A stretch of 64,000 nucleotides of DNA from Subtercola frigoramans (GTDB lineage Bacteria; Actinomycetota; Actinomycetes; Actinomycetales; Microbacteriaceae): the NCBI RefSeq assembly GCF_016907385.1, contig NZ_JAFBBU010000001.1, positions 3,100,001 to 3,164,000 of the forward strand, given 5' to 3'. Every line of letters begins with the position of its first letter. Positions within the stretch are counted from its first letter, which is position 1. The position numbers and the translations under genes were made by a program. Positions 1 to 64,000 of the stretch are shown here, piece after piece. Below the pieces are notes generated by a model. The model had not been told where the DNA came from, made no database searches, and saw only the letters and a list, made by a program, of their open reading frames with translations.

Positions 1-1397
1 GGGCTGACGGCGAACGCCGAGATGAGTCCATCTCCGAGGTATCCCACCGACGCCGTGAGCGGTGCGGACGTGGCGACGGTATACGTCGTCGCGTTCGACA
101 GCGGCACGCCCGTGGCACTGCCTGCCGCGACCGTCAGGGTCTGCGGTGCACCGCCGGCGTTCGGGGTGACGGTGACCGCACCATCCGTGCCACCGGTGTT
201 CACGAGTTGGAGCTTCGGATTCGGGCCTTCGGCCGTGGTGAAGACGAACGAACCGGCGAGCAGAGGGCTCGACTGGTACCAGGCATAGTCGACGCCGCCG
301 CTGACGACGGCCGAGCGGGCTCCCGCGACGATGGGCTGGTCAGAGCTCACTGTGACGGCGTAGGTGTCGTCGGTGAGCGAGGGGAACGGGAACTCCGTCA
401 CGATGCCGCCGGTCGCGCTGTAGTTCACGGTGGCGTCCGCGACGCCGAGCGTCTCACTCCTGAGGGTGACAGTGAGCGTCGCCGATTCCGCACCGGGTAC
501 GTAGACCCGAAGCGTGGCCGGCAGGTCACTCGAGGCCGGGTCGGTCGCCCGTTCGGCGATGGCGCTCGTGCTCACCACCTGGACACCGGAGATCGTCTGG
601 GTCAGCGCTGGACCAGAGGTGGGGCCGACCACATCGATACCGCCGGGAGTCAGCAACCGTACAACGCTCGATTGCAGAGACGCGAGCACGCTGCCCCCGG
701 CGCTGGTGACATGGATGACCGGCGAAACCAGATTCGGAGCAAACCCTGCAAGCGACAGAGCCCGCTGCGAGTGCGGCTGCACGATGATGCCGCTCGTACC
801 CGGCGCACTCACCAGCCCGGTCTCGCCGAAGATGCCGAGGGTGACAGTCGCCAGCACATCGCTCGGATTGCTCAGCAGGACGAAGCTCGTGCGCCCGGTT
901 GTTGTCGCGCCGGCCACCAGCCAGCTGTCGGGAGCTGCTTCGGCGCACTCCGTGCTCGCCAGTCCAACGAGGTCGTTCTCGGAGACCTGCACCGACTGGC
1001 TGCCCGCCAACAGGGTGCCGTCGGCGCCCGTCGCAGTGAGGCTTGTGGGCAGAGCTCCCCCGGGGCGTGAATCGGGCGTCTCGAGCTCAGACGTGGTGAT
1101 GCCGGTCGAGCTCGGGTCTGCGCCGGCCTGCAGTACCGGGGCGCCAACGGAGACGAGCGAGGGGGAACCCTGGGCGCGGTCCGCAGTGGCGCTGCCGTCG
1201 ATCTGCACCGCGGGGCCAGGGCAGACCCGCGTCTGGTCGGAGGCCTCCGGCGTCACCGTCACACTCGGCACTCCCGCAGCGTACTGTGGCAAGTCGAGGA
1301 ACGCGGCCGAGGCGACCGTCGCCACCCCGAGCGCGAGCACCACCACGCTGGTCACGAGCCGCACGCTGGTGCGGGCGACGGATGATCTACTCGCCAC
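1..1397 (-). CDS. DUF5719 family exported protein (C terminus beyond left edge)
   Basis: An open minus-strand frame of about 465 codons runs off the left edge, so the C terminus is missing. The GTG start at 1397 overlaps the stop of the upstream glycosyltransferase gene by 11 bases, which implies translational coupling. A short basic N terminus precedes one hydrophobic segment (about residues 15-35), suggesting export or membrane anchoring. The rest is Ser/Thr/Gly/Val-rich beta-type sequence without cysteine clusters or catalytic motifs. Proteins of this type, next to a giant family-2 glycosyltransferase and whiB, are known in actinobacteria as DUF5719; the biochemical role is unknown. Context suggests a cell-envelope function. 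The family call rests on recognition of composition and gene order, not on a search. Confidence 0.75.
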   Translation of the reverse strand, partial: MASRSSVARTSVRLVTSVVVLALGVATVASAAFLDLPQYAAGVPSVTVTPEASDQTRVCPGPAVQIDGSATADRAQGSPSLVSVGAPVLQAGADPSSTGITTSELETPDSRPGGALPTSLTATGADGTLLAGSQSVQVSENDLVGLASTECAEAAPDSWLVAGATTTGRTSFVLLSNPSDVLATVTLGIFGETGLVSAPGTSGIIVQPHSQRALSLAGFAPNLVSPVIHVTSAGGSVLASLQSSVVRLLTPGGIDVVGPTSGPALTQTISGVQVVSTSAIAERATDPASSDLPATLRVYVPGAESATLTVTLRSETLGVADATVNYSATGGIVTEFPFPSLTDDTYAVTVSSDQPIVAGARSAVVSGGVDYAWYQSSPLLAGSFVFTTAEGPNPKLQLVNTGGTDGAVTVTPNAGGAPQTLTVAAGSATGVPLSNATTYTVATSAPLTASVGYLGDGLISAFAVS

Positions 1398-4300
1398 GGT
1401 TCGCCTCCTCTGTCGGCTCGGCAGACGTTTCAGCCGTGGTTTCGGCACTCGCACCTACGCTGGATTCTGCGCGAGATTCTGCGATCAGAGCTTCGTCGGC
1501 ATCTGCACGGGCACTCACGCCGACGGTCCCAGCGGAACCCGGGTTGGAGGCGGCACCGTCTTCGTCAACAGCAGTCGTTCCGGTATCGGTCTCAGCCGCG
1601 GAAACGGGTTCGACGCCGCCGGGATCGCCGCTGGGTGCCACCCCGGCACCAGCCGCACCCTCTTCCTCGAGCTCCGCCGCTTCGTCGAGCGCCGTGGCCG
1701 CGCGCAGCCCGTGGGCCTCCAGCCTGCCCGCCGGCAGCGCCAGCAGGAGTGCCAAGCCGAAGATGATGGCCTGGATGATCAGAATGAGCGCACCCGTCGG
1801 CGTGCCGGTGTTCGTGGGTGACGGCGCCGGCAAAGCAGAGAACCCCGGTGTGCCGGTGACCTGCCAGAGCCTGCCGGCGAAGGTCTGCCCGATGGAGGTC
1901 AGCGAGGCGTTGCTGTCGAACGAGCTGGTGGCGCGGGCAGCGACGGCCTGGGCATCCGTCGACGAGGCAGAAGCGGCGGGCGGCGCAAGCACGACGAACT
2001 CGATGCCGAGCTGGGCCAGTTCGACCGTGGGGTCTGTACCACTGCGGGAGGCGAGGTTGCCCACCAGGTTCGCCAGGTTCTGCTCGGCGGGGGTGAGGCC
2101 GACGACGGTCGCGGCGAGCGTGGACTGCGTGTCGAGGGTGGCACCTGCGCCGTGGACGACGGAGGCCGCGAGGCCACCATTCGACTGCGGCGTGAGCACC
2201 AGGGTGCCCACCCGGGGATTGGACGTGGCCTCTGCCGTGACGAAAGCGGGAAGGGACTGGCCGGTGCCAGACCGAATTGCGCTCGTGCCGACGAGGGTGG
2301 ACGTCGCCACGGGCACCGCCAACACAGCGATGGCCACCGCCGCCACCAGCGCGGGGAGAGCCGCGAGACGGGTGAACGTCGAGAGGCCGACTGTCGCCGC
2401 ACCGACCAGGCCGAGCCAGAACAGGCTGAGCCCGGCGCCCGGCCAGATCGAGATCTCTAGCGCGCCGGTCGAGGAGACCGAGATCGTCGTGGCCGCGACG
2501 GCCGTGGCGAAGCCGAGCACAGCAACGAGAGCGGCGAGTGCGGCGGCATAGGAGCGCGGCAGGAAGAGAGCCACGAGGGCGATGAGCGCCAGGGGCACCA
2601 CGAGCAGTACAGCGATGAGCTGCACGGTTGCCGAATCGAGCCCGACGGCAGTGCCGATGCCCGACCAGCCGCCGAGTCCGCTCTGTGGCTGGCCGAGAAG
2701 CAGGTCGATGAGACTCACCGGTCCGTGCGCGTTCGGCAGCCCGGGGTCGGCGAGCAGGCCAAGCAGGTTGCCTCGCTGGAGCTGGTCGTATGCAAGCGGC
2801 AGGAAGAGCGCCAGCGCCGGTATCGGAATTCCGATGTACCGGGCGATGGCCCGACGCGAGAAGACGACCGCGCCGAACCACAGCACGATCAGCGCCGGCC
2901 AGAGCGAAGGGGCTGCGGCGAGCACGCCGGCGAAGAGGAGAGACGCGAGCGCGGAGGCAGGCCACGAACGCGCAGCAGAAAGCGCCGCGAGAACCAACCA
3001 GGGCAGCAGGAGGTGCGCGATGATGGCACCGACCTGGCCGGCATCCATCGAGCTGAGGAACGGCGGGGCGATCACCCACAACACGGCCGCGAAGACCCGC
3101 AGACCCTGCCTCGAGGTGAGCTTTGCAGCGCAGAACCACGCGGCCAGGGCCGCAAGCGGGAAGGCAGCGAGGTATAGCACCACCAGCGCAACCGACGGCG
3201 ACCAGAACGTGATCGAGCCGAACACCGCCAGAATGTAGGCGAACGGGTCTGCTGCGCCCACGAACCCGAGCCCCAGGTCACGCCAGCCGTAGCCGACCTG
3301 TGCCCACAGGCCCCCGACGTCTCCCAGCGGGAGGAACGATCCGCCGGTGAGTGCAGCCGCGCCGAGCAACGGGAAGAACAGGGCGAGCCCGAGTACCGCG
3401 GCCGCGATAACGATGGCCGCACCTCCGCCGGAGAAGAAGAACAGCTCCTCTCGCGAGCCTCGAGCACGGGACAGCGCAAGTTCGCGCACCAGCGCATTGC
3501 GTCGGCGCACCTCGCCGCCAGGCACACGCAGCGGCGCAATCGCGCCCCAGCTCGCAGCCCTCGTCATGCGGATGGAGCGCCGCGCGGCACCGACCCGACC
3601 GCTGAAGGCCGTTCTGAAAGCTGCGGCGAATTCACCCGTGACGGCGCCGGGCTGCTTGCGAAGAACCTGGAAGAGGGTTCTGGCGACAGCGAGAGGCACC
3701 AACGACAACCAGTGGAAGACCACTGCGAACGCGGGGGCGTACACCAGGCGTCGGTGCAGCTGGGCCGCGCGCCGCGCCGATTGGCGCCTGCGTCGCTGAG
3801 ACCCCTTGGCCGAATTGCCCGGGCCGGAGAGCCCGTCACCTGCGGTGGCGACCTTCGCGTCGGGCACGGCCATGACCCGGTGCCCGGCGAGCCTCGCCCT
3901 GATCGAGAAGTCGAGGCCGTTGTCGGCGGTGTGCAGTGCGTCGTCGAATCCGCCCAGCTGGTTCCACACGGTGTGGCGAACAAGCATGCCCGCCGCACCG
4001 ACGCCGAGAACGTCACTCATGCGGTCGTGCTGCGCCTGGTCGAGCTCACGCTCCACGAGCGGAACACTGGCCCCGAAGCGCGTGATGGATTCGCCGAACC
4101 CGGCGATGTAGTCGCCGTTGTTCCACTCCATCTGCTTGGGGCCTGCGACCGCAACTGACGGGTTCACCTCGACTGCTGCCAACAGGGCCGCGAGCGCACC
4201 GGGTTCCGGCGCGCTGTCATGCGCGAGGAGCCAGAGCCACTCGGCATCGGAGGAGGGAGGTGCGACAACGCCGAGGGCGTGCGACACCGCGACGCCGAAG

Positions 4301-4497
4301 GAGAGACGACTCGAAGCCGAAAGGAACCCGGTGGGTTGCACCTCAGAGAGGAGTTTGGCCGTCGTATCGGTCGACGCAGCATCGACGACGACGAGAGCAT
4401 CGGGTCGCCGGGTCTGGGCCTCGATGGCCGCCAACGTACGCGGAAGACGCTCCGCGCCATTGTGGGCGACCAGTACGGCAGTTACTCGGGCTTGCAT
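1387..4497 (-). CDS. Family 2 glycosyltransferase fused to a large multi-membrane-span region
   Basis: A 1036-residue protein. The N terminus is a GT-A fold family-2 glycosyltransferase: it opens VTAVLVAHNGAERLPRTL, has VVVDAASTD near residue 40, and has GGFDDALHTADNGLDFSIRA near residue 200, matching the nucleotide-sugar and acceptor/base regions of the family. From about residue 340 there are a dozen or more hydrophobic segments, then an extracytoplasmic-looking Ala/Ser/Thr-rich part, one more membrane span near residue 925, and an acidic Ala/Glu/Ser-rich tail of about 90 residues. Similar proteins sit beside whiB and DUF5719 in many actinobacteria and are thought to modify an envelope polysaccharide; donor and acceptor are unknown. 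The ATG at 4497 starts directly at the GT fold. Confidence 0.85.
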   Translation of the reverse strand: MQARVTAVLVAHNGAERLPRTLAAIEAQTRRPDALVVVDAASTDTTAKLLSEVQPTGFLSASSRLSFGVAVSHALGVVAPPSSDAEWLWLLAHDSAPEPGALAALLAAVEVNPSVAVAGPKQMEWNNGDYIAGFGESITRFGASVPLVERELDQAQHDRMSDVLGVGAAGMLVRHTVWNQLGGFDDALHTADNGLDFSIRARLAGHRVMAVPDAKVATAGDGLSGPGNSAKGSQRRRRQSARRAAQLHRRLVYAPAFAVVFHWLSLVPLAVARTLFQVLRKQPGAVTGEFAAAFRTAFSGRVGAARRSIRMTRAASWGAIAPLRVPGGEVRRRNALVRELALSRARGSREELFFFSGGGAAIVIAAAVLGLALFFPLLGAAALTGGSFLPLGDVGGLWAQVGYGWRDLGLGFVGAADPFAYILAVFGSITFWSPSVALVVLYLAAFPLAALAAWFCAAKLTSRQGLRVFAAVLWVIAPPFLSSMDAGQVGAIIAHLLLPWLVLAALSAARSWPASALASLLFAGVLAAAPSLWPALIVLWFGAVVFSRRAIARYIGIPIPALALFLPLAYDQLQRGNLLGLLADPGLPNAHGPVSLIDLLLGQPQSGLGGWSGIGTAVGLDSATVQLIAVLLVVPLALIALVALFLPRSYAAALAALVAVLGFATAVAATTISVSSTGALEISIWPGAGLSLFWLGLVGAATVGLSTFTRLAALPALVAAVAIAVLAVPVATSTLVGTSAIRSGTGQSLPAFVTAEATSNPRVGTLVLTPQSNGGLAASVVHGAGATLDTQSTLAATVVGLTPAEQNLANLVGNLASRSGTDPTVELAQLGIEFVVLAPPAASASSTDAQAVAARATSSFDSNASLTSIGQTFAGRLWQVTGTPGFSALPAPSPTNTGTPTGALILIIQAIIFGLALLLALPAGRLEAHGLRAATALDEAAELEEEGAAGAGVAPSGDPGGVEPVSAAETDTGTTAVDEDGAASNPGSAGTVGVSARADADEALIAESRAESSVGASAETTAETSAEPTEEANRGE

Positions 4498-4619
4498 TCA
4501 TTCGACTCTAGACGCGAGCCCCCGTGAAACGTCGATGCTCCCCGGCGCGCCCCCTGAGTGCTGGACTTGGCTGGGCGACGGTTGGGTGCCGGCACAACCA
4601 CAGAGGTGCTCAGCAATCG

Positions 4620-4937
4620 CTAGCTGGCCTGCTTGCGGAGTTTGCGACGCTCACGCTCGGAGAGCCCGCCCCAGATGCCGAACCGCTCGTCGTTCTGCAA
4701 CGCGTACTCGAGGCACTGCGCCTTGACCTCGCAGGTCTGGCAGATGCGCTTCGCATCGCGAGTCGAACCGCCCTTTTCAGGAAAGAATGCCTCGGGGTCG
4801 GTCTGGGCGCAGAGCGAATCCGTCTGCCAGGCGAGTGGATTGTCTTCAGTCTGGCGTACCCCCGGAACACCGAGGATGACCGGGTCGACGAACCAGTCGT
4901 CTGGTGCCCCCGAATGGAGGCCTGCTACTGGTGACAT
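4620..4937 (-). CDS. WhiB-family iron-sulfur transcriptional regulator
   Basis: A 105-residue protein with all WhiB hallmarks: four cysteines at about 43, 66, 69 and 75 (C-x22-C-x2-C-x5-C) that bind a [4Fe-4S] cluster, the GIWGG turn at 87-91, and a basic C terminus (SERERRKLRKQ) for DNA contact. I chose the ATG at 4937 because GGAGGG lies 6 bases upstream; a TTG at 4958 would add seven residues with no visible ribosome site. WhiB proteins bind sigma factor region 4 and control division, redox and envelope genes. The position upstream of the large glycosyltransferase resembles WhiB2/WhmD loci, but the subfamily is an inference. The upstream bases (about 4975-5010) are A/T-rich for this genome and probably hold the promoter. 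Confidence 0.92.
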   Translation of the reverse strand: MSPVAGLHSGAPDDWFVDPVILGVPGVRQTEDNPLAWQTDSLCAQTDPEAFFPEKGGSTRDAKRICQTCEVKAQCLEYALQNDERFGIWGGLSERERRKLRKQAS

Positions 4938-5075
4938 ATCATGCCCTCCATTCTTCAAGACTTCGACGTGCCGAGTCTTTTCGAAAAACCCCTATAACTA
5001 ATTACACCGATGTAGTTCGCTCTCGTCAAGTCGCAGATCGTAAACCCTCAACTCGTCATCTAAGGTTTGCGACAG

Positions 5076-5090
5076 GCCGGAATTTCCGGC
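5076..5090. repeat. Short perfect palindrome between the acyltransferase and whiB
   Basis: Seven-base arms GCCGGAA and TTCCGGC are separated by one base. It lies about 45 bases past the acyltransferase stop and 140 bases upstream of the whiB start. It could be a weak transcript 3' hairpin (there is no T run) or a protein-binding site. Function is not determined. Confidence 0.35.
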
Positions 5091-5111
5091 AATATAGCCC
5101 GTCTGCGGACG

Positions 5112-5144
5112 GTATTTCAGAGGGCACCCGTATTTCAGAGGGCA
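5112..5144. repeat. 15-base direct repeat (period 18) spanning a stop codon
   Basis: GTATTTCAGAGGGCA occurs at 5112-5126 and again at 5130-5144. The second copy contains the stop codon of the acyltransferase gene (read on the minus strand), so a small tandem duplication has placed a second copy of the gene's last codons just beyond its end. Confidence 0.7.
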
Positions 5145-7252
5145 GATCGTATCTGGGGGCCGACGATCGACTCGAGAGTGCGCGAGAACGTCTGGGTCAG
5201 GTGATTGCTTCCGAAGTACACGATGAATCCACCGATCACGACATGACAGGTGGTGGCATCGCAGAGATCGTCTGTCAGATCGATGAACGAGACCGACGGC
5301 ATCTGGGCTGCCGCCATCGAGAGCGGGTCCTGCCCCAGGTCGAGAGTGGCACTTGCGCGCGGCTGCGAACAGGGGTCGTACTGGGCGAGGTGGGTGGCGA
5401 CACAGGCGGGAATGTCCTCCTTGTCGGCGTTCGGGAGATCGCGGATCACGATCACCCGTTTGCCCGCGTCCAGAAGCGGTTGCCACGCCGTCTCGAAGTC
5501 GCCTGCCGTGATCGGGCGCCCTCCGAGGCTCGGCGGCGCCTCGACGTAACTGCGGGTGTAGTCGGTGAACAACACCGCATCGATCGCTGTGTTCTGCGAC
5601 ACCGACGCCAGCACACTCCGCCCCCAATCGGTGCATGACTGCATGCGCTCTGGCACGTCATAGCCGAAGCTCGCCACATCTGGCGCACCGGTACCCGCAC
5701 ACCAGGACTTCAGATAGGTGATGAAATGGACGTGATTGGCCCGCCCGTACTCATCCAGGGCCGTGAGGTACTGCCCAGCGTGCGAATCGCCGACCAGCGC
5801 GACAGTTGACGTCGCCGTCGCCAGGTCACCGATGTCGCAGGTCATGACGGCTGTTGCATCGAAGGTCTGCTTGCACTCGTCGACCGACTGGACACCGCGG
5901 CCGATGTCGGTCTCGGCGTAGGCAGGAGTCGTCAGGGTCGTGACCGCGTACGGCTGGGAGCACTGGTTCTCGGGCAGAGCTGCCGGCGCACCCGCGCATC
6001 TCGGGTTGTCCCGGATGGCAGCGGCGGCCGCTGCAGAGATCTGGTAGCTCGCGATGAAGGGCTGGCAATAGCCGAGTGTTGCTCCGAGCGCCACGATCAC
6101 CGTGCAGCCCAGAGTGACGAAGAGCGCCCTCCCCGCTGTTCGCCGGGTCAGTGTCGTGCGAACCCGGAACGGCTCTTCCACGAAGCGCTTGGTGATGTAC
6201 GCGAGCACGACGGCGGAGACCAGGATGAGCACTCGCGCCTGCCCGTCCAGCGGCTGTGCCGTCACAAACGGGACCAAAACGATCAAGGGCCAGTGCCAGA
6301 GATACAGCGAGTACGACACACCGCCCACCCACTGCGCCGGTCTGAGGCCGAGGAGCGCGCCGGGCGACCACCGCCCTGTCGGAGAGCCCGCCCAGATCAT
6401 CAGGAGGGTGCCCACCACGGGCGGAATGGCACCGATGCCGGGAAAGGGGGTCGCCGCAGAGTAGAAAAACACTGTGATCGCGATGATGGCGAGCCCGAGC
6501 CAGCTCACCAGGGCACCACGCAGGGGGCGAAAACCCAAAGACCCGTGCGAGAGCAGGGCAAGCAGCCCCCCGGCGCCGAACTCCCAGGCTCGAGCGGTCG
6601 TGACGAAGTACGCAGCCGACGGGGTGACGTCGACCGCATAGACCGAGTAGAAGAAGCTGGCTGCTGTCACCACCACCAGCACGCCGACGACGATGGCTCG
6701 CCGCGAAAGGGCTCGCCGGAGTCTGCCGACGGCCAGGAGAAGAACGATGACGATCGGCCACGCGAGGTAGAACTGCTCCTCGACCGACAGCGACCAGAAG
6801 TGCTCCACCGGCGAGGGAGCATTCACCGCGGCCAGGTAGTCGACGGCGTTGTAGGCCAGCAGCCAGTTCTGCACGTAGAGCGCAGAGGCGCCGATCTCCG
6901 AGTAGAACTGCTGCCACTGCACGGTGGGCACCGCCACGACTACTGCGAGCCCCGTGACGGCGAGCACGAGGAGGCTGGCAGGAAGGAGGCGGCGTGCCCG
7001 CCGTGCCCAGAAGACCAGCAGTTGCACGCTCCCCGTGCGGTCGATCTCCCGCATGAGGTGCGCGACGATGAGAAAGCCGGAGATGACGAAGAAGATGTCG
7101 ACACCGACAAAACCGCCCGGCAGCCTCACGGGCCAGAGATGATAGACCACGACCGAGAGAACAGCGATCGCGCGGAGAGCCTGGATCTCGGGTCGGATGC
7201 CCCCTCCCTGGATGGCGGCATTCTCGCGGATCTGGCGTCTGGTCATTGTCAC
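5135..7252 (-). CDS. Acyltransferase 3 (OafA/YrhL type) with C-terminal SGNH domain
   Basis: A 705-residue membrane O-acyltransferase. Residues about 20-390 are an acyltransferase-3 domain: RPEIQALRAIAVLSVVVYH supplies the conserved R and H, followed by GVDIFFVISGFLI and about ten membrane spans. After a linker the last 230 residues form an SGNH-hydrolase-like domain with ALVGDSHAGQYL (nucleophile Ser) and a late SNHLT (His). Such fusions move acetyl or other acyl groups across the membrane onto sugars of envelope glycans. The start may be GTG 7252 or ATG 7246; neither has a clear ribosome site. The gene ends 198 bases upstream of whiB. It probably decorates the polysaccharide made by the cluster that begins near 10 kb, but that link is inference. 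Confidence 0.9.
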   Translation of the reverse strand: MTMTRRQIRENAAIQGGGIRPEIQALRAIAVLSVVVYHLWPVRLPGGFVGVDIFFVISGFLIVAHLMREIDRTGSVQLLVFWARRARRLLPASLLVLAVTGLAVVVAVPTVQWQQFYSEIGASALYVQNWLLAYNAVDYLAAVNAPSPVEHFWSLSVEEQFYLAWPIVIVLLLAVGRLRRALSRRAIVVGVLVVVTAASFFYSVYAVDVTPSAAYFVTTARAWEFGAGGLLALLSHGSLGFRPLRGALVSWLGLAIIAITVFFYSAATPFPGIGAIPPVVGTLLMIWAGSPTGRWSPGALLGLRPAQWVGGVSYSLYLWHWPLIVLVPFVTAQPLDGQARVLILVSAVVLAYITKRFVEEPFRVRTTLTRRTAGRALFVTLGCTVIVALGATLGYCQPFIASYQISAAAAAAIRDNPRCAGAPAALPENQCSQPYAVTTLTTPAYAETDIGRGVQSVDECKQTFDATAVMTCDIGDLATATSTVALVGDSHAGQYLTALDEYGRANHVHFITYLKSWCAGTGAPDVASFGYDVPERMQSCTDWGRSVLASVSQNTAIDAVLFTDYTRSYVEAPPSLGGRPITAGDFETAWQPLLDAGKRVIVIRDLPNADKEDIPACVATHLAQYDPCSQPRASATLDLGQDPLSMAAAQMPSVSFIDLTDDLCDATTCHVVIGGFIVYFGSNHLTQTFSRTLESIVGPQIRSAL

Positions 7253-7319
7253 GATGCGTCAACCGTATCAACGGCGCCGAAGCGGGTCTGCCTCCGAAGC
7301 CGGGGCGACCTCACCGTGC

Positions 7320-8564
7320 CTATGCAGCCCCCGGGCCAGCCAGGAAGAGCTCGCCCTCGCCCGAGAACGTGAGCTCGCCCTCGTCCGGCGTCACGAAATA
7401 CGAGGCGCCGTGCGCGACCAGCGCCGAACCCGTCGCCGACGAGACCGTCACCGCACCCGAGGTGCAGATGACGATGGCCGGCCCGAGAGGCAGGTACCGG
7501 GCATCCACCAGCCCTGGCGTCACGCGAACGAGTTCGAAATCGATCACGTCGGGCTGGTACACCTCGATGCCGGCAGACGGATGCCCGGGGTTCAGGTACG
7601 GCACCGGCAACGAGTCGAACACCAGCACACTCAGCAGCTCCGGCACGTCGATGTACTTGGGTGTGAGCCCGCCGCGCAGCACGTTGTCGGAGGCGGCCAT
7701 GAGTTCCACCCCGAGCCCCTTCAGATAGGCGTGGATGTTGCCGGCCGGCAGAAAGAGCGCCTCACCCCGGTTCAGCGTCACCCGGTTGAGCAGCAGGGAG
7801 ATCACGATGCCGGGGTCGCCGGGGTACTCGGCCGCGAGGTCACGCACCGTCGCGAGCGCGGCACCGAACTCACCCTCGAGCAGCCCCTCGGCCGCGCCTT
7901 CGTCCCCCGACCCCTCGCCGCCGACGAGCGAGGTCACCTGGCGCACCAGCGCGAGCACCTGTTCGCCGCCGGAGAGCAGCCACTCGACTGCCGTGCGCAG
8001 CGCCTCGTGGGTGTCTCCGCGCAACTGCGACTCGAGGGCAGCCAGAAGTTCGGGTTCGGGCACGGCGGCCCGGGCATCCGCCGCCTTCAGCAGGGCGATG
8101 ATGGCGTGGATCTCTGAAACAGGCCGGAACCCGCAGAGCGCCTCGAATTTCTCGCTCAGCGCGAAGATGACTTCCGGCTTGTGCAGGGGGTCTTTGTAGT
8201 TGCGGTTCGGCGCGTCGGGCGCGAGCCCTTCGGCGTTCTCCCGTTCGAAGCCGGCCCGGGCAGCGCTCAGTGTCGGGTGCGCCTGCAGCGAGAGTGGATG
8301 CTCGGCGCTGAGGATCTTCAGGAGGTACGGCAGGTGGCCATGGCTGCCGGATGCCCGTTCCGGGTCGTTCGCGATCCACTCCGTGAGCGTGCGGGCGCCG
8401 CCAGTCTGTGAGGGGTCGACGATCACGCTGGGCGAACCCGGGTGAGCGCCCAGCCAGAGCTCAGCCTGGGGTGTGGTGGAGGCGGGCTGGCCCAGCAGGT
8501 CGGTGATCGCACGCTCGGAGCCCCACGCGTAATCCCGGGGCGTGTTGGTGATCTGTACGAACAT
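7320..8564 (-). CDS. manA: Mannose-6-phosphate isomerase, class I
   Basis: A 414-residue zinc enzyme interconverting fructose-6-P and mannose-6-P, the entry to GDP-mannose. Metal-site motifs of type I PMI are present: LQAHP (Gln94, His96), HKPEVI (Glu131) and LPAGNIHAYL (His near residue 260); NYKDPLHKPE is the family signature. The ATG at 8564 follows GGAGGGG at good spacing. It is the first gene leftward from a divergent promoter region shared with the acyl-CoA dehydrogenase. It provides the mannose precursor for the GMD-type enzymes at 22.4-24.4 kb. No phosphomannomutase or GDP-mannose pyrophosphorylase gene is in this window. Confidence 0.95.
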   Translation of the reverse strand: MFVQITNTPRDYAWGSERAITDLLGQPASTTPQAELWLGAHPGSPSVIVDPSQTGGARTLTEWIANDPERASGSHGHLPYLLKILSAEHPLSLQAHPTLSAARAGFERENAEGLAPDAPNRNYKDPLHKPEVIFALSEKFEALCGFRPVSEIHAIIALLKAADARAAVPEPELLAALESQLRGDTHEALRTAVEWLLSGGEQVLALVRQVTSLVGGEGSGDEGAAEGLLEGEFGAALATVRDLAAEYPGDPGIVISLLLNRVTLNRGEALFLPAGNIHAYLKGLGVELMAASDNVLRGGLTPKYIDVPELLSVLVFDSLPVPYLNPGHPSAGIEVYQPDVIDFELVRVTPGLVDARYLPLGPAIVICTSGAVTVSSATGSALVAHGASYFVTPDEGELTFSGEGELFLAGPGAA

Positions 8565-8664
8565 TCTGAAGAAACCCCTCCGTTGTTTTAGACCAAACTA
8601 CCAACTGGGTTTGAGGGCTCTGGCACCGCCCCTAGGCTGATGCGGCCGTGACAGCGATGTGCGG

Positions 8665-8694
8665 CCACAGTGACACAGACCACAGTGACACAGA
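8665..8694. repeat. Perfect 15-base tandem repeat upstream of the acyl-CoA dehydrogenase
   Basis: CCACAGTGACACAGA is present twice head to tail (8665-8679, 8680-8694), ending 9 bases before the ATG at 8704. It covers the expected ribosome-binding position and there is no normal Shine-Dalgarno sequence there. It may be a regulator half-site pair or simple slippage. Confidence 0.6.
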
Positions 8695-8703
8695 ACCGAA
8701 CGG

Positions 8704-9891
8704 ATGAACCCCATGACTTTCGAACCCCTCGCCAGCGACTTCTTCGGATACTCAGCTCAGCTGAGCGACCAGGAGAAGGAGTCGATCATGGCTCTGCGCA
8801 GCTACCTGGAGACCGAGGTCAAGCCGCTCGTGAACGGCCTGTGGGAGCGCGCGGAGTTCCCGCACCAGATCGTGAAGAAGCTCGCCGAGCTCGACGTGTA
8901 CCGCTTCGGGTGGGAGTCGACCAAGCCGTTCGAGAACTCGGCCGTCTTCCGCGGGTTCGTCGCCCTCGAGCTCGCGCGCATCGACGCCTCCGTCGCCACC
9001 CATGTCGGCGTGCACAACGGGCTCGCCATGGGATCTGTCAACGTGGCCGGTTCAGACGAACAGCGCGCCGAGTGGCTGCCGAAGATGGCGAGCGGCGAGA
9101 TCGTCGGCGCGTTCGGCCTCACCGAACCCGACTCGGGCTCCGACTCGGCCCAGGGGCTTCGCACCGTGGCCACGCGCGACGGCGACGACTGGATCCTCAA
9201 CGGCTCCAAGCGCTGGATCGGCAATGCCACCTTCAGCGACATCACCATCATCTGGGCGAAGTCGGCCGAAGACGGCCAGGTCAAGGGCTTCATCGTGAAG
9301 ACCGACACCCCCGGGTACACCGCCACCAAGATCGAAGGCAAGCAGAGCCTCCGCATCGTGCAGAACGCCGACATCACCCTCGAGAACGTGCGCGTACCCG
9401 AGTCGATGCGCCTGCAGAACGCGAACAGTTTTCGAGACACCGCCTCTGTCTTGCGCCTCACCCGTGCCGAGGTGGCGTGGGCCGCGGTCGGCAACTCGAT
9501 CGGCGCCTACGAAGCAGCGCTCAGGTACACCAAACAGCGCGTGCAGTTCGGCAAGCCGATCGCCTCGCACCAGCTCGTGCAAGACCTGCTGGTGAAGAGC
9601 CTAGGCAACATCACCTCGAGCCTCGGCATGGTCGTCCAGGTGTCACGGATGCTCGACGAAGGCGTGCAGCGTGACGAGCACTCGGCGCTGGCCAAGGCCT
9701 TCGCCACCGCCCGCATGCGCGAGACTGTCGCCTGGTGCCGCGAGGCCCTCGGCGGCAACGGAATCGTTCTGGAATACGACGTGGCCCGTCACTTCGCCGA
9801 CGCCGAGGCGCTCTACTCCTACGAGGGCACACGCGAGATGAACACGCTCATCGTGGGCCGCACGATCACGGGTTTCGCTGCGTTCGTATAA
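8704..9891 (+). CDS. Acyl-CoA dehydrogenase (glutaryl-CoA dehydrogenase-like)
   Basis: A 395-residue flavoprotein that oxidises an acyl-CoA to the enoyl-CoA. Family landmarks occur in order: FGLTEPDSGSD (FAD/substrate loop, about residue 138), NGSKRWIGNA (about 163), VQFGKPIASHQLVQDLL (about 280), LGGNGI (about 357) and YSYEGTREMN near 380, where the Glu is the catalytic base position of this subgroup. The resemblance is to glutaryl-CoA dehydrogenases rather than short-chain enzymes, but the substrate cannot be fixed from sequence alone. Start is ATG 8704 or ATG 8713; both are preceded by the 15-base tandem repeat instead of a clear ribosome site. It is divergent from manA and followed by two strong hairpins. 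Confidence 0.92.
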   Translation: MNPMTFEPLASDFFGYSAQLSDQEKESIMALRSYLETEVKPLVNGLWERAEFPHQIVKKLAELDVYRFGWESTKPFENSAVFRGFVALELARIDASVATHVGVHNGLAMGSVNVAGSDEQRAEWLPKMASGEIVGAFGLTEPDSGSDSAQGLRTVATRDGDDWILNGSKRWIGNATFSDITIIWAKSAEDGQVKGFIVKTDTPGYTATKIEGKQSLRIVQNADITLENVRVPESMRLQNANSFRDTASVLRLTRAEVAWAAVGNSIGAYEAALRYTKQRVQFGKPIASHQLVQDLLVKSLGNITSSLGMVVQVSRMLDEGVQRDEHSALAKAFATARMRETVAWCREALGGNGIVLEYDVARHFADAEALYSYEGTREMNTLIVGRTITGFAAFV

Positions 9892-9907
9892 TCCTCCCCA
9901 CCGGCCT

Positions 9908-9998
9908 CTCCATACGCCGCCAACGGCGCATGGAGCCTCTCAGGCCGGCGTGGGCCCTCCCTGCGGGCCACTCCACCCGCCGCGAGCGGCGCGCGGAG
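9908..9998 (+). repeat. Two related GC-rich hairpins after the acyl-CoA dehydrogenase
   Basis: Hairpin 1 (9908-9935) has arms CTCCAT/ATGGAG and CGCCG/CGGCG around a CCAA loop. Hairpin 2 (9971-9998) has arms CTCC/GGAG and CGCCGC/GCGGCG around GA. Both are followed by GGAGCCTC or GGAGCCTCC and then GGCC, so they look like two copies of one element. They could end acyl-CoA dehydrogenase transcription, though neither has a T run. The rest of the gap to 10107 holds only the candidate promoter of the next gene. Confidence 0.55.
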
Positions 9999-10092
9999 CC
10001 TCCGGCCTGCAGGGGCCCAGTCGCTGCTTTCCTATCCCGTAACGATTTGTCTCTGAGTGTCACTGGGCAAGCTACGTCAGGGGTTGGCTGGG

Positions 10093-10098
10093 TAGCCT
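10093..10098 (+). promoter_or_regulatory. Candidate leaderless -10 box for the O-antigen-ligase-like gene
   Basis: TAGCCT lies 9 bases before ATG 10108, the spacing expected when transcription begins at or next to the start codon. No convincing -35 is visible. A weak GAGGA between them could also serve as a ribosome site. Confidence 0.3.
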
Positions 10099-10107
10099 TG
10101 AGGACTG

Positions 10108-11499
10108 ATGAAATCCTCTGTGCGCTCTGACGAACCGCTGCTGTACAGGCCGGCCTTCGTTGCCGCTGCCGAACCCCCATCGGGCGCACGAGCGCGCGTG
10201 CGGTTCGCAGGGTTCGTGCTGTTCACGGCGCTCGGGGGCGATGCCTGGCAGAGCCTGCTGGGCTGGCCGGCCTTCATCGCGCTGGTGGTCGGGCTCACGA
10301 TCGCCTGCGCAGTCGTGCTGGTGCGGAGCCACCGGCTCAGCCCGGTTCGCTGGACGCGGTGCTCCAAGCCTCTCGCCGCCTTCCTCGTACTCTGCACGGG
10401 GTCGCTGCTCTGGTCACAGTACACCGGCGCGACGGCCCTGGGAGTCACCGCGCAGTGGCTCGCCGCCATCGCCGGCGTGACCCTGGCCGTCACGCTCACG
10501 TGGCTCGAGATCCTCCGGGCGCTCGGTGTGGCGCTGCGCTGGCTGTTGGGGCTGTCTTTGCTGTTCGAGGTATACGTCGGCACGATCATCCGGCAACCAC
10601 TGCATGCCCTGTGGCTCTTCTCAGGCGGCCAGGGCGTGCCGCCGGAGTATGAGTGGAGTTCGGCGGAGCTGCTGAACGGTGGGCCGATCCAGGGCATCGT
10701 GGGCAACCGCAACCTGCTGGCCTTTCTCGCGCTCCTCGCGCTGATCGTGTTCGCGATCGAGGGGGTGGAGCGCACCAGGGGTGCTGTCAACAGCATCTTC
10801 TGGCTCGCGGTCGCGCTTCTGGCCCACTCCCTCACCCGCTCGGCGACCGTGCTGATGGCCACCGTCGGCGTCGCCTTCGTCTTGCTGATTGCGCTGCTCA
10901 TTCGCCGGGTGCCGGTGCACAAGAGACTCGTGATCTACCCGTTCGGCATTCTGGGGCTCGCAGGCGTCGCCTACGCCACGATCACCCTCTCCGACCAACT
11001 CTTCCCGCTGCTCGGGCGTGGCGACGACCTCACCGGGCGCGTCGACATCTGGAACACGGTGCTGAACCTGGCCTGGCAGCATCCGGTCTTCGGCTGGGGC
11101 TGGGTGAGCTACTGGGCGCCGTGGGTCGAACCGTTCAAGGGCCTGATCGTCATCGACGGTACCGAATACCTGCAGGCGCACAACGCCTGGGTCGACCTCT
11201 TTCTGCAGCTGGGGTTCGTGGGCGTGTTCGTCTTCGGGTGCCTGATCGCCGCCACCACCGTGCGCTGCTGGTGGATGGCCGTCGACCCCACTCCGAGCGC
11301 CACCGTCGGCGGCAGACCGGCGCCGTACCAGGCCATCGCCCTGTTACCCCTGTTGCTGCTCGCTGCGCTCGTGATCCAGAGCCTCACTGAGTCGCGGCTC
11401 CTCGTCGAGGGCAATTTCCTGCTGCTCGTGCTCCTCGCCACGAAGGTGAAGCTCGACCCGCTGCCGCTCGGGCCGCCACCTCGCGCGGTGGTGGGCTAG
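10108..11499 (+). CDS. O-antigen ligase/polymerase-like membrane protein (Wzy_C type)
   Basis: A 463-residue integral membrane protein with about ten to twelve hydrophobic spans. Features of the O-antigen ligase/Wzy family are GNRNLLAFLALLAL near residue 208, THE LTRSA segment near 245, and a long extracytoplasmic loop with GRVDIWNTVLNLAWQHPVFGWGWVSYW followed by AHNAWVDLFLQLGFVG, where the conserved Arg and His positions lie. Family members join lipid-linked glycan repeats to each other or to an acceptor outside the membrane. It is the first gene of the polysaccharide locus, 46 bases upstream of the FkbM methyltransferase. Ligase versus polymerase cannot be decided. In a Gram-positive cell the acceptor may be peptidoglycan, a lipid or another glycan. 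Confidence 0.85.
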   Translation: MKSSVRSDEPLLYRPAFVAAAEPPSGARARVRFAGFVLFTALGGDAWQSLLGWPAFIALVVGLTIACAVVLVRSHRLSPVRWTRCSKPLAAFLVLCTGSLLWSQYTGATALGVTAQWLAAIAGVTLAVTLTWLEILRALGVALRWLLGLSLLFEVYVGTIIRQPLHALWLFSGGQGVPPEYEWSSAELLNGGPIQGIVGNRNLLAFLALLALIVFAIEGVERTRGAVNSIFWLAVALLAHSLTRSATVLMATVGVAFVLLIALLIRRVPVHKRLVIYPFGILGLAGVAYATITLSDQLFPLLGRGDDLTGRVDIWNTVLNLAWQHPVFGWGWVSYWAPWVEPFKGLIVIDGTEYLQAHNAWVDLFLQLGFVGVFVFGCLIAATTVRCWWMAVDPTPSATVGGRPAPYQAIALLPLLLLAALVIQSLTESRLLVEGNFLLLVLLATKVKLDPLPLGPPPRAVVG

Positions 11500-11545
11500 C
11501 GTTAGGAGACCCGAAGTTCGGCGATGCCGCCGGAAAGGATTTCAC

Positions 11546-12493
11546 GTGCGCGATCGAAACATCTCCTTTGCCCAGAACGGCGAAGACATCGTGCTGTGGC
11601 GGGCATTAAAGGACATCACCAACGGCGTATACCTCGATGTCGGAGCGAATGACCCGACCATCATGTCGGTAACCCGCAAGTTCTACGACGCCGGCTGGCA
11701 CGGCATCGCCATTGAACCGAACCCCGAATATGCCTCCGCCTTTCGAAACGAGCGGCCCCGAGACATCGTCTACCAAGCCGTCGCCAGCAACATCGACGCA
11801 CCGACGGTGGACTTCCACCTGATTGAGGGAACAGGTCTCTCGACGCTCGTCGACGACATCAGCACAGAGCACGCCGAGGCGGGCTGGGTGGTGCGCGACA
11901 TTACTGTGCCGGTGATCAGCCTCAACTCCGCGATCGAAGAAGCAGGGCTCAGCGAGAGTGACATCCATTTTCTGTCGATCGATACCGAGGGTGCCGAAGA
12001 TCAGGTGATCGCCTCCCTCGATTTCACGCGGTACAGGCCGTGGATACTCATCATCGAGGCCACGGCGCCGCTGTCGACCCGCCAGGTGCATTCGACTTGG
12101 GAGTCCCGGGTCGAAGACGCGGGCTACACCTTCCAGTTCTTCGATGGGCTTTCCCGCTTCTACGTGGCGAACGAGCGGCTCGACCAGCTGGGCGGCACAG
12201 TGACCTACTCTGCGGGCATCCTCGATGACTACGTCGAAGTGGGCCAGGTCACCCTCGAGGCGGAGCTGAAATCGGTGAGCGACGCCCGCGACGAGGCAAC
12301 GCAGCGTGTGGCCGAACTCACTGCCCGACTCGAAGAGGAGTCGCTTCGCGCGCGTGAACTGGCCCGGCGCGCAGAGTCGGCCGAGAAGGAGGCCGCCCGT
12401 CTCGGAAGACTCGTCGCTGATCTCCAGGGCACACTGTCGTGGCGCATCACAACACCCCTTCGTGCCGCCCGTCGAATCATCCGGAAGCGCTAG
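11546..12493 (+). CDS. FkbM-family methyltransferase with C-terminal coiled coil and SWR-T-PLR tail
   Basis: A 315-residue SAM-dependent methyltransferase. The SAM site is YLDVGANDP (about 29-37), followed by GIAIEPNPE and the FLSIDTEGAE motif near residue 142 typical of FkbM. After the domain, residues about 230-290 form a charged Ala/Glu/Arg/Leu coiled coil, and the protein ends with LSWRITTPLRAARRIIRKR. The same short element recurs in two glycosyltransferase-associated proteins here (17397-17657 and 28184-29917). The GTG at 11546 is preceded by GGAAAGGA. It likely O-methylates a sugar of the polysaccharide, perhaps as a cap; the coiled coil may tether or measure. The convergent ABC exporter gene ends 84 bases downstream. 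Confidence 0.9.
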   Translation: MRDRNISFAQNGEDIVLWRALKDITNGVYLDVGANDPTIMSVTRKFYDAGWHGIAIEPNPEYASAFRNERPRDIVYQAVASNIDAPTVDFHLIEGTGLSTLVDDISTEHAEAGWVVRDITVPVISLNSAIEEAGLSESDIHFLSIDTEGAEDQVIASLDFTRYRPWILIIEATAPLSTRQVHSTWESRVEDAGYTFQFFDGLSRFYVANERLDQLGGTVTYSAGILDDYVEVGQVTLEAELKSVSDARDEATQRVAELTARLEEESLRARELARRAESAEKEAARLGRLVADLQGTLSWRITTPLRAARRIIRKR

Positions 12494-12577
12494 AACAGCG
12501 GGACTGGGCAGCGAGAGGCAGAACACCGCTCAGGGGAATATCGGCTCAGGTGGCCGCGTTGCGCGCGCGCCCACTGG

Positions 12578-13333
12578 TCAGTGTTCGAACGACTCTCTCA
12601 AGGCGAGGATGCCCTCGGCAGCCGCGCCGTCGAACACGACGTTGCCGTGCGAAAGTACGACGACGCGGTCGCAGAGGTCTTCGACCTGGGAGGCGGAGTG
12701 GCTGACCAGGATGATCGTTCGCCCCTCCTGCTGGAACTCCCGGATCTTGTTCATGCACTTCTCCTGGAAGGGCTCATCGCCCACGGCAAGTACCTCGTCG
12801 ACCAACAGGATGTCGGGGTCGACGTGCACGGCGATAGCGAAGGCAAGCCGAACGTACATTCCAGAAGAGTAGAACTTCACCTGTGTATCGATGAACGCTT
12901 CGATTTCAGAGAACGCCACGATCGAATCGAAGTACTCGTCGGTCTGGGCGCGGCTGAGCCCGAGGATGGAGCTGTTCAGGTAGACATTCTCTCGGCCCGT
13001 CAGGTCAGGGTGAAACCCTGCACCCAGTTCGAGCAGCGCGGCCAGGCGCCCACGGCGCTGCACCGAGCCCTCGTTGGGTTCGATGATGCCGCCGAGCACC
13101 TTGAGGAGCGTGCTCTTACCTGAACCGTTCGCACCGACCAGGCCGATGGTCGACCCGGCCGTGATATCGAACGACACATCTCGGAGCGCCCAGAAATCGT
13201 CTTTGTGCTTGTTCGAGCGACCGAAGTTGACGATTCGTTCTTTGAGGGACTTGTCCTTGCGAATGACGAAACGTTTCGAGACGTTGGAAGCCTTGACCAC
13301 GATCGGGGCGTTGGCGATGAGAGGGGAAGGCAT
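12578..13333 (-). CDS. ABC-2 polysaccharide exporter, ATP-binding subunit (Wzt/TagH type)
   Basis: A 251-residue ATPase. Walker A is GANGSGKST (Lys73), the signature is SSGMY (about 156-160) and Walker B is ILLVDE (about 175-180) followed by VLAVGDEPFQ, typical of the polysaccharide and teichoic acid exporter subgroup. The protein stops soon after the nucleotide-binding domain, so it lacks the C-terminal glycan-recognition domain of some Wzt proteins. The ATG at 13333 overlaps the permease stop by one base (TGATG); the frame is open further upstream but that part lies inside the permease gene. With the permease it would export a polyprenyl-diphosphate-linked glycan, probably the product of the neighbouring glycosyltransferases. 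Confidence 0.93.
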   Translation of the reverse strand: MPSPLIANAPIVVKASNVSKRFVIRKDKSLKERIVNFGRSNKHKDDFWALRDVSFDITAGSTIGLVGANGSGKSTLLKVLGGIIEPNEGSVQRRGRLAALLELGAGFHPDLTGRENVYLNSSILGLSRAQTDEYFDSIVAFSEIEAFIDTQVKFYSSGMYVRLAFAIAVHVDPDILLVDEVLAVGDEPFQEKCMNKIREFQQEGRTIILVSHSASQVEDLCDRVVVLSHGNVVFDGAAAEGILALRESFEH

Positions 13334-14277
13334 CAGATCTCCTGTGCGAAGTTGCCTTGAAGGCGCGAGAAGATTCTCTGGGCGAAGAAGAGCACGACCA
13401 GACCGACGATGGCGCAGATGATGAGCCGGACATCCATGCCGGCTGGCCACGCCTGCGGCGGAATGGTTGTGCCTTCGATGACCCGCGTCTGGCTGCCTGC
13501 CTGCCAGATTCCTCTCTGAAAGGCGAGGATCGCCAAGGAGATTGGGTTGAGGAGGTAGACCTCGAGCAGCCAGCTGTGATTCTTGGCAGCGTTGACCACG
13601 AGCGTCCACGAATAGACGATCGGCGACGCCCAGAACAGCAGGAGCATCGCGACCTCGACCAGGTATTGGATGTCGCGGAGGTACACGTTGAGGGCCGAGA
13701 GCAGGATGGCGAATGCCACTCCCCAGATGAGCACGATGGCCACTGCTGCAGGTACATAGAGCAGATTGAGAGATACGGGGAACTGGCCCAGCACGATCGT
13801 GGCCAGGACAAGGATGCCGAACTGGATCAGGAAGTTGAAGATCGCAGACCCTGTCGCGGCCAGGGGGAAGATCTCGCGAGGCAGGTACACCTTCTTGATC
13901 AAGCCGGCGTTGATGACGATCGACGAGGTGCCTGAAGCGATGATCTCGGAGTAGAGGCCCCACAGCGTGAGACCCGCGAAGACGAAGATGGCGAAGTCGG
14001 GAACACCGCGTGAGGCACCGAGAACTGTGCCGATGAACACGTAGTAGATCAGGAGCTGTGTGAGCGGCTTGATCAGCGACCAGACGAAGCCGAGGCTGCT
14101 GTCTTTGTAGCGGGATTTCAGCTCACGACGGATGAGGAGATCGAGAAGCTGGCGATGTGAGACGATTTCTCTGATCGAGGCAATGAAGCCCCCGACGGCC
14201 TTGGGGCCCGCGCTGACCGAAACCTCGAACGGCAGTTCGGCCAATCGTGCAGCTCGTACCTCGGCAACGCTTGCCAT
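13333..14277 (-). CDS. ABC-2 polysaccharide exporter, permease subunit (Wzm/TagG type)
   Basis: A 314-residue permease with six predicted spans. It has the family's N-terminal cytoplasmic helix ending in RRELKSRYKDSSLGFVWSLI, then PLTQLLIYYVFIGTVLGA. It also carries LPREIFPLAA and LRDIQYLVEVAMLLLFWASP, which are characteristic of ABC-2 polysaccharide permeases. It is translationally coupled to the ATPase gene. The gene is 80 bases downstream of the glycosyltransferase at 14358-15836 on the same strand, so it may be the distal part of a long operon starting at DUF4012. On the minus strand TAGTAT near 14320 could also be a -10 box for a separate promoter, without a clear -35. Confidence 0.93.
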   Translation of the reverse strand: MASVAEVRAARLAELPFEVSVSAGPKAVGGFIASIREIVSHRQLLDLLIRRELKSRYKDSSLGFVWSLIKPLTQLLIYYVFIGTVLGASRGVPDFAIFVFAGLTLWGLYSEIIASGTSSIVINAGLIKKVYLPREIFPLAATGSAIFNFLIQFGILVLATIVLGQFPVSLNLLYVPAAVAIVLIWGVAFAILLSALNVYLRDIQYLVEVAMLLLFWASPIVYSWTLVVNAAKNHSWLLEVYLLNPISLAILAFQRGIWQAGSQTRVIEGTTIPPQAWPAGMDVRLIICAIVGLVVLFFAQRIFSRLQGNFAQEI

Positions 14278-14357
14278 TCGTGCTCTTTCCCGGGGATGTC
14301 AGGCACATCCCACCGATAGATACTACGCGTTCACACCTGAGCGTTGGATTTGTTCGG

Positions 14358-15836
14358 CTAGGCCGACGTCGATGAGGCAGGACGCGGAGCGAAATAGTCC
14401 CAGAGCTCGCGAGCATAGTCCGACCAGTCCCGCTGCGACAGATTCGCCGCCTCCGCTACCAGCCGCGCGTGGAGTTCGTCGTCGAGCAGCCCCTGTTTCA
14501 GGCCGCGATAGACATCATCATCGTCTCGAGGATCGACGAAGATGGCGCCCCCCGACACAGCGATCTCCTTCATACTGCCGAAGTTCGACGTGATGACTGG
14601 GGTGCCCGCAGAGAGAGACTCCCCCACAGGGAGCCCGAAACCCTCGTTGAGTGACGGGAAGATGCTCACCCTGGCCAGGCGATAGGCGCTCCAGAGCAGG
14701 GAGTCCGACACAGCAGAGATGGCCCGGACGGCCCTTCCTGCCTCCGCGAGGTGGTCCAGCTGCGCACGGAACTCCTCGCCGTGCCAGCCATTGCCGCCAA
14801 TGAAGACCAGCTGGAACTGCACGCCTTCACGCCAGAGCCGCTCGGCAGCATAGAGAACAGCAAGGTGGTTCTTGCGGGGTTCATGGCTGCCGACACAGAC
14901 GACAAGCGGGCTGTCTCCCCGAACCAGCTTCTCGCGAGCCGCAGCGAATTCGGCAGGAGCGACCTCTGCTGCCACGCTGGGCAACAGCAGTGGTTCGATC
15001 TCGGGGCCGGTGAGACCCGCGCCGCCGAGCATCCGCTTCCAGCCGCGGTATTCTGTCGCGGCCGCTGCCGAGATTGTCGAAACCCGGTCGAAGTGCGCGA
15101 GGGCAGCGAGATTCTTCGAGAACGCGGCCGACATGCCTTCGCCGACCGTTTCAGATGAGGTCAGTGGAACGCAGTCGAAGCCGATGACGCCTGTACGGTT
15201 GCCCGAGAATTCGGCAAAGCTCTTCAGTCTCGCTGTTCTGTCGCCCTCGATTGCCAGCTCCGGCAGAATGTAGGTACTTCGGTACGGAATGGTCAGTTGC
15301 CAGGTCCTGGGCCGCGGCACGTGCGGTACCGAGCCGTAGAGCGCGTTCTGGCGTTCAGGTTCCGAGAGGTGGCGAAGGCCGGAGAACCGCGGGTCCCACC
15401 CCACCAGTTCGACGCCGGCGCGATCCTTCCACTCGACGATCGTCTGGCGCACGACGCGCTGGATGCCCGTGGCCAGCCCGGTGCGCGAAGTGTGGTGTAC
15501 GTCGACAATGACGGCGTCTGTGACGATTCGCACCGCGACCAGGCGGTTCGGCGCCCGGAGTCGGCGGCTGCGCCGCACAACCTCGTCGAGTGCACTGCGC
15601 GTGCCAGTGAGTGTGGCGCCACGGCGGAAACGTTCGAAATCCAGAGCGAACGGGAATTGCGCGGAGATCGCCGCCAGCGCGAGCCAGAGCCGCGATGTGT
15701 CGGTGCCGATAGCCGGCGCGATCACGTCGAGGCGATCCGAGACGGAACGATCGCGGTCGGAGGGCCCGGAGGAGACATCGACGCCCAGGGCGCCCTCGAG
15801 GGCGGCGAGCCGTGAATCGAGTACGGAATCAGTCAT
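14358..15836 (-). CDS. Glycosyltransferase family 4-like, paralogue A1 of a local family
   Basis: A 492-residue protein. The last 240 residues are a GT-B family-4-type donor domain: VCVGSHEPRKNHLAVLYAAERLW, then SLNEGFGLPVGESLSAGTPVI with the E-x7-E motif. The N-terminal half is unlike ordinary GT4 proteins and carries IVDVHHTSRTGLATGIQRVVRQT near residue 120 and GNRTGVIGFDCVPL near 230, shared with four other proteins in this window. It is closest in type to the protein at 29914-31374. The start ATG at 15836 overlaps the upstream paralogue by 8 bases. The DXD motif is absent, as in GT-B enzymes. Donor and acceptor are unknown; a role in the exported polysaccharide is inferred from context. 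Confidence 0.88.
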   Translation of the reverse strand: MTDSVLDSRLAALEGALGVDVSSGPSDRDRSVSDRLDVIAPAIGTDTSRLWLALAAISAQFPFALDFERFRRGATLTGTRSALDEVVRRSRRLRAPNRLVAVRIVTDAVIVDVHHTSRTGLATGIQRVVRQTIVEWKDRAGVELVGWDPRFSGLRHLSEPERQNALYGSVPHVPRPRTWQLTIPYRSTYILPELAIEGDRTARLKSFAEFSGNRTGVIGFDCVPLTSSETVGEGMSAAFSKNLAALAHFDRVSTISAAAATEYRGWKRMLGGAGLTGPEIEPLLLPSVAAEVAPAEFAAAREKLVRGDSPLVVCVGSHEPRKNHLAVLYAAERLWREGVQFQLVFIGGNGWHGEEFRAQLDHLAEAGRAVRAISAVSDSLLWSAYRLARVSIFPSLNEGFGLPVGESLSAGTPVITSNFGSMKEIAVSGGAIFVDPRDDDDVYRGLKQGLLDDELHARLVAEAANLSQRDWSDYARELWDYFAPRPASSTSA

Positions 15837-17400
15837 GACTACCAGCCTCCAGCGGCTCCATCAGTTCGTGCCACAGTTCGTCCGCATAGTCGCTCCAGCG
15901 TCGGGGCTCACGGCCGCGGGCTTGATCGACGAGTCTGCGGTGTGCCTCGTCGTCGGTGAGCAGCAGACGCATCGCGTCTGCGATCTGCGAATCGTCGCGA
16001 GGGTCGACGACAAGGCAGCCGCCGCCCTGTGCGATCTCAGCGGTACTGCCGAAGTCGGACGTAATCGAAGGGATACCGAACGCCAGGGACTCGGCAACCG
16101 GCAAACCGTACCCTTCGTGAAGAGACGGGAAGATGGTGAACCACGCGGCCCGGTAAGAATCTGTGAGCACGTCGTCGCTCACCCCCCTCAAGAGTTCGAC
16201 GCTGTACCCCGCACGGTTGAGCCGGGCCACTTCTCGGTCGACGAGGCGCTTGTAGTCCGGGCGAGCCCCGCCGATCATCCGGAGCCTGAAGGAAAGCCCT
16301 TGCCGCCACAGCGTCTCCGCTGCGAAGAGCACGGCGAGCAGGTTCTTGCGGGGTTCCTGGTTGCCCACGATGAGCACCATTCTCTCGCCGGTATCGGACC
16401 GCTCGTCGCTGGGTCCCGCACTGGGCGTGCTGAGCGTCTGCGCCCCCGGCACCTGGGCTGGCAGGATCACTGCACTGACCGTCGGGCCGGTAACACCCTG
16501 GGCGTTCACTGCCTGAACGAATCCCCGGAACTCCTCTGCGGCGGACTCACTGATCGCGGCAACTCGTGTCGAGTTCTTGACCACGGTGGAGTACCGCGCG
16601 AACTTCTCGATCTCGACCTTCTGGATGAGGTCTGCCGTCACGAAAGGGATGGCGTCGTACCCGATCATCACGACACGGTTGCCCGAGAACTCGGCGAGCG
16701 CGGCGAGCCGGCCTGAAACGCCCTCCCGAGCCACCTCGGGGAGAATGACACTGGTTCGAAACGGAACGATGAGCCGGGTGGCCTCGTCGGTGGCCGCTCC
16801 GTGAATCGATCCTCGCTTCGGCACCACGCGATCCCGCCTGTTCCATTCAAGCACCCTCCGGCGTTCGACCTCATCGGTTGCGCAGAAGATCTCGTCGTTC
16901 TCGGTCCAGCGTGCGAGAACGATGTCGTGCGATGAGCTCCACAGGGAGACGGTTTCGCGCACGACGCGCTGGATGCCCGTGTTGTGGTCGTAGCGCGCGC
17001 AGAAGTCAACGTCGACAACCGCCTGCTGCTGAACGATGTCGAGTTGCTGTGTCAGGGCTCGCAGACGCCTGCCCGATCTCGAGATGCAGTCGAGCAGTGT
17101 GATCAGGGAAAGGGCAGGGTCGGCAAGTGACAGGTCCCGACGCGCACGGTTGACGAGTTCAGCATCGGGGAACGAGGCGGCGAGAGCGGTGAGCAGAAGC
17201 CACAGTTCGTCGACCTTCGCGCTTGCCCTGACCTGCCGGGCGAGGTGGTCGGCGAGCACCCCGGGACCACGGAGCGCCAGAGCGTCTTCGTCGTGCGATT
17301 GCGGGAGGATCACTGCGGCTGTCGCTCGCAGCCGCTGCAGAAGTGCTGTCTCTGCCTCCTCCACGAACGAGGAGGGATCCTGTTCGTAGAGGGGTTTCAC
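15829..17400 (-). CDS. Glycosyltransferase family 4-like, paralogue B1 of a local family
   Basis: A 523-residue protein when started at GTG 17400, whose GTGA overlaps the stop of the 86-residue gene. The frame is open upstream to 17535 but that stretch lies inside the small gene and is unlike its paralogues. An N-terminal helical region (EEAETALLQRLRATAAVIL) precedes DVDFCARYDHNTGIQRVVRET, then FSGNRVVMIGYDAIPF, and a C-terminal donor domain with LIVGNQEPRKNLLAVLFAAE and SLHEGYGLPVAESLAFG. It is closest to the paralogues at 20355-22292 and 28184-29917. In the latter, the sequence matching the small upstream gene is fused to the N terminus. Sugar specificity is unknown. Confidence 0.86.
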   Translation of the reverse strand: MKPLYEQDPSSFVEEAETALLQRLRATAAVILPQSHDEDALALRGPGVLADHLARQVRASAKVDELWLLLTALAASFPDAELVNRARRDLSLADPALSLITLLDCISRSGRRLRALTQQLDIVQQQAVVDVDFCARYDHNTGIQRVVRETVSLWSSSHDIVLARWTENDEIFCATDEVERRRVLEWNRRDRVVPKRGSIHGAATDEATRLIVPFRTSVILPEVAREGVSGRLAALAEFSGNRVVMIGYDAIPFVTADLIQKVEIEKFARYSTVVKNSTRVAAISESAAEEFRGFVQAVNAQGVTGPTVSAVILPAQVPGAQTLSTPSAGPSDERSDTGERMVLIVGNQEPRKNLLAVLFAAETLWRQGLSFRLRMIGGARPDYKRLVDREVARLNRAGYSVELLRGVSDDVLTDSYRAAWFTIFPSLHEGYGLPVAESLAFGIPSITSDFGSTAEIAQGGGCLVVDPRDDSQIADAMRLLLTDDEAHRRLVDQARGREPRRWSDYADELWHELMEPLEAGSHD

Positions 17401-17657
17401 GAAGTGGGCTTCTGCGAGTTGCCGCGACGCAGCTGCGCCGAACGCACCGTGCGAAGTGGTTTGGTGACCTTCCAGGAGAGCGTCTGCTCCATCGCCGACA
17501 CCGCCAGGGACCCGAAATGTTCGGCGGTCAGCCATTGGCCGACGGCCCGGTTCGCGATGGCGTCGAGCTCGGCCTGGAGCGCATCGCGCTCGTTCTCGAG
17601 CTCGACCACACGTTCGCTGAGCGGGTCAGGAGTGGGTTCGACACGGTGTTCTGGCAC
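17397..17657 (-). CDS. 86-residue coiled-coil protein with SWK-T-PLR motif
   Basis: A small protein starting at GTG 17657, with no Shine-Dalgarno sequence but a perfect TATAAT 6 bases upstream. Residues about 15-40 (ERVVELENERDALQAELDAI) are a strong coiled coil; the end carries LSWKVTKPLRTVRSAQLRR. Its stop overlaps the GTG of glycosyltransferase B1 (GTGA). The same LSW-(R/K)-x-T-x-PLR segment is fused directly to the N terminus of paralogue B3 (28184-29917) and ends the FkbM methyltransferase. It may therefore be a detachable module that docks enzymes to the membrane, the exporter or each other. No catalytic residues are visible. A frameshift splitting one larger gene is possible but not needed, because the overlap is a normal coupled one. 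Confidence 0.7.
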   Translation of the reverse strand: MPEHRVEPTPDPLSERVVELENERDALQAELDAIANRAVGQWLTAEHFGSLAVSAMEQTLSWKVTKPLRTVRSAQLRRGNSQKPTS

Positions 17658-17663
17658 TGGCCA

Positions 17664-17669
17664 ATTATA
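17664..17669 (-). promoter_or_regulatory. Consensus -10 box (TATAAT) before the 86-residue gene
   Basis: TATAAT on the minus strand, overlapping the GtrA stop codon, is separated from the GTG start by only TGGCCA. This is the arrangement of a leaderless promoter internal to the operon. No good -35 is visible at 17 bases. Confidence 0.45.
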
Positions 17670-18258
17670 GATGGCGCCTCTTGCGCGCGGCCTCTGCCTG
17701 TGCGGCCGCGTCGTCTTCGAAGAGCGCCGCTGCGCCGACCTCGGCCTTCTGCTCGGCATCGAGGTGATCGCTGTCACGTTCAGCGTCGGAATCGGCGGGT
17801 GCCGTGCGGTGGTGAGCAAAGACCCAGTAGCGGTAGAGGGCGAAGCGGAAGATCGTTGCGAGGACCGTTCCAATGAGCTGCGACGAAATGTTGTCGGCCA
17901 GAAGGGACTGAAAGCCGAGCACATAATGGCTGACCCACAGGCACAACAGGTTGATCAGCAGGCCGGAGACAGCGACGACGGAGAACTCGAGCAGCTCACG
18001 GAGGTAGTTCGCTCGGCGATGTTCGCGAAAAGTCCAGTACCTGTTGCCGAACCAGGTGACGACCGTGGCCACAGCGACGGCGACGACCTTGGCCCAGAGC
18101 GGGCCCGACAGAAAGTGATCGTTGCCGATGCCGTTTATCAGGAGCCAGTTGAAGACGGCGAAATCGACAACGAACCCGATTGCACCGACCACCCCGAACT
18201 TGAAGAGATAGCGCAGGAGTTGGTCATAGACCCTCGAGACGAACGCGATCACTTGCAC
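17665..18258 (-). CDS. GtrA family membrane protein
   Basis: A 197-residue protein with four membrane spans in the GtrA pattern: LRYLFKFGVVGAIGFVVDFA, a second span with WAKVVAVAVATVVTWFGNRYWTF, then two more ending in IFRFALYRYWVF. The Asn-Arg-Tyr-Trp-Thr-Phe-Arg motif is the family hallmark. A hydrophilic acidic tail of about 45 residues follows. GtrA proteins are thought to help translocate polyprenyl-phosphate sugars, supplying GT-C enzymes outside the membrane. The start may be GTG 18258 or GTG 18252; the latter would overlap the DUF4012 stop as GTGA. A second GtrA gene is at 45245-45766. Confidence 0.9.
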   Translation of the reverse strand: MQVIAFVSRVYDQLLRYLFKFGVVGAIGFVVDFAVFNWLLINGIGNDHFLSGPLWAKVVAVAVATVVTWFGNRYWTFREHRRANYLRELLEFSVVAVSGLLINLLCLWVSHYVLGFQSLLADNISSQLIGTVLATIFRFALYRYWVFAHHRTAPADSDAERDSDHLDAEQKAEVGAAALFEDDAAAQAEAARKRRHL

Positions 18259-20144
18259 CCCGCTGCGGTGGCCGTCGCGACCGTCGGGTTCATCATCGGC
18301 GTGGACTGCAGGATGGGTGGGCCGTAGGTGCCAGCTGCACCCTGGAATGTCGCCGTCACGGTGTTGGTCTCGCCAGGGGCGAGGTCGACTTGGAATCGTG
18401 CGACAGGCCGACCCAGATCGCTCGCACTACTCAGAACGGTTGCCGACACGCTGGTGTCACCCGCCGAGGTGGCTGTGACTGCGGCCCCGACCGGCCCGTA
18501 GACGAAAACCTGGGTGCTGAACTTGGCTCCCTTGAATTTCGCCCCCGTGACGAACGGGGCGAGTGTCGCCGCTTCCTCCGGCGTGATGGTGGAGTGCAGG
18601 GTCGCCGTCATGGTGAACGTGGGATTCTGGGGGTTCTGGCACACGTCGGTCGTGAAATCAGTCGCCGTCGCCAGCCAATAATCGGTCTTCGACACGCTTA
18701 CGTCGCGAAAGTACGTGCCGACCACCGTCGATTTCGAGTTGTCGGTCGGGAGCACCCCCTGGAGCTTCGACCCGTCCATCAGTTTCTGCTCCTCGGCCAC
18801 GGGGCTCCACGCCATGATGTTGCCCGTGTCGATGGCTTTGTTCACAGCCGTGAGCAGGGTCTGCGGGTCGGCCGATGTCGACGTGAGTCCCGAGAAGATG
18901 GACTTCGCCGCGTCAGCGAAGAAGATGTCGGTCTGCGCCTGGATTTCGCTCTCGGGGTATCTCAGGTAGATGTCGTGCAACAGCAGCGGCACGGCATTCT
19001 GCCCGGTGATCTGCTCCCCCGAAGCGAGGGTGACCGGGCCGGTCGCGTCGAGGATGTACCCCAGGGCGATCGGGTCGATCGAGATGACCCCGTCGACCTT
19101 CTCGCTCTTGTACTTCTCCCACCACGCCTTGATGCTCTCTCCTGCCGTGGGGAAGTCCGGCCGCGCTGTGGACCAGTTCAGCGTGGAGTTGATACCGGTG
19201 CTGAAGATGTTGATCAGGTTCTGGTCCATCTCCCTGACCGGCCCGTCGTTGGTCGGGAAGTTCTGGCTCGACCCCTGGTCGGTGATGCCGAACGCTCCGT
19301 TGTCGACGGTCAGCAAGGAGAGCGAGGCAGGGCCACCGCCCAGGGCTGTCGTTTCGGCGTTGTTGAGGAAGGCGAGCACGTAGTGCCGCGTACCGTTCAT
19401 GCCGAGCACGTTCTCAGCGGTGGCGAGCGTGGTGCGAACCTTGCCGATCTGGTCGTGCGCCTTCGTCAGAGCGCTCGTCATCAGCTTCTGGGCCGAACCG
19501 ATCTGCCCGACCGTGTTCGCGGTGTCGATGGATGCCACGGCAGCCTGTTGGGCGACGATCGCCGCGTCGGCACTCGCCAGCGTCGCGTCTCCCGTTGTCA
19601 GCAACGCCGTGTTGAACTTTCCGTTCGACGGTCTGATTGAATCAGGCGTGAGCCCAGCCGAGAAGTCAACCACGGGCATCAGCGCCTGGCTGCCCAAGTT
19701 GTCGAGAGCCGTCGAGAGTTCCCGCACGGCCGTCAGGTTGGGCCCGACAATGGGCACCCCCTCGGCGAAGCCGTACAGGGGATCATCCGTGTGCACTCGC
19801 GCATCGTGCGCGGCGTCGGCAAACTCTTTCGCCGATGCCGCGAGCCCGGTTGTGTCAAGTGACGCGAGCTGGGTCTGGATCTTCGACACGGAACCCTGCG
19901 CGGACTCCAATGCGGACTTCGCCTGCAACGCCTGGAACGCGACCCAGCCGATGGCACACCCCAAGCCGATGACGACGACAGCGATCGACGACCAGACGAT
20001 CACTCGACGGCGGCGTTTCGTGTGGCGGCGTTCCGGGTGGCCAGCCGGATCACTCGCCGCGCGCCGCTGCTCCCGTCGGCTCAACTCGGGTTGTGTCGGT
20101 TCGGGAGCAACAGAGTCGGTGTCTGCAGATTCGATGCTCGGCAC
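18249..20144 (-). CDS. DUF4012 domain-containing membrane-anchored protein
   Basis: A 631-residue protein with a basic cytoplasmic N terminus (RREQRRAASDPAGHPERR), one membrane span near residues 48-70, a coiled-coil segment, and a long extracytoplasmic part matching DUF4012: VLGMNGTRHYVLAFLNNAETTALGGGPAS, DGVISIDPIALGYILDATGPV, and a C-terminal beta domain. DUF4012 proteins are common in actinobacterial polysaccharide loci; their function is unknown. It heads a probable operon with GtrA, the 86-residue gene and two glycosyltransferases. Start is uncertain: GTG 20144 overlaps the only AAGGAG, which sits 8 bases before an in-frame ATC. An AUC start is possible but rare. Confidence 0.87.
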   Translation of the reverse strand: MPSIESADTDSVAPEPTQPELSRREQRRAASDPAGHPERRHTKRRRRVIVWSSIAVVVIGLGCAIGWVAFQALQAKSALESAQGSVSKIQTQLASLDTTGLAASAKEFADAAHDARVHTDDPLYGFAEGVPIVGPNLTAVRELSTALDNLGSQALMPVVDFSAGLTPDSIRPSNGKFNTALLTTGDATLASADAAIVAQQAAVASIDTANTVGQIGSAQKLMTSALTKAHDQIGKVRTTLATAENVLGMNGTRHYVLAFLNNAETTALGGGPASLSLLTVDNGAFGITDQGSSQNFPTNDGPVREMDQNLINIFSTGINSTLNWSTARPDFPTAGESIKAWWEKYKSEKVDGVISIDPIALGYILDATGPVTLASGEQITGQNAVPLLLHDIYLRYPESEIQAQTDIFFADAAKSIFSGLTSTSADPQTLLTAVNKAIDTGNIMAWSPVAEEQKLMDGSKLQGVLPTDNSKSTVVGTYFRDVSVSKTDYWLATATDFTTDVCQNPQNPTFTMTATLHSTITPEEAATLAPFVTGAKFKGAKFSTQVFVYGPVGAAVTATSAGDTSVSATVLSSASDLGRPVARFQVDLAPGETNTVTATFQGAAGTYGPPILQSTPMMNPTVATATAAGCK

Positions 20145-20354
20145 TCCTTGGGAAGCGAATTACGGGAATGTCGGGGCCCGCGCTCTGCCTGGCTCGCCCA
20201 GCACTCTCCCCCACGGGTGACACCACTTTAGCAAGCGCCGCCATTCTGACCCTGAGATTCAGCAGAGCGGAAGCGCAATCCGCACCCGACGACCGCAGCG
20301 CTCCTTCACCTTCTGCCCGTCGCCGAACACGGTCAGCGTCCCTGAGTAGTACGT

Positions 20355-22292
20355 CTAGACCCGGCCGACCCGCTTCCGCACGATGCGCAGCGCCGCCTTC
20401 GACGCCGGCACTACGCCCATTTCGCGCGAGCGGGCGACGAAGAACACCGCCAACGGCCCGAGCTTGGACACCTTGTTGACCAGGGAATTGCGTCGGGCCT
20501 CCTGCACGCGATGCGTTTCGGTGACCCCCGTGAACCATGATTCGAGCTGGTGCACGGTCGAGCCCGCCACCAGTGCGGAGTTCGAGATGGATGCACGGCC
20601 AGAGTGGGCAAGGCTGGCCACAGAGCCGACGGCAGAACGGGCATCCGGCAGGCCACCGTGACTTCGCCGATCGTGATCGTCGGCCAGCTCTCGGAGCGAC
20701 GGCTCAACCAGCGTCGACCACAGCTCGGCTGCATACTCGTCCCAGGTGCGGAACGATCTCTCCGCGGCTTCCTTGCGCAACCGTGCGTAGAGCGTGTCAT
20801 CGAGCAGCAACGACTTCATCGCAACCCGGAGCGCTTCGTCATCCCGTGCGTCGACGGCCACGCATCCACCGCCCGCCGCAGCCTCGCGGAGGCTGCCATG
20901 GTCGGCCGTGATGACCGGCGTGCCAAGCGCAAGAGACTCAGCGACGGGAAGGCCGAAACCCTCGTGAAGCGAAGGGAAGACGCAGAATCGGGCCTCACGG
21001 TATGAGTCGAGGAGAACTGCATCACTAGCTCCCCGGAGCACCTCGACCTCGCGACCGCCCGCCCGCAGCCGACGGAGCTCGGCGTCGAAGCGGTGCACGC
21101 TGGCGGAACTCCCCCCACCGATGAACCGGAGACGGAAGCGCACGCCCTCTGCCCAGAGCTGCTGGGCGGCGAACAGAATCGCAGCATGGTTCTTGCGTGG
21201 CTCCTGGCTGCCGACCACGAGGACGAGTGGGCTCTGGTCAGCCGAGGGGGCCGGCGTCACTGACGCGGGCGACGGGGATGTCTGAGTCGGGGCGTTCATG
21301 GCCAGCGGAACCGGGGTCACCTGGGGCCCCGCCATCCCCTGGGCGCTCAACGCCGAGGCGAAGCCGGAGAACTCGTCAGCGGCAGAGATACTCACGCCGG
21401 CAAGTCGACGGGAGTGCTTCACGACGGTCAGATAGCGGGCGAAGCGTTCGATCTCGGCCGTCTCCTGGCTGTCAGAACTCACGATCGGAATCATGTCGTG
21501 ACCCACCATCACGACCAGATTGCCCGACACCGCGGCCACCGCAGACAGAGGTTCGGCAACAGCGTGCTGGGCCACCTCGATCTCGACCACGACGCTGTCC
21601 ACAGGCACGATCGTGACGCGTGACGCTGCGCCGCCCCCACCTGTTGCAGCGGTGGCTCCCTCGCTCTTCGGCCGCGCGGAGTGACGCGCCCAATCCGTGG
21701 TGCGGGTGACCTCCGTCGCGACGAGTCGGCGCAGCCCGGAGTTGTCGTCGTTCCAGCACACCAGCGTGATGTCGCGCGCGACGTGCCATCTCGAAGCCGT
21801 CTCGCGGAGCACCCGCTGCACACCGGTGTTGTGGTCGAACCGGGCACTGAAGTCGGCATCGAGAATCACCGCACCCGGGACCACTTCTATACGGTCATCC
21901 AGATGATAGGAGCGCAGGATGATCGGCTCGAGCGCCGCGAGAACGTCGCCGAGCTCCTCGCCAGGTGCTGCGAGGCGCAGCGCACGCCGCACCGATCGGT
22001 GTTCATCGAGGGTGGGGTAGACCGCCGTGAACCCGACAATGAGCAACCACACATCACGATCCAGCGAAGATCCGGGGGCCGAACCTGAGACAACGCGCAG
22101 AATCTCCATAGCCTGGATGCCTGGATCCAGGTCGTTGCTCTGCGCGATGTTCGGGTCCACGGAGCCGGTCACGTGAGGTGCGATGGCCCGCAGGCGACTC
22201 GCGAGCGAGCCGACGTGCGGAGACCCCGCAGTCCGGGATGCTGCACTGACCAGCGGGCCTGTGGCGTCGGCTGATCCTGAGCTGTCGGACAC
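20355..22292 (-). CDS. Glycosyltransferase family 4-like, paralogue B2 with C-terminal extension
   Basis: A 645-residue protein, the longest of the local family. The N-terminal half has LASRLRAIAPHV, then AVILDADFSARFDHNTGVQRVLRET and GNLVVMVGHDMIPI. The donor domain carries LVVGSQEPRKNHAAILFAA and SLHEGFGLPVAESLALGTPVI. About 110 extra residues follow the GT domain, ending in a basic helix (ALRIVRKRVGRV), which resembles the tail of the FkbM protein. I chose GTG 22292 because GGAAGGGG is just upstream; ATG 22319 and 22316 have no ribosome site. It is transcribed away from gmd across a short divergent region. Specificity is unknown. Confidence 0.86.
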   Translation of the reverse strand: MSDSSGSADATGPLVSAASRTAGSPHVGSLASRLRAIAPHVTGSVDPNIAQSNDLDPGIQAMEILRVVSGSAPGSSLDRDVWLLIVGFTAVYPTLDEHRSVRRALRLAAPGEELGDVLAALEPIILRSYHLDDRIEVVPGAVILDADFSARFDHNTGVQRVLRETASRWHVARDITLVCWNDDNSGLRRLVATEVTRTTDWARHSARPKSEGATAATGGGGAASRVTIVPVDSVVVEIEVAQHAVAEPLSAVAAVSGNLVVMVGHDMIPIVSSDSQETAEIERFARYLTVVKHSRRLAGVSISAADEFSGFASALSAQGMAGPQVTPVPLAMNAPTQTSPSPASVTPAPSADQSPLVLVVGSQEPRKNHAAILFAAQQLWAEGVRFRLRFIGGGSSASVHRFDAELRRLRAGGREVEVLRGASDAVLLDSYREARFCVFPSLHEGFGLPVAESLALGTPVITADHGSLREAAAGGGCVAVDARDDEALRVAMKSLLLDDTLYARLRKEAAERSFRTWDEYAAELWSTLVEPSLRELADDHDRRSHGGLPDARSAVGSVASLAHSGRASISNSALVAGSTVHQLESWFTGVTETHRVQEARRNSLVNKVSKLGPLAVFFVARSREMGVVPASKAALRIVRKRVGRV

Positions 22293-22419
22293 GGCACCCC
22301 TTCCCGGATCACGCATCATGGAATACTAGTTGATCGACTGGCCCCAGTAACATGGGCTGTCGCACACGACACGTCGCAGATTCACCTCCGCGCTCAGATT
22401 CACAGATAAACGAGGAATT

Positions 22420-23406
<987 letters not shown>

Positions 23407-23482
23407 ACTAATCTCAGGAGGCCTGCTGGCGCAGGCTCCCTCCCGTTCTGAACCACCGACAACGAAGGATGATCGACACCCC

Positions 23483-24445
23483 GTGCCAGTCGCTCTGATC
23501 ACCGGAATCTCGGGCCAGGACGGCTCGTACCTCGCCCAGTCGCTGCTCGCCGACGGCTACGAGGTGCACGGCATCGTTCGGAAGCCCGCAGAGGAGAACC
23601 TCGCCGCGATCGGCGAGAGCTCCAGGCTCACTCTGCATCGAACGGACCTACTGGCTCCCGGTGCACTGGAAGACCTCGTCGCTGATGTGAAGCCGAACGA
23701 GCTCTACAGCCTCGCCGCGGTGAGCAGTGTCTTCGAGTCGTGGCGGAGCCCCGTGCAGACCGGCGAGATCAACGGGCAGGTGGTCGTGCGGTTGCTCGAC
23801 AGCGCGTTCCGCCTGCACGAGACCGGGCACGACGTGCGGGTGCTGCACGCCTCGAGCGCGGAGGTCTTCGGCCAGACCGAGGTGTCACCGCAGACCGAGA
23901 ACACCCCCATCAGGCCGTCTTCGCCCTACGGCGCATCGAAGGCCTACGCCCATCTCTCCGTCGGGGTGTTCCGCGGGCGGGGTGTGCACGCCTCGAACTG
24001 CATTCTCTACAACCACGAATCACCGCGAAGGCCAGAGAACTTCGTCACCCGCAAGATCACGGCGAGTGTCGCCCGCATCAGCAGGGGCCTGCAGGACGGT
24101 ATCGAACTCGGCAACCTCGACGCCCGCCGCGACTGGGGCTGGGCCCCGGACTATGTCGACGCGATGCGCCGTGCCGTCACCGCGCCCCGCGGCGGCGACT
24201 ACATCGTCGCGACCGGCGTCTCGCACACCATCCACGACTTCCTCGACGCAGCCTTCGCTCGCGTGGGCATCACCGACTGGTCGGGCCTCGTCACCCAGAA
24301 CCCCGAATTCGTGCGCCCTGTCGACCCCGCCGAGCAGCGCGGCGACGCCACGAAAGCCCGCGACGAGCTCGGCTGGACCCCCACCACCGGCTTCACCACC
24401 ATCGTCGAACGCATGGTCGACAATGACCTCGAACTCCTTGCGTGA
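23483..24445 (+). CDS. GMD-type SDR, second copy; possible dehydratase or 4-reductase
   Basis: A 320-residue paralogue of the preceding gene. It keeps TGISGQDGSYL, the residues Ser125 and Glu127 (ASSAEVFG), Tyr149 and Lys153 (SPYGASK), NHESPRRPENFVTRKI and LGNLDARRDWGWAPDYV, so it is GMD-like rather than a typical GDP-6-deoxymannose reductase (RMD). Either the cell has two dehydratases or this copy has taken over the 4-keto reduction needed to finish a GDP-6-deoxyhexose; no clear RMD gene is otherwise present. Its GTG start at 23483 lacks a strong ribosome site. The 3' end overlaps the next gene by 23 bases, implying coupling. Confidence 0.85.
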   Translation: MPVALITGISGQDGSYLAQSLLADGYEVHGIVRKPAEENLAAIGESSRLTLHRTDLLAPGALEDLVADVKPNELYSLAAVSSVFESWRSPVQTGEINGQVVVRLLDSAFRLHETGHDVRVLHASSAEVFGQTEVSPQTENTPIRPSSPYGASKAYAHLSVGVFRGRGVHASNCILYNHESPRRPENFVTRKITASVARISRGLQDGIELGNLDARRDWGWAPDYVDAMRRAVTAPRGGDYIVATGVSHTIHDFLDAAFARVGITDWSGLVTQNPEFVRPVDPAEQRGDATKARDELGWTPTTGFTTIVERMVDNDLELLA

Positions 24446-25670
24446 CACCCGTAGCCCGAAAGGCTTCAGCCGGCCGCTGACCGTGCTTCTCGATGCCACA
24501 TCGATCCCTGCCAACCGCGGCGGCGTCGGCCGCTACGTCGAGAACCTGGTCCCTGAGCTGGTGAAGCTCGGCGTCGCCCTTGTCGTCGTGTGCCAACCCC
24601 GAGACCGCGAGACCTTCGAGTCAGCGGGCGTGCAGCAGGTCGTTGTGATGCCAACCTGGGGTTCCCGCGCCCCCGGCAGGTTCGTCTGGGAACAGCTGAG
24701 ACTGCCCTCTCTTGCCCGCGCAGTCGGGGCCACGGTCATCCACTCACCGCACTACACCTTCCCGCTCTTCACGCGGCGGGCACGCGTGGTGACCATCCAC
24801 GACCTCACGTTCTTCAGCGACCCCGAGCTGCACTCGCGACTCAAGGGCGTGTTCTTCCGCAGCTGGATCCGGCTCGCGAAAGCCCTGCGCGTGACGGTGG
24901 TGACCCCGAGCGGGGCGACCGCCGACGAGTTCCGCCGCGTCACCGGGGCGCGTGACTCGCGCGTCTTCGCCGCGCAACTGGGCTACGACACTGCGGTCTT
25001 CCATCAGCCGAGTACCGATGAACTGGCGGAGTTCCGCGCGTCACTCGACCCCTCGCCGCGCGAGTGGGTCGCGTTCCTCGGCACCCTCGAGCCCCGCAAG
25101 AACGTGCCGGCACTCGTGCGCGCCTTCGTCTCGGCAACAGCATCCGTTGGCCTTGATCGACCGGCGCTGCTGCTCGCCGGCGGCGCCGGCTGGGACACCT
25201 CGGTCGCCGACGCGGTCGCAGAGGCACACGCCGCCGGCCGCGACGTGCGCACCCTCGGCTACCTGCCGATCGGGCACCTCCGGTCGCTTCTCGGCGGCGC
25301 GGTCGTGACCGCCTACCCGAGTCTCGGCGAAGGCTTCGGCCTGCCGGTGCTCGAAGCCATGGCCAGCGGCTCAGCCGTGCTCACCACGCGCCGGCTCTCC
25401 CTTCCCGAAGTGGGCGGCGACGCTGTGGCGTACTGCGATGTGGATGAGGCCAGTATCGCCGAAGCACTCGCTGGGCTGCTGACGAATCCGGTGGAACGGC
25501 GTCAACTGGCCGAAGCAGGCCTGAAGCGTGCGACACAGTTCTCGTGGCACGCCTGTGCGGTGGAGCACCGGCGTGCGTATTCAGCAGCGCTCACCGGCCT
25601 GGCGCCCCGCGGTGTTGCATCCAGCAGTGCCGCACCCGACAGCGCAGCACCTCGAGCGGAGGCGACATGA
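24423..25670 (+). CDS. Glycosyltransferase family 4 (mannosyl/rhamnosyltransferase-like)
   Basis: A 415-residue GT-B enzyme. The N domain opens TVLLDATSIPANRGGVGRYV, the glycine-rich acceptor loop of GT4 enzymes, and has VTIHDLTFF near residue 122. The donor domain has FLGTLEPRKNVPALVRAF and SLGEGFGLPVLEAMASG with the E-x7-E motif. I chose ATG 24423, inside the end of the upstream gene; the frame is open much further upstream but that is the shadow of the SDR gene. The last 25 residues are Ala/Ser/Pro-rich. Its stop overlaps the next start (ATGA). The likely donor is the GDP-6-deoxyhexose or GDP-mannose made upstream, by context only. Confidence 0.9.
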   Translation: MTSNSLRDTRSPKGFSRPLTVLLDATSIPANRGGVGRYVENLVPELVKLGVALVVVCQPRDRETFESAGVQQVVVMPTWGSRAPGRFVWEQLRLPSLARAVGATVIHSPHYTFPLFTRRARVVTIHDLTFFSDPELHSRLKGVFFRSWIRLAKALRVTVVTPSGATADEFRRVTGARDSRVFAAQLGYDTAVFHQPSTDELAEFRASLDPSPREWVAFLGTLEPRKNVPALVRAFVSATASVGLDRPALLLAGGAGWDTSVADAVAEAHAAGRDVRTLGYLPIGHLRSLLGGAVVTAYPSLGEGFGLPVLEAMASGSAVLTTRRLSLPEVGGDAVAYCDVDEASIAEALAGLLTNPVERRQLAEAGLKRATQFSWHACAVEHRRAYSAALTGLAPRGVASSSAAPDSAAPRAEAT

Positions 25671-26551
25671 GCAGCACCATCTCCCTCGTGACCGTGAGTT
25701 ACTTCTCGGGAGACGACGTCGTCACCTGCCTGAACTCGGTGCCGGAGGCCAGCATCCGGCACCTGGACATCATTGTCGTGAACAATGCCGCGGCGGATGA
25801 CCTGCGGCCCACTCTCGAGCAATTCGAAGGGCCCGACTCTCGCACTGGCGACCTCACGCTGCTCGAACCGAAAGCCAACCTCGGCTACGGCGGCGCAGTC
25901 AACTTCGCGGCGGCGCGGCTGGCACCCGAGATCGAGTGGATCCTCGTCACCAACCCCGACGTCACGTTCACTCCCGGTAGCATCGACGCTCTACTCGCGG
26001 TTGCCGAAGCCGACGACCGAATCGGGATGGTCGGCCCCCGCATCACGAACGACGACGGGTCGATCTACCCCTCGGCCCGCGACCTGCCCTCGCTCACCGT
26101 CGGTGCCGGGCACGCCGTGCTGCACCGTATCTGGCCGGGAAACCCCTGGTCGAAGAGGTACCTCCGGGCAGACAAATCCCACTCGGCACAGACCGAGCCG
26201 GTGCAGTCGGGATGGCTCTCCGGCGCCTGCATGCTCGTGCGCCGGGCCGCCTTCGAGCAGGTTGGCGGGTTCGACGACCGCTTCTTCATGTACTTCGAAG
26301 ACGTCGACCTCGGCGAACGGATCGGCAACGCCGGCTGGAAGGTGCTCTACGTGCCCACCGCCACAGTCGGTCACGCAGGTGGTACCTCCACCGCAGCCCA
26401 CTCGGCCGCGATGACCAGAGCGCACCACCGGAGCGCCTACCGGTACCTCGCGAAGCGCTACCACCAGTGGTACCTGCTGCCGGTTCGCCTAGCGCTTCGT
26501 CTGGGGCTGTTTCTCAGGGCACTCGTGGGTACAGTGAGAAATCATGGCTGA
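25667..26551 (+). CDS. Family 2 glycosyltransferase (rhamnosyltransferase-like)
   Basis: A 294-residue GT-A enzyme. It begins ISLVTVSYFSGDDVVTCLNS, has KANLGYGGAVNFAA (about 67-80), VTNPDVTF, where the Asp-containing motif binds metal and nucleotide sugar, and GACMLVRRAAFEQVGGFDDRFFMYFEDVDLGERI, typical of WbbL-like rhamnosyltransferases. A short amphipathic or membrane-proximal C terminus follows. The ATG at 25667 overlaps the upstream stop (ATGA) and its own end overlaps the next gene by 8 bases. It probably adds a deoxyhexose to the lipid-linked glycan at the inner face of the membrane. Confidence 0.9.
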   Translation: MSSTISLVTVSYFSGDDVVTCLNSVPEASIRHLDIIVVNNAAADDLRPTLEQFEGPDSRTGDLTLLEPKANLGYGGAVNFAAARLAPEIEWILVTNPDVTFTPGSIDALLAVAEADDRIGMVGPRITNDDGSIYPSARDLPSLTVGAGHAVLHRIWPGNPWSKRYLRADKSHSAQTEPVQSGWLSGACMLVRRAAFEQVGGFDDRFFMYFEDVDLGERIGNAGWKVLYVPTATVGHAGGTSTAAHSAAMTRAHHRSAYRYLAKRYHQWYLLPVRLALRLGLFLRALVGTVRNHG

Positions 26552-28088
26552 GACGGCACCCCGCGAAGCAGAATCCGACGAGCGCACGGCAGGGGGCGCC
26601 ACGCCGGGTGGTCTGCAGCCCGCGACTGCCCCGCGTAGCCGCCTGTACCGGCTGGATGCCCGGCTGACCACGATCGTCTTCTACGTGCTGCTCGCCGCCG
26701 GCCTGGCCTTTCGCATCTACCTGTTCTACACACCGGCCTTCATCGTCGACTCCGACAATGCGGTCGTCTACCTGCAGGCCAAACACATCTCCGAAGGCGA
26801 ATTCAGCTGGTTCTTCTGGGGGCAGAGTTACGGCGGCACCCTCCTCCAGTTCGTCGCCGGGGCAGCAATACTCGTCTTCGGGGCGCACATCCAGGTGCTC
26901 TCCATCGTCAGCACCCTCTTCTTCGTCGTCGCCGTCTTCCTGGTGCGATACATCGGCACCCGCGCGTTCGACCGCCTCACCGGTACCGTCGCCGCCATCC
27001 TCTTCTGGTTCTCGGGCTACTACACCCTCAAGATCTCGATCAGCGAGTCGGGTTTCTATGGGCCGAGCCTCGTGCTGGGGCTCGCGACCGTTGCGGTCGC
27101 GCTGCGAACCGGCGTACGGCGCACGTATCTCCAGTGGGCGGTCGTGGGCCTGCTCGCGGGGCTGGCATTCTGGCAGTCGCCAATGGGTGCGATGCTCGCC
27201 GCACCCGCACTCGTGATCCTGATCATCCGGCAGCGTTCATGGCGCCACCTGCTGGTCGGTGGCGCAGCTGTGGTCATCGGCGCACTGCCGTGGATCATCC
27301 AGTTCGCCACGACCTTGTCTGCGGTGAAGCCCAAGGGCCGCCCCAACCCCCGCAGCCTCGTCACCTTCTTCACCGAACTCATGCCCACCATCGTCAGTGC
27401 GGACCGCGGTCTCACGAAGCTCATGGTCGCCGCCACCTGCCTCGGTCTCCTCGCCCTAGTGACCTATCTCGCCATCCGGCGCAGGAACGCCTGGCTGGCC
27501 TGCCTGGTCGCCGGTTCGGTGTTGGTCGTGGTTGTTGTCACTGTCGGGGCGGGGGTTGTGCTCTCGAGGGACGACGTACGGTACGCGGTCTTCGTGCTCC
27601 CGACGCTGACGATCGCACTGGCCTGGATCGTCACACGGGTGCGCTTTCTGGGGATCGCGGCCATGATCCTGGCCGCCCTGCTGACATTCGGCCAGGTGAG
27701 ACAGCTCTTCGGAGACCTCGGCGTCAACACCAGTTCGCAGTACATCGTCGGCGACATCCGCGGCCTCGGCGACTACCTCGAGCAAGAGAACATCACCCAT
27801 GCCTTCGGCGACTACTGGGTCTCGTATTCCGTCTCTGCCGAGACAGATGAGCGAGCCCAGGTCGCCGCCCTCTCCGGCGAACTCCGGTATGAGCCCTATG
27901 CCGACGCCGCTGCTGCGCAGGACCCGGTCGTGGTGATCGTGCTGCAGGGGAACGACAACGACAGGATGCTGCAGGCCGACCCGATCGCAACGGCTCCCGG
28001 CACCACACGCACCGAGGTCGCGGGCTACGCAATCTATCGGTTCGCGCAGCCTGTCAACGTCTTCGACTTCTCGTGGGCACTCTTCTGA
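26544..28088 (+). CDS. GT-C-like multi-span membrane glycosyltransferase
   Basis: A 514-residue protein with a 35-residue hydrophilic N terminus and about ten membrane spans. The first outer loop contains FIVDSDNAVVYLQAKHISEG; acidic residues here match the catalytic loop position of GT-C enzymes (PMT/ArnT-like). A second feature is GQSYGGTLLQFV near residue 93. A C-terminal extracytoplasmic part of about 140 residues follows the last spans. GT-C enzymes use polyprenyl-phosphate sugars outside the cell, which would fit the GtrA and family-2 glycosyltransferase genes of this locus. The specific family is not clear by eye. It overlaps the upstream gene by 8 bases. Confidence 0.75.
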   Translation: MAETAPREAESDERTAGGATPGGLQPATAPRSRLYRLDARLTTIVFYVLLAAGLAFRIYLFYTPAFIVDSDNAVVYLQAKHISEGEFSWFFWGQSYGGTLLQFVAGAAILVFGAHIQVLSIVSTLFFVVAVFLVRYIGTRAFDRLTGTVAAILFWFSGYYTLKISISESGFYGPSLVLGLATVAVALRTGVRRTYLQWAVVGLLAGLAFWQSPMGAMLAAPALVILIIRQRSWRHLLVGGAAVVIGALPWIIQFATTLSAVKPKGRPNPRSLVTFFTELMPTIVSADRGLTKLMVAATCLGLLALVTYLAIRRRNAWLACLVAGSVLVVVVVTVGAGVVLSRDDVRYAVFVLPTLTIALAWIVTRVRFLGIAAMILAALLTFGQVRQLFGDLGVNTSSQYIVGDIRGLGDYLEQENITHAFGDYWVSYSVSAETDERAQVAALSGELRYEPYADAAAAQDPVVVIVLQGNDNDRMLQADPIATAPGTTRTEVAGYAIYRFAQPVNVFDFSWALF

Positions 28089-28168
28089 TCCTGAGCGGCC
28101 GAGCCTGCTGTCTGCGCGGGTGAATCTCCAGGCGCGCGCACTCACGGTTTTGTAGCGCAGGCGTGTAT

Positions 28169-28174
28169 TAGGAT
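28169..28174 (+). promoter_or_regulatory. Candidate leaderless -10 box for glycosyltransferase B3
   Basis: TAGGAT is 9 bases upstream of ATG 28184, in the 95-base gap after the membrane glycosyltransferase. The GGATGG could alternatively act as a weak ribosome site. Confidence 0.35.
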
Positions 28175-28183
28175 GGTCTGCCG

Positions 28184-29917
28184 ATGGCCACTCTACAATT
28201 GCACTCGAATCCCGCCGTTCTCAAATCAAGCCAGATCGACTCGTGGTTCGGTGCCTTCGGCCTGGGAATCGGGGGCGACAGCCCCAGCGCAGAAGAGATG
28301 CGCCTCAGTATGAGTTGGCGCGTGACGGAACCACTCCGGTCCCTGCGGGCGCGTGAACGACTCCGCGCTCTTCGATCGGGCACACTCAGGCTGCCACAGA
28401 CGCAGAACAACACGAATGCCCTCGCTCTGGCCAGACAGGCGCTGCTGCAGCGGCTGAAGGCGGTCGCACCTCATCTTCTCACCGCTCAGAACAGCCGGCA
28501 GATCGACGAGCTCTCTCTCGAGCACCTTCTTGGCGCTCTCATCGAGACTGTACACACCACTGATGACCACGCCCGACTCTGGCTGCTCACGATTGCCATC
28601 AGTGGGTGCTTTCCCGACCAGGCCCAGATCCTGGGCATGGCACGTGACATCCACGGAGTCGATGGGCCATCTGCGGTTGCCCGCATCCTTCATCACTGCG
28701 GTGTGTGGACGAGTCGCTACCAGTCACACCTGCGAACGATTGAGATGGTCACCGACGTTCCGCTGGCATTCTGCGACTTCACCGCCCGCTTCGGCTTCAA
28801 CTCCGGTATTCAGCGGGTGACACGACAGACCCTCTCGTTCTGGCGAACACTGGGCGACTTCCGTCTCGCCGCGGTCACTTCAGACGGCACGTCGCTACGC
28901 ACACTCGACGAGGAAGAAACCACCCGCGTACTGGATTGGTCGGGAGACGACGACGCGAACCGCGACGACATCGACGACACCATCGATCACTCGACGAGTG
29001 TGCTCGTTGTGCCCTGGAACACCACCGTCTTCGTGCCTGAGGCACCTCTGGGCCATGGCACGAACGCGTTGATCGCGATGGCCCGGTTCTCCCCGAACCG
29101 CACGGTGGCAATCGGGTACGACACGATTCCCGTTTCGGGTGGCCACTTCGTGCACCGCGGCCTGACGCTGATCTTCGTGTCGTACCTGTCGATGATCAAG
29201 TACTTCGACGAAGTCGTCTGTATCTCCCAGGCGACTGCAGACGAGTTCATCGGCTTCAACGAGGCCCTCGTCGCGCAAGGTCTGACGGGGCCCCGGGTGA
29301 GTACTGTCGTACTCCCGCTCGAACCGATCCCTTCAGACCGTTCGATCGACGAACCCGCGGAGAGCAGTCTCCCCACGGTTCTCTCGGTCAGCAGCAACGA
29401 ACCGAGAAAGAACCAGCTCAGTGTGGTCTACGCCAGCGAACTGCTCTGGCGCGAAGGGCTGAAGTTCAACCTGGTGCTTCTCGGTGGCAGGGGTGACCGG
29501 CTCTTCACCGACGTTCCCGATGCCGTCGCCGCGCTTCGAGCCAAGGGAAGAACCGTCGAATTGCGACGAGACGTCGACGAAGCGGGCCTTGCCGAGGCGT
29601 ATCGCCGGGCGAGGTTCAGCATCTTCGTCTCCCTCCAGGAGGGATACGGGCTTCCGATTGCCGAGTCACTCGCCGTCGGCACCCCTGCCATCACGACCGA
29701 CTACGGGAGCACCGCGGAGATCGCCGCAGGAGGCGGGTGCGTGACCGTCGACCCGCGCGACGACCTGGCGATCGCCGCGGCGATGCGTGAGCTCCTGACC
29801 AGCGATGAGACGATCAGCAGGCTGAAGACAGAGATCAGCACCCGCGTGGATTCGACTTGGGGAGACTATGCAACCGTCTTGTGGGACACGATGACGGCTT
29901 CGAAAGGCAGCAAATGA
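28184..29917 (+). CDS. Glycosyltransferase family 4-like, paralogue B3 with fused SWR-T-PLR segment
   Basis: A 577-residue protein. Residues about 40-65 (RLSMSWRVTEPLRSLRARER) match the end of the separate 86-residue protein at 17397-17657. They are followed by ALLQRLKAVAPHLL, matching the start of B1. Then come FCDFTARFGFNSGIQRVTRQT, FSPNRTVAIGYDTIPV, and the donor domain with VLSVSSNEPRKNQLSVVYASE and SLQEGYGLPIAESLAVGTPAI. So this single protein equals the 86-residue gene plus B1 in the left half of the locus. It overlaps the next gene by four bases (ATGA). Role as for the other family members: glycan assembly, sugar unknown. Confidence 0.87.
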   Translation: MATLQLHSNPAVLKSSQIDSWFGAFGLGIGGDSPSAEEMRLSMSWRVTEPLRSLRARERLRALRSGTLRLPQTQNNTNALALARQALLQRLKAVAPHLLTAQNSRQIDELSLEHLLGALIETVHTTDDHARLWLLTIAISGCFPDQAQILGMARDIHGVDGPSAVARILHHCGVWTSRYQSHLRTIEMVTDVPLAFCDFTARFGFNSGIQRVTRQTLSFWRTLGDFRLAAVTSDGTSLRTLDEEETTRVLDWSGDDDANRDDIDDTIDHSTSVLVVPWNTTVFVPEAPLGHGTNALIAMARFSPNRTVAIGYDTIPVSGGHFVHRGLTLIFVSYLSMIKYFDEVVCISQATADEFIGFNEALVAQGLTGPRVSTVVLPLEPIPSDRSIDEPAESSLPTVLSVSSNEPRKNQLSVVYASELLWREGLKFNLVLLGGRGDRLFTDVPDAVAALRAKGRTVELRRDVDEAGLAEAYRRARFSIFVSLQEGYGLPIAESLAVGTPAITTDYGSTAEIAAGGGCVTVDPRDDLAIAAAMRELLTSDETISRLKTEISTRVDSTWGDYATVLWDTMTASKGSK

Positions 29918-31374
29918 CTGACGTTCTGGGGTGGGCCGGCGGGCTCCGTACTCTGATCGGCCATCTGGGAGCAGAGCCTGAAGCCACGGACAACCCCGAC
30001 CTGCTGCTCGCCCAGCTCGCGACGGTCTGCGACGCCGGCCTCACCGACAGCCAACTCTGGGCCACCTGGTCGATTCTGAAGGGCGAGCTTCCCACCGAGA
30101 GCGAACTGATCAGGTTCCGCCGGAACGCAGGCCTCAACGGCGCGGCTCGGGCAATCTCCGATCTGGGCGGACGCGCAGGCGCAAGCATGTTCGGTCTCTC
30201 GACGGAGGTCGAGATTGCCAGCAACGTGGTCCTGGTCGACGTCCACCACACCAGCAGCACGATCATGCGGTCTGGTGTGCAGAGAGTCGTCAGGGAAGCC
30301 GCCCTTCGGTGGGGTCACGCCCACGACGTCGTCTTCGTCTCCTGGACAGATGATGAGAAGGCTCTTCGCCGCCTGACCGTTCGAGAAGAAGCCCGCATGC
30401 GCGGCGGGGACCCCGACGCCAGCGTCACAATCGCTCCGGCAACCGCGAAGATCGTGATACCTCTGACGGGCCTCATGATCGTGCCCGAGCTCGCCACCGA
30501 CGCCGGCGTCGCCGAACGACTGCTGGCCATGGGACGATTCTCGGCGATGCGCGTCGTCTACATCGGCTACGACTGTGTGCCTCTCACCTCGGGTGAGACA
30601 ACGGACGCTCCGATCGCCGCCAACTTTCCCCTCTATCTGGATGCCGTGTCGTACGGCACGAGAGTCGCGACCATTTCCGAGTCGACGGCGCTCGAGTTCC
30701 GCAGCTGGAAGAAGATGCTCCCTTCGTCGGGACGGGTCGGGCCCGACGTGCGCACGGTGTTCCTCGGTGGCGACACCAGTGAGCCGACCGCGAAGGAGCT
30801 CGCCGAAACGAAGGCTCTCCTGAAGGTCAGCGACCATGAACCTATGATCTTGGCCGTGGGCAGTCACGAACCGCGTAAGAACCACCTGGCACTTCTACAG
30901 GCCGCGCGCATCCTCTGGGAGCGGGGCGAGAAGTTCCGCCTGGTGCTCATCGGGAGCTCCTCATGGGGGTCTGGAGCGTTCGACGCGCTCGCCACCGTAT
31001 TGAAGGAGAACGGACGCCCGCTGGTCGTGTTGTCGAATGCCTCCGATGCCGTTCTGGCCTCGAGCTACCGCTTGGCGAGAGTGTCGGTGTTCACCTCATT
31101 CCACGAGGGCTTCGGACTTCCGATCGTCGAGTCGTTGAGGGCAGGTACTCCGGTCATCGCCTCGAACGTGGGCAGCATGCTCGAGATCTCCCACCACTAC
31201 GGCGGGGTGATCAGCGTCGACCCCCACTCCGACAACGAGCTGGAGGGGGCTCTTCTGGCAGCACTGCACGATCCGGCTGTCCTCGACAAGAAGCGACGCG
31301 ACCTGGCCGCCAACAGCTATGTTTCGTGGGACGACTACGCCGACGAACTGTGGGCGTACTTCACAGAGGCGTAA
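29914..31374 (+). CDS. Glycosyltransferase family 4-like, paralogue A2 of a local family
   Basis: A 486-residue protein, the counterpart of A1 (14358-15836). Shared features are an N terminus beginning MTD, VVLVDVHHTSSTIMRSGVQRV near residue 110, RVVYIGYDCVPLTSGET near 213, RVATISESTALEFRSWKKML, LAVGSHEPRKNHLALLQAARI and SFHEGFGLPIVESLRAGTPVI. I chose ATG 29914, coupled by ATGA to B3; the frame is open upstream but there it lies inside B3. As in the left half of the locus, the A gene follows a B gene. It ends 88 bases from the convergent gene for the repeat protein. Specificity is unknown. Confidence 0.88.
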   Translation: MTDVLGWAGGLRTLIGHLGAEPEATDNPDLLLAQLATVCDAGLTDSQLWATWSILKGELPTESELIRFRRNAGLNGAARAISDLGGRAGASMFGLSTEVEIASNVVLVDVHHTSSTIMRSGVQRVVREAALRWGHAHDVVFVSWTDDEKALRRLTVREEARMRGGDPDASVTIAPATAKIVIPLTGLMIVPELATDAGVAERLLAMGRFSAMRVVYIGYDCVPLTSGETTDAPIAANFPLYLDAVSYGTRVATISESTALEFRSWKKMLPSSGRVGPDVRTVFLGGDTSEPTAKELAETKALLKVSDHEPMILAVGSHEPRKNHLALLQAARILWERGEKFRLVLIGSSSWGSGAFDALATVLKENGRPLVVLSNASDAVLASSYRLARVSVFTSFHEGFGLPIVESLRAGTPVIASNVGSMLEISHHYGGVISVDPHSDNELEGALLAALHDPAVLDKKRRDLAANSYVSWDDYADELWAYFTEA

Positions 31375-31462
31375 GCCAGCGCGGCCCGGTCCGTGAGCCG
31401 CAGGCGCCACGGTACATGACACGGCTCGCTCGGCCGCGTGGCGGAGTCGGGCCGGACGGGGG

Positions 31463-33610
31463 TCAGTAGACCTGTGCCCCGTCGACAAACAGCGTGTTGT
31501 CTGTCGACTTCTCATAGACCTCGAACTTGAGCGAGGTGTGGCCTTCCTGGGTGATCGGAAGGTCGACGGTGACTCGAGTCCATTCCGTGCCAACTGTGAA
31601 GTCGACGGCCCCGACCTCTGCAACCCCTCCGAGCCCCCAGAGGGCGAGTGTGCCGCTGAAGGTCTTACCCTGGTCGGACGCCCTCAGCCAGACCTCGGCC
31701 GTGTACCGGTCTCCGGTGTACGTGACGCGGGGAATGGTCTGCGCAAGCGAGTTACCCGGGACCGCCGTGTTCGTCGCAGCAAAGTACTGGCCGTTCTGAG
31801 GTACCACCCCGGCAGAGGTACCGAGATACACGACCTGATTTATCGTTCCCTTGCCCGGGCCCCAGTTCTGGAAGGAATTGTTCTCGAACGAGCCGGCCGT
31901 CAGGAGGTTCTTGCTCAGCAGTCCGTCATCGACGAAGAGCGTTCTGCCTGTGGACGACATGTAGATCTCGGGTTTCATCGTGGTGACACCGGTCTGGGAG
32001 ATGTCCGTCGTAACCGTCACTCTGCTCCAGTTGGGCCCGGCGACGAAGTCGGTGCCCCCCGAGAACGGCGACGCACCGCCGAGACCCCACAACGCCAGTC
32101 TGCCGGTGACCGGCGAGCCGGGGTCGGCGGCTCTGACCCAGATCGAGAAGGAATATCTGTCTCCCACGCTCGTCCTCGTGGCGACCTGCTGCGCAAGCGA
32201 CCGGCCCGCCACCGCGGTGTTGGTGGCTGCGAACCACGAGCCGGAGTGGGCAAGGCCCGGGTCCTGGTAGATCGCCTGGTTCACGAACCCGTTCCCGGGA
32301 ACCCAGCCGCCGAAGTAGCCTTCGAATCCAGGGCTGCTCAGAAGGTTCTTCACCGGCGCACCCTGGCCGAAGACGAGCGCGGCGTTGTCGAGAAACACCG
32401 TGCCGTCAGTGGAATCCATGTAGATCTCGAGCCTGACCACCGAATGCGCCGTCTGCCTGACCGGGAGGGAGACGGTGATCTGCTGCCAGGTGTCGGTCAC
32501 CGTATACGGCGTGACGGCCCCCTCGGTCACACCGCCCAGACCCCAGAGCGCAACGCCACCGGAGAACGGAGCAGCTGACGCAGACCTCAGCCAGATCGTC
32601 GCCGTGACCTGGTCACCGATGGCCACCGTTCTCTGCACATTCTGCGCAATCGATCGACCTGCCACGGGGGTGTTCGCGGCGAAGAACCACGACCCCGCCT
32701 TCGCGATCGACGGGTTGTTGTACCCCGCACGGTTGATGAAACCGTTGGTCGGAACCCAGTCGGAGGTGTTCGTCTCGAAAGAACCGTTGCGCAGGCCCCC
32801 GCCTGTCGGGTCACCGAACCAGTTGTTGAAGTACACCCAGAAGTTGCGATTGCCGTAGGCCGAGCATCCGTCACCCGAACCGGAGAGGTTCGCCAGGGCT
32901 GCAGCATTCGGCTGGTACGGCGTATAGATGTAGAGGTTCGCGGTTGCCTGGTTCTGAATGAACACCGGGGATGAGCCGCACGCCGTATTCGGGTTGTAGA
33001 GGATGTTGTTGTTTCGCCCCGGCTGATAGCTCCACGACGAGCTGTTCTTCGAGTATCGCTGGAACTGGCTCGCTGCCGAATACACCTGGTTGAAGAACCC
33101 GTAGTACGTCGAATCGCAGGCAGCCGTATCGGGGCAGCCGTAACCGAGGGCCGAACGGTACATGTACGCCGTTGTGGAGTAGGCGTCGACCAGGCCCTGC
33201 TCCTTCTGCAACATGACCAGCAGCACCTGCGGGTTGATGCCGCAGGCCACTCCGACGCGCACCACGATCTGCGCAGCTGTTTCTGAGGACTGACCGGTAT
33301 AGGCAGAGCAATAGGCGCTGGATGCCCGGCTCACCGTGCTCTGCGAGAAGTCCTTGAGGCAGGGCAGCGCCGCCGTGCCTGAGCAGTTCGCACCGTGGGA
33401 ACTCAGGAAGGTCTGCACCTGGCCCTCGGTCATGGTGCTGGAGTCGAAGAAGACCGAGTCGCTGATGATGTTGCCCGGGTCGAACGACGAACCGCTCAGT
33501 GCCTCTGCCGGCGTGGAGGCGAGTGGGCTGACCACCGCCAGCACCGACGCGAGCAGGGCGGCGATGACAAGCCCGCCTGCCAGACGCACGAAACCCGTTC
33601 TCGATCTCAC
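31463..33610 (-). CDS. Secreted protein with hydrolase-like N-terminal domain and three C-terminal repeats
   Basis: A 715-residue exported protein of a group often labelled 'hemagglutinin' in actinobacteria. Residues 1-38 are a signal peptide ending near PAEA. Residues about 41-270 start FDPGNIISDSVFFDSSTM, contain eight or nine cysteines, and have VLLVMLQKEQGLV, which recalls the catalytic Glu helix of lysozyme or glucosaminidase folds. From about 273 three repeats of roughly 147 residues follow, each with GxFE, W.P..G.IN.., ..NT.V.G.SLAQ, LALWGLGG and (T/M)FVD. They look like jelly-roll carbohydrate-binding modules. The GTG start overlaps the upstream gene (GTGA). It may bind or trim the cell-wall glycan. 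No enzyme activity is proven by the sequence. Confidence 0.72.
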   Translation of the reverse strand: MRSRTGFVRLAGGLVIAALLASVLAVVSPLASTPAEALSGSSFDPGNIISDSVFFDSSTMTEGQVQTFLSSHGANCSGTAALPCLKDFSQSTVSRASSAYCSAYTGQSSETAAQIVVRVGVACGINPQVLLVMLQKEQGLVDAYSTTAYMYRSALGYGCPDTAACDSTYYGFFNQVYSAASQFQRYSKNSSSWSYQPGRNNNILYNPNTACGSSPVFIQNQATANLYIYTPYQPNAAALANLSGSGDGCSAYGNRNFWVYFNNWFGDPTGGGLRNGSFETNTSDWVPTNGFINRAGYNNPSIAKAGSWFFAANTPVAGRSIAQNVQRTVAIGDQVTATIWLRSASAAPFSGGVALWGLGGVTEGAVTPYTVTDTWQQITVSLPVRQTAHSVVRLEIYMDSTDGTVFLDNAALVFGQGAPVKNLLSSPGFEGYFGGWVPGNGFVNQAIYQDPGLAHSGSWFAATNTAVAGRSLAQQVATRTSVGDRYSFSIWVRAADPGSPVTGRLALWGLGGASPFSGGTDFVAGPNWSRVTVTTDISQTGVTTMKPEIYMSSTGRTLFVDDGLLSKNLLTAGSFENNSFQNWGPGKGTINQVVYLGTSAGVVPQNGQYFAATNTAVPGNSLAQTIPRVTYTGDRYTAEVWLRASDQGKTFSGTLALWGLGGVAEVGAVDFTVGTEWTRVTVDLPITQEGHTSLKFEVYEKSTDNTLFVDGAQVY

Positions 33611-34152
33611 GGGATGACGACCTCGGTCGGGGCGGAGTCTCCGGACGACGTCGATGACGAATACGACACGACCACCTGCCAGGTGCCCGACGTGAAGTTC
33701 GGAGATGCCAGCGAATTCGACCCGCAGTCGGTGGTCGTCGCGGAAGCTGTGGCGGGGAACGCGTCACGAACGGTGACGCTGCCCGACGTCGCCGTGATCG
33801 TGCATGACCCGTCGGACTCGACGATCTGCGGCACAAAGGCACTGACGGAGATCGCTGCAGACCCGGCGTCCCACCCCGCCGAAGCGATGAAAGGGGTGAC
33901 GGCACTCACCGGGGGGCGCGTCGGCGTCACGGTGGTCGTCGGCGTCACCGTTGGGGTGACGGTGCTCGTCGGCTTGACCGTCGGCACCGCAGAGGTGGGG
34001 GGCGAGGTCGAGCCCGCCGACGCTGATGCAGTGGGAGCGGGGGCCGATGCCGACCGCGGCAACACCAGAACGAAGGCCACTACGAGGGCGGCAACCAGGA
34101 CTACTCCGATGATCGCCCAGATCCACCAGCGTGATCGTGCGTTGGTCTCCAT
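33607..34152 (-). CDS. Membrane-anchored protein with Thr/Pro-rich linker
   Basis: A 181-residue protein with a short charged N terminus, one membrane span (about 10-31, WWIWAIIGVVLVAALVVAFV), a low-complexity Ala/Ser then Pro/Thr/Val linker (about 35-85, repeated TPT/VTPT units), and a C-terminal beta-rich domain with two cysteines that may form a disulfide. The linker resembles wall-spanning stalks that are often O-glycosylated. It is coupled by a four-base overlap to the secreted repeat protein, suggesting that the two act together. The C-terminal domain is not a family I recognise. Confidence 0.7.
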   Translation of the reverse strand: METNARSRWWIWAIIGVVLVAALVVAFVLVLPRSASAPAPTASASAGSTSPPTSAVPTVKPTSTVTPTVTPTTTVTPTRPPVSAVTPFIASAGWDAGSAAISVSAFVPQIVESDGSCTITATSGSVTVRDAFPATASATTTDCGSNSLASPNFTSGTWQVVVSYSSSTSSGDSAPTEVVIP

Positions 34153-34235
34153 TGGTCGCAGCTCGGCCTTTCACTGTCGTCGCACCCCACAGACAGTCGG
34201 TGTTGCAGGTACCTGTCGAGGCTACCCGGCGATGC

Positions 34236-35369
34236 TCATCCCCGTCGTCTGCGACTCACCGAATCGAATGCACCGAGATACTCGCCAATCGTCTTCTCCA
34301 GCGAATACATGGCGTTGCTGGCCGCCGCGCCGGCGACCCGGTCGGGAGGAGAGTTCTGGAGGTCACGAAGTGCGGCGGCGATGGCACCGGGGTTGTTCCG
34401 AGGAACGATGCGCCCGAATCCGGTGACCTCGACAGGAGTCCTGACCCCGGGCAGGTCTGACGCCAATGAGGGCACCCCCGCCTTCATCGCCTCAACCTGC
34501 ACGATACCGAACGCCTCGAACGAGTTGACGGACGGCAGCGCGAAGACGTCGAGCGACGAATAGAAGTTCGGAAGTTGCGCATCGGGCAGGAACCCGAGAA
34601 GGCGAATCCGGGGGTCATCGCCCATCTGTTCGCGTACACGCTCGACAACACTGCCGCCGGCGATCTTCAGGTAGTCCCCGCCGATGAGCAGGCGGGCGTC
34701 GGCATCGGGGAGCTGCCGGAAACCCGCTACCAGCGATTCCAGGCCTTTCTCCTCGACCAGACGACCGAGAAAGCCCACATGCAGCCCCGTGGTCTCCCTA
34801 AAGGTCGCTTCGACGCGGGGGAAGGCGTGCGTCGGCGGCGCAATGGCGACGAGTTTGGCATCGGGCATCCATCGACGCAGCCGCGATTCGTGGGCGTAGT
34901 CGAGCGAAGACGGTACGATCACCGCGCTTCGCGACATCGCCGTGCGATTCGAGACGTCCATCACTGCCGTCTGCAGCCGGTTGAATGCACCGGCGGGCAA
35001 CGCGATATCGCACTGGTACGTGCACACCAGGGGAACGCTGCCGAGGCCGAGAGCGATGGCCCCGCTCTCGATCATGGGCATGTGCAGGTTGACGACACCG
35101 GCGTTACGGCCGTACCGGATGACCGTGGTGATGAACGTCGGACTGACGAGGCCCTTGCCGATCGTCGCCACGACAGGGGTACGGATGACATCGACCCCGT
35201 TCAGCATCTCGGTTCGCGGAAGCGAGGAATCGTGTCTCCCGGCAATGACCAGAACCCTCCTGCCCGCCTTCGCCGACTCCTCCGCGACGATCCGGACGAC
35301 CTCGGTCAGTCCGCTGACGTACGGGGCGTAGTAGTTGACGGCGAAAACGATGTCGTACGACTCAGTCAT
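34236..35369 (-). CDS. Glycosyltransferase family 4
   Basis: A 377-residue GT-B enzyme. The N domain has VNYYAPYVSGLTEVVRIVAEE, VRTP-type strands and NLHMPMIESGAIALG; the donor domain has VGFLGRLVEEKGLESLVAGF and LPSVNSFEAFGIVQVEAMKAGVP, with E-x7-E spaced as in PimB or MshA-like enzymes. I chose ATG 35369, which has GGAGG 8 bases upstream and overlaps the previous stop; the frame opens at 35390. It is in a leftward five-gene run from the flippase to the repeat protein. A mannosyl or related donor is likely by family, not shown. Confidence 0.9.
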   Translation of the reverse strand: MTESYDIVFAVNYYAPYVSGLTEVVRIVAEESAKAGRRVLVIAGRHDSSLPRTEMLNGVDVIRTPVVATIGKGLVSPTFITTVIRYGRNAGVVNLHMPMIESGAIALGLGSVPLVCTYQCDIALPAGAFNRLQTAVMDVSNRTAMSRSAVIVPSSLDYAHESRLRRWMPDAKLVAIAPPTHAFPRVEATFRETTGLHVGFLGRLVEEKGLESLVAGFRQLPDADARLLIGGDYLKIAGGSVVERVREQMGDDPRIRLLGFLPDAQLPNFYSSLDVFALPSVNSFEAFGIVQVEAMKAGVPSLASDLPGVRTPVEVTGFGRIVPRNNPGAIAAALRDLQNSPPDRVAGAAASNAMYSLEKTIGEYLGAFDSVSRRRRG

Positions 35370-37533
35370 GATGTATGCCTCCGAGAGCAAAGGGGCCGCC
35401 TGTTGTGGTGTTGACAGAGACAGTCACCCGTGCCAGCGAGTCTGTCAGCCCCGTTCCGGCAAGAGGCGCATCGACTTCTCCGCTGATGGCCGTCGTCGAA
35501 CTGATGACTGTGCCATTCTGCCTGACCTCGATGACTTCGCCCGGGTTCAGGCCTGTCACCTCGAGAGAGTATCGGGCGAGGTCAGGCACACCGCTGAACA
35601 ACTGCACGGCCCCGGTTGCCTGGCTGAATGTTGCTCCCGCTGCGTCAGGAATGTACGACCAACTGGGCTGCACGACCACAGGCACGGCCACAACCGCCGA
35701 TTTCGAGAGGTCAATCAGGGTGAACGTGGAATTCTGTTCGGTCACCGCCGAAGGGTCGTAGTCGGCGTAGGCCCCGCTGCCTACGAGCACGAACCGTTCG
35801 GGAGTCTGGTTCCAATAGCTCAGCTGGGAGAGACTCGAACGGTACCCCAGGTCACCTCTAAGGCTGACGTAGCTGACATCGGGAACATCGCGCAGAGCCT
35901 GAGCCACCCACAACTGCTGAAAGAGACTGTTGGTCGCGACCGCCACCGAACTGCCGTCACCCGAACCGAGCCCAGAGACCCACGCGGCCGCTTCGGCATA
36001 GTCATTTGTGACGATCTGGTCGTTGGACTGCTCGTCGACGGTGAACGAATTGGTGACTTTCACACCGAAGAAGGCGCACAGCACGGCCAGGCCAGCCGCA
36101 ACGACGCTGAAGGTCAATGCGGTTGTGGGCTTCGAGCGTTTCTTCAGCCAGCTGTGGATGCCCGCCCAACCGATTCCCGCGACAGCTATCGCCAGCGGCG
36201 TGACAAGCCCGGCTCCCCGGCCAGCAGAGTAATCGTTGCCGCGATAAGCGATGTACGCGACGACCACCGCTGACACGATCGTGCCGATCGCCAGCCCTCG
36301 TGATCGCTTGCCCACGATAGCCGCAAGGATTCCGAGCGTCACGCCCGCGATGATCAGTCCCAGTTCGATTCGTTCGAGCAGAGGATGCGCCGGCCCGGGC
36401 CCCGGCACCAGCACGGGCTCGTACGGACCCAGCAAGCGGGCGAGTGCACGGCCAGCAGAAACGGGAACCGGGGCGCCGGTTGACGCGACACCCGCGACGA
36501 GCAGAAGGTTCTGAACTGCCCGGTACCAGATGACGGCGCCCATCACCATGGACAGGCCCAGTACCGTGACAGCTCGAAGCATTGCCGGCCAGATCTGTCT
36601 CGGCGGGCGCACCAGCACGATCAGCACGAGCACGATTGCAAGGAACGGGAGGTACTCGGTATAGGTCCCGACCAGCGCTGCGAGCAGGAGCGCGGCAAGC
36701 CAGAGCGGTGCCCTGCGTTCGGCCCGCGTGCTTTCGATCACCACGATGATCACGGCGATCACAAGGGGGAGCAACGCAATCCCCAGCAGCGAGTCGGCGT
36801 TCTGGGTAAGAACCTGGTTGACCAGCGAGAAAGAGGTCACGGCGACAAGTCCGATACCCGCCCGCCAGACCGGCTTCAGCGCAAAGGCAGCGCCCAGCAC
36901 CCAGATCGCGCCAGGCACAAGAAGAACCCACAACCCCAGCCAGGGGGAGAAAGTGGCAACGGAATGCAGACCTGTCACTGAATCCAGGGCGGCCTGCACG
37001 AGCTCCTGCCCCAGACGGAGCCCGGAGATGATGCTGTTCTGCGCCGACCCGAACGCGGGCGAGTCGGCGCCGGTCACTGGGTTGGTACCGATGTCGGGTA
37101 CGCGGGTGAACGGGTGCCCGATCAGCCAGTCGATCACCGAGACATAGTAGTTCGCGTCGTTGCTCGCATTCGGCTGAATCGCGAGCGGGGAGCGGGCCAG
37201 GAGTGACGGAAGCAACCCCAGAACAGCCCCGGGGACACCCACGGCGACCGCGACACCGTACTCGACCACTGCCCGGATGGGTACGAACCGCAGCGAGCGC
37301 TGTCTCCCGATCGCGATGGCGAGCGCTGCGACCGCGAGCGCTGCCGCGATCCAGACCCCGATCGACACCGGGAGGAACAGCCCCGTGATGTGCAGCACGA
37401 CCACGAGGAAGGCCGCTCCGATCAGCGGGAGGGCTGGGAAGAGGAATGCGCGACGTGAGGGTTCGACGACTGAGACGACCGCGAGGCCGAACAGCGAGAG
37501 AAGGGCGAACCCCAGAACCACGGTGGCGATCAC
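35362..37533 (-). CDS. Large multi-span membrane protein, GT-C-like
   Basis: A 723-residue protein with about twelve to fourteen membrane spans over the first 500 residues and a C-terminal extracytoplasmic beta-rich domain of about 210 residues. An outer loop holds NASNDANYYVSVIDWLIGHPF near residue 125; the Asp residues suggest a GT-C catalytic loop, as in the 26544-28088 protein, but I cannot assign a family. It lies between the flippase and a GT4 gene and ends with an 8-base overlap with the latter. Possible roles are transfer of a polyprenyl-phosphate sugar outside the cell, or polymerisation. Confidence 0.7.
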   Translation of the reverse strand: MIATVVLGFALLSLFGLAVVSVVEPSRRAFLFPALPLIGAAFLVVVLHITGLFLPVSIGVWIAAALAVAALAIAIGRQRSLRFVPIRAVVEYGVAVAVGVPGAVLGLLPSLLARSPLAIQPNASNDANYYVSVIDWLIGHPFTRVPDIGTNPVTGADSPAFGSAQNSIISGLRLGQELVQAALDSVTGLHSVATFSPWLGLWVLLVPGAIWVLGAAFALKPVWRAGIGLVAVTSFSLVNQVLTQNADSLLGIALLPLVIAVIIVVIESTRAERRAPLWLAALLLAALVGTYTEYLPFLAIVLVLIVLVRPPRQIWPAMLRAVTVLGLSMVMGAVIWYRAVQNLLLVAGVASTGAPVPVSAGRALARLLGPYEPVLVPGPGPAHPLLERIELGLIIAGVTLGILAAIVGKRSRGLAIGTIVSAVVVAYIAYRGNDYSAGRGAGLVTPLAIAVAGIGWAGIHSWLKKRSKPTTALTFSVVAAGLAVLCAFFGVKVTNSFTVDEQSNDQIVTNDYAEAAAWVSGLGSGDGSSVAVATNSLFQQLWVAQALRDVPDVSYVSLRGDLGYRSSLSQLSYWNQTPERFVLVGSGAYADYDPSAVTEQNSTFTLIDLSKSAVVAVPVVVQPSWSYIPDAAGATFSQATGAVQLFSGVPDLARYSLEVTGLNPGEVIEVRQNGTVISSTTAISGEVDAPLAGTGLTDSLARVTVSVNTTTGGPFALGGIHHD

Positions 37534-37576
37534 GGCAACGATGGCAGCGGTTCCTCTCTCAGCGGGTTATGGTGGC

Positions 37577-38851
37577 TCAGCTTGTGACGGCGTCTCGGCT
37601 GGTCACGTCGCGCTCGGATTTCATAGCCTGCACCATGCTGGCACCGAGCTGGATCAAAGCAACGCTCGATCCTACGATAAGCGGGCTGGTAACACGCAGA
37701 AGCGGGTCGGCGATCACCAGCACAGGCGCCACGGCTGCGGCGGCGGCAATCACCCATGACCGGATGACGACCGTATGCCTGCCCATGGCGAGGGTGCCAT
37801 CAGACATGATCAGGGCAATCAGGAACACGGCAACCCCGAGGCTCACGAGGGCGATGCCCCCCTCAGAGAGCACCCGGTCCGCCCCGAACAGCAATCCAAT
37901 GACCCAGGGTCCGAGAAGAACCATCCCGACGACGATGGCGACTCCTGCGGCTACCGACACCCCGACAGCAACGAGCACCGTGCGTCTGGCCGCAGAGAGT
38001 TGGTGGAGCTGCCATTCCCTGGCCAGTCGGGGAAGGTACAAGATCTGCAGAACCTGGTAGCCGAAGACTGGAATCCGCGCGATCGTGATGCACACGAGAA
38101 TCTGCCCGGTGAGGGCGGCCCCGCTTTCGCCACCGACGAATCGGGCGATAAGAGTGCCGCTGTTCAAAATCAGCTGGATCGACAGCGCCGCAACAATCAG
38201 GCGCGCAAGCCGGCCGGCGTACAGTCCTGTACGGATTCGATCGAAGGCAAGCCACGATCGGTCTCGAGACAGAACCGCGGGCAGCACAGAGACTGCCGCA
38301 GCTACCGGAACAACGAGCGCGAACGAGAACGAACCCGCGATCCCGGCAGCGAGGATGATCGCCGGGAGAACCACGCGCAGCGCGCCTTCGAGCGCAATGA
38401 TGGCCGAATAGCTCGTGGTTCGCCTACTGCCCGACATCATTCCTCTCACGGGGAACTGCACCGCGTACCCGAAGAACGAGAGCACCAACGCGAGGACGAG
38501 CCCGCCAGAGCCGAGGTAGCCACCCGCTGCGGGAGTGAGCAGGAGCAGGGCGACGAGCCCGGTAGCCACGGCGATTACGAAAGCACAGAGGAAGACGAAG
38601 CGAACGAGACCCCCGCGCCCGTCGGAGACGCCGGCGATCGATCGGGCAGTCTCCTGCTCGACCGGATAGAAGAAGCCGAGGCCCACGGTCACTGTCAACG
38701 ACCAGAACACCGCGAAGTCCGCATAGTCTGCGGTCGAGGTGCCCTGCGAAACGAAGATGAGCAGCACGTAACTGCCGAACCCCGCGATCACCGCCGCAAG
38801 CCCCACGACCAGCGTTCGCAGTGCCGCAGCGCGTGGCATTTGAAGGGGCAC
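37577..38851 (-). CDS. Wzx-like polysaccharide flippase (MOP superfamily)
   Basis: A 424-residue protein with about twelve spans and short loops, the layout of polysaccharide-repeat flippases. FFYPVEQETARSIAG near residue 70 and VFGYQVLQILYLPRLAREW near 270 match loops between spans in this superfamily. I chose GTG 38851, with AGAGGA upstream; the frame opens at 38926 with an unlikely Cys/Arg/Gln-rich start. It heads a leftward run of five genes and is divergent from the UbiA gene. Together with the ABC exporter at 12.6-14.3 kb, it gives this locus two potential routes for moving lipid-linked glycans. Transport direction and substrate are unknown. Confidence 0.8.
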   Translation of the reverse strand: MPLQMPRAAALRTLVVGLAAVIAGFGSYVLLIFVSQGTSTADYADFAVFWSLTVTVGLGFFYPVEQETARSIAGVSDGRGGLVRFVFLCAFVIAVATGLVALLLLTPAAGGYLGSGGLVLALVLSFFGYAVQFPVRGMMSGSRRTTSYSAIIALEGALRVVLPAIILAAGIAGSFSFALVVPVAAAVSVLPAVLSRDRSWLAFDRIRTGLYAGRLARLIVAALSIQLILNSGTLIARFVGGESGAALTGQILVCITIARIPVFGYQVLQILYLPRLAREWQLHQLSAARRTVLVAVGVSVAAGVAIVVGMVLLGPWVIGLLFGADRVLSEGGIALVSLGVAVFLIALIMSDGTLAMGRHTVVIRSWVIAAAAAVAPVLVIADPLLRVTSPLIVGSSVALIQLGASMVQAMKSERDVTSRDAVTS

Positions 38852-38927
38852 GGTAGAGTCCTCTAGGTGTGGTTGGCGGCAACCGTAGCACCCTACCGCC
38901 ATTTGTCTGCGAGGAGAGAACCCCAAG

Positions 38928-39803
38928 GTGAAGCTGTCGCCCCTGATCCGCGGTCTGAGACCGCACCAGTGGCTGAAGAACGTTCTCGTCGTGGCGGCCC
39001 CGCTCGCGGCTGGCGTGCTCTTTCAGCCCGGAGTGTGGCTTGCGGTCATAGCCACGTTTGTCCTTTTCTGCGCAGCCTCGTCGGGCGTCTACCTGATCAA
39101 CGACATCCTCGACGTCGAAGCCGATCGCGAACACCCGAAGAAGAAGAACCGGCCGATCGCATCTGGCGCGCTGGGCATCCGGCTCGCCCTCATCGTCGGT
39201 ATCGCCCTGCTTGTCGCCGCTCCCCTGCTTGCGATAGCGGTTTCTCTCAACCTCGCTCTCGTGATCGCCCTGTATGAGGCCCTGCAGCTCGCATACTGCG
39301 TCTGGTTCAAGCACACCGCGGTTGTCGACCTGGTCATCGTGTCGAGCGGCTTCCTGATCAGGGCCATCGCCGGTGCCGTCGCCCTGTCGATACCCGTGTC
39401 CCAGTGGTTCCTGCTCGTCTCGTTCGCCGGCTCGCTGCTGATGGTTGCCGGCAAGCGGTACTCAGAGAAAGTCGAATTCGAGCATTCCGGTCTGTCGACC
39501 CGCAAATCGCTCGAGAACTATTCGTCGTCATACCTGAGGTTCGTCTGGATGCTCGCGGCAGGACTCGCCACCATTTCGTATTCTCTCTGGGCGTTCGACC
39601 TCGGCGACATGGCCACCAACATCTGGCCTGCGGTCTCGATCGTTCCCTTCAGCATGGCAATATTGCGTTACGCGTACAACGTCGACAAGGGTGTCGCTGG
39701 CGCTCCCGAAGACATCGTTCTCCAAGACAAGCAGCTCCTGCTCTTCGCTGTTCTGTGGCTGGTGACGTTCACCCTCTCGGTGATCTTCCGCGTGCACAAT
39801 TGA
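38928..39803 (+). CDS. Decaprenyl-phosphate phosphoribosyltransferase-like (UbiA family)
   Basis: A 291-residue UbiA-superfamily membrane enzyme with about eight spans. The first metal/pyrophosphate motif is VYLINDILDVEADREHP (Asn58, Asp59, Asp62, Asp66), followed by KKKNRPIASG, essentially the mycobacterial DPPR synthase (Rv3806c) pattern. Such enzymes join decaprenyl phosphate to 5-phosphoribosyl diphosphate. The GTG at 38928 follows GAGGAGAG. It is followed by a UDP-xylose-synthase-like gene, a GT2 gene and, convergently, a PAP2 phosphatase gene, which could remove the 5-phosphate. In mycobacteria this leads to decaprenyl-phospho-arabinose. No DprE1/DprE2 pair is seen here, so the final donor may be ribose. 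Confidence 0.87.
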   Translation: MKLSPLIRGLRPHQWLKNVLVVAAPLAAGVLFQPGVWLAVIATFVLFCAASSGVYLINDILDVEADREHPKKKNRPIASGALGIRLALIVGIALLVAAPLLAIAVSLNLALVIALYEALQLAYCVWFKHTAVVDLVIVSSGFLIRAIAGAVALSIPVSQWFLLVSFAGSLLMVAGKRYSEKVEFEHSGLSTRKSLENYSSSYLRFVWMLAAGLATISYSLWAFDLGDMATNIWPAVSIVPFSMAILRYAYNVDKGVAGAPEDIVLQDKQLLLFAVLWLVTFTLSVIFRVHN

Positions 39804-39820
39804 GAGGAATCACGAAGCCC

Positions 39821-40762
39821 ATGCATTCCCGTGTGCTCCTGGCCGGCGGGGCCGGTTTTGTCGGCTCGCATCTCGCCGATCACTTTCTTGAAGCCGGCAG
39901 CGAGGTCGTCGTCGTCGACAATCTGATCACCGGCTTCAAGACGAACATCGCCCACCTCGCACATGAACCACGGTTCACCTTCATCGAAGACGATGCCACG
40001 AACTCCGAGTCGCTTCCCGGCGCGTTCGACCTTGTACTGCACTTCGCATCGCCTGCATCGCCTCCGCGGTATCTCGCGCACCCCATAGAGACGCTGCACG
40101 CCGGTTCGAGCGTCACCGAGGCATTGCTGAACGTCGCCCAGCGCGACGGGGCGCGCTTCGTGCTGGCTTCGACATCTGAGGTATACGGTGACCCGTCGGT
40201 TCACCCCCAGAGTGAGACGTACTGGGGAAACGTGAGTTCGACAGGCCCTCGAAGCGTCTACGACGAAGCGAAGCGGTACGCCGAAGCTCTCTCATTTGCA
40301 TACCGGCGCAGCTTCGGGGTCGACACCGGGGTCATCAGGCTCTTCAATACCTACGGGCCCCGCATGGACCCTGACGATGGCCGTGCTGTTCCCGCCTTTG
40401 TCAAAGCTGCCCTCGCAGGCAACCCGATTCCCTTGCACGGCGATGGGAGCCAGACTCGTTCCCTCTGCTTCATCGATGACCAGGTGCGCGGAATCGTGGC
40501 CATGGCAGGCAGCCACGAACCAGGGCCCGTCAACATCGGAAACCCGCACGAACAGAGCCTGCTCGAGATCGCTGAGGCGATCATCCGGCTATCGGGGAGT
40601 ACCTCGACCGTGGAGCTTCACCCGCGCCCCGTCGACGACCCCGAACGCCGCCAGCCCGATATCACCCTTGCCCAGCTGTTGTTGGGCTGGTCACCACTGG
40701 TGAATGTCGAAGACGGACTGAACACAACGATCGACTGGTTCAGAAACGAAAGGTCCAAGTGA
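39821..40762 (+). CDS. NAD-dependent SDR, UDP-glucuronate decarboxylase (UXS)-like
   Basis: A 313-residue extended SDR. It has GGAGFVGSHL (9-18), ASPPRYLAHPIETLHAGS (79-96), STSEVYGDP (about 117-125), ETYWGNVSSTGPRSVYDEAK (132-151, catalytic Tyr147 and Lys151) and FNTYGPRMDPDDGR. These are signatures of UDP-xylose synthases, which convert UDP-glucuronate to UDP-xylose. ATG 39821 is used; the frame is open upstream only as a shadow of the UbiA gene. It starts 17 bases after the UbiA stop and its own stop overlaps the next GTG (GTGA). With UbiA it points to pentose chemistry. A UDP-glucose 4-epimerase is a weaker alternative. Confidence 0.85.
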   Translation: MHSRVLLAGGAGFVGSHLADHFLEAGSEVVVVDNLITGFKTNIAHLAHEPRFTFIEDDATNSESLPGAFDLVLHFASPASPPRYLAHPIETLHAGSSVTEALLNVAQRDGARFVLASTSEVYGDPSVHPQSETYWGNVSSTGPRSVYDEAKRYAEALSFAYRRSFGVDTGVIRLFNTYGPRMDPDDGRAVPAFVKAALAGNPIPLHGDGSQTRSLCFIDDQVRGIVAMAGSHEPGPVNIGNPHEQSLLEIAEAIIRLSGSTSTVELHPRPVDDPERRQPDITLAQLLLGWSPLVNVEDGLNTTIDWFRNERSK

Positions 40763-41478
40763 AACTCTCTGTCCTGATACCTGTCTACAACGAGCAGGCG
40801 ACACTGCAGAAGGTGCTCGACAAAGTGCTGGCGATTGCCTGGCAGCCCGAGCTCGGCGTCGAATTCGTGATTGTGAACGACGGAAGCACCGATGAGACGG
40901 CGGCGATCCTCGATTCGATTGCCGACGACCGGGTCACGGTGTTTCACCAACCGACCAACCAGGGCAAGGGTGCTGCCATCCGCAAGGCCGTCGCCCTCGC
41001 AACGGGCGACTATCTGATCATCTGCGATGCCGACGAAGAATACCGGCCGGCCGAGATTCCGGGCCTGGTGCAGCCGATTCTCGACGACGAGGCGACGATC
41101 GTCTATGGCACCCGTACGTTCGGCAGCCATACCTCGTACTCGTATTGGTACGTGATAGGCAACCGTGGAATCAACCTCTTCACCAACATCATCTTCAACG
41201 CCTATGTCTCTGACGTCGAAACCTGTTACAAACTGATGCCGATCTCCTTGTACCGGTCGCTCAGAATCACGTCGAACGGCTTCGGCATGGAGGCCGAGAT
41301 CACGGGCAAGCTCCTGGCGAGGGGGTACCGTCCGTACGAGATCCCGATCTCCTACAAGGCCCGCACCCGTGCAGAGGGCAAGAAGATCACGGCCTGGGAC
41401 GGCGTCGAGGCGCTCTGGATCCTGTTGAAGATCCGCCTGCGAGAAGGCTCACGGCGACAGCCCCCCGTATCGAAATAA
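40759..41478 (+). CDS. Family 2 glycosyltransferase, polyprenyl-phosphate sugar synthase-like
   Basis: A 239-residue GT-A enzyme beginning at GTG 40759 with LSVLIPVYNEQATLQKVLDK. It has FVIVNDGSTDET, NQGKGAAIRKAVALATGDYL and CDADEEYRP, the last giving the metal-binding Asp pair of DPM1-like enzymes, then ETCYKLMPISLYRSL and GFGMEAEITGKLLARGY. It has no C-terminal membrane spans, so it resembles soluble dolichol-phosphate mannose synthase-type proteins. It would charge a polyprenyl phosphate with a hexose or pentose, the substrate for GT-C enzymes outside the membrane. Translation is coupled to the UXS-like gene. Confidence 0.88.
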   Translation: MKLSVLIPVYNEQATLQKVLDKVLAIAWQPELGVEFVIVNDGSTDETAAILDSIADDRVTVFHQPTNQGKGAAIRKAVALATGDYLIICDADEEYRPAEIPGLVQPILDDEATIVYGTRTFGSHTSYSYWYVIGNRGINLFTNIIFNAYVSDVETCYKLMPISLYRSLRITSNGFGMEAEITGKLLARGYRPYEIPISYKARTRAEGKKITAWDGVEALWILLKIRLREGSRRQPPVSK

Positions 41479-41512
41479 CTGTTCGACGGGAGTAGGGCCG
41501 GACGTTCTTCGC

Positions 41513-42022
41513 TCAGTGCAGGAGCAGTATGGTCGGGATCCCGACGATCAGTCCGATGGCGAATCCGGCGAGGATATCCGTCGGGAAGTGCATGCCGAGC
41601 AGCAGTCTGCTGAAGCCCATGGCGAGCACCACGATGACCGCCACCGGCCACAGCCACGGGAAGAACGCGGCGTAGACCACTGCTGCCGCCATCGTCGACG
41701 AAGCGTGCGAACTCGGGAAGCTCAACTTGCTCGGAGCCGTCGAATGAACGACGACACCATTGCCTGATGGCCGCGGCCGGCGGATGACGCGCTTGATGAC
41801 GATCGACAATCCGTGTGCCACGACGACTGCGAATACGCTCCAGAGCCAGAGCAGTGCATGCGTCCAGTCGATGGCGGCTCCGAGTATGCCCAGCAGTATC
41901 CAGCCCGCGGCGTGCTCGCCGAACAGGCTCAGGAGTTTCGCGGGAGGAATCAGTGCCTCGCCGAACCGGCTCTGCTGCAGGCGGGCAAGACCTGCGGATT
42001 CCCGTTCGCGCAATGTACTCAT
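41513..42022 (-). CDS. PAP2-family membrane phosphatase
   Basis: A 169-residue membrane protein with the three PAP2 motifs: KRVIRRPRP, FPSSHAS and SRLLLGMHFPTDILAG (His as nucleophile, Asp as charge relay). The length is close to the mycobacterial decaprenylphosphoryl-5-phosphoribose phosphatase (Rv3807c, about 165 residues), and the UbiA gene nearby supports that role. Undecaprenyl-diphosphate phosphatase is the main alternative. ATG 42022 is chosen on length; the frame is open to 42337 and ATG 42100 is another possible start. It is convergent with the GT2 gene and divergent from the GT4 gene at 42298. Confidence 0.85.
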   Translation of the reverse strand: MSTLRERESAGLARLQQSRFGEALIPPAKLLSLFGEHAAGWILLGILGAAIDWTHALLWLWSVFAVVVAHGLSIVIKRVIRRPRPSGNGVVVHSTAPSKLSFPSSHASSTMAAAVVYAAFFPWLWPVAVIVVLAMGFSRLLLGMHFPTDILAGFAIGLIVGIPTILLLH

Positions 42023-42297
42023 CGGGACCAGACTAGCGGCTGGGTACGGTCGCCCGGGCCCTCCTCCACGAGCGTCTGACCGGGTCCTTCCGTCGTTCAT
42101 GACCCTCACAGGAGGGGTGCCTACGCATGCTGATAGAGTCGGTGCCATCGGCAGCGCGCCCCCTGTTCGCCTCGTCCGCCACGCATTCCGGGCATCGCCC
42201 CGCGAATGTACGACGGTCCCGAGCGAGGCACTGACTTCAGGCGCGGTACTGCTGCGAGAGGTCCACGACGCAGCGCACTCGGGAGTTTTGGAGATAC

Positions 42298-43437
42298 ATG
42301 GCAACGCTTCGCGTGATCGTTGACCAGATGGTGGCACCGGTTCCGGGCGGCATCGGGCGATACACAGAAGAGCTCACCGCCGCGCTGATCCAGACGGCAC
42401 CACGGGACTGTTTCGTCGAAGGGATCGTGTCGGCACAGCCCCATGAGAAACTCGCCGAGCTGAAGACCCGCCTGCCGGGGCTCGCAGAGATCACGAAGAC
42501 CACGCTCGGGCGGCGCGAACTCGCGGCGGCCTGGCAACACGGCCTCTTCACCGGCTCCAACGACGGCATGGTTCACGCCACCTCGCTCATGGCACCGCTG
42601 TCGAAGCACGACCAGCTGCACCAGCCGGGCGAGCAGATCGCCGTGACCATCCATGACGTGGTGCCGTGGACGCACCCCGAGACCCTGACTCCCCACGGCG
42701 TGGCCTGGCACAAGGCGATGGCCAAGCGCGCCCGCAAGTACGCCGACGCGATCGTGGTTCCGACCCACGCCGTCGCCGAAGAACTCGCGCACTACGTGAA
42801 CTTCGGCGAGCGAGTTCGGGTCATCGGCGGGGCCGTGAGTTCGAAACTGGTCGTTCCGGTCGATGCGGATGCCCGGGCAGAGGCCCTCGGCCTGCCCCCG
42901 TCATACGTGCTCGCCGTCGGCACCCTTGAACCGCGCAAAGGTCTCGCAGCGCTCATCCAGGCGCTCGCCAGACCCGACGCACCCGAGCTTCCGCTGGTGA
43001 TCGCGGGGCCGAAGGGCTGGGGCGACCTCGACGTGGAGTCGGTCGCGACCGAGGCCGGACTGGCTGCCGGGCGCGTCCACGTGCTCGGGTTCGTCAGCGA
43101 CGAAGACCTCGCGCTCGTCATCTCACGGGCTGACGTGTTCGTCTACCCGAGCATGGCCGAAGGGTTCGGCCTGCCCGTCATCGAGGCCCTGCACTTCGGC
43201 ACCCCGGTCATCCACACCGATGTGCCCGCATTGATGGAGGTCGCCGACGACGCGAGCATCGTCGTCGCGCGAGAAGACGCCGAAGGGCTGCCGGAACGCC
43301 TCGCGCACGCGATGACCCAGCTGGTGACGCACTCCGAGCTCGCCGCACGACTGCGGATCGCCGGCTTCGACCGCGCACGCGGATTCAGCTGGCGCGACTC
43401 GGCCGAGAAGGTCTGGCAACTGCACGCCGACCTGTAG
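42298..43437 (+). CDS. Glycosyltransferase family 4
   Basis: A 379-residue GT-B enzyme. It starts LRVIVDQMVAPVPGGIGRYTEEL, has VTIHDVVPWTHPETL near residue 118, VLAVGTLEPRKGLAALIQAL near 203, and YPSMAEGFGLPVIEALHFGTPVI (E-x7-E). It resembles mannosyltransferases acting early on polyprenyl-linked sugars and is the last gene of the polysaccharide locus. ATG 42298 has GGAG 5 to 6 bases upstream. It ends four bases from the convergent purE gene. Confidence 0.9.
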   Translation: MATLRVIVDQMVAPVPGGIGRYTEELTAALIQTAPRDCFVEGIVSAQPHEKLAELKTRLPGLAEITKTTLGRRELAAAWQHGLFTGSNDGMVHATSLMAPLSKHDQLHQPGEQIAVTIHDVVPWTHPETLTPHGVAWHKAMAKRARKYADAIVVPTHAVAEELAHYVNFGERVRVIGGAVSSKLVVPVDADARAEALGLPPSYVLAVGTLEPRKGLAALIQALARPDAPELPLVIAGPKGWGDLDVESVATEAGLAAGRVHVLGFVSDEDLALVISRADVFVYPSMAEGFGLPVIEALHFGTPVIHTDVPALMEVADDASIVVAREDAEGLPERLAHAMTQLVTHSELAARLRIAGFDRARGFSWRDSAEKVWQLHADL

Positions 43438-43441
43438 CTCA

Positions 43442-43942
43442 CTACAGCTTGAGCTGCAGCGCCTCGTTCTTGTGCTCGACCGAGGCGGTGAGCTGCTCGC
43501 GATAGACGGCCAGCTTGTCGGCGAGGGCAGCGTCTGAGATGGCGAGCATCGCGACGGCGAGGAGCGCGGCATTGGTCGCGCCGCCGATCGACACCGTGGC
43601 CACCGGGATGCCCGACGGCATCTGCACGATCGAGAGCAGGGAGTCGAGTCCGTCGAGGCGGGCGAGGGGCACGGGCACACCGACCACCGGCAGAGTTGTG
43701 ACGGCTGCCAGCATTCCGGGCAGGTGGGCAGCGCCTCCGGCACCGGCGATGATGACCTTGAGGCCACGCTCGCGGGCTGTTCTGCCGTACCGGATCATCT
43801 TCTCGGGAGTGCGGTGCGCCGAGACCACCTCGACCTCGTGGGCGACACCGAAGTCGACGAGAACGTTGACGGCATCGCTCATCACTGAGAAATCAGAGTC
43901 GCTGCCCATGACGACACCGATCAGAGGGGATTCAGTACTCAT
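43442..43942 (-). CDS. purE: N5-carboxyaminoimidazole ribonucleotide mutase
   Basis: A 166-residue enzyme of purine synthesis that moves the carboxylate of N5-CAIR to C4. [13 protein letters not shown] holds the phosphate-binding Ser/Asp loop, and [11 protein letters not shown] contains the catalytic His of class I Pur[13 protein letters not shown] and [20 protein letters not shown] complete the family pattern. ATG 43942 overlaps the purK stop by four bases, so the pair is translated together. Confidence 0.97.
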
Positions 43943-45087
43943 GGGGCAATGCTAATGTCTGAACCCAGCAGGGCTGCGACGGAGCGTGCTTCGAAAGCTG
44001 CTTCGTCAAGCTCGTCGCCCGTTGCCGTGACGTGCCCGATCTTTCGGCCGGGCCGCGGCTCTTTGCCGTAGTTGTGGACTTTGACGTTCGGCTGGTCTGC
44101 GAGGGCCTTCGGGTACGCATCGGTGAGGTCGCCGGCGGAGGGGCCGCCGAGCACGTTCACCATGACCGTCCAGGGCGCCCTGGTTGCGGTGTCGCCGAGG
44201 GGCAGGTCGAGCACGGCACGCAGGTGCTGCTCGAACTGGCTGGTCACGCTGCCCTCGATGCTCCAGTGACCGCTGTTGTGGGGGCGCATCGCGAGTTCGT
44301 TGACCAGCAGCCGGTCATCCGTCGTCTCGAAGAGTTCAACCGCGAGCACGCCGGTCACATCGAGACTCTCGGCGATGGTGACGGCGATCGAGGCTGCGAG
44401 GTCGACCAGACGGCTGGTGGTGCCGGGTGCAGGTGCGAACACTTCGCTGCACACGCCGTGGCGCTGCACGGTCTCGACGACGGGCCAGAGCCTGGTCTCG
44501 CCGGAGGGGCGGCGGGCCACCAGCTGGGCGAGCTCCCGGCGGAAGTCGACAAGCTCCTCCACCAGGAGAGAGCCCCCGCGACCGTCTTCGTCGAGAATGC
44601 GGAACCAGTCTGTCGACTCGCCGACATCGCGGATGAGGCGCACGCCCTTGCCGTCGTAACCACCGCGGGCGGTCTTCAGAACCGCGTGCCCGTCGTGATC
44701 CTCGAGAAAGGCGGCAAGTTCGTCTTCGGAGCGGACTTCTGCCCAGTCGGGCACGGGGACACCGAGCTCAGAGAGCCGGCGGCGCATGGCGAGTTTGTCC
44801 TGCGCGAAGCGCAGGGCGTCTGGCCCGGGGTGCACCGAGTGCCCTGCGGAGACCAGTTCCCTGAGAATTTCTTCAGGCACATGCTCATGGTCGAACGTGA
44901 TCACATCGACTGTCTTCGCGAACTCCAGCACGGTGGCCAGATCGCGGTAATCGCCGACCGCTGTGGCGGCCAGTTGGGCGGGCGACCCCTCTGCTTCGGC
45001 GAGAACACGCAGATCGATGCCCAGGTTCACCGCCGCCGGAACCATCATCCTGGCCAGCTGGCCACCACCAATTACTCCTACGCGCAA
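43939..45087 (-). CDS. purK: 5-(carboxyamino)imidazole ribonucleotide synthase
   Basis: A 382-residue ATP-grasp enzyme that makes N5-CAIR from AIR, bicarbonate and ATP. It has [14 protein letters not shown], the N-domain loop of Pur[28 protein letters not shown] (ATP-grasp loop), [14 protein letters not shown] and [19 protein letters not shown] 45087 is preferred because GGGGAGG lies 5 bases upstream; GTG 45093, inside that site, would add two residues. It is the first gene of a purK-purE operon divergent from a GtrA gene. Confidence 0.96.
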
Positions 45088-45244
45088 GCTCACCTCCCCA
45101 CTTTACCCGGGTGGGCGCCCTCGCGTCAGGGGTACCCCTGTTCCCAGAAATCCCGAGGTCGGTACCCTATAGTCGACAGAACAGTTGTCATGAGCGAAGC
45201 ATCGACCATCGTGTCTGCAGGGGCTTCGAGAAAGCACTTTCACT

Positions 45245-45766
45245 TTGAAGACGATCAAACGCCTGACGCAGCGCCTCTGGGACGGGTTCCTGACATACGC
45301 CCTGAAGTTCGGCGTGGTCGGCCTGCTCGGCATGGTGCTCGATGTGGGTATCTTCAACCTGCTCCTTCTCGGCGTCTTCGGCACCGACCACTTCTTCGCC
45401 ACAGCGATCGGTGCCAAGCTCGTCAGCACCTCGATCGCCATCGTCTTCAACTGGGTCGGCAACCGCTATTGGACGTTCCGCGAGAACCGCCGAAAGAACG
45501 TCGGCCTCGAACTCGTCGAGTACGCCCTCGTCTCGGTCGGCGGCCTCGCCATCGCCGAGGGCTGCATCTGGTTCACGCACCACGTACTCGGCCAGACGAG
45601 CCTGCTCGCAACGAACATCGCCGCGAACGTCGTCGGCCTCGCTCTCGGCACGGCCTTCCGCTTCGTGCTCTACCGCTACTGGGTCTACGGCACCCACCGC
45701 AGCGACGGGCTGCACAACATCCAGGCCGCTGCCCTCGCGGTCGAACGCGAAGAGTCGCTGGTCTGA
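45245..45766 (+). CDS. GtrA family membrane protein
   Basis: A 173-residue four-span protein. It has TYALKFGVVGLLGMVLDVGIF, then SIAIVFNWVGNRYWTFREN with the GtrA hallmark, and ends AFRFVLYRYWVYGTH plus a short hydrophilic tail. The start is TTG 45245 with GAGAAAG upstream; no ATG is near. GtrA proteins are linked to movement of polyprenyl-phosphate sugars. This copy sits in the purK to birA neighbourhood and is probably the ancestral one, while the copy at 17665-18258 belongs to the polysaccharide operon. TATAGT at 45168-45173 could be part of its promoter, but no -35 is clear. Confidence 0.9.
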   Translation: MKTIKRLTQRLWDGFLTYALKFGVVGLLGMVLDVGIFNLLLLGVFGTDHFFATAIGAKLVSTSIAIVFNWVGNRYWTFRENRRKNVGLELVEYALVSVGGLAIAEGCIWFTHHVLGQTSLLATNIAANVVGLALGTAFRFVLYRYWVYGTHRSDGLHNIQAAALAVEREESLV

Positions 45767-45776
45767 CCCACCCGCT

Positions 45777-45817
45777 GGTTGAGTAGCCCACTTCCCAGGA
45801 GAGGGCGTATCGAAACC
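45777..45817 (+). repeat. GGTTGAGTAG...GTATCGAAACC intergenic repeat, copy 1
   Basis: The element begins GGTTGAGTAG and ends GTATCGAAACC, 41 bases in all, just after the GtrA stop. Four more copies with the same ends occur at 49.6-49.7 and 52.9 kb, always between genes. It may serve as a transcript end or a recombination site; function is unknown. Confidence 0.65.
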
Positions 45818-45854
45818 GGCACGCGTGAGGCTTTCGGTACGCGCTGCTCGATCC

Positions 45855-46361
45855 TCAGCCTGCGGTAGGCGTGCGAACGAAACCGTCGTCGCCGAGGTCG
45901 GTGAGTGCGCGCACGATGAGGCCCGCATCCGGCACGTCCTTCAAGACGAGTGGATGCCCGGTTCCCGAGTGGATCGTCACATCACCGCTGCGGAACACCG
46001 CCTGCAGCCCGCGTCGCCGCACCGTCACGTCGAAACCGCGTCGGAGCGACACCTCCTGCCGTTCCCGAACGAAAACCCCGTGCACGGCGATGACCCTGCG
46101 GTTCGTCACTGTATAGCGGCGCGCCAGCCACGCGATCGTCGGCAGTAACCCGAGCAGCACCGTCAGCGCGATCGCCGCACCCAGCGCGGTGAGGTTCTGC
46201 CACTCTTCAGGCAACCGGCCGAGGTAGTAGCCGCTCGCTGCAGCCACGGCCATCAGAACCAGCACGGGCCAGAACAGGCGTCTTCCGTGCGAACGATAGC
46301 GCGCGATCACGAGCTCGGGAGCCTCGGGCCCCCGAACAGTCGTAGTGATGTCATTCGTCAC
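45855..46361 (-). CDS. PH domain-containing membrane protein
   Basis: A 168-residue protein with two membrane spans (about 30-48 and 58-78) and a bacterial PH-type domain: TVTNRRVIAVHGVFVRERQEVSLRRGFDVTV, then GDVTIHSG and LKDVPDAGLIVRALTDL. This is the bPH2/YdbS-like pattern of unknown function. It is 6 bases upstream of birA on the same strand and is a usual neighbour of birA in this family, so it is likely a co-transcribed conserved gene. No enzyme motif is present. Confidence 0.85.
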   Translation of the reverse strand: MTNDITTTVRGPEAPELVIARYRSHGRRLFWPVLVLMAVAAASGYYLGRLPEEWQNLTALGAAIALTVLLGLLPTIAWLARRYTVTNRRVIAVHGVFVRERQEVSLRRGFDVTVRRRGLQAVFRSGDVTIHSGTGHPLVLKDVPDAGLIVRALTDLGDDGFVRTPTAG

Positions 46362-46367
46362 AGGCCG

Positions 46368-47204
46368 TCAATGCCTCAGGTGCGTGACATCGCCCGCGGA
46401 GACGACGAGCGGGGCTGCGGTTGACGGTGCACCTGTTCCTGGGTGCGCTCCTGCGTGTGCGTCTGGCGCGACCACGAGCCGGCCCAGGGAGTCGAGCCCG
46501 GTCGCAATGCCCGTCACAACAGCGGAATCGGGAAGCTCCACACGCACCGAGCGCCCCAGAGTGCCGCACTCGGCAGTGACGGCCGAGGCGATGCCGCTGG
46601 CGACCGCGTCTCCGCCGTGGCTCACGAACGCCCGGTACAACCCGGTCAGCTCGCGCAGGTAGCCAGAGAGCACCTCATCGACCGTGAATTCGCTGCCGGC
46701 GACCAATGACAACGATGTCGCCGTCGCTACCGGCAGCTCATCGGCGGCGAAATACAGGTTCACGCCAGCTCCGACGACCACGTCGCGCGTGCCGGGCACC
46801 AGCTCCGAGAGGATGCCCGAGATCTTCAGTCCATCGACCTGCACGTCGTTCGGCCACTTCACGGTGGTGAGGCGATCGGTATCCACGAACGGGCGGAGGG
46901 CCCTTGCCATCGCCACCCCGGCGAACAGGGGTATCCATCCATAGCTGTCGAAGGGGAGCGCTGCAGCACCGGAACCCGGTCGCAGCAGAACCGAGATGGC
47001 CAGGGTGCGCCCAGCCGGTGCAACCCACTCACGCCCGAGGCGCCCGCGGCCCGCCGTCTGGTTGTCGGTGACGACGACCGAGAGGTCGGGCCAGCTGCCC
47101 GTGTCGTCGCCAGAGGCCAGTTCGACGAGCGCGGAGTTGGTCGACGGCGAAGCGCCAAGCCACTCGAGCCGTGGTACGGCAGATCGGCTGGCTGGAAGGT
47201 GCAT
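46368..47204 (-). CDS. birA: Biotin--[acetyl-CoA-carboxylase] ligase
   Basis: A 278-residue monofunctional biotin ligase without the DNA-binding N domain. It has LGASPSTNSALVELA, AGRGRLGREWVAPAGRTLAISVLLRP (biotin and AMP loop), TVKWPNDVQVDGLKISGILSE (catalytic Lys) and VVVGAGVNLY. ATG 47204 fits the family start; the frame is open to 47363 only by chance. It is divergent from accD and would biotinylate the Lys in the AMKM motif of AccA at 55683-57482. Confidence 0.94.
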   Translation of the reverse strand: MHLPASRSAVPRLEWLGASPSTNSALVELASGDDTGSWPDLSVVVTDNQTAGRGRLGREWVAPAGRTLAISVLLRPGSGAAALPFDSYGWIPLFAGVAMARALRPFVDTDRLTTVKWPNDVQVDGLKISGILSELVPGTRDVVVGAGVNLYFAADELPVATATSLSLVAGSEFTVDEVLSGYLRELTGLYRAFVSHGGDAVASGIASAVTAECGTLGRSVRVELPDSAVVTGIATGLDSLGRLVVAPDAHAGAHPGTGAPSTAAPLVVSAGDVTHLRH

Positions 47205-47299
47205 ACCTCGACGGTACCGCCTCGGTACGGCCAGAACCTCCGGCAACACCGCGAGTACTTGGAGGTTAACGTCAAAGGGTTGCTCAGGGGGTTGGCCGG

Positions 47300-47305
47300 T
47301 AGAGT
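47300..47305 (+). promoter_or_regulatory. Candidate leaderless -10 box for accD
   Basis: TAGAGT is followed by eight bases and then GTG 47314. There is no Shine-Dalgarno sequence in between, so transcription from here would give an essentially leaderless mRNA. A -35 is not clear. Confidence 0.4.
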
Positions 47306-47313
47306 GAACTCCC

Positions 47314-48915
47314 GTGAGCGAAGAAACGACGCCGGGCCCTGACATGTACACCACGGCCGGCAAATTGATCGACCTGAAGAACCGCTACCACGAAGCGGTC
47401 ACCCAGAGCGGCGAAGCGGCGATCGCCAAGCAGCACGCCAAGGGCAAGAAGACCGCCCGCGAGCGCATCGAGCAGCTGCTCGACCAGGGGTCGTTCGTCG
47501 AACTCGACGAATTCGTGCGGCACCGCACCCACGCCTTCGGCATGGAGAAGAACCGCCCCTACGGTGACGCCGTCGTCACCGGTACCGGCACCATCCACGG
47601 CCGCCAGGTCGCGGTCTATGCCCAGGACTTCACGATCTTCGGCGGCTCGCTCGGTGAGGTCGCTGGCGAGAAGATCATCAAGGTGATGGATCTCGCGTTG
47701 AAGACCGGTGTGCCGATCATCGGGATGCTCGACTCCGGCGGTGCGCGCATCCAGGAGGGTGTCGTGGCCCTCGGCAAGTACGGCGAGATCTTCCGTCGCA
47801 ACACACAGGCCTCCGGTGTCATCCCCCAGATCTCGATCATCATGGGCCCGGCCGCGGGCGGCGCGGTCTACTCCCCCGCCCTCACCGACTTCGTGATCAT
47901 GGTCGACAAGACCAGCCAGATGTTCGTCACCGGGCCCGACGTGATCAAGACCGTCACCGGCGAAGACGTCGGCATGGAGGAGCTCGGTGGCGCCCTCACG
48001 CACAACACGGTCTCTGGCGTCTCGCACTACCTTGCCAGCGATGAGGATGATGCACTCGACTACGTGCGCACGCTGCTCGGTTTTCTGCCTGACAACAACA
48101 TGGCAGAGCTGCCGGTGTACGAGAGCAAGCCAGAACTCGAGATCACCGATGCCGACCGCAAGCTCAACACGATCATCCCCGACAGCCCGAACCAGCCGTA
48201 CGACGTACACACCATCATCGAGCACCTCGTCGACCACGGTGACTTTCTCGAGACGCAGCCGCTGTACGCGCCGAACATCGTCGTCGGGTTCGCCCGCATC
48301 GAGGGCCGCTCGGTGGGCATCGTCGCCAACCAGCCGAATGCCATGGCGGGAACACTGAACATCGAGGCGGGCGAGAAGGCTGCTCGCTTCGTACGGTTCT
48401 GCGATGCGTTCTCCCTCCCGATCCTCACGCTGGTCGATGTTCCCGGGTACCTCCCCGGTACCGACCAGGAGTGGACAGGCGTGATCAGGCGCGGTGCGAA
48501 GCTGCTCTACGCGTACGCGGAGGCGACCGTGCCACTGATCACCATCATCACGCGTAAGGCCTATGGCGGCGCGTACATCGTCATGGGCTCGAAGCAGCTG
48601 GGCGCCGACCTCAACCTGGCGTGGCCCACGGCCGAGATCGCGGTGATGGGCGGGCAGGGTGCGGTGAACATCCTGTATCGCGGGGAGATCAAGCGTGCCG
48701 AGGCGGCAGGCGAAGACGTGGCCGCAGTGCGCACGAAACTCGCGAACGAGTACACCTACAACGTGGCGAGCCCGTTCCTGGCGGCAGAACGCGGTGAACT
48801 CGATGGCGTGATCGAGCCGGCGGCGACGCGGATTGCCATCGTGAAAGGCCTGCGCGCACTGCGCACCAAGCGAGCGTCACTGCCCGCGAAGAAGCACGGC
48901 AACATTCCCCTGTGA
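47314..48915 (+). CDS. accD: Acyl-CoA carboxylase, beta (carboxyltransferase) subunit
   Basis: A 533-residue carboxyltransferase of the AccD/PccB family, which moves CO2 from biotin to acetyl- or propionyl-CoA. The acyl-CoA oxyanion loop is [20 protein letters not shown], with [16 protein letters not shown] after it. The biotin-side motifs are [31 protein letters not shown] and [19 protein letters not shown]. Start GTG 47314. It is followed by the small epsilon subunit at 49010-49246. The alpha subunit is 6.8 kb away, behind a two-component system, an RNA methyltransferase gene and maf. Acyl chain preference is not predictable by eye. Confidence 0.96.
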
Positions 48916-49009
48916 AAATCGGGCTGCGACGTCGAGGCTCCGACGGGATCGGGCCGCGACGCGAAAAAGCGGGGCTGCTGCGATTCGGTGATGCGAAGGG
49001 TCGAAAACG

Positions 49010-49246
49010 ATGACGGAACCTGCACGCGATGAGAGCGTACCTGCTGAGGGTGAGCCGGTGATCGTGAGGTCGAAGAATGTGAGTGCGGTCGAGCTCGCCG
49101 CTGTGTCGGCCGTTGTCAGGGGCATGCTCGAAGAAGAGGGCGATTCGCTGCGCGCCGAGAATGTTCGGGGGCAGTCGGCCTGGCAGCGCAGCCAGCGCGA
49201 CCTGCGCGGCACCGTGACCCCGGGCCCTGGGCGCTGGAACGGCTGA
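49010..49246 (+). CDS. accE: Acyl-CoA carboxylase epsilon subunit-like protein
   Basis: A 78-residue protein. VSAVELAAVSAVVRGML is the conserved helix of actinobacterial AccE, and the end (SAWQRSQRDLRGTVTPGPGRWNG) is the usual Trp-rich, Pro/Gly-rich tail. The epsilon subunit binds the beta subunit and raises its activity. It lies 94 bases after accD on the same strand and is followed by a strong terminator. The ATG at 49010 has only a weak ribosome site. Confidence 0.88.
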   Translation: MTEPARDESVPAEGEPVIVRSKNVSAVELAAVSAVVRGMLEEEGDSLRAENVRGQSAWQRSQRDLRGTVTPGPGRWNG

Positions 49247-49301
49247 CCGCACTTCTGTCGAGGTGTCGCGTGGGGCACGTCTGGCCCGTGGGGCTGGCAC
49301 G

Positions 49302-49346
49302 AAAAAACTGGGGGCCGGCGCAAGCGCCAACCCCCAGCTGTTTTTT
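49302..49346 (+). terminator. Strong rho-independent terminator after accE, probably bidirectional
   Basis: AAAAAA precedes a stem with arms CTGGGGG/CCCCCAG and inner arms GGCGC/GCGCC around AA. CTG and TTTTTT follow. The A run before the stem and T run after it allow function on both strands, for accE rightward and any readthrough from the convergent operon. Confidence 0.9.
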
Positions 49347-49497
49347 CGAGGCAATTCGCTAACCCGAATAGCTCCTTGCCTCGCCCCCAAGCACTCGCTC
49401 ACTTACCCTAGACAGCGAATGTTTGGCGGTGTAACTCAAAGAGAGACACCTAGCACAACCAATAATGCACCTTCCCCCGTAGTGGGGGTAGTCGGCA

Positions 49498-49600
49498 CTT
49501 TGGGGGACATGAAATGTCCCCCAAAGCAATGGGCACAGCGGGGGACATGAAATGTCCCCCAAAGCAATGGGCACAGCGGGGGACACAGCTGGGGACACAG
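49498..49600. repeat. 38-base tandem repeat, 2.3 copies, each with a perfect palindrome
   Basis: Unit copies are at 49502-49539 and 49540-49577, identical, followed by truncated units starting at 49578 and about 49591. Each unit has arms GGGGGACAT and ATGTCCCCC around GAA, then AAAGCAATGGGCACAGC. In the first copy the flanks extend the arms to 13 perfect pairs (CTTTGGGGGACAT). Short period, identical copies and lack of spacers separate this from a CRISPR array. Confidence 0.85.
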
Positions 49601-49614
49601 CTGGCGGGTGCGCT

Positions 49615-49647
49615 GGTTGAGTAGGCGCGCAGCGCCGTATCGAAACC
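49615..49647 (+). repeat. GGTTGAGTAG...GTATCGAAACC repeat, copy 2
   Basis: The core between the conserved ends is itself an inverted repeat (GGCGC/GCGCC around GCA). It faces copy 3, 18 bases away, in the opposite orientation, so the two could form one large cruciform or hairpin. Confidence 0.7.
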
Positions 49648-49665
49648 CGGTGACTCGCGGGCAAT

Positions 49666-49696
49666 GGTTTCGATGCGGCCTGCGGCCTACTCAACC
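49666..49696 (-). repeat. GGTTGAGTAG...ATCGAAACC repeat, copy 3 (inverted)
   Basis: Read on the minus strand it starts GGTTGAGTAG and ends CATCGAAACC, with a GGCC-rich core. It pairs with copy 2. A partial end (GGCCTAGTCAACC) follows near 49714-49726, just before the stop codon of the sensor-like gene. Confidence 0.65.
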
Positions 49697-49736
49697 AGCG
49701 GGCGGGGGCCTGCGGCCTAGTCAACCGGGTGCTCAC

Positions 49737-50762
49737 TTAAAGCTCCAGCGCGCGCGGGATCTCCGTCCACTGCGCGACCTCGTCGCCGTCGCCCTCCGCG
49801 CCCAGCGCCACCGCGCTCCCGTCGTCGCCGACCCGGAGCCCGACGACCGTGACTGCCGCAGCGCCGTCGTCGGCGCCGGTGCGCACGATCAGGCGGTCGG
49901 CCTGCGAGCGGGAGATCTCGGTGGCGAGCTGGGACTGGATCCTGGTTCGGGTGGCGTCGGTCACATCATCCAGACCGCCGTCATCGAGCAGCGAGACATC
50001 GATGCCCCGACGCCTGGCTGCGAATACCTCGGCTCGCACGTCTTCGTTCAGCAGCAGCCGGCCGCGGATCTCGTCACGGATCGCTCCTTCGACGTGCAGG
50101 CATTCGCGCTGGTCTTCTGCGCTCAGTTCACCACCGGTGTCGACGATCAGGTGAAGCATGGGGCCAGCGACACGGTTGATGTAGTCGAGGCGGTGCCGAC
50201 CTTCAGTGAGCTGCACCTCATGCGTCGCGTGCCATGCTGCCGCTTCGAGTTCGGCCCGGGCGTAGAAGCTCGTGTCTCGGGCAGCCCGCGCCAGGGCTCT
50301 CGTCAACGCGTGGGCCACCGCCACCCAGATCGCGCTGCCGATCACACCCGTTGTGGTGAGGGCAAGCGGGTTCGCCCAGATCACGACGATCACGGCGAGC
50401 GCCGCGATACCGAGCCAGGCAAAGGCGGCCTGCTGGCGAACGGTGATGATCGTCAGCAGCGTACCCACAGCAGCGACCGACCAGGTTGCATACCCATTGG
50501 GCTGCGAACCGTCGAGTTGCGAGAGCACCAGGATCGAAATCACGATCGACCCGCCGAACACCAGTGCGCCCATCCAGTTGGGCATCTGCAGCGGGCTCGT
50601 CGGCCAGAGGCTCATGACCGTCAGCCCCGCGTAGATCGCCATGGCGAGCAGCACCGGCCACGGCGAGCGCGCGGTACCGATCGAGTAGGTGGCGAGCACC
50701 AGGTGGTAGGCGGAGAAGATGGCCGCCAGGGCGATCGCGAAAGCACGGGGCAGTGAGATCAT
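49737..50762 (-). CDS. Membrane protein resembling a degenerate sensor kinase
   Basis: A 341-residue protein with five to six membrane spans in residues 1-160 and a cytoplasmic C-terminal half starting with a helical segment (ARAELEAAAWHATHEVQLTE). The remainder has LLLNEDVRAEVFAARRRGIDVSLLDDGG, reminiscent of a histidine-kinase ATPase strand, but the N, G1 and G2 boxes are not visible. ATG 50762 overlaps the stop of the kinase gene (ATGA). It probably works with the kinase and the LuxR-type regulator as a third component, or as a pseudokinase partner. I do not recognise a named family. Confidence 0.7.
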   Translation of the reverse strand: MISLPRAFAIALAAIFSAYHLVLATYSIGTARSPWPVLLAMAIYAGLTVMSLWPTSPLQMPNWMGALVFGGSIVISILVLSQLDGSQPNGYATWSVAAVGTLLTIITVRQQAAFAWLGIAALAVIVVIWANPLALTTTGVIGSAIWVAVAHALTRALARAARDTSFYARAELEAAAWHATHEVQLTEGRHRLDYINRVAGPMLHLIVDTGGELSAEDQRECLHVEGAIRDEIRGRLLLNEDVRAEVFAARRRGIDVSLLDDGGLDDVTDATRTRIQSQLATEISRSQADRLIVRTGADDGAAAVTVVGLRVGDDGSAVALGAEGDGDEVAQWTEIPRALEL

Positions 50763-52120
50763 GAGCGCTGGTAGTCCTTCCACTCGATGATGACGGATGC
50801 CCCGCGACCCGGCGCCGATTCGATGCTGACGCTGCCGCCGACGGCCTCGACACGCTCTCGGATCGACACCCTGAGTCCCAGGCGCTCAGACGGCACGGCT
50901 GACGGCTCGAACCCGATTCCGGTGTCGGTCACGCGTACCGTGATCTCGCCCCGGGCGGCAGACTGAAGCGAGACCGACCTGGCTATCCGATCGGGCTCAC
51001 CCGTGCCCGGCCCTGCGTGCTGCAGGCTGTTGATGAGAGCCTGGATCGCAGCGGAGAAGAGGGCGTCAGCCACGCGGCCCGGCATCGCCCGATGTTCGAG
51101 CTGGCCCACGGTGAAGGTGATGCGCGGACTCAACAGGACGATGGCCGCGGCCAACCGATCGGAGAACTCCCGAAGACTGACCTCGGAGTCGGGATCGAAG
51201 GCGACCGGGGCGTGCTGCAACGTCTGCAGCGAAGACTGCGCCATTCGAGCGGCCCGCTCACGCTCGGAAGGTGTGACGGCCTTCGCCGCGGCGATCAGGG
51301 TCGCGAGCACGGTGTCGTGCACGAGAGCGTCGACTTTCGCCCTCTCGAGTTCGACCGCCTGGTGGTGCGCGGCCCGCGCGACCTGCTGGGTCGCGGTGAG
51401 CTGGGCGGCATCCACCCGGTCGGCCGCAACGCGCAACGTGGTGATGAGCATGATCATGAATGCACCGATGAGGAGAATGTAGAGGCCGTCGAGAATTGCC
51501 AGCTCTGGGGCGACTCCGCCGCCGGCGGGCAACGTTCGGATGACCATGTACTCGGCCGTCACGAAGGCGGCGAAGGTGATGGCCCACCGGGTGGGCCAGA
51601 CCAGGGCTGTGAAGGCGATTCCGAGAGTGACCAGGTACCAGAGCCACGGCTGCGAGAAGTGTGCTGCCCCGAGGTTCTCGACGCTCAGCGGCACCAAGGC
51701 GAGGGCGACGAGATAGACGAGTGCGAACGCGGTCATGAGCAGAGTGACCCCGCGGTTGATCGCAGAGGCGACGACCACGAGCAGCAGTAGTGCAAAGAGA
51801 ACCGACGGAACACCCACGGCCCAGACGGGGTAGAGATAGCTCGCCGACTGCACCGCAGCCGCGATCGACTGCGCCGCGAAGATCAGCGCGAAGAGTGCGG
51901 CCGCACGCACCATGATGAGATCGACACTCGATCGGCTGATGGCACCGCGGAGCCGGTTCACGGGCGTTTGGGAAGCGTCGCCGTGCAGCGGGGCGCCAGG
52001 GGGTCCTGAACCCGGCCGTTCCGGCTTCGACGACTTCGGCGGTTCCGATGACTTCGGCGGTTCCAGCGACTTCGGCGAATCCGGGGCTGGGACGTCGTCA
52101 GCGCGGTGAGGTGCTGACAT
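50759..52120 (-). CDS. Sensor histidine kinase, DesK/NarX-like
   Basis: A 453-residue kinase. The first 45 residues are a Pro/Ser/Lys-rich tail with PPKSS repeats, then six membrane spans to about residue 220. The dimerisation helix has VDALVHDTVLATLIAAAK; the His followed by Asp is the phosphorylation site pattern of this group. The ATPase domain shows INSLQHAGPG (N box), VTDTGIGFEP (G1) and RLGLRVSIRERVEAVGGSVSIESAPGRGASVIIEW (G2 and end). ATG 52120 overlaps the regulator gene by 23 bases. The signal is unknown; many spans without an outer domain suggest sensing within the membrane. Confidence 0.9.
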   Translation of the reverse strand: MSAPHRADDVPAPDSPKSLEPPKSSEPPKSSKPERPGSGPPGAPLHGDASQTPVNRLRGAISRSSVDLIMVRAAALFALIFAAQSIAAAVQSASYLYPVWAVGVPSVLFALLLLVVVASAINRGVTLLMTAFALVYLVALALVPLSVENLGAAHFSQPWLWYLVTLGIAFTALVWPTRWAITFAAFVTAEYMVIRTLPAGGGVAPELAILDGLYILLIGAFMIMLITTLRVAADRVDAAQLTATQQVARAAHHQAVELERAKVDALVHDTVLATLIAAAKAVTPSERERAARMAQSSLQTLQHAPVAFDPDSEVSLREFSDRLAAAIVLLSPRITFTVGQLEHRAMPGRVADALFSAAIQALINSLQHAGPGTGEPDRIARSVSLQSAARGEITVRVTDTGIGFEPSAVPSERLGLRVSIRERVEAVGGSVSIESAPGRGASVIIEWKDYQRS

Positions 52121-52769
52121 CGTCGATCGCCAGGATTCCGTCTTCGACCGCACGCCGCAGCAGATCGACCTTGGTGGGTGCCGGCCGCCCGACCTCCACA
52201 TACTTCGCCCGCACACGGTCGAGGTACTCCCTGGCCGTCGACGGGGCGATTCCGAGCTGGGCGGCCACCGCCTTCAACGGGAGCCCAGAGGCGTACAGGT
52301 GCAGAACATCCTGCTCACGCCGGCCCAGTTGCGCCTTGGCGAACTCCTTGTCGGCATCGATCGCGCTCGCCCACTCCAGGTTGTTCAGAACCTCGCCAGC
52401 CGCCACCGTGGCTATCGCAGCCATGACGATGCGCGTCGAGCTCGCCTTGGGAATCACCCCGGCGGCTCCGGCCGCGAGGGCTTCCCGAATACTCGAGGTG
52501 CGATCGGCGATGCTGTGGATCAGAACGGATGCCCCCGTCGCCCTGGCGCGCAGAACGTTGTCGGTCACGCTCGAGCCGTCCCCGAGGCTCAGGTCCATGA
52601 CCACGACGCCGACAGGCTCGCCCTCGAGAAGGGGCAGCAGGGCATCCACTGTCGCAGCGACAGCGACCACCTCGTACCCGGCTTCGCGGCAGGCGGCACG
52701 GATGCCCAGCAGCACCGACTCGTGATCGTCGACGATGGCCACACGAACCGGCTCCGGCGCGTTCGTCAC
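52098..52769 (-). CDS. Response regulator, NarL/LuxR family
   Basis: A 223-residue protein. The receiver domain has VAIVDDHE (Asp14, Asp15), VVVMDLSLGDG (phospho-acceptor Asp59) and VIPKASS with the conserved Lys. The C-terminal HTH has LGRREQDVLHLYASGLPLKAVAAQLGIAPSTAREYLDRV. The GTG at 52769 has AAAGGGGAG upstream; the frame opens at 52976 only by chance. It is first in the operon, followed by the kinase and the sensor-like membrane protein. Target genes are unknown; the nearby repeats do not look like binding sites. Confidence 0.93.
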   Translation of the reverse strand: MTNAPEPVRVAIVDDHESVLLGIRAACREAGYEVVAVAATVDALLPLLEGEPVGVVVMDLSLGDGSSVTDNVLRARATGASVLIHSIADRTSSIREALAAGAAGVIPKASSTRIVMAAIATVAAGEVLNNLEWASAIDADKEFAKAQLGRREQDVLHLYASGLPLKAVAAQLGIAPSTAREYLDRVRAKYVEVGRPAPTKVDLLRRAVEDGILAIDDVSTSPR

Positions 52770-52877
52770 GGGACACTCCCCTTTGTTCAGCACGCGATAC
52801 GGCGTCACTTCATCGTAGCGCTCTCCATTTCCCCCATCCGAGGCACAGCGGTGGCACAGGCGAACGTCTGGGCTCTG

Positions 52878-52914
52878 GGTTTCGAAACGCGCCGCCCTCC
52901 GGCGCTGCTCAACC
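52878..52914 (-). repeat. GGTTGAG...TTTCGAAACC repeat, copy 4 (inverted, divergent)
   Basis: On the minus strand it runs from GGTTGAG to GTTTCGAAACC with a GCGCC/GGCGC-type core. It is paired head to head with copy 5, 19 bases away, in the gap between the regulator gene and the RNA methyltransferase gene. Its ends match less well than copies 1 to 3. Confidence 0.5.
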
Positions 52915-52933
52915 GGCGCACACGAAGACCGAC

Positions 52934-52974
52934 GGTTGAGTAGCCCGGCCCGAAGGGGCAGGCGTATCGAAACC
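52934..52974 (+). repeat. GGTTGAGTAG...GTATCGAAACC repeat, copy 5
   Basis: A complete 41-base copy with the same ends and the same length as copy 1. It lies 26 bases before the stop codon of the RNA methyltransferase gene and may act in its 3' region. Confidence 0.65.
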
Positions 52975-53000
52975 ACCGACCTTGTGAACTCGCGTCCACG

Positions 53001-54539
53001 TCACCCGCGCGTCAGAACCCCGAGCGCCTCAACGTGGTGCGTGTGAGGGAAGAGGTCGAACGCCCGCAGGTTCCGCAGCTCGTAGCCACCCTCGCGAAAG
53101 AGCGCCAGGTCGCGGGCGAAGGCGACGGGGTCGCACGCTACGTAGGCGATCTGGGCGGGTGCGAGGTCGAGCAGCTGGCCGACGACCTGCTTGCCGGCTC
53201 CGGCCCGCGGGGGGTCAAGAATCACGGATGCCCGGGCGAGCGCCGCCCGCTCAGCCGCCGTGACGCCCCTCACCCGGTCGGCGAGGTACCTGTCGACGCG
53301 GGCAGTGACTGCCGTCGCACCGGTGACGTCGCGCAGGTTGAATTCCGCATTGGCGGTGGCACGCCAGTCGCTCTCGACGGATTCGATGCGGAGCTTGGTG
53401 CCGAACCGGTCGGCCAGCGCGCCGGCCAGCAGGCCGACGCCGCCGTAGAGGTCGAGGTTGGCCGCGGCCGGGTCGAAGAGTTCCGGCAGCAGTTGCTGCT
53501 GCAGTGCGGCCGTGAGCGTGCGTGCTGCCCCGTGGTGCACCTGCCAGAAGCCGAGCTCCTCGAGGCGGAACTCGCGCTCGCCCACGCGTTCGACGATCTG
53601 TTTGCCGGGTTTCGGGGGTGCCGGAGTGTACGAGGGGATCGAGGCGCGTGACTGCGCCGGGCCATTCGGTGGATAGCCGCCCGATGCGGCCTTCCGCGGT
53701 GCGTTGTCGTCCGAGAAGTAGCCGTCGGAATCCGCGCCGTTTGAACGCGCTGCGTTGCCGCCGGATTTCGCCGACCTGCCCGACCCGCGGCTGCTCGCTG
53801 CCCCGGGGCTGATCGCTGCCCCGCCCCTGCCACCCTCTCTGCCCTTGCCCGGCCCACGCCCACCACGGCCCGCGGCTGACTCACCCGCGTGGTCGACCGC
53901 CTCCGGCCGGTGGAGCACCACCCGCGCCCCGCGCTTCCCGTCTGAGATGACGTCGATCCTGTCGGCCCCGAAGACCCGTTCGTCGAGCGGGGCGGCGTAT
54001 TCCACCGGCTGGGTGGCAAGCGGCAGGTCGGGCACGGCCACCACCCGGTGCGAGCGGGCGGCGTACGGGCCGACGATGCCCTGATCATCCACGTGCAGGC
54101 TCACGCGCGTGCGCCAGCCGAGTCCGTTGGCCGCGTCATCACCCTCCACCGCTTCGACGATCACCTCGGCCGCCAGCGGGGTGTCGAGCTTGGCGAATCG
54201 CTGCAGGGAATCGACGAGAACCTGCCGTTTGAGTTCGCGCTGCCAGCCCAGCTCGATGTGGCCGAATTCGGCGCCCCCTGCGCGGCGGTCGGGGTCACGA
54301 TCGATCGACGCGGACTCCCAGACGTGCGGCCGCCGGTGCGCTGAGGGCTCAATCACCTCGATCGCCTCTGCACGCCAGAACGACTTGTGGTCGGCTGAAG
54401 AGATGCGCGCCAACACCGTCTCGCCGGGCAGCGAATCGGCGACGAACACCACGCGGCCGTCGAGCCGCGCGACCGCCACCCCGCCGTGCGCCACGTTGGT
54501 GACCTCGAGTTCGACGTTCGTGCCCACCAGTTCGCTCAT
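53001..54539 (-). CDS. TrmA/RumA-type RNA 5-methyluridine methyltransferase with low-complexity insert
   Basis: A 512-residue SAM-dependent methyltransferase. The N terminus is a TRAM RNA-binding domain (LEVTNVAHGGVAVARLDGRVVFV). The catalytic part has DLYGGVGLLAGALAD, ILDPPRAGAG, AYVACDPVAFARD (nucleophile Cys469) and HHVEALG (base Glu504). The cysteines that hold a [4Fe-4S] cluster in many relatives are absent: the CGGC region reads AGGAEFGH. Residues about 218-313 are a Gly/Ser/Arg/Pro-rich insert ahead of the methyltransferase domain. ATG 54539 begins at the TRAM domain; upstream codons are not coding-like. It likely modifies rRNA or tRNA uridine. Confidence 0.92.
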   Translation of the reverse strand: MSELVGTNVELEVTNVAHGGVAVARLDGRVVFVADSLPGETVLARISSADHKSFWRAEAIEVIEPSAHRRPHVWESASIDRDPDRRAGGAEFGHIELGWQRELKRQVLVDSLQRFAKLDTPLAAEVIVEAVEGDDAANGLGWRTRVSLHVDDQGIVGPYAARSHRVVAVPDLPLATQPVEYAAPLDERVFGADRIDVISDGKRGARVVLHRPEAVDHAGESAAGRGGRGPGKGREGGRGGAAISPGAASSRGSGRSAKSGGNAARSNGADSDGYFSDDNAPRKAASGGYPPNGPAQSRASIPSYTPAPPKPGKQIVERVGEREFRLEELGFWQVHHGAARTLTAALQQQLLPELFDPAAANLDLYGGVGLLAGALADRFGTKLRIESVESDWRATANAEFNLRDVTGATAVTARVDRYLADRVRGVTAAERAALARASVILDPPRAGAGKQVVGQLLDLAPAQIAYVACDPVAFARDLALFREGGYELRNLRAFDLFPHTHHVEALGVLTRG

Positions 54540-54819
54540 GGCTCCAGCTTCGCACACACGCCTGCCGCGGTGGCCGCTGCGAGCGCGGCTCCTGTAGCGG
54601 CGGTTGCGGCAGGTGCTGCGGCTCGCGGCCGCTGGGTACCGCATCATCCCGCGGCGTCACTCTCGGCATCGGACTTGGGGCGGAGCACAGCGCACATCCC
54701 CGCGCCACAGGCCACACGTCACCCCAGCTCCGCCCGAAGTCCCCTGCGAGCTCCCACTGCGGGCGCCGTCTGCAACCGCGGCCACCCCACGCCCCTCCAA
54801 CCCGGCGCCGGTCACGTCG

Positions 54820-54825
54820 TAGGAT
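54820..54825 (+). promoter_or_regulatory. Candidate leaderless -10 box for maf
   Basis: TAGGAT is separated from ATG 54834 by eight bases, and no ribosome site is present. The rest of the 294-base gap from 54540 shows only GC-rich non-coding sequence. Confidence 0.4.
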
Positions 54826-54833
54826 TGCTCGTC

Positions 54834-55490
54834 ATGCGGCTCTATCTTGCTTCGACCTCCCCCGCCCGCCTGACCCTGCTCCGCCAGGCCGGCATCGAAC
54901 CGGTCGTCGTACCCTCGAACGTCGACGAAGACGCCGCGGTCGCCGCGGTCGAAGCCGAATCGGGCCCGCTCTCGGCCGGAGCACTCGTCATTCTGCTCGC
55001 CCGCCTGAAGGCCGAAGCCGTGCAGAACGCCCTGCCCGACGGCGAACCGATCGACGGATTCATTCTCGGCGGCGACTCGGCCTTCGAGTTCGACGGCGTG
55101 ATCTACGGCAAGCCGCACCTCCCCCACGTCGCCCGCGAGCGCTGGCTGAGGCACCGCGGCCGAAGCGGTGTGCTGCACAGCGGGCTCTGGATGATCGACC
55201 ACCGCCTGCCGCCCGCCACCGCCTCTGAGCCCTTCCCCGCCGCCGGCGCCGTCACCTCGGCCACCGTCGAGTTCGCCTCCGACATCAGCGAGGCCGAGAT
55301 CGACGCCTACGTGGCAACCGGCGAGCCGCTGACCGTGGCCGGCGCCTTCACCATCGACGGGCTGGCTGCACCCTTCATCACGCACATCTCAGGGGCACCC
55401 TCCACGGTGATCGGCATGTCGCTACCCACGCTCCGCGACCTCCTCGCCGAGCTCGGCGTGAGCTGGACCGACTTCTGGGCGACCGCCTGA
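54834..55490 (+). CDS. maf: Maf-family nucleoside triphosphate pyrophosphatase
   Basis: A 218-residue Maf/Ham1-like protein. It starts LYLASTSPARLTLLRQAGI, the family signature, then VDEDAAV, ILARLKAEAV, GGDSAFEFDGVIYGKP and a C-terminal GAFTIDGLAAPFITHISGAPSTVIGMSLPTLRDLL. Maf proteins hydrolyse non-canonical or pyrimidine nucleotides (house-cleaning) and have been linked to septum control. The frame is open far upstream but ATG 54834 is the family start. It lies 192 bases upstream of accA on the same strand, an order common in actinobacteria. Confidence 0.93.
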   Translation: MRLYLASTSPARLTLLRQAGIEPVVVPSNVDEDAAVAAVEAESGPLSAGALVILLARLKAEAVQNALPDGEPIDGFILGGDSAFEFDGVIYGKPHLPHVARERWLRHRGRSGVLHSGLWMIDHRLPPATASEPFPAAGAVTSATVEFASDISEAEIDAYVATGEPLTVAGAFTIDGLAAPFITHISGAPSTVIGMSLPTLRDLLAELGVSWTDFWATA

Positions 55491-55668
55491 CCCCCGCCCC
55501 CCTGGGTGCGCGCAACGGTCCCCAAACTCGCGTTGGAGGGGACGTTTTCGCGCACCCCGTGCTGCGCTCGAGGCAGACGTCGGAATGGGCCGAGGATTTG
55601 TAGGGTCTCGCACCCGCCGGGCATCCAACTTTGTGGGCACATGCCAAAGCGATGGGCAGGTTCGCGAA

Positions 55669-55674
55669 TAGGCT
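55669..55674 (+). promoter_or_regulatory. Candidate leaderless -10 box for accA
   Basis: TAGGCT is followed by eight bases and then ATG 55683. AAGGGA lies in that interval, so a short-leader start with a ribosome site is also possible. Confidence 0.35.
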
Positions 55675-55682
55675 AAGGGACT

Positions 55683-57482
55683 ATGCCCCGAATTTCTAAA
55701 GTTGTGATTGCGAACCGCGGCGAGATCGCAGTGCGGGTGATCAGGGCAGCGCGCGACTCGTCGATCGCCTCTGTCGCTGTCTACGCCGACCAGGATCGCG
55801 ACGCGTTGCACGTGCAGCTGGCCGACGAGGCCTACGCGCTCGACGGCTCGACGAGCGCCGAGACCTACCTTGTCATCGAGAAGATCCTGTCGATCGCCAA
55901 GAGGAGCGGCGCCGACGCCGTACACCCGGGTTACGGCTTCCTGGCCGAGAACGCGAGCTTCGCCCAGGCCGTCATCGACGCGGGCCTGATCTGGATTGGC
56001 CCCTCCCCCGATGCCATCGAACTGCTTGGCGACAAGGTCTCGGCGCGCCACATCGCCGAGCGTGTGGGCGCCCCACTGGCCCCCGGAACCCTCGACCCCG
56101 TCTCCGGCGCCGACGAAGTGCTCGATTTCGTCGCCCTGCACGGCCTGCCGGTCGCCATCAAGGCGGCGTTCGGCGGCGGCGGCCGCGGGCTGAAGGTCGC
56201 CCGCACCGTCGAAGAGATCCCCGAGCTGTTCGAGTCGGCGACCCGCGAGGCGATCGCCGCCTTCGGCCGTGGCGAGTGTTTCGTCGAGAAGTACCTCGAC
56301 CGCCCCCGGCACGTCGAAACCCAGTGTCTGGCCGACGCGCACGGCAACGTGGTCGTCGTCTCGACCCGCGACTGCTCGCTGCAGCGTCGCCACCAGAAGC
56401 TCGTCGAAGAAGCTCCCGCGCCGTTCCTCAGCGATGCGCAGAACGCCGAGTTGTACCGCGCCTCGAAGGCGATCCTGAAGGAGGTCGGCTATGTCGGCGC
56501 CGGCACCTGCGAGTTCCTTGTCGCCGTCGACGGAACAGTGTCGTTCCTCGAGGTGAACACGCGGCTTCAGGTCGAGCATCCGGTGTCTGAAGAGATCACG
56601 GGTATCGACCTGGTTCGCGAGCAGTTCCGCCTCGCCGAGGGCGGCATCCTCGGCTACGACGACCCGGCGCCACGCGGGCACTCCTTCGAATTCCGCATCA
56701 ACGGCGAAGACGCCGGGCGCGGCTTTCTGCCGAGCCCCGGACCCATTCACGTCTTCAAGGCGCCCGGCGGCCCCGGCGTGCGTGTCGACTCCGGCGTGCA
56801 GGCCGGCGACATCATCTCCGGGTCGTTCGACTCCCTCCTCGCCAAACTCATCGTCACCGGCGCCACCCGAGAAGAGGCCCTCGAGCGCTCGCGCCGCGCT
56901 CTCGACGAATTCGAGGTCGCCGGGCTCCCGACCGTGCTGCCCTTCCACCGGGCAATCGTGCTCGACCCGGCATTCGCTCCGGATGCTGGCCAACCCTTCA
57001 GCATCTACACCCGCTGGATCGAGACCGACTTCGACAACACCATCGAACCGTGGAGCGGCTCGCTCGAGCGCGACACACCCGCCCCGACCCGCAGCACGGT
57101 TGTCGTCGAGGTCGACGGCAAGCGCATCGAGGTCGTGCTCCCCGACCGACTGCTGAACGCAGCGGCCGGCGGCGGCGCGGGTGCCGGTTTCGGACCCACC
57201 CTCGGCCCGGCACCCCGACGACGCGCTGGCGGTTCGGCGGGTCGGCACTCTGCAACAGGCAACGCAGTGAAGGCGCCCATGCAGGCAACCATTGTGAAGA
57301 TCGCGGTTTCAGAGGGCGACAAGGTCGTCAAGGGCGACCTGATCGTCGTGCTCGAGGCCATGAAGATGGAGCAGCCCATCCAGGCGCACAAAGACGGTGT
57401 CATCGGCTCGATCGATGCCACAGTGGGCACAACGGTTTCGTCGGGTCACCGACTGCTCGAGATCGCCGACCACGCGGCCTGA
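55683..57482 (+). CDS. accA: Acyl-CoA carboxylase, alpha subunit (biotin carboxylase + BCCP)
   Basis: A 599-residue biotin-dependent subunit. The biotin carboxylase part has [34 protein letters not shown], the ATP-grasp loop [14 protein letters not shown], and [26 protein letters not shown] linker rich in Gly/Ala/Pro/Arg follows (about 500-530), then the carrier domain with EAMKMEQP, where Lys561 is biotinylated. It works with AccD and AccE (47.3-49.2 kb) and BirA. Length and order match AccA3/BccA of actinobacteria, which feed fatty-acid synthesis or propionyl-CoA use. Confidence 0.96.
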
Positions 57483-57498
57483 GCCCTGTCCACCTGCC

Positions 57499-57557
57499 GC
57501 ACCGAACTGACGCGACACGCCCGTCGCCGAAGCCGCCGTGGGCGTTTCGCGTCACCT
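57499..57557 (+). repeat. 59-base intergenic repeat with long imperfect hairpin, copy 1
   Basis: Arms TGACGCGACACGCCC and GGGCGTTTCGCGTCA pair over 14 of 15 positions around a 17-base loop. It begins GCACCGAAC, 17 bases after accA, so it may end accA transcription. The rest of the 339-base gap up to the helicase start contains copy 2 and no gene. Confidence 0.75.
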
Positions 57558-57669
57558 CGACGGCGTGGAAGAGTGCCACGCACACATCACTCCACGTCAA
57601 CCACGACTGGAACGCACCGGCCCACGCTGGATTTCAGAGCGACTCCGAGGTGCCGAGTGGTGGGATCCC

Positions 57670-57728
57670 GCACCGAACTGACGCGACACGCCCTTCGCCG
57701 AGGCCGCCGTGGGCGTTTAGCGTCACCT
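57670..57728 (+). repeat. 59-base intergenic repeat with long imperfect hairpin, copy 2
   Basis: It matches copy 1 at 56 of 59 positions, in the same orientation, 112 bases further on. One difference (TTTCGCG to TTTAGCG) lies in the right arm, weakening the stem. It is 93 bases before the helicase start. Confidence 0.75.
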
Positions 57729-57821
57729 GGCGCGAAACGGAGCGGCATGGAACACCGTTCGCGAAGATGAGGTGGCCCGGCGGCGAGACCTACATCGGCT
57801 ACGGCCTGCGATCATTGACGT

Positions 57822-60800
57822 ATGTCTGAGGCCGAGCATCCGTTCGTCGATGTCGCAGACATTGTTCGTCTCGTCGGCCGCATGTCGTTCGACCGGGCGC
57901 GGGCGTATTGGCGAGCACCCGCGCTGACGGATCTCGCCTGGGACGTGGCCACGGGCAACCTGTCTGCCCGAGTGCGGGGAACCCACGTCGTGCCGTACCG
58001 CAGCAGGGTGGCCCTGACTGCAACAGCCAGCGGCCGCTTCACCGCCCGCGACGGAACCTGCACGTGCCCGGTGCAATACGACTGCAAGCACGTTGCGGCG
58101 GTGCTGCTGGCAAGCAATGCGGAACACCTGCGCGAGCGCGCTGCCGCAGGCGACTTCGGTGCACCGGATGACCGCTCCGGCCCCAGCGCTGAGAATGAGG
58201 CCTTTCTGCCCATCGACCGCGTTGCCGGCCAGCCACCGCAGGGCAGCCGTATTCCCGGTTCCGGCCCGTTTGACGACGAGGATTCGTTCGACAACAGTGG
58301 TTTGTTCGACGGATCCGGGCCGAGGTACGGGTCACCCTACGGCTCAGGTTCCGGGTCAGCGTCTGGCTCTGCATCAGGCTCAGCATCGGGCTCAGCCATG
58401 GAGCAGTGGTATCCAAGCGCTCCGAGCCTGTCCTCGGTACCTGCCCGCGAGGCAGAACCCACCGACTGGCGATCTGTGGTGGGGCGGATCACCGGAGTGC
58501 AGACTGTACCCGATGCGCCCGAGCAGACGAAGAACGCACGCTCCGGTCGGTCGCACAAGGGTCGCCCCGCACAGCCGACCCGCATGGGGCTGCAGTTCGA
58601 GATTCGCGAGATCGTTCCGCGCACGACCGAGCAGTGGCGCGGGCCCGTCTCGCGCACGGCCAAAGCGCCGGCATCCGGCGATGACGCCCGCGCCCTCCCC
58701 CGGCGGCGGCTCGGCGTGCGCCCGGTGGTGCAGACGCCGACGGGCAGTTACATCAAAGCCAATGTCACCTGGACCTCTTTCTCGCACCAGATCAACCGGC
58801 TCGGCCTGGAGCCCGCCCACCACCGTTGGTTCAGCCAGTTTGCTGCAGTGCACCGCGCCACCCGGGAGCTCTTCACGGGCCACGACACCGACTGGGTGTA
58901 CCTCGACGACTTCGAGAGCCCCCTGCTGTGGCAACTTCTGCTCGAGGCCGATCGGCTGGGCATCCGGATGCTCGGCACCCGCAAGCACGCCTCCATCACG
59001 GTCTCGCCCGGTGCTTCGGTGCGCCTCGATGCCGCGACCCTGCCGTCGGGTGACCTGCAACTGACGCCGGCCGTCGTCTTCGACGAAGCACGACCTTCCG
59101 GTACCAACGGCGTCGCGGCGGGAGCGGCGGCAAGCACGGTGCCCGGTGAGCGAGCGGATGCGGCCGTTACTGCAGGCGGGCGCTCTGCAACGACCGCAAG
59201 AATCGGTTCACGCGGAAGCACAGGCCTGGGTACATCTGGCACCTCGACCGGAGTCGGAAGTGTCAGCTCACCCGGCAGCACAGGCGTCGGTTCGATCGGC
59301 GACCACGGGCTCTATGTCTTCGAACTCGCACCGCAGGCGACGGTGAGACTCGCCCCGCTCGCGGGCACGTCGGCGGGCGGGGTGCCTGTTGGGCATGGAG
59401 GCGCGCTGAGCGACGAGGTTCGCGCCATGCTGAGCCGGGCATCCGACATCGTCGTGCCGGCCGCGGAGGTGCCCGAGTTCCTCGACGACTTCTACCCGAC
59501 GCTGAGGCGCGCGGTCGACGTGGCGAGCACCGACGCTGAGCTCGTGCTGCCTGAGATCGAGCCCCCTCTGCTCGTGCTGACAGCGAGATTCAGGCCGAAG
59601 AATGTGCTCGCTCTCGACTGGGCCTGGCAGTACGGCGGCGATCGCAAGCCGACGCGGCTCCCGCTTCATTCCGCGGATGGTAAGGCCGACGATGCGGGCG
59701 CCGGGCACGGCTCCGAGCCTCGCGACACCAGCGTCGAGCAGACAATTCTCGCCCGCGTGGCCGGCGTCTTCACCGCTGAAGCCGACCCGGAGGAGTTCTT
59801 CGACCCTGCCGCACCACTGAACCCGAGCCTGGTTCTGCAGGGCTACGAAGCCGCCGTCTTCACCGAGAAGACGCTGCCGGCGATCGAGGCTGTCGACGGT
59901 GTTCGGGTCGACATCGTGGGCAAGCGCCCCGACTACCGCGAGCTCACCGGCGAGCCCGAAATGACGATCACCACCGTCGAGAGCGACAAGCGCGACTGGT
60001 TCGATCTGGGCATCATCGTCAATATGGGCGGTTACCAGATCCCGTTCGGGCCACTGTTCAAGGCGCTCTCGCGCGGCGAGAAGAAGCTGCTCATGGTCGA
60101 CAAGACCTATTTCTCGCTCGACCACCCCGCGTTCGACCGGTTGCGCGAGCTGCTCGCCGAGGCGAACTCGCTCGACGAATGGCAGACCGGCGCGCGCATC
60201 AGCCGGTACCAGGCGAGCCTCTGGGCCGATCTCGAGGAGCTTGCCGACGAGACCGTTCAGGCCGTGGCCTGGCGGGAGGCGGTATCGGGGCTCAACGAGG
60301 TTACGAGCATCCGGCCAGTGCCCGTGCCGCCGGCGGTGCAGGCAACGCTGCGGCCGTACCAGCAGGAGGGGTTCCAGTGGCTCGCCTTTCTGCACGAGCA
60401 CGGACTCGGCGGCGTGCTGGCCGACGACATGGGGCTCGGCAAGACCCTGCAGACCCTCGCGCTCATCGCGCATGCCCGAATGGCGACGCTGCCCGCGCTC
60501 GAATCGAGCGGGGCGGTCGAGCCGGTATCTGCGCCCCTGCCTGTGCCCATGCGAGCATCTCTGCCCATGCAAGCGTCACTGCCCATGCCTGCGTCTGTGC
60601 CGATGGCTGACGCGTCGCCGTCGGCCGCTTCGGCCCTGCCCACAGCTCCGGATGCCCGGCCGCCCTTCCTCGTCGTCGCACCGACGTCTGTCGTGTCGAA
60701 CTGGGTCGCCGAGGCAGCACGTTTCACCCCCGGGCTCGCGGTTCGTGGCGTGACCACGACGCAGTCGAAAGGACGCCTGCCGCTGGCCGATCTCGTGGCA

Positions 60801-61898
60801 GGCGCCGACATCGTGGTGACGAGCTACGCCCTCTTTCGCCTGGACTTCGAGGTCTACCAAGCGCTGGAGTGGTCGGGGCTCATTCTCGACGAGGCGCAGT
60901 TCATCAAGAACCACACTTCGAAGATCCACCGCTGCGCGACCGACTTCGACGCCCCATTCAAACTGGCGATCACCGGCACTCCGCTCGAGAACAACCTGAT
61001 GGAACTGTGGTCGCTCTTCGCCGTGGTTGCACCGGGGCTCTTCCCCTCTGCGCAGAAGTTCACCGAAAGCTATGTGCGCCCGATCGAGCGCGCCCAGGGG
61101 GACGAGCTGCTGCCGAAACTGCGCCGACGAATCAGGCCGTTGCTCCTGCGCCGCACGAAGGAACTCGTGGCTCCCGAGCTGCCGGCCAAGCAGGAGCAGG
61201 TGCTTCAGATTGCGCTTGCCCCCGCCCATCGCGCACTGTACGACACGTTCTTCCAGCGGGAGCGGCAGAAGCTGCTCGGCCTTGTCGAGGACCTGGACCG
61301 AAATCGTTTCATCGTCTTCCGATCGCTGACCCTGCTGCGCATGCTCAGCCTCGACGCGTCGCTGATCGATGAGAAGTACAGTCACATTCCGTCGAGCAAG
61401 CTCGACGCGCTCTTCGAGCAGCTCGACGACGTGATCGGCGAGGGTCACCGGGCGCTCATCTTCAGCCAGTTCACTTCGTTCCTCGGTAAGGCCGCGACGA
61501 GAATGGCAGCCGCGGGAATCGCCTACGAGTACCTCGATGGCTCGACCACGAAGCGCGCTGACGTCATCGCCCGGTTCAAGAACGGAACGGCCCCGGTCTT
61601 TCTCATCAGCCTCAAGGCCGGTGGCTTCGGCCTGAATCTCACCGAGGCCGACTACGTGTTCCTGCTCGACCCGTGGTGGAACCCCGCGACAGAGTCGCAG
61701 GCGATCGACCGCACCCACCGCATCGGGCAGTCCAAGAGCGTGAACGTCTATCGCCTGGTCGCCGGCGGAACCATCGAAGAGAAGGTCATGGCCCTCAAGG
61801 AGCAGAAGGCCAAGCTCTTCGATGCCGTGATGGACGACGACGCCGTCTTCAGCTCGGCCCTCACCGCTGACGACATCCGCGGCCTGCTCGACGCCTAG
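57822..61898 (+). CDS. SWIM zinc-finger SNF2-family DNA/RNA helicase-like ATPase
   Basis: A 1358-residue protein. Near residue 80 a SWIM finger GTCTCPVQYDCKHVAAVLL gives C-x-C-x5-C-x-H. Residues about 173-192 are a GSGSASGSASGS repeat. The SNF2 motor starts near 840: LADDMGLGKT (motif I, about 866), VVAPTSVVSNW (Ia), LILDEAQFIKN (II, about 1022), ITGTPLENN (III), LIFSQFTSF (IV), SLKAGGFGLNLTEAD (V) and DRTHRIGQSKSVNVYRL (VI). Between motifs I and Ia is an extra stretch of about 55 residues with a [LV]PMxAS hexapeptide repeat. Bacterial members are thought to act in transcription or repair. It stands alone, divergent in phase from its downstream convergent neighbour. Confidence 0.93.
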   Translation: MSEAEHPFVDVADIVRLVGRMSFDRARAYWRAPALTDLAWDVATGNLSARVRGTHVVPYRSRVALTATASGRFTARDGTCTCPVQYDCKHVAAVLLASNAEHLRERAAAGDFGAPDDRSGPSAENEAFLPIDRVAGQPPQGSRIPGSGPFDDEDSFDNSGLFDGSGPRYGSPYGSGSGSASGSASGSASGSAMEQWYPSAPSLSSVPAREAEPTDWRSVVGRITGVQTVPDAPEQTKNARSGRSHKGRPAQPTRMGLQFEIREIVPRTTEQWRGPVSRTAKAPASGDDARALPRRRLGVRPVVQTPTGSYIKANVTWTSFSHQINRLGLEPAHHRWFSQFAAVHRATRELFTGHDTDWVYLDDFESPLLWQLLLEADRLGIRMLGTRKHASITVSPGASVRLDAATLPSGDLQLTPAVVFDEARPSGTNGVAAGAAASTVPGERADAAVTAGGRSATTARIGSRGSTGLGTSGTSTGVGSVSSPGSTGVGSIGDHGLYVFELAPQATVRLAPLAGTSAGGVPVGHGGALSDEVRAMLSRASDIVVPAAEVPEFLDDFYPTLRRAVDVASTDAELVLPEIEPPLLVLTARFRPKNVLALDWAWQYGGDRKPTRLPLHSADGKADDAGAGHGSEPRDTSVEQTILARVAGVFTAEADPEEFFDPAAPLNPSLVLQGYEAAVFTEKTLPAIEAVDGVRVDIVGKRPDYRELTGEPEMTITTVESDKRDWFDLGIIVNMGGYQIPFGPLFKALSRGEKKLLMVDKTYFSLDHPAFDRLRELLAEANSLDEWQTGARISRYQASLWADLEELADETVQAVAWREAVSGLNEVTSIRPVPVPPAVQATLRPYQQEGFQWLAFLHEHGLGGVLADDMGLGKTLQTLALIAHARMATLPALESSGAVEPVSAPLPVPMRASLPMQASLPMPASVPMADASPSAASALPTAPDARPPFLVVAPTSVVSNWVAEAARFTPGLAVRGVTTTQSKGRLPLADLVAGADIVVTSYALFRLDFEVYQALEWSGLILDEAQFIKNHTSKIHRCATDFDAPFKLAITGTPLENNLMELWSLFAVVAPGLFPSAQKFTESYVRPIERAQGDELLPKLRRRIRPLLLRRTKELVAPELPAKQEQVLQIALAPAHRALYDTFFQRERQKLLGLVEDLDRNRFIVFRSLTLLRMLSLDASLIDEKYSHIPSSKLDALFEQLDDVIGEGHRALIFSQFTSFLGKAATRMAAAGIAYEYLDGSTTKRADVIARFKNGTAPVFLISLKAGGFGLNLTEADYVFLLDPWWNPATESQAIDRTHRIGQSKSVNVYRLVAGGTIEEKVMALKEQKAKLFDAVMDDDAVFSSALTADDIRGLLDA

Positions 61899-61908
61899 TC
61901 GGTGTCGG

Positions 61909-62121
61909 CTACCCTTCATTCGATGATTCGCTATTCTCGAAATCGCGAATTGTATTCAGGGCTCTCAACCGACAATCGTCGACCTCGTCGACCTCGTCGA
62001 TGTCGCCGACGAGCTGCGATTTGTTGACGACCGGCAAATATAGTCTCGATGTGATCAATTCTGCGGCAGTTGGCGACCCACCCTGAGGCTCGTCGACATC
62101 TTCCTTCCTCGACCCGAGCAT
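61909..62121 (-). CDS. Hypothetical 70-residue acidic protein, coupled to the propeller gene
   Basis: A small frame starting at ATG 62121, which overlaps the stop of the upstream gene by one base (TGATG). The protein is hydrophilic and acidic with DEVDEVDD, no membrane span and no cysteine. The DNA is clearly richer in A/T than its neighbours. It could be a real coupled gene or a chance frame in a 3' region; I do not recognise it. Confidence 0.35.
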   Translation of the reverse strand: MLGSRKEDVDEPQGGSPTAAELITSRLYLPVVNKSQLVGDIDEVDEVDDCRLRALNTIRDFENSESSNEG

Positions 62122-63605
62122 CAGAGGCCGCAGGGGAGTGGCGAGTACCAGCAGCCGGTACTTCCCGTGGGCGGGGCGATGGTCAGAGTTACGTGCTGGG
62201 GCTCCGAGCGGCCGACGGAGTTCGTCGCGACGAGATCGAATTCGAAGGTCGACGCCGTGGTCGGAGTCCCGGAGATCACCCCGGTGACAGGGTCGAGGCG
62301 CAACCCGAAGGGCAGCGTGCCGACGACCGTGAAGCCAATCGGATCGAGGCCCGACGTTGAGGGCACTGCTGATGCATACGGTATTCCTACCTGGCCGGTG
62401 CCGGGTGGCGGCGATGATGTCAGTCTCGGCGTGAGTTCGACACGGCTGATGCTGTCTGCCGAGAAGTTCGCGGTGAAGACTGAACCGTGGGAGTCAGCGA
62501 CAACGGATTCCGCATCGGGGAAACCGGGAAGCGTCGCCACGGTCGCTGCCGGGCTCCCGTCGACCTCGAAGAGCGAGATGGTGTCGTCTCCGACATTGCT
62601 CGTGTACACGTTGCCCAGCGCATCGCTGGTGATTCCGAGGGGGTATGAGCCCGACAGGTCGAACTCTGTGGCGAGATTCAGGCCTGACGGGAGTCGCGTG
62701 TCGAACTTCGACACCGTCTCGTGGGCCGAACTCACGGAATAGAGAAAGCCATGATGGTCGAAGGCGAGCGCCTGCGGCCGCACCCCCGGCCCGGCCGTTG
62801 CCCACGCCGGCTCCACCACGCCGTGGCCAGCATGGTCGAAGACGATTCGCGAGACGGTGCCGTCCCCGGAGTTGGCGGCGAACAGTGACCCGTCATCCCC
62901 GAACGCCAATGCCTGGGTGCCAGCCGCAGGGTCGAGCGCATATTCGGCGAGTACGACCCCTGCCCTCGAGACCGCGACTACTCTTTGGTCGTCGGCGGCG
63001 AGCACGTAGATGGTGCCGCTGGCGTCGGCCGCGACCGCGGACGGGTGACGGCTGTCGAAGGTGAGGCCCAGAGAGGCGTCGAACGAGGTGTTGATGGCGC
63101 CGGTGGTGGCGTCGATCATCCAGAGCTTGTCGAGCAGAGGGCTCGTGACAAACAGCGCTCCCTTCGAGTAGACCAGCGTGGTCGGCAGGGCACCCAATGG
63201 GAGCCACCCGTGAAAGACGGGGTCGATGACGCCCGCCGGAGTGATCTTCGTGACAGCGTCGTGGCCGCTGTCTGCCGTGAAAACGCTGCCGTCGTCACCC
63301 AGGGCGATGGCTGCCGGTCGGGAGCCCGCCGCGAGACTCGCGAAGGTGCTGGTGACCACGGGAGCCGCCTGCGCGGCTGTCGCTCCGCCGACAAGAACAC
63401 TGCCCACGATGACGCCGACTGCCGCGAGCGAGGCAACCACCGAGGCCACGGCGGAGATTACCGAGGAGATTGGCGACGAGCGACCGGGCCGTCGGCTTGG
63501 CCACAGGCTTGGCCACCGCGTGGGCAACCCCGATTGACGCCGGGTTCGCCGTCGGCCGGCCATTCCGGTCGTGACCCCGCGGGGGCGTGGCACTGTACTC
63601 GACAT
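62121..63605 (-). CDS. Secreted beta-propeller (NHL/SMP-30-like) protein with C-terminal Ig-like domain
   Basis: A 494-residue exported protein. A long basic N terminus (RGRRRTRRQSGL region) precedes a hydrophobic segment at about 45-78 ending in AAQAAPVV, a signal peptide or anchor. Residues about 85-390 are six or so repeats of the type ALGDDGSVFTADSGHDAVTKI and AFGDDGSLFAANSGDGTVSRI, typical of NHL/SMP-30 propellers. The last 95 residues are a putative Ig (He_PIG) domain: LPFGLRLDPVTGVISGTPTTA. The propeller probably binds a ligand or glycan at the cell surface; no catalytic residues are evident. It is convergent with the helicase gene. Confidence 0.8.
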   Translation of the reverse strand: MSSTVPRPRGVTTGMAGRRRTRRQSGLPTRWPSLWPSRRPGRSSPISSVISAVASVVASLAAVGVIVGSVLVGGATAAQAAPVVTSTFASLAAGSRPAAIALGDDGSVFTADSGHDAVTKITPAGVIDPVFHGWLPLGALPTTLVYSKGALFVTSPLLDKLWMIDATTGAINTSFDASLGLTFDSRHPSAVAADASGTIYVLAADDQRVVAVSRAGVVLAEYALDPAAGTQALAFGDDGSLFAANSGDGTVSRIVFDHAGHGVVEPAWATAGPGVRPQALAFDHHGFLYSVSSAHETVSKFDTRLPSGLNLATEFDLSGSYPLGITSDALGNVYTSNVGDDTISLFEVDGSPAATVATLPGFPDAESVVADSHGSVFTANFSADSISRVELTPRLTSSPPPGTGQVGIPYASAVPSTSGLDPIGFTVVGTLPFGLRLDPVTGVISGTPTTASTFEFDLVATNSVGRSEPQHVTLTIAPPTGSTGCWYSPLPCGL

Positions 63606-63767
63606 CGTGGGAACCTCTCGTTCGGAACGAACCGCCTGGCTGGGGTTCAGTGACTGAAAGAGAGAATAACTCAGATAGTGCGGTTGCCTCCGCGCCTGTG
63701 GATAACCTCAAGCGGGTCAGAGACCAGTGGACGAGACCCGTGAACGAATCATCAGCCTGCGAGCAGG

Positions 63768-64000
63768 TCAGAGAACGATGTGCATGGCTCGCGCCGCGTC
63801 GGTGATCGACCCGGTGAGCGAGGGGTAGACCGTGAATGCACGCGAGACCTGGTCGACCGTCAAGCGGTGTTCGACGGCCAGCGCGATCGGGAAGATCAGC
63901 TCGCTCGCCTTCGGAGCCACCACGACACCGCCGATCACGGTACCCGAACCGGTGCGGGCGAACAGCTTCACGAAACCGTCTTTGATGCCCATCATCTTCG
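63768..64000 (-). CDS. lpdA: Pyridine nucleotide-disulfide oxidoreductase family protein, C-terminal end (LpdA-type)
   Basis: The last 77 codons of a gene entering from the right edge. The visible part is the dimerisation domain of the flavoprotein disulfide reductase superfamily: GFVKLFARTGSGTVIGGVVVAPKASELI, then ALAVEHRLTVDQVSRAFTVYPSLTGSITDAARAMHI. The usual catalytic His-x4-Glu of lipoamide dehydrogenases is not in place (YPSLTGSITDA instead), as in the NAD(P)H-quinone reductases named LpdA in mycobacteria. It is near accA, as LpdA is in related genomes. The coding frame continues beyond the window. Confidence 0.85.
   Translation of the reverse strand, partial: KMMGIKDGFVKLFARTGSGTVIGGVVVAPKASELIFPIALAVEHRLTVDQVSRAFTVYPSLTGSITDAARAMHIVL

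Follow-up and report, generated by a model that had tools for sequence, protein, structure and literature searches.

The five glycosyltransferases encoded in the window, the 64,000-nucleotide stretch of the Subtercola frigoramans genome analysed here, are GT4 enzymes, a known class, in an unusual and conserved architecture. The conserved unit exceeds the B-A gene pair on which the original prediction centred: a small coiled-coil component, X, which that prediction overlooked, belongs to it. The X-B-A module probably builds a cell-surface sugar polymer, in a layout unlike the known Escherichia coli machinery. More specifically, we propose, at a probability of roughly 0.55, that the five enzymes extend a lipid-linked, Wzm/Wzt-exported surface polysaccharide as a module that is WbdA/WbdD-like but differently built.

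Five GT4 enzymes and their helical prefix

All five predicted frames (Table 1) read through without internal stops, and the proteins do form one family, being homologous from end to end and 35-39% identical to A1 over full-length alignments. Only the C-terminal GT4 donor domain rose above Pfam cut-offs, Glycos_transf_1 scoring 55-92 bits against a cut-off of 26.4 in each of the five; in an NCBIfam scan every match to them fell below cut-off. Adding 24 stretches from the other 23 member-bearing genomes to the window gave 25 loci and 67 members, across which the shared signature is invariant, G124, Q126, R127, R130 and D221 (A1 numbering) being identical in 67 of 67. E398, E406, R321 and K322 are likewise present in every member, and correspond to the E-x7-E and R-K donor-binding pair that we take to be the GT4 motif (CAZy GT4, GT-B, retaining). 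In the A1 model (mean pLDDT 94.3) a GT-B fold of the CAZy GT4 kind spans the catalytic region; the B3 model has a mean pLDDT of 90.2. The prediction of an ordinary GT4 donor domain was correct, whereas VDVHHTS does not mark type A, as the A clade also carries VDVHDTS, VDVSDTS, VDVRHTA and others.

The N-terminal half had been regarded as a single divergent unit belonging to no named family. It consists instead of two units, a helical prefix and, from residue ~106, the GT4 acceptor domain, whose signature WbdA also bears; that signature and the structure matches from residue ~106 rule out a new domain covering the whole half. The part without a named family is the ~105-residue, five-helix prefix, which is common to A and B and also present on catalytically dead relatives of A. 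Ten prefixes scanned against Pfam, with HMMER filters applied, matched no family, DUF4214, a candidate identity, included. A whole-protein structure search returned no matches over residues 1-105, a result that does not show a new fold.

Table 1. Features of the glycosyltransferase locus (positions within the window)
Feature	Positions	Strand	Basis
FkbM methyltransferase with X-like coiled-coil tail (12281-12487, LSWRITTPLR)	11546..12493	+	Pfam, X profile
Wzt-type ATPase; start codon not fixed	12578..13330	-	Pfam, profile
Wzm-type ABC exporter permease	13333..14277	-	Pfam, profile
A1, GT4 type A, module I, 492 aa	14358..15836	-	frame read, Pfam, alignment, tree
A1 complete GT-B fold of GT4, residues 106-487	14376..15521	-	model
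A1 helical prefix, residues 1-105 (helices 3-17, 32-43, 47-58, 64-77, 79-90)	15522..15836	-	model; no Pfam family
B1, GT4 type B, module I	15829..17400	-	frame read, Pfam, alignment, tree
X, small coiled-coil ORF, 86 aa, GTG start proposed, motif TLSWKVTKPLR	17397..17657	-	motif scan, profile
B2, GT4 type B without A partner; prefix ~21876-22205	20355..22292	-	frame read, tree, neighbourhood
Possible degenerate X at B2 C-terminus	20361..20552	-	profile, weak (E 0.12)
gmd, GDP-mannose 4,6-dehydratase homologue	22420..23406	+	TIGR01472, 398 bits, just under the 415 cut-off
gmd paralogue (second SDR), directly after gmd; possible GDP-6-deoxyhexose reductase	23483..24445	+	Pfam, structure-sequence comparison
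B3, GT4 type B, module II, X fused at N-terminus	28184..29917	+	frame, tree, model, X profile
X module fused in B3, residues 15-68, MSWRVTEPLR (helices 15-23, 36-41, 43-64)	28226..28387	+	profile, model
A2, GT4 type A, module II	29914..31374	+	frame read, tree

Gene order, module history and dead relatives of A

The genome (3.68 Mb, single contig) holds exactly five members, which score 705-810 bits against 87 for the next match. Among named relatives, those nearest to A1 and B1 belong to Subtercola. Counting this genome each time, members occur in 24 of 149 Microbacteriaceae genomes at E 1e-60 and, at E 1e-50 with scoring confined to the top 3 or 5 candidates of each genome, in 2 of 398 genomes sampled across the phylum and 4 of 248 sampled across the order. 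A tree of the 67 members splits type A (30 rows) from type B and single genes (37 rows) with support of 100/100, and places A1 and A2 on one side and B1, B2 and B3 on the other, as anticipated. The paired arrangement also stands. Stop and start codons overlap by 8 bases in B1/A1 (15829-15836) and by 4 bases in B3/A2 (29914-29917), and the two pairs lie inverted around gmd, pair I on the minus strand and pair II on the plus strand. All 29 adjacent A/B pairs, from 24 genomes, consist of separate ORFs with B ahead of A; the one remaining case among 30 adjacent same-strand neighbours is the junction of two modules in locus L048. The three genomes outside Microbacteriaceae (G390, G654 and G576) show the same order.

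Duplication of a two-gene module, as had been suggested, is borne out by module II (B3-A2), whose A and B genes each cluster with support in their own half of the tree (99/94 for A, 100/97 for B). Because this grouping includes pairs from two other genera (G052 and G131), the duplication is older than the genus of S. frigoramans. Two other genomes of the genus have the whole gmd-centred layout, and a third lacks only B1. Congruence between the B and A histories was seen only in part: of the 15 genome comparisons in a nearest-module test, 6 gave agreement, eight of the nine failures involving G034 or G052 and the ninth G007 with G131. In G034, the tree places both B genes beside the module II B and the A genes with module I. 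One genome of the genus, G134, carries an A1 orthologue without B1 (L039, 873-2624, minus strand), a natural setting in which to ask whether A depends on B, and a short contig of G048 holds a partial A, seen by the prefix profile only, that reads VDVHHTARTGLATGIQRV.

In three genomes with seemingly single B genes (G020, G042 and G080), the next ORF has the prefix but lacks catalytic residues. The aligned positions E319, R321, K322, E398 and E406 are lost in all three, and the prefix residues W51, P62 and R72 are kept in all three; the G042 protein is shorter, with most of the donor domain missing. In a tree built without two near-duplicate rows, these proteins join the A clade on long branches with support of 92/97. 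A search of 299 Microbacteriaceae genomes with the three proteins as queries yielded a fourth dead relative, in G898 (E 1.4e-76), which lies behind X and B and by eye lacks the EGFGLP stretch; most other matches were ordinary A and B genes stopping before the donor domain. Retention of a dead A behind B in four genomes is what a heteromer would explain, and hints at one; alternatively, these genes may represent decay in progress.

Component X and the surrounding locus

The 3′ end of X overlaps the start of B1 by 4 bases, and no Pfam match to X reached cut-off. A motif scan found small ORFs bearing (L/F)SWRxTxPLR directly upstream of B, in most cases after a coiled-coil-like stretch. A profile built from 17 ORFs chosen by this motif, and circular for those 17, assigned an X to 33 of the 37 B-type genes (24 upstream, 6 fused N-terminally and 3 at the C-terminus), of which one upstream match (E 0.29) and the three C-terminal ones (E 0.005, 0.12 and 0.43) are weak. 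Two of the three C-terminal matches (E 0.005 and 0.43) come from the three orthologues of B2, at the same place as in B2 itself. X is a separate ORF or fused to B at most loci; the separate ORFs span about 85-130 aa in most frames read, and fusion occurs in six of six module II members. In the B3 model, X residues 11-70 are mostly helical (block pLDDT 65-92), and the model is uninformative on contacts in a complex.

Searching whole genomes with a 15-row X alignment gave 39 matches in 24 of the 26 genomes having the A/B family. By coordinates, 29 of these are next to or within a B gene, another is a second X in tandem, and nine are elsewhere, among them the FkbM tail of the window. With the 17-ORF profile, 29 of the 37 B-type genes have an adjoining or fused X at E <1e-3; one more, at a locus end, came from the whole-genome search and makes the total 30 of 37. 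The sole match lies away from B in G046, G111 and G576, and none was found in G037 or G100. Among 26 genomes chosen because the surveys above had shown neither A nor B in them, X matches turned up in two and were weak in each (E 1.9e-4 and 2.6e-4). In G390 and G654, X occurs at the end of an FkbM-type frame that ends just upstream of B, and 97-99% of the window's FkbM protein aligns with these frames. A tandem X pair precedes a single B gene at L041 (2957-3693, minus strand).

The locus also supplies candidate genes for donor synthesis and export. The second SDR is possibly a GDP-6-deoxyhexose reductase; its best solved matches are GMD structures (E 5e-77, against 2e-27 for the reductase 2pk3), so that it is not called Rmd here, and either GDP-mannose or a GDP-6-deoxyhexose may be the donor. 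D-Rhamnose is a component of Rathayibacter cell-wall polymers. The Wzm and Wzt genes adjoin A1, as in ABC transporter-dependent polysaccharide export; the ABC_tran match in Wzt ends ~70 residues before the stop, and neither a carbohydrate-binding module, as in exporters with cap recognition, nor any other Pfam domain follows it. Of 24 genomes whose fetched DNA (most stretches ~20 kb, one 4 kb) was compared by blastp (E 1e-8, 40% coverage), 21 have gmd and 19 have Wzm or Wzt. Other neighbours recur as well: relatives of a Wzy_C-domain membrane protein (10108-11499) are found in other loci; a DUF4012 protein between X and B2 (18249-20144) is kept in three other loci of the genus at 61-64% identity; and a 715-aa CBM_4_9 protein, beside a 181-aa protein without a Pfam family (31463-34152), has relatives in 10 other fetched loci, the smaller protein in 5.

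Known systems and a proposed mechanism

Several glycosyltransferases, gmd/rmd and Wzm/Wzt also share one cluster in the Pseudomonas D-rhamnan system (WbpX, WbpY and WbpZ). The best annotated plasmid match is WbdA, the polymannosyl 2,3-alpha-mannosylpolymerase of an E. coli O9-type cluster (wbdA in NZ_CP022158.1, locus L061). In E. coli O9, the C-terminal region of WbdD, at its membrane-proximal part, recruits WbdA, an enzyme of two GT modules (PMC3482155, PMC11231755). WbdA resembles the proteins described here in its two GT4 domains and its ABC-exporter cluster, and its C-terminal domain likewise opens with VDI...TGIQRV.R, with VHDILPL in place of IGFDCVPL. It differs in carrying both GT4 domains on a single polypeptide, in which no helical prefix was detected, whereas B and A are two genes, each prefixed, that show no one-to-one match to the WbdA domains. 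Domain comparison and the tree rule out B and A as WbdA halves split by descent. In the methyltransferase-kinase WbdD a short W-R-T motif, SRSWRMTKGYR, comparable to that of X, comes after a coiled coil, and the FkbM methyltransferases with X tails upstream of B in G390 and G654 extend the likeness; in contrast to WbdD, X is mostly a separate ORF or fused to B, and its sequence similarity to WbdD is marginal.

Among six distant glycosyltransferases compared, proteins of Rhodovastum (1310 aa) and Azospirillum thermophilum (888 aa) gave the top B-profile scores (154-174 bits). These alphaproteobacterial proteins differ in that each is a single chain containing one or two GT4 domains together with a part that is GT2-like by eye, and neither the prefix nor X was found in them. 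The Rhodovastum protein (L073, 1300-5232) carries two GT4 domains of A/B type and reads as GT2-like at its C-terminus; on the A. thermophilum plasmid, a gmd-gmd paralogue pair precedes the GT4-containing gene (L070, 826-2861), as a likeness to the present locus. No X-B-A-type system or polymer product of one appeared among the open-licence PMC matches listed, and in the accessible portions of two Subtercola papers (PMC5945732, PMC9287328) rhamnose figures solely among the carbon sources tested.

We propose that the five GT4 enzymes extend a lipid-linked surface polysaccharide that the neighbouring Wzm/Wzt would export. X may tether the enzymes at the membrane, with B and A each forming one kind of linkage; held together, the two would lengthen the chain by alternating action, using GDP-mannose and/or a GDP-6-deoxyhexose supplied through gmd and its paralogue. 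The ~105-residue prefix may be the docking surface between A and B. Such an arrangement would be akin to recruitment of the WbdA polymerase by the coiled-coil end of WbdD, with the modules placed on separate polypeptides. A bolder form of this proposal, which we put forward tentatively, is that X-B-A is an undescribed actinobacterial heteromeric polymerase in which the prefixes dock B to A, X tethers the complex or measures the chain, and the X-B-pseudoA arrangement of four genomes keeps an inactive A as the non-catalytic partner of B.

It is also possible, though less likely, that these are ordinary neighbouring GT4s, each adding one residue independently, with B-A adjacency reflecting operon inheritance and X an unrelated operon protein. 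Polysaccharide loci often carry tandem glycosyltransferase genes; in addition, B2 occurs without an A, the correlation between A and B distances includes shared species history, and nine of the 15 nearest-module comparisons failed. Such independence sits poorly, however, with a B-A order that is invariant within and outside Microbacteriaceae, with dead A relatives behind B that share the prefix of A and B, and with the association of X with B. A Wzx/Wzy route, with the enzymes making short repeat units, or side chains, and Wzm/Wzt serving another polymer of the cluster, appears quite improbable. The Wzy_C-domain protein and its relatives in other loci would fit that route, and the two complete modules and B2 could be divided between two polymers, but the exporter genes recur near the modules and directly follow A1 here, and the relative with the best annotation, WbdA, is a polymerase of the ABC route.

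The prefix is now delimited as a 105-residue domain without a Pfam family, correcting the view that the entire N-terminal half was unknown. Among natural variants of the proposed system in actinobacteria, the coiled coil can stand alone, be joined to B or form the end of a methyltransferase, and a dead relative can take the place of one enzyme. With such variation in both the coiled coil and the second enzyme, the proposed roles of scaffold and second subunit are directly testable.
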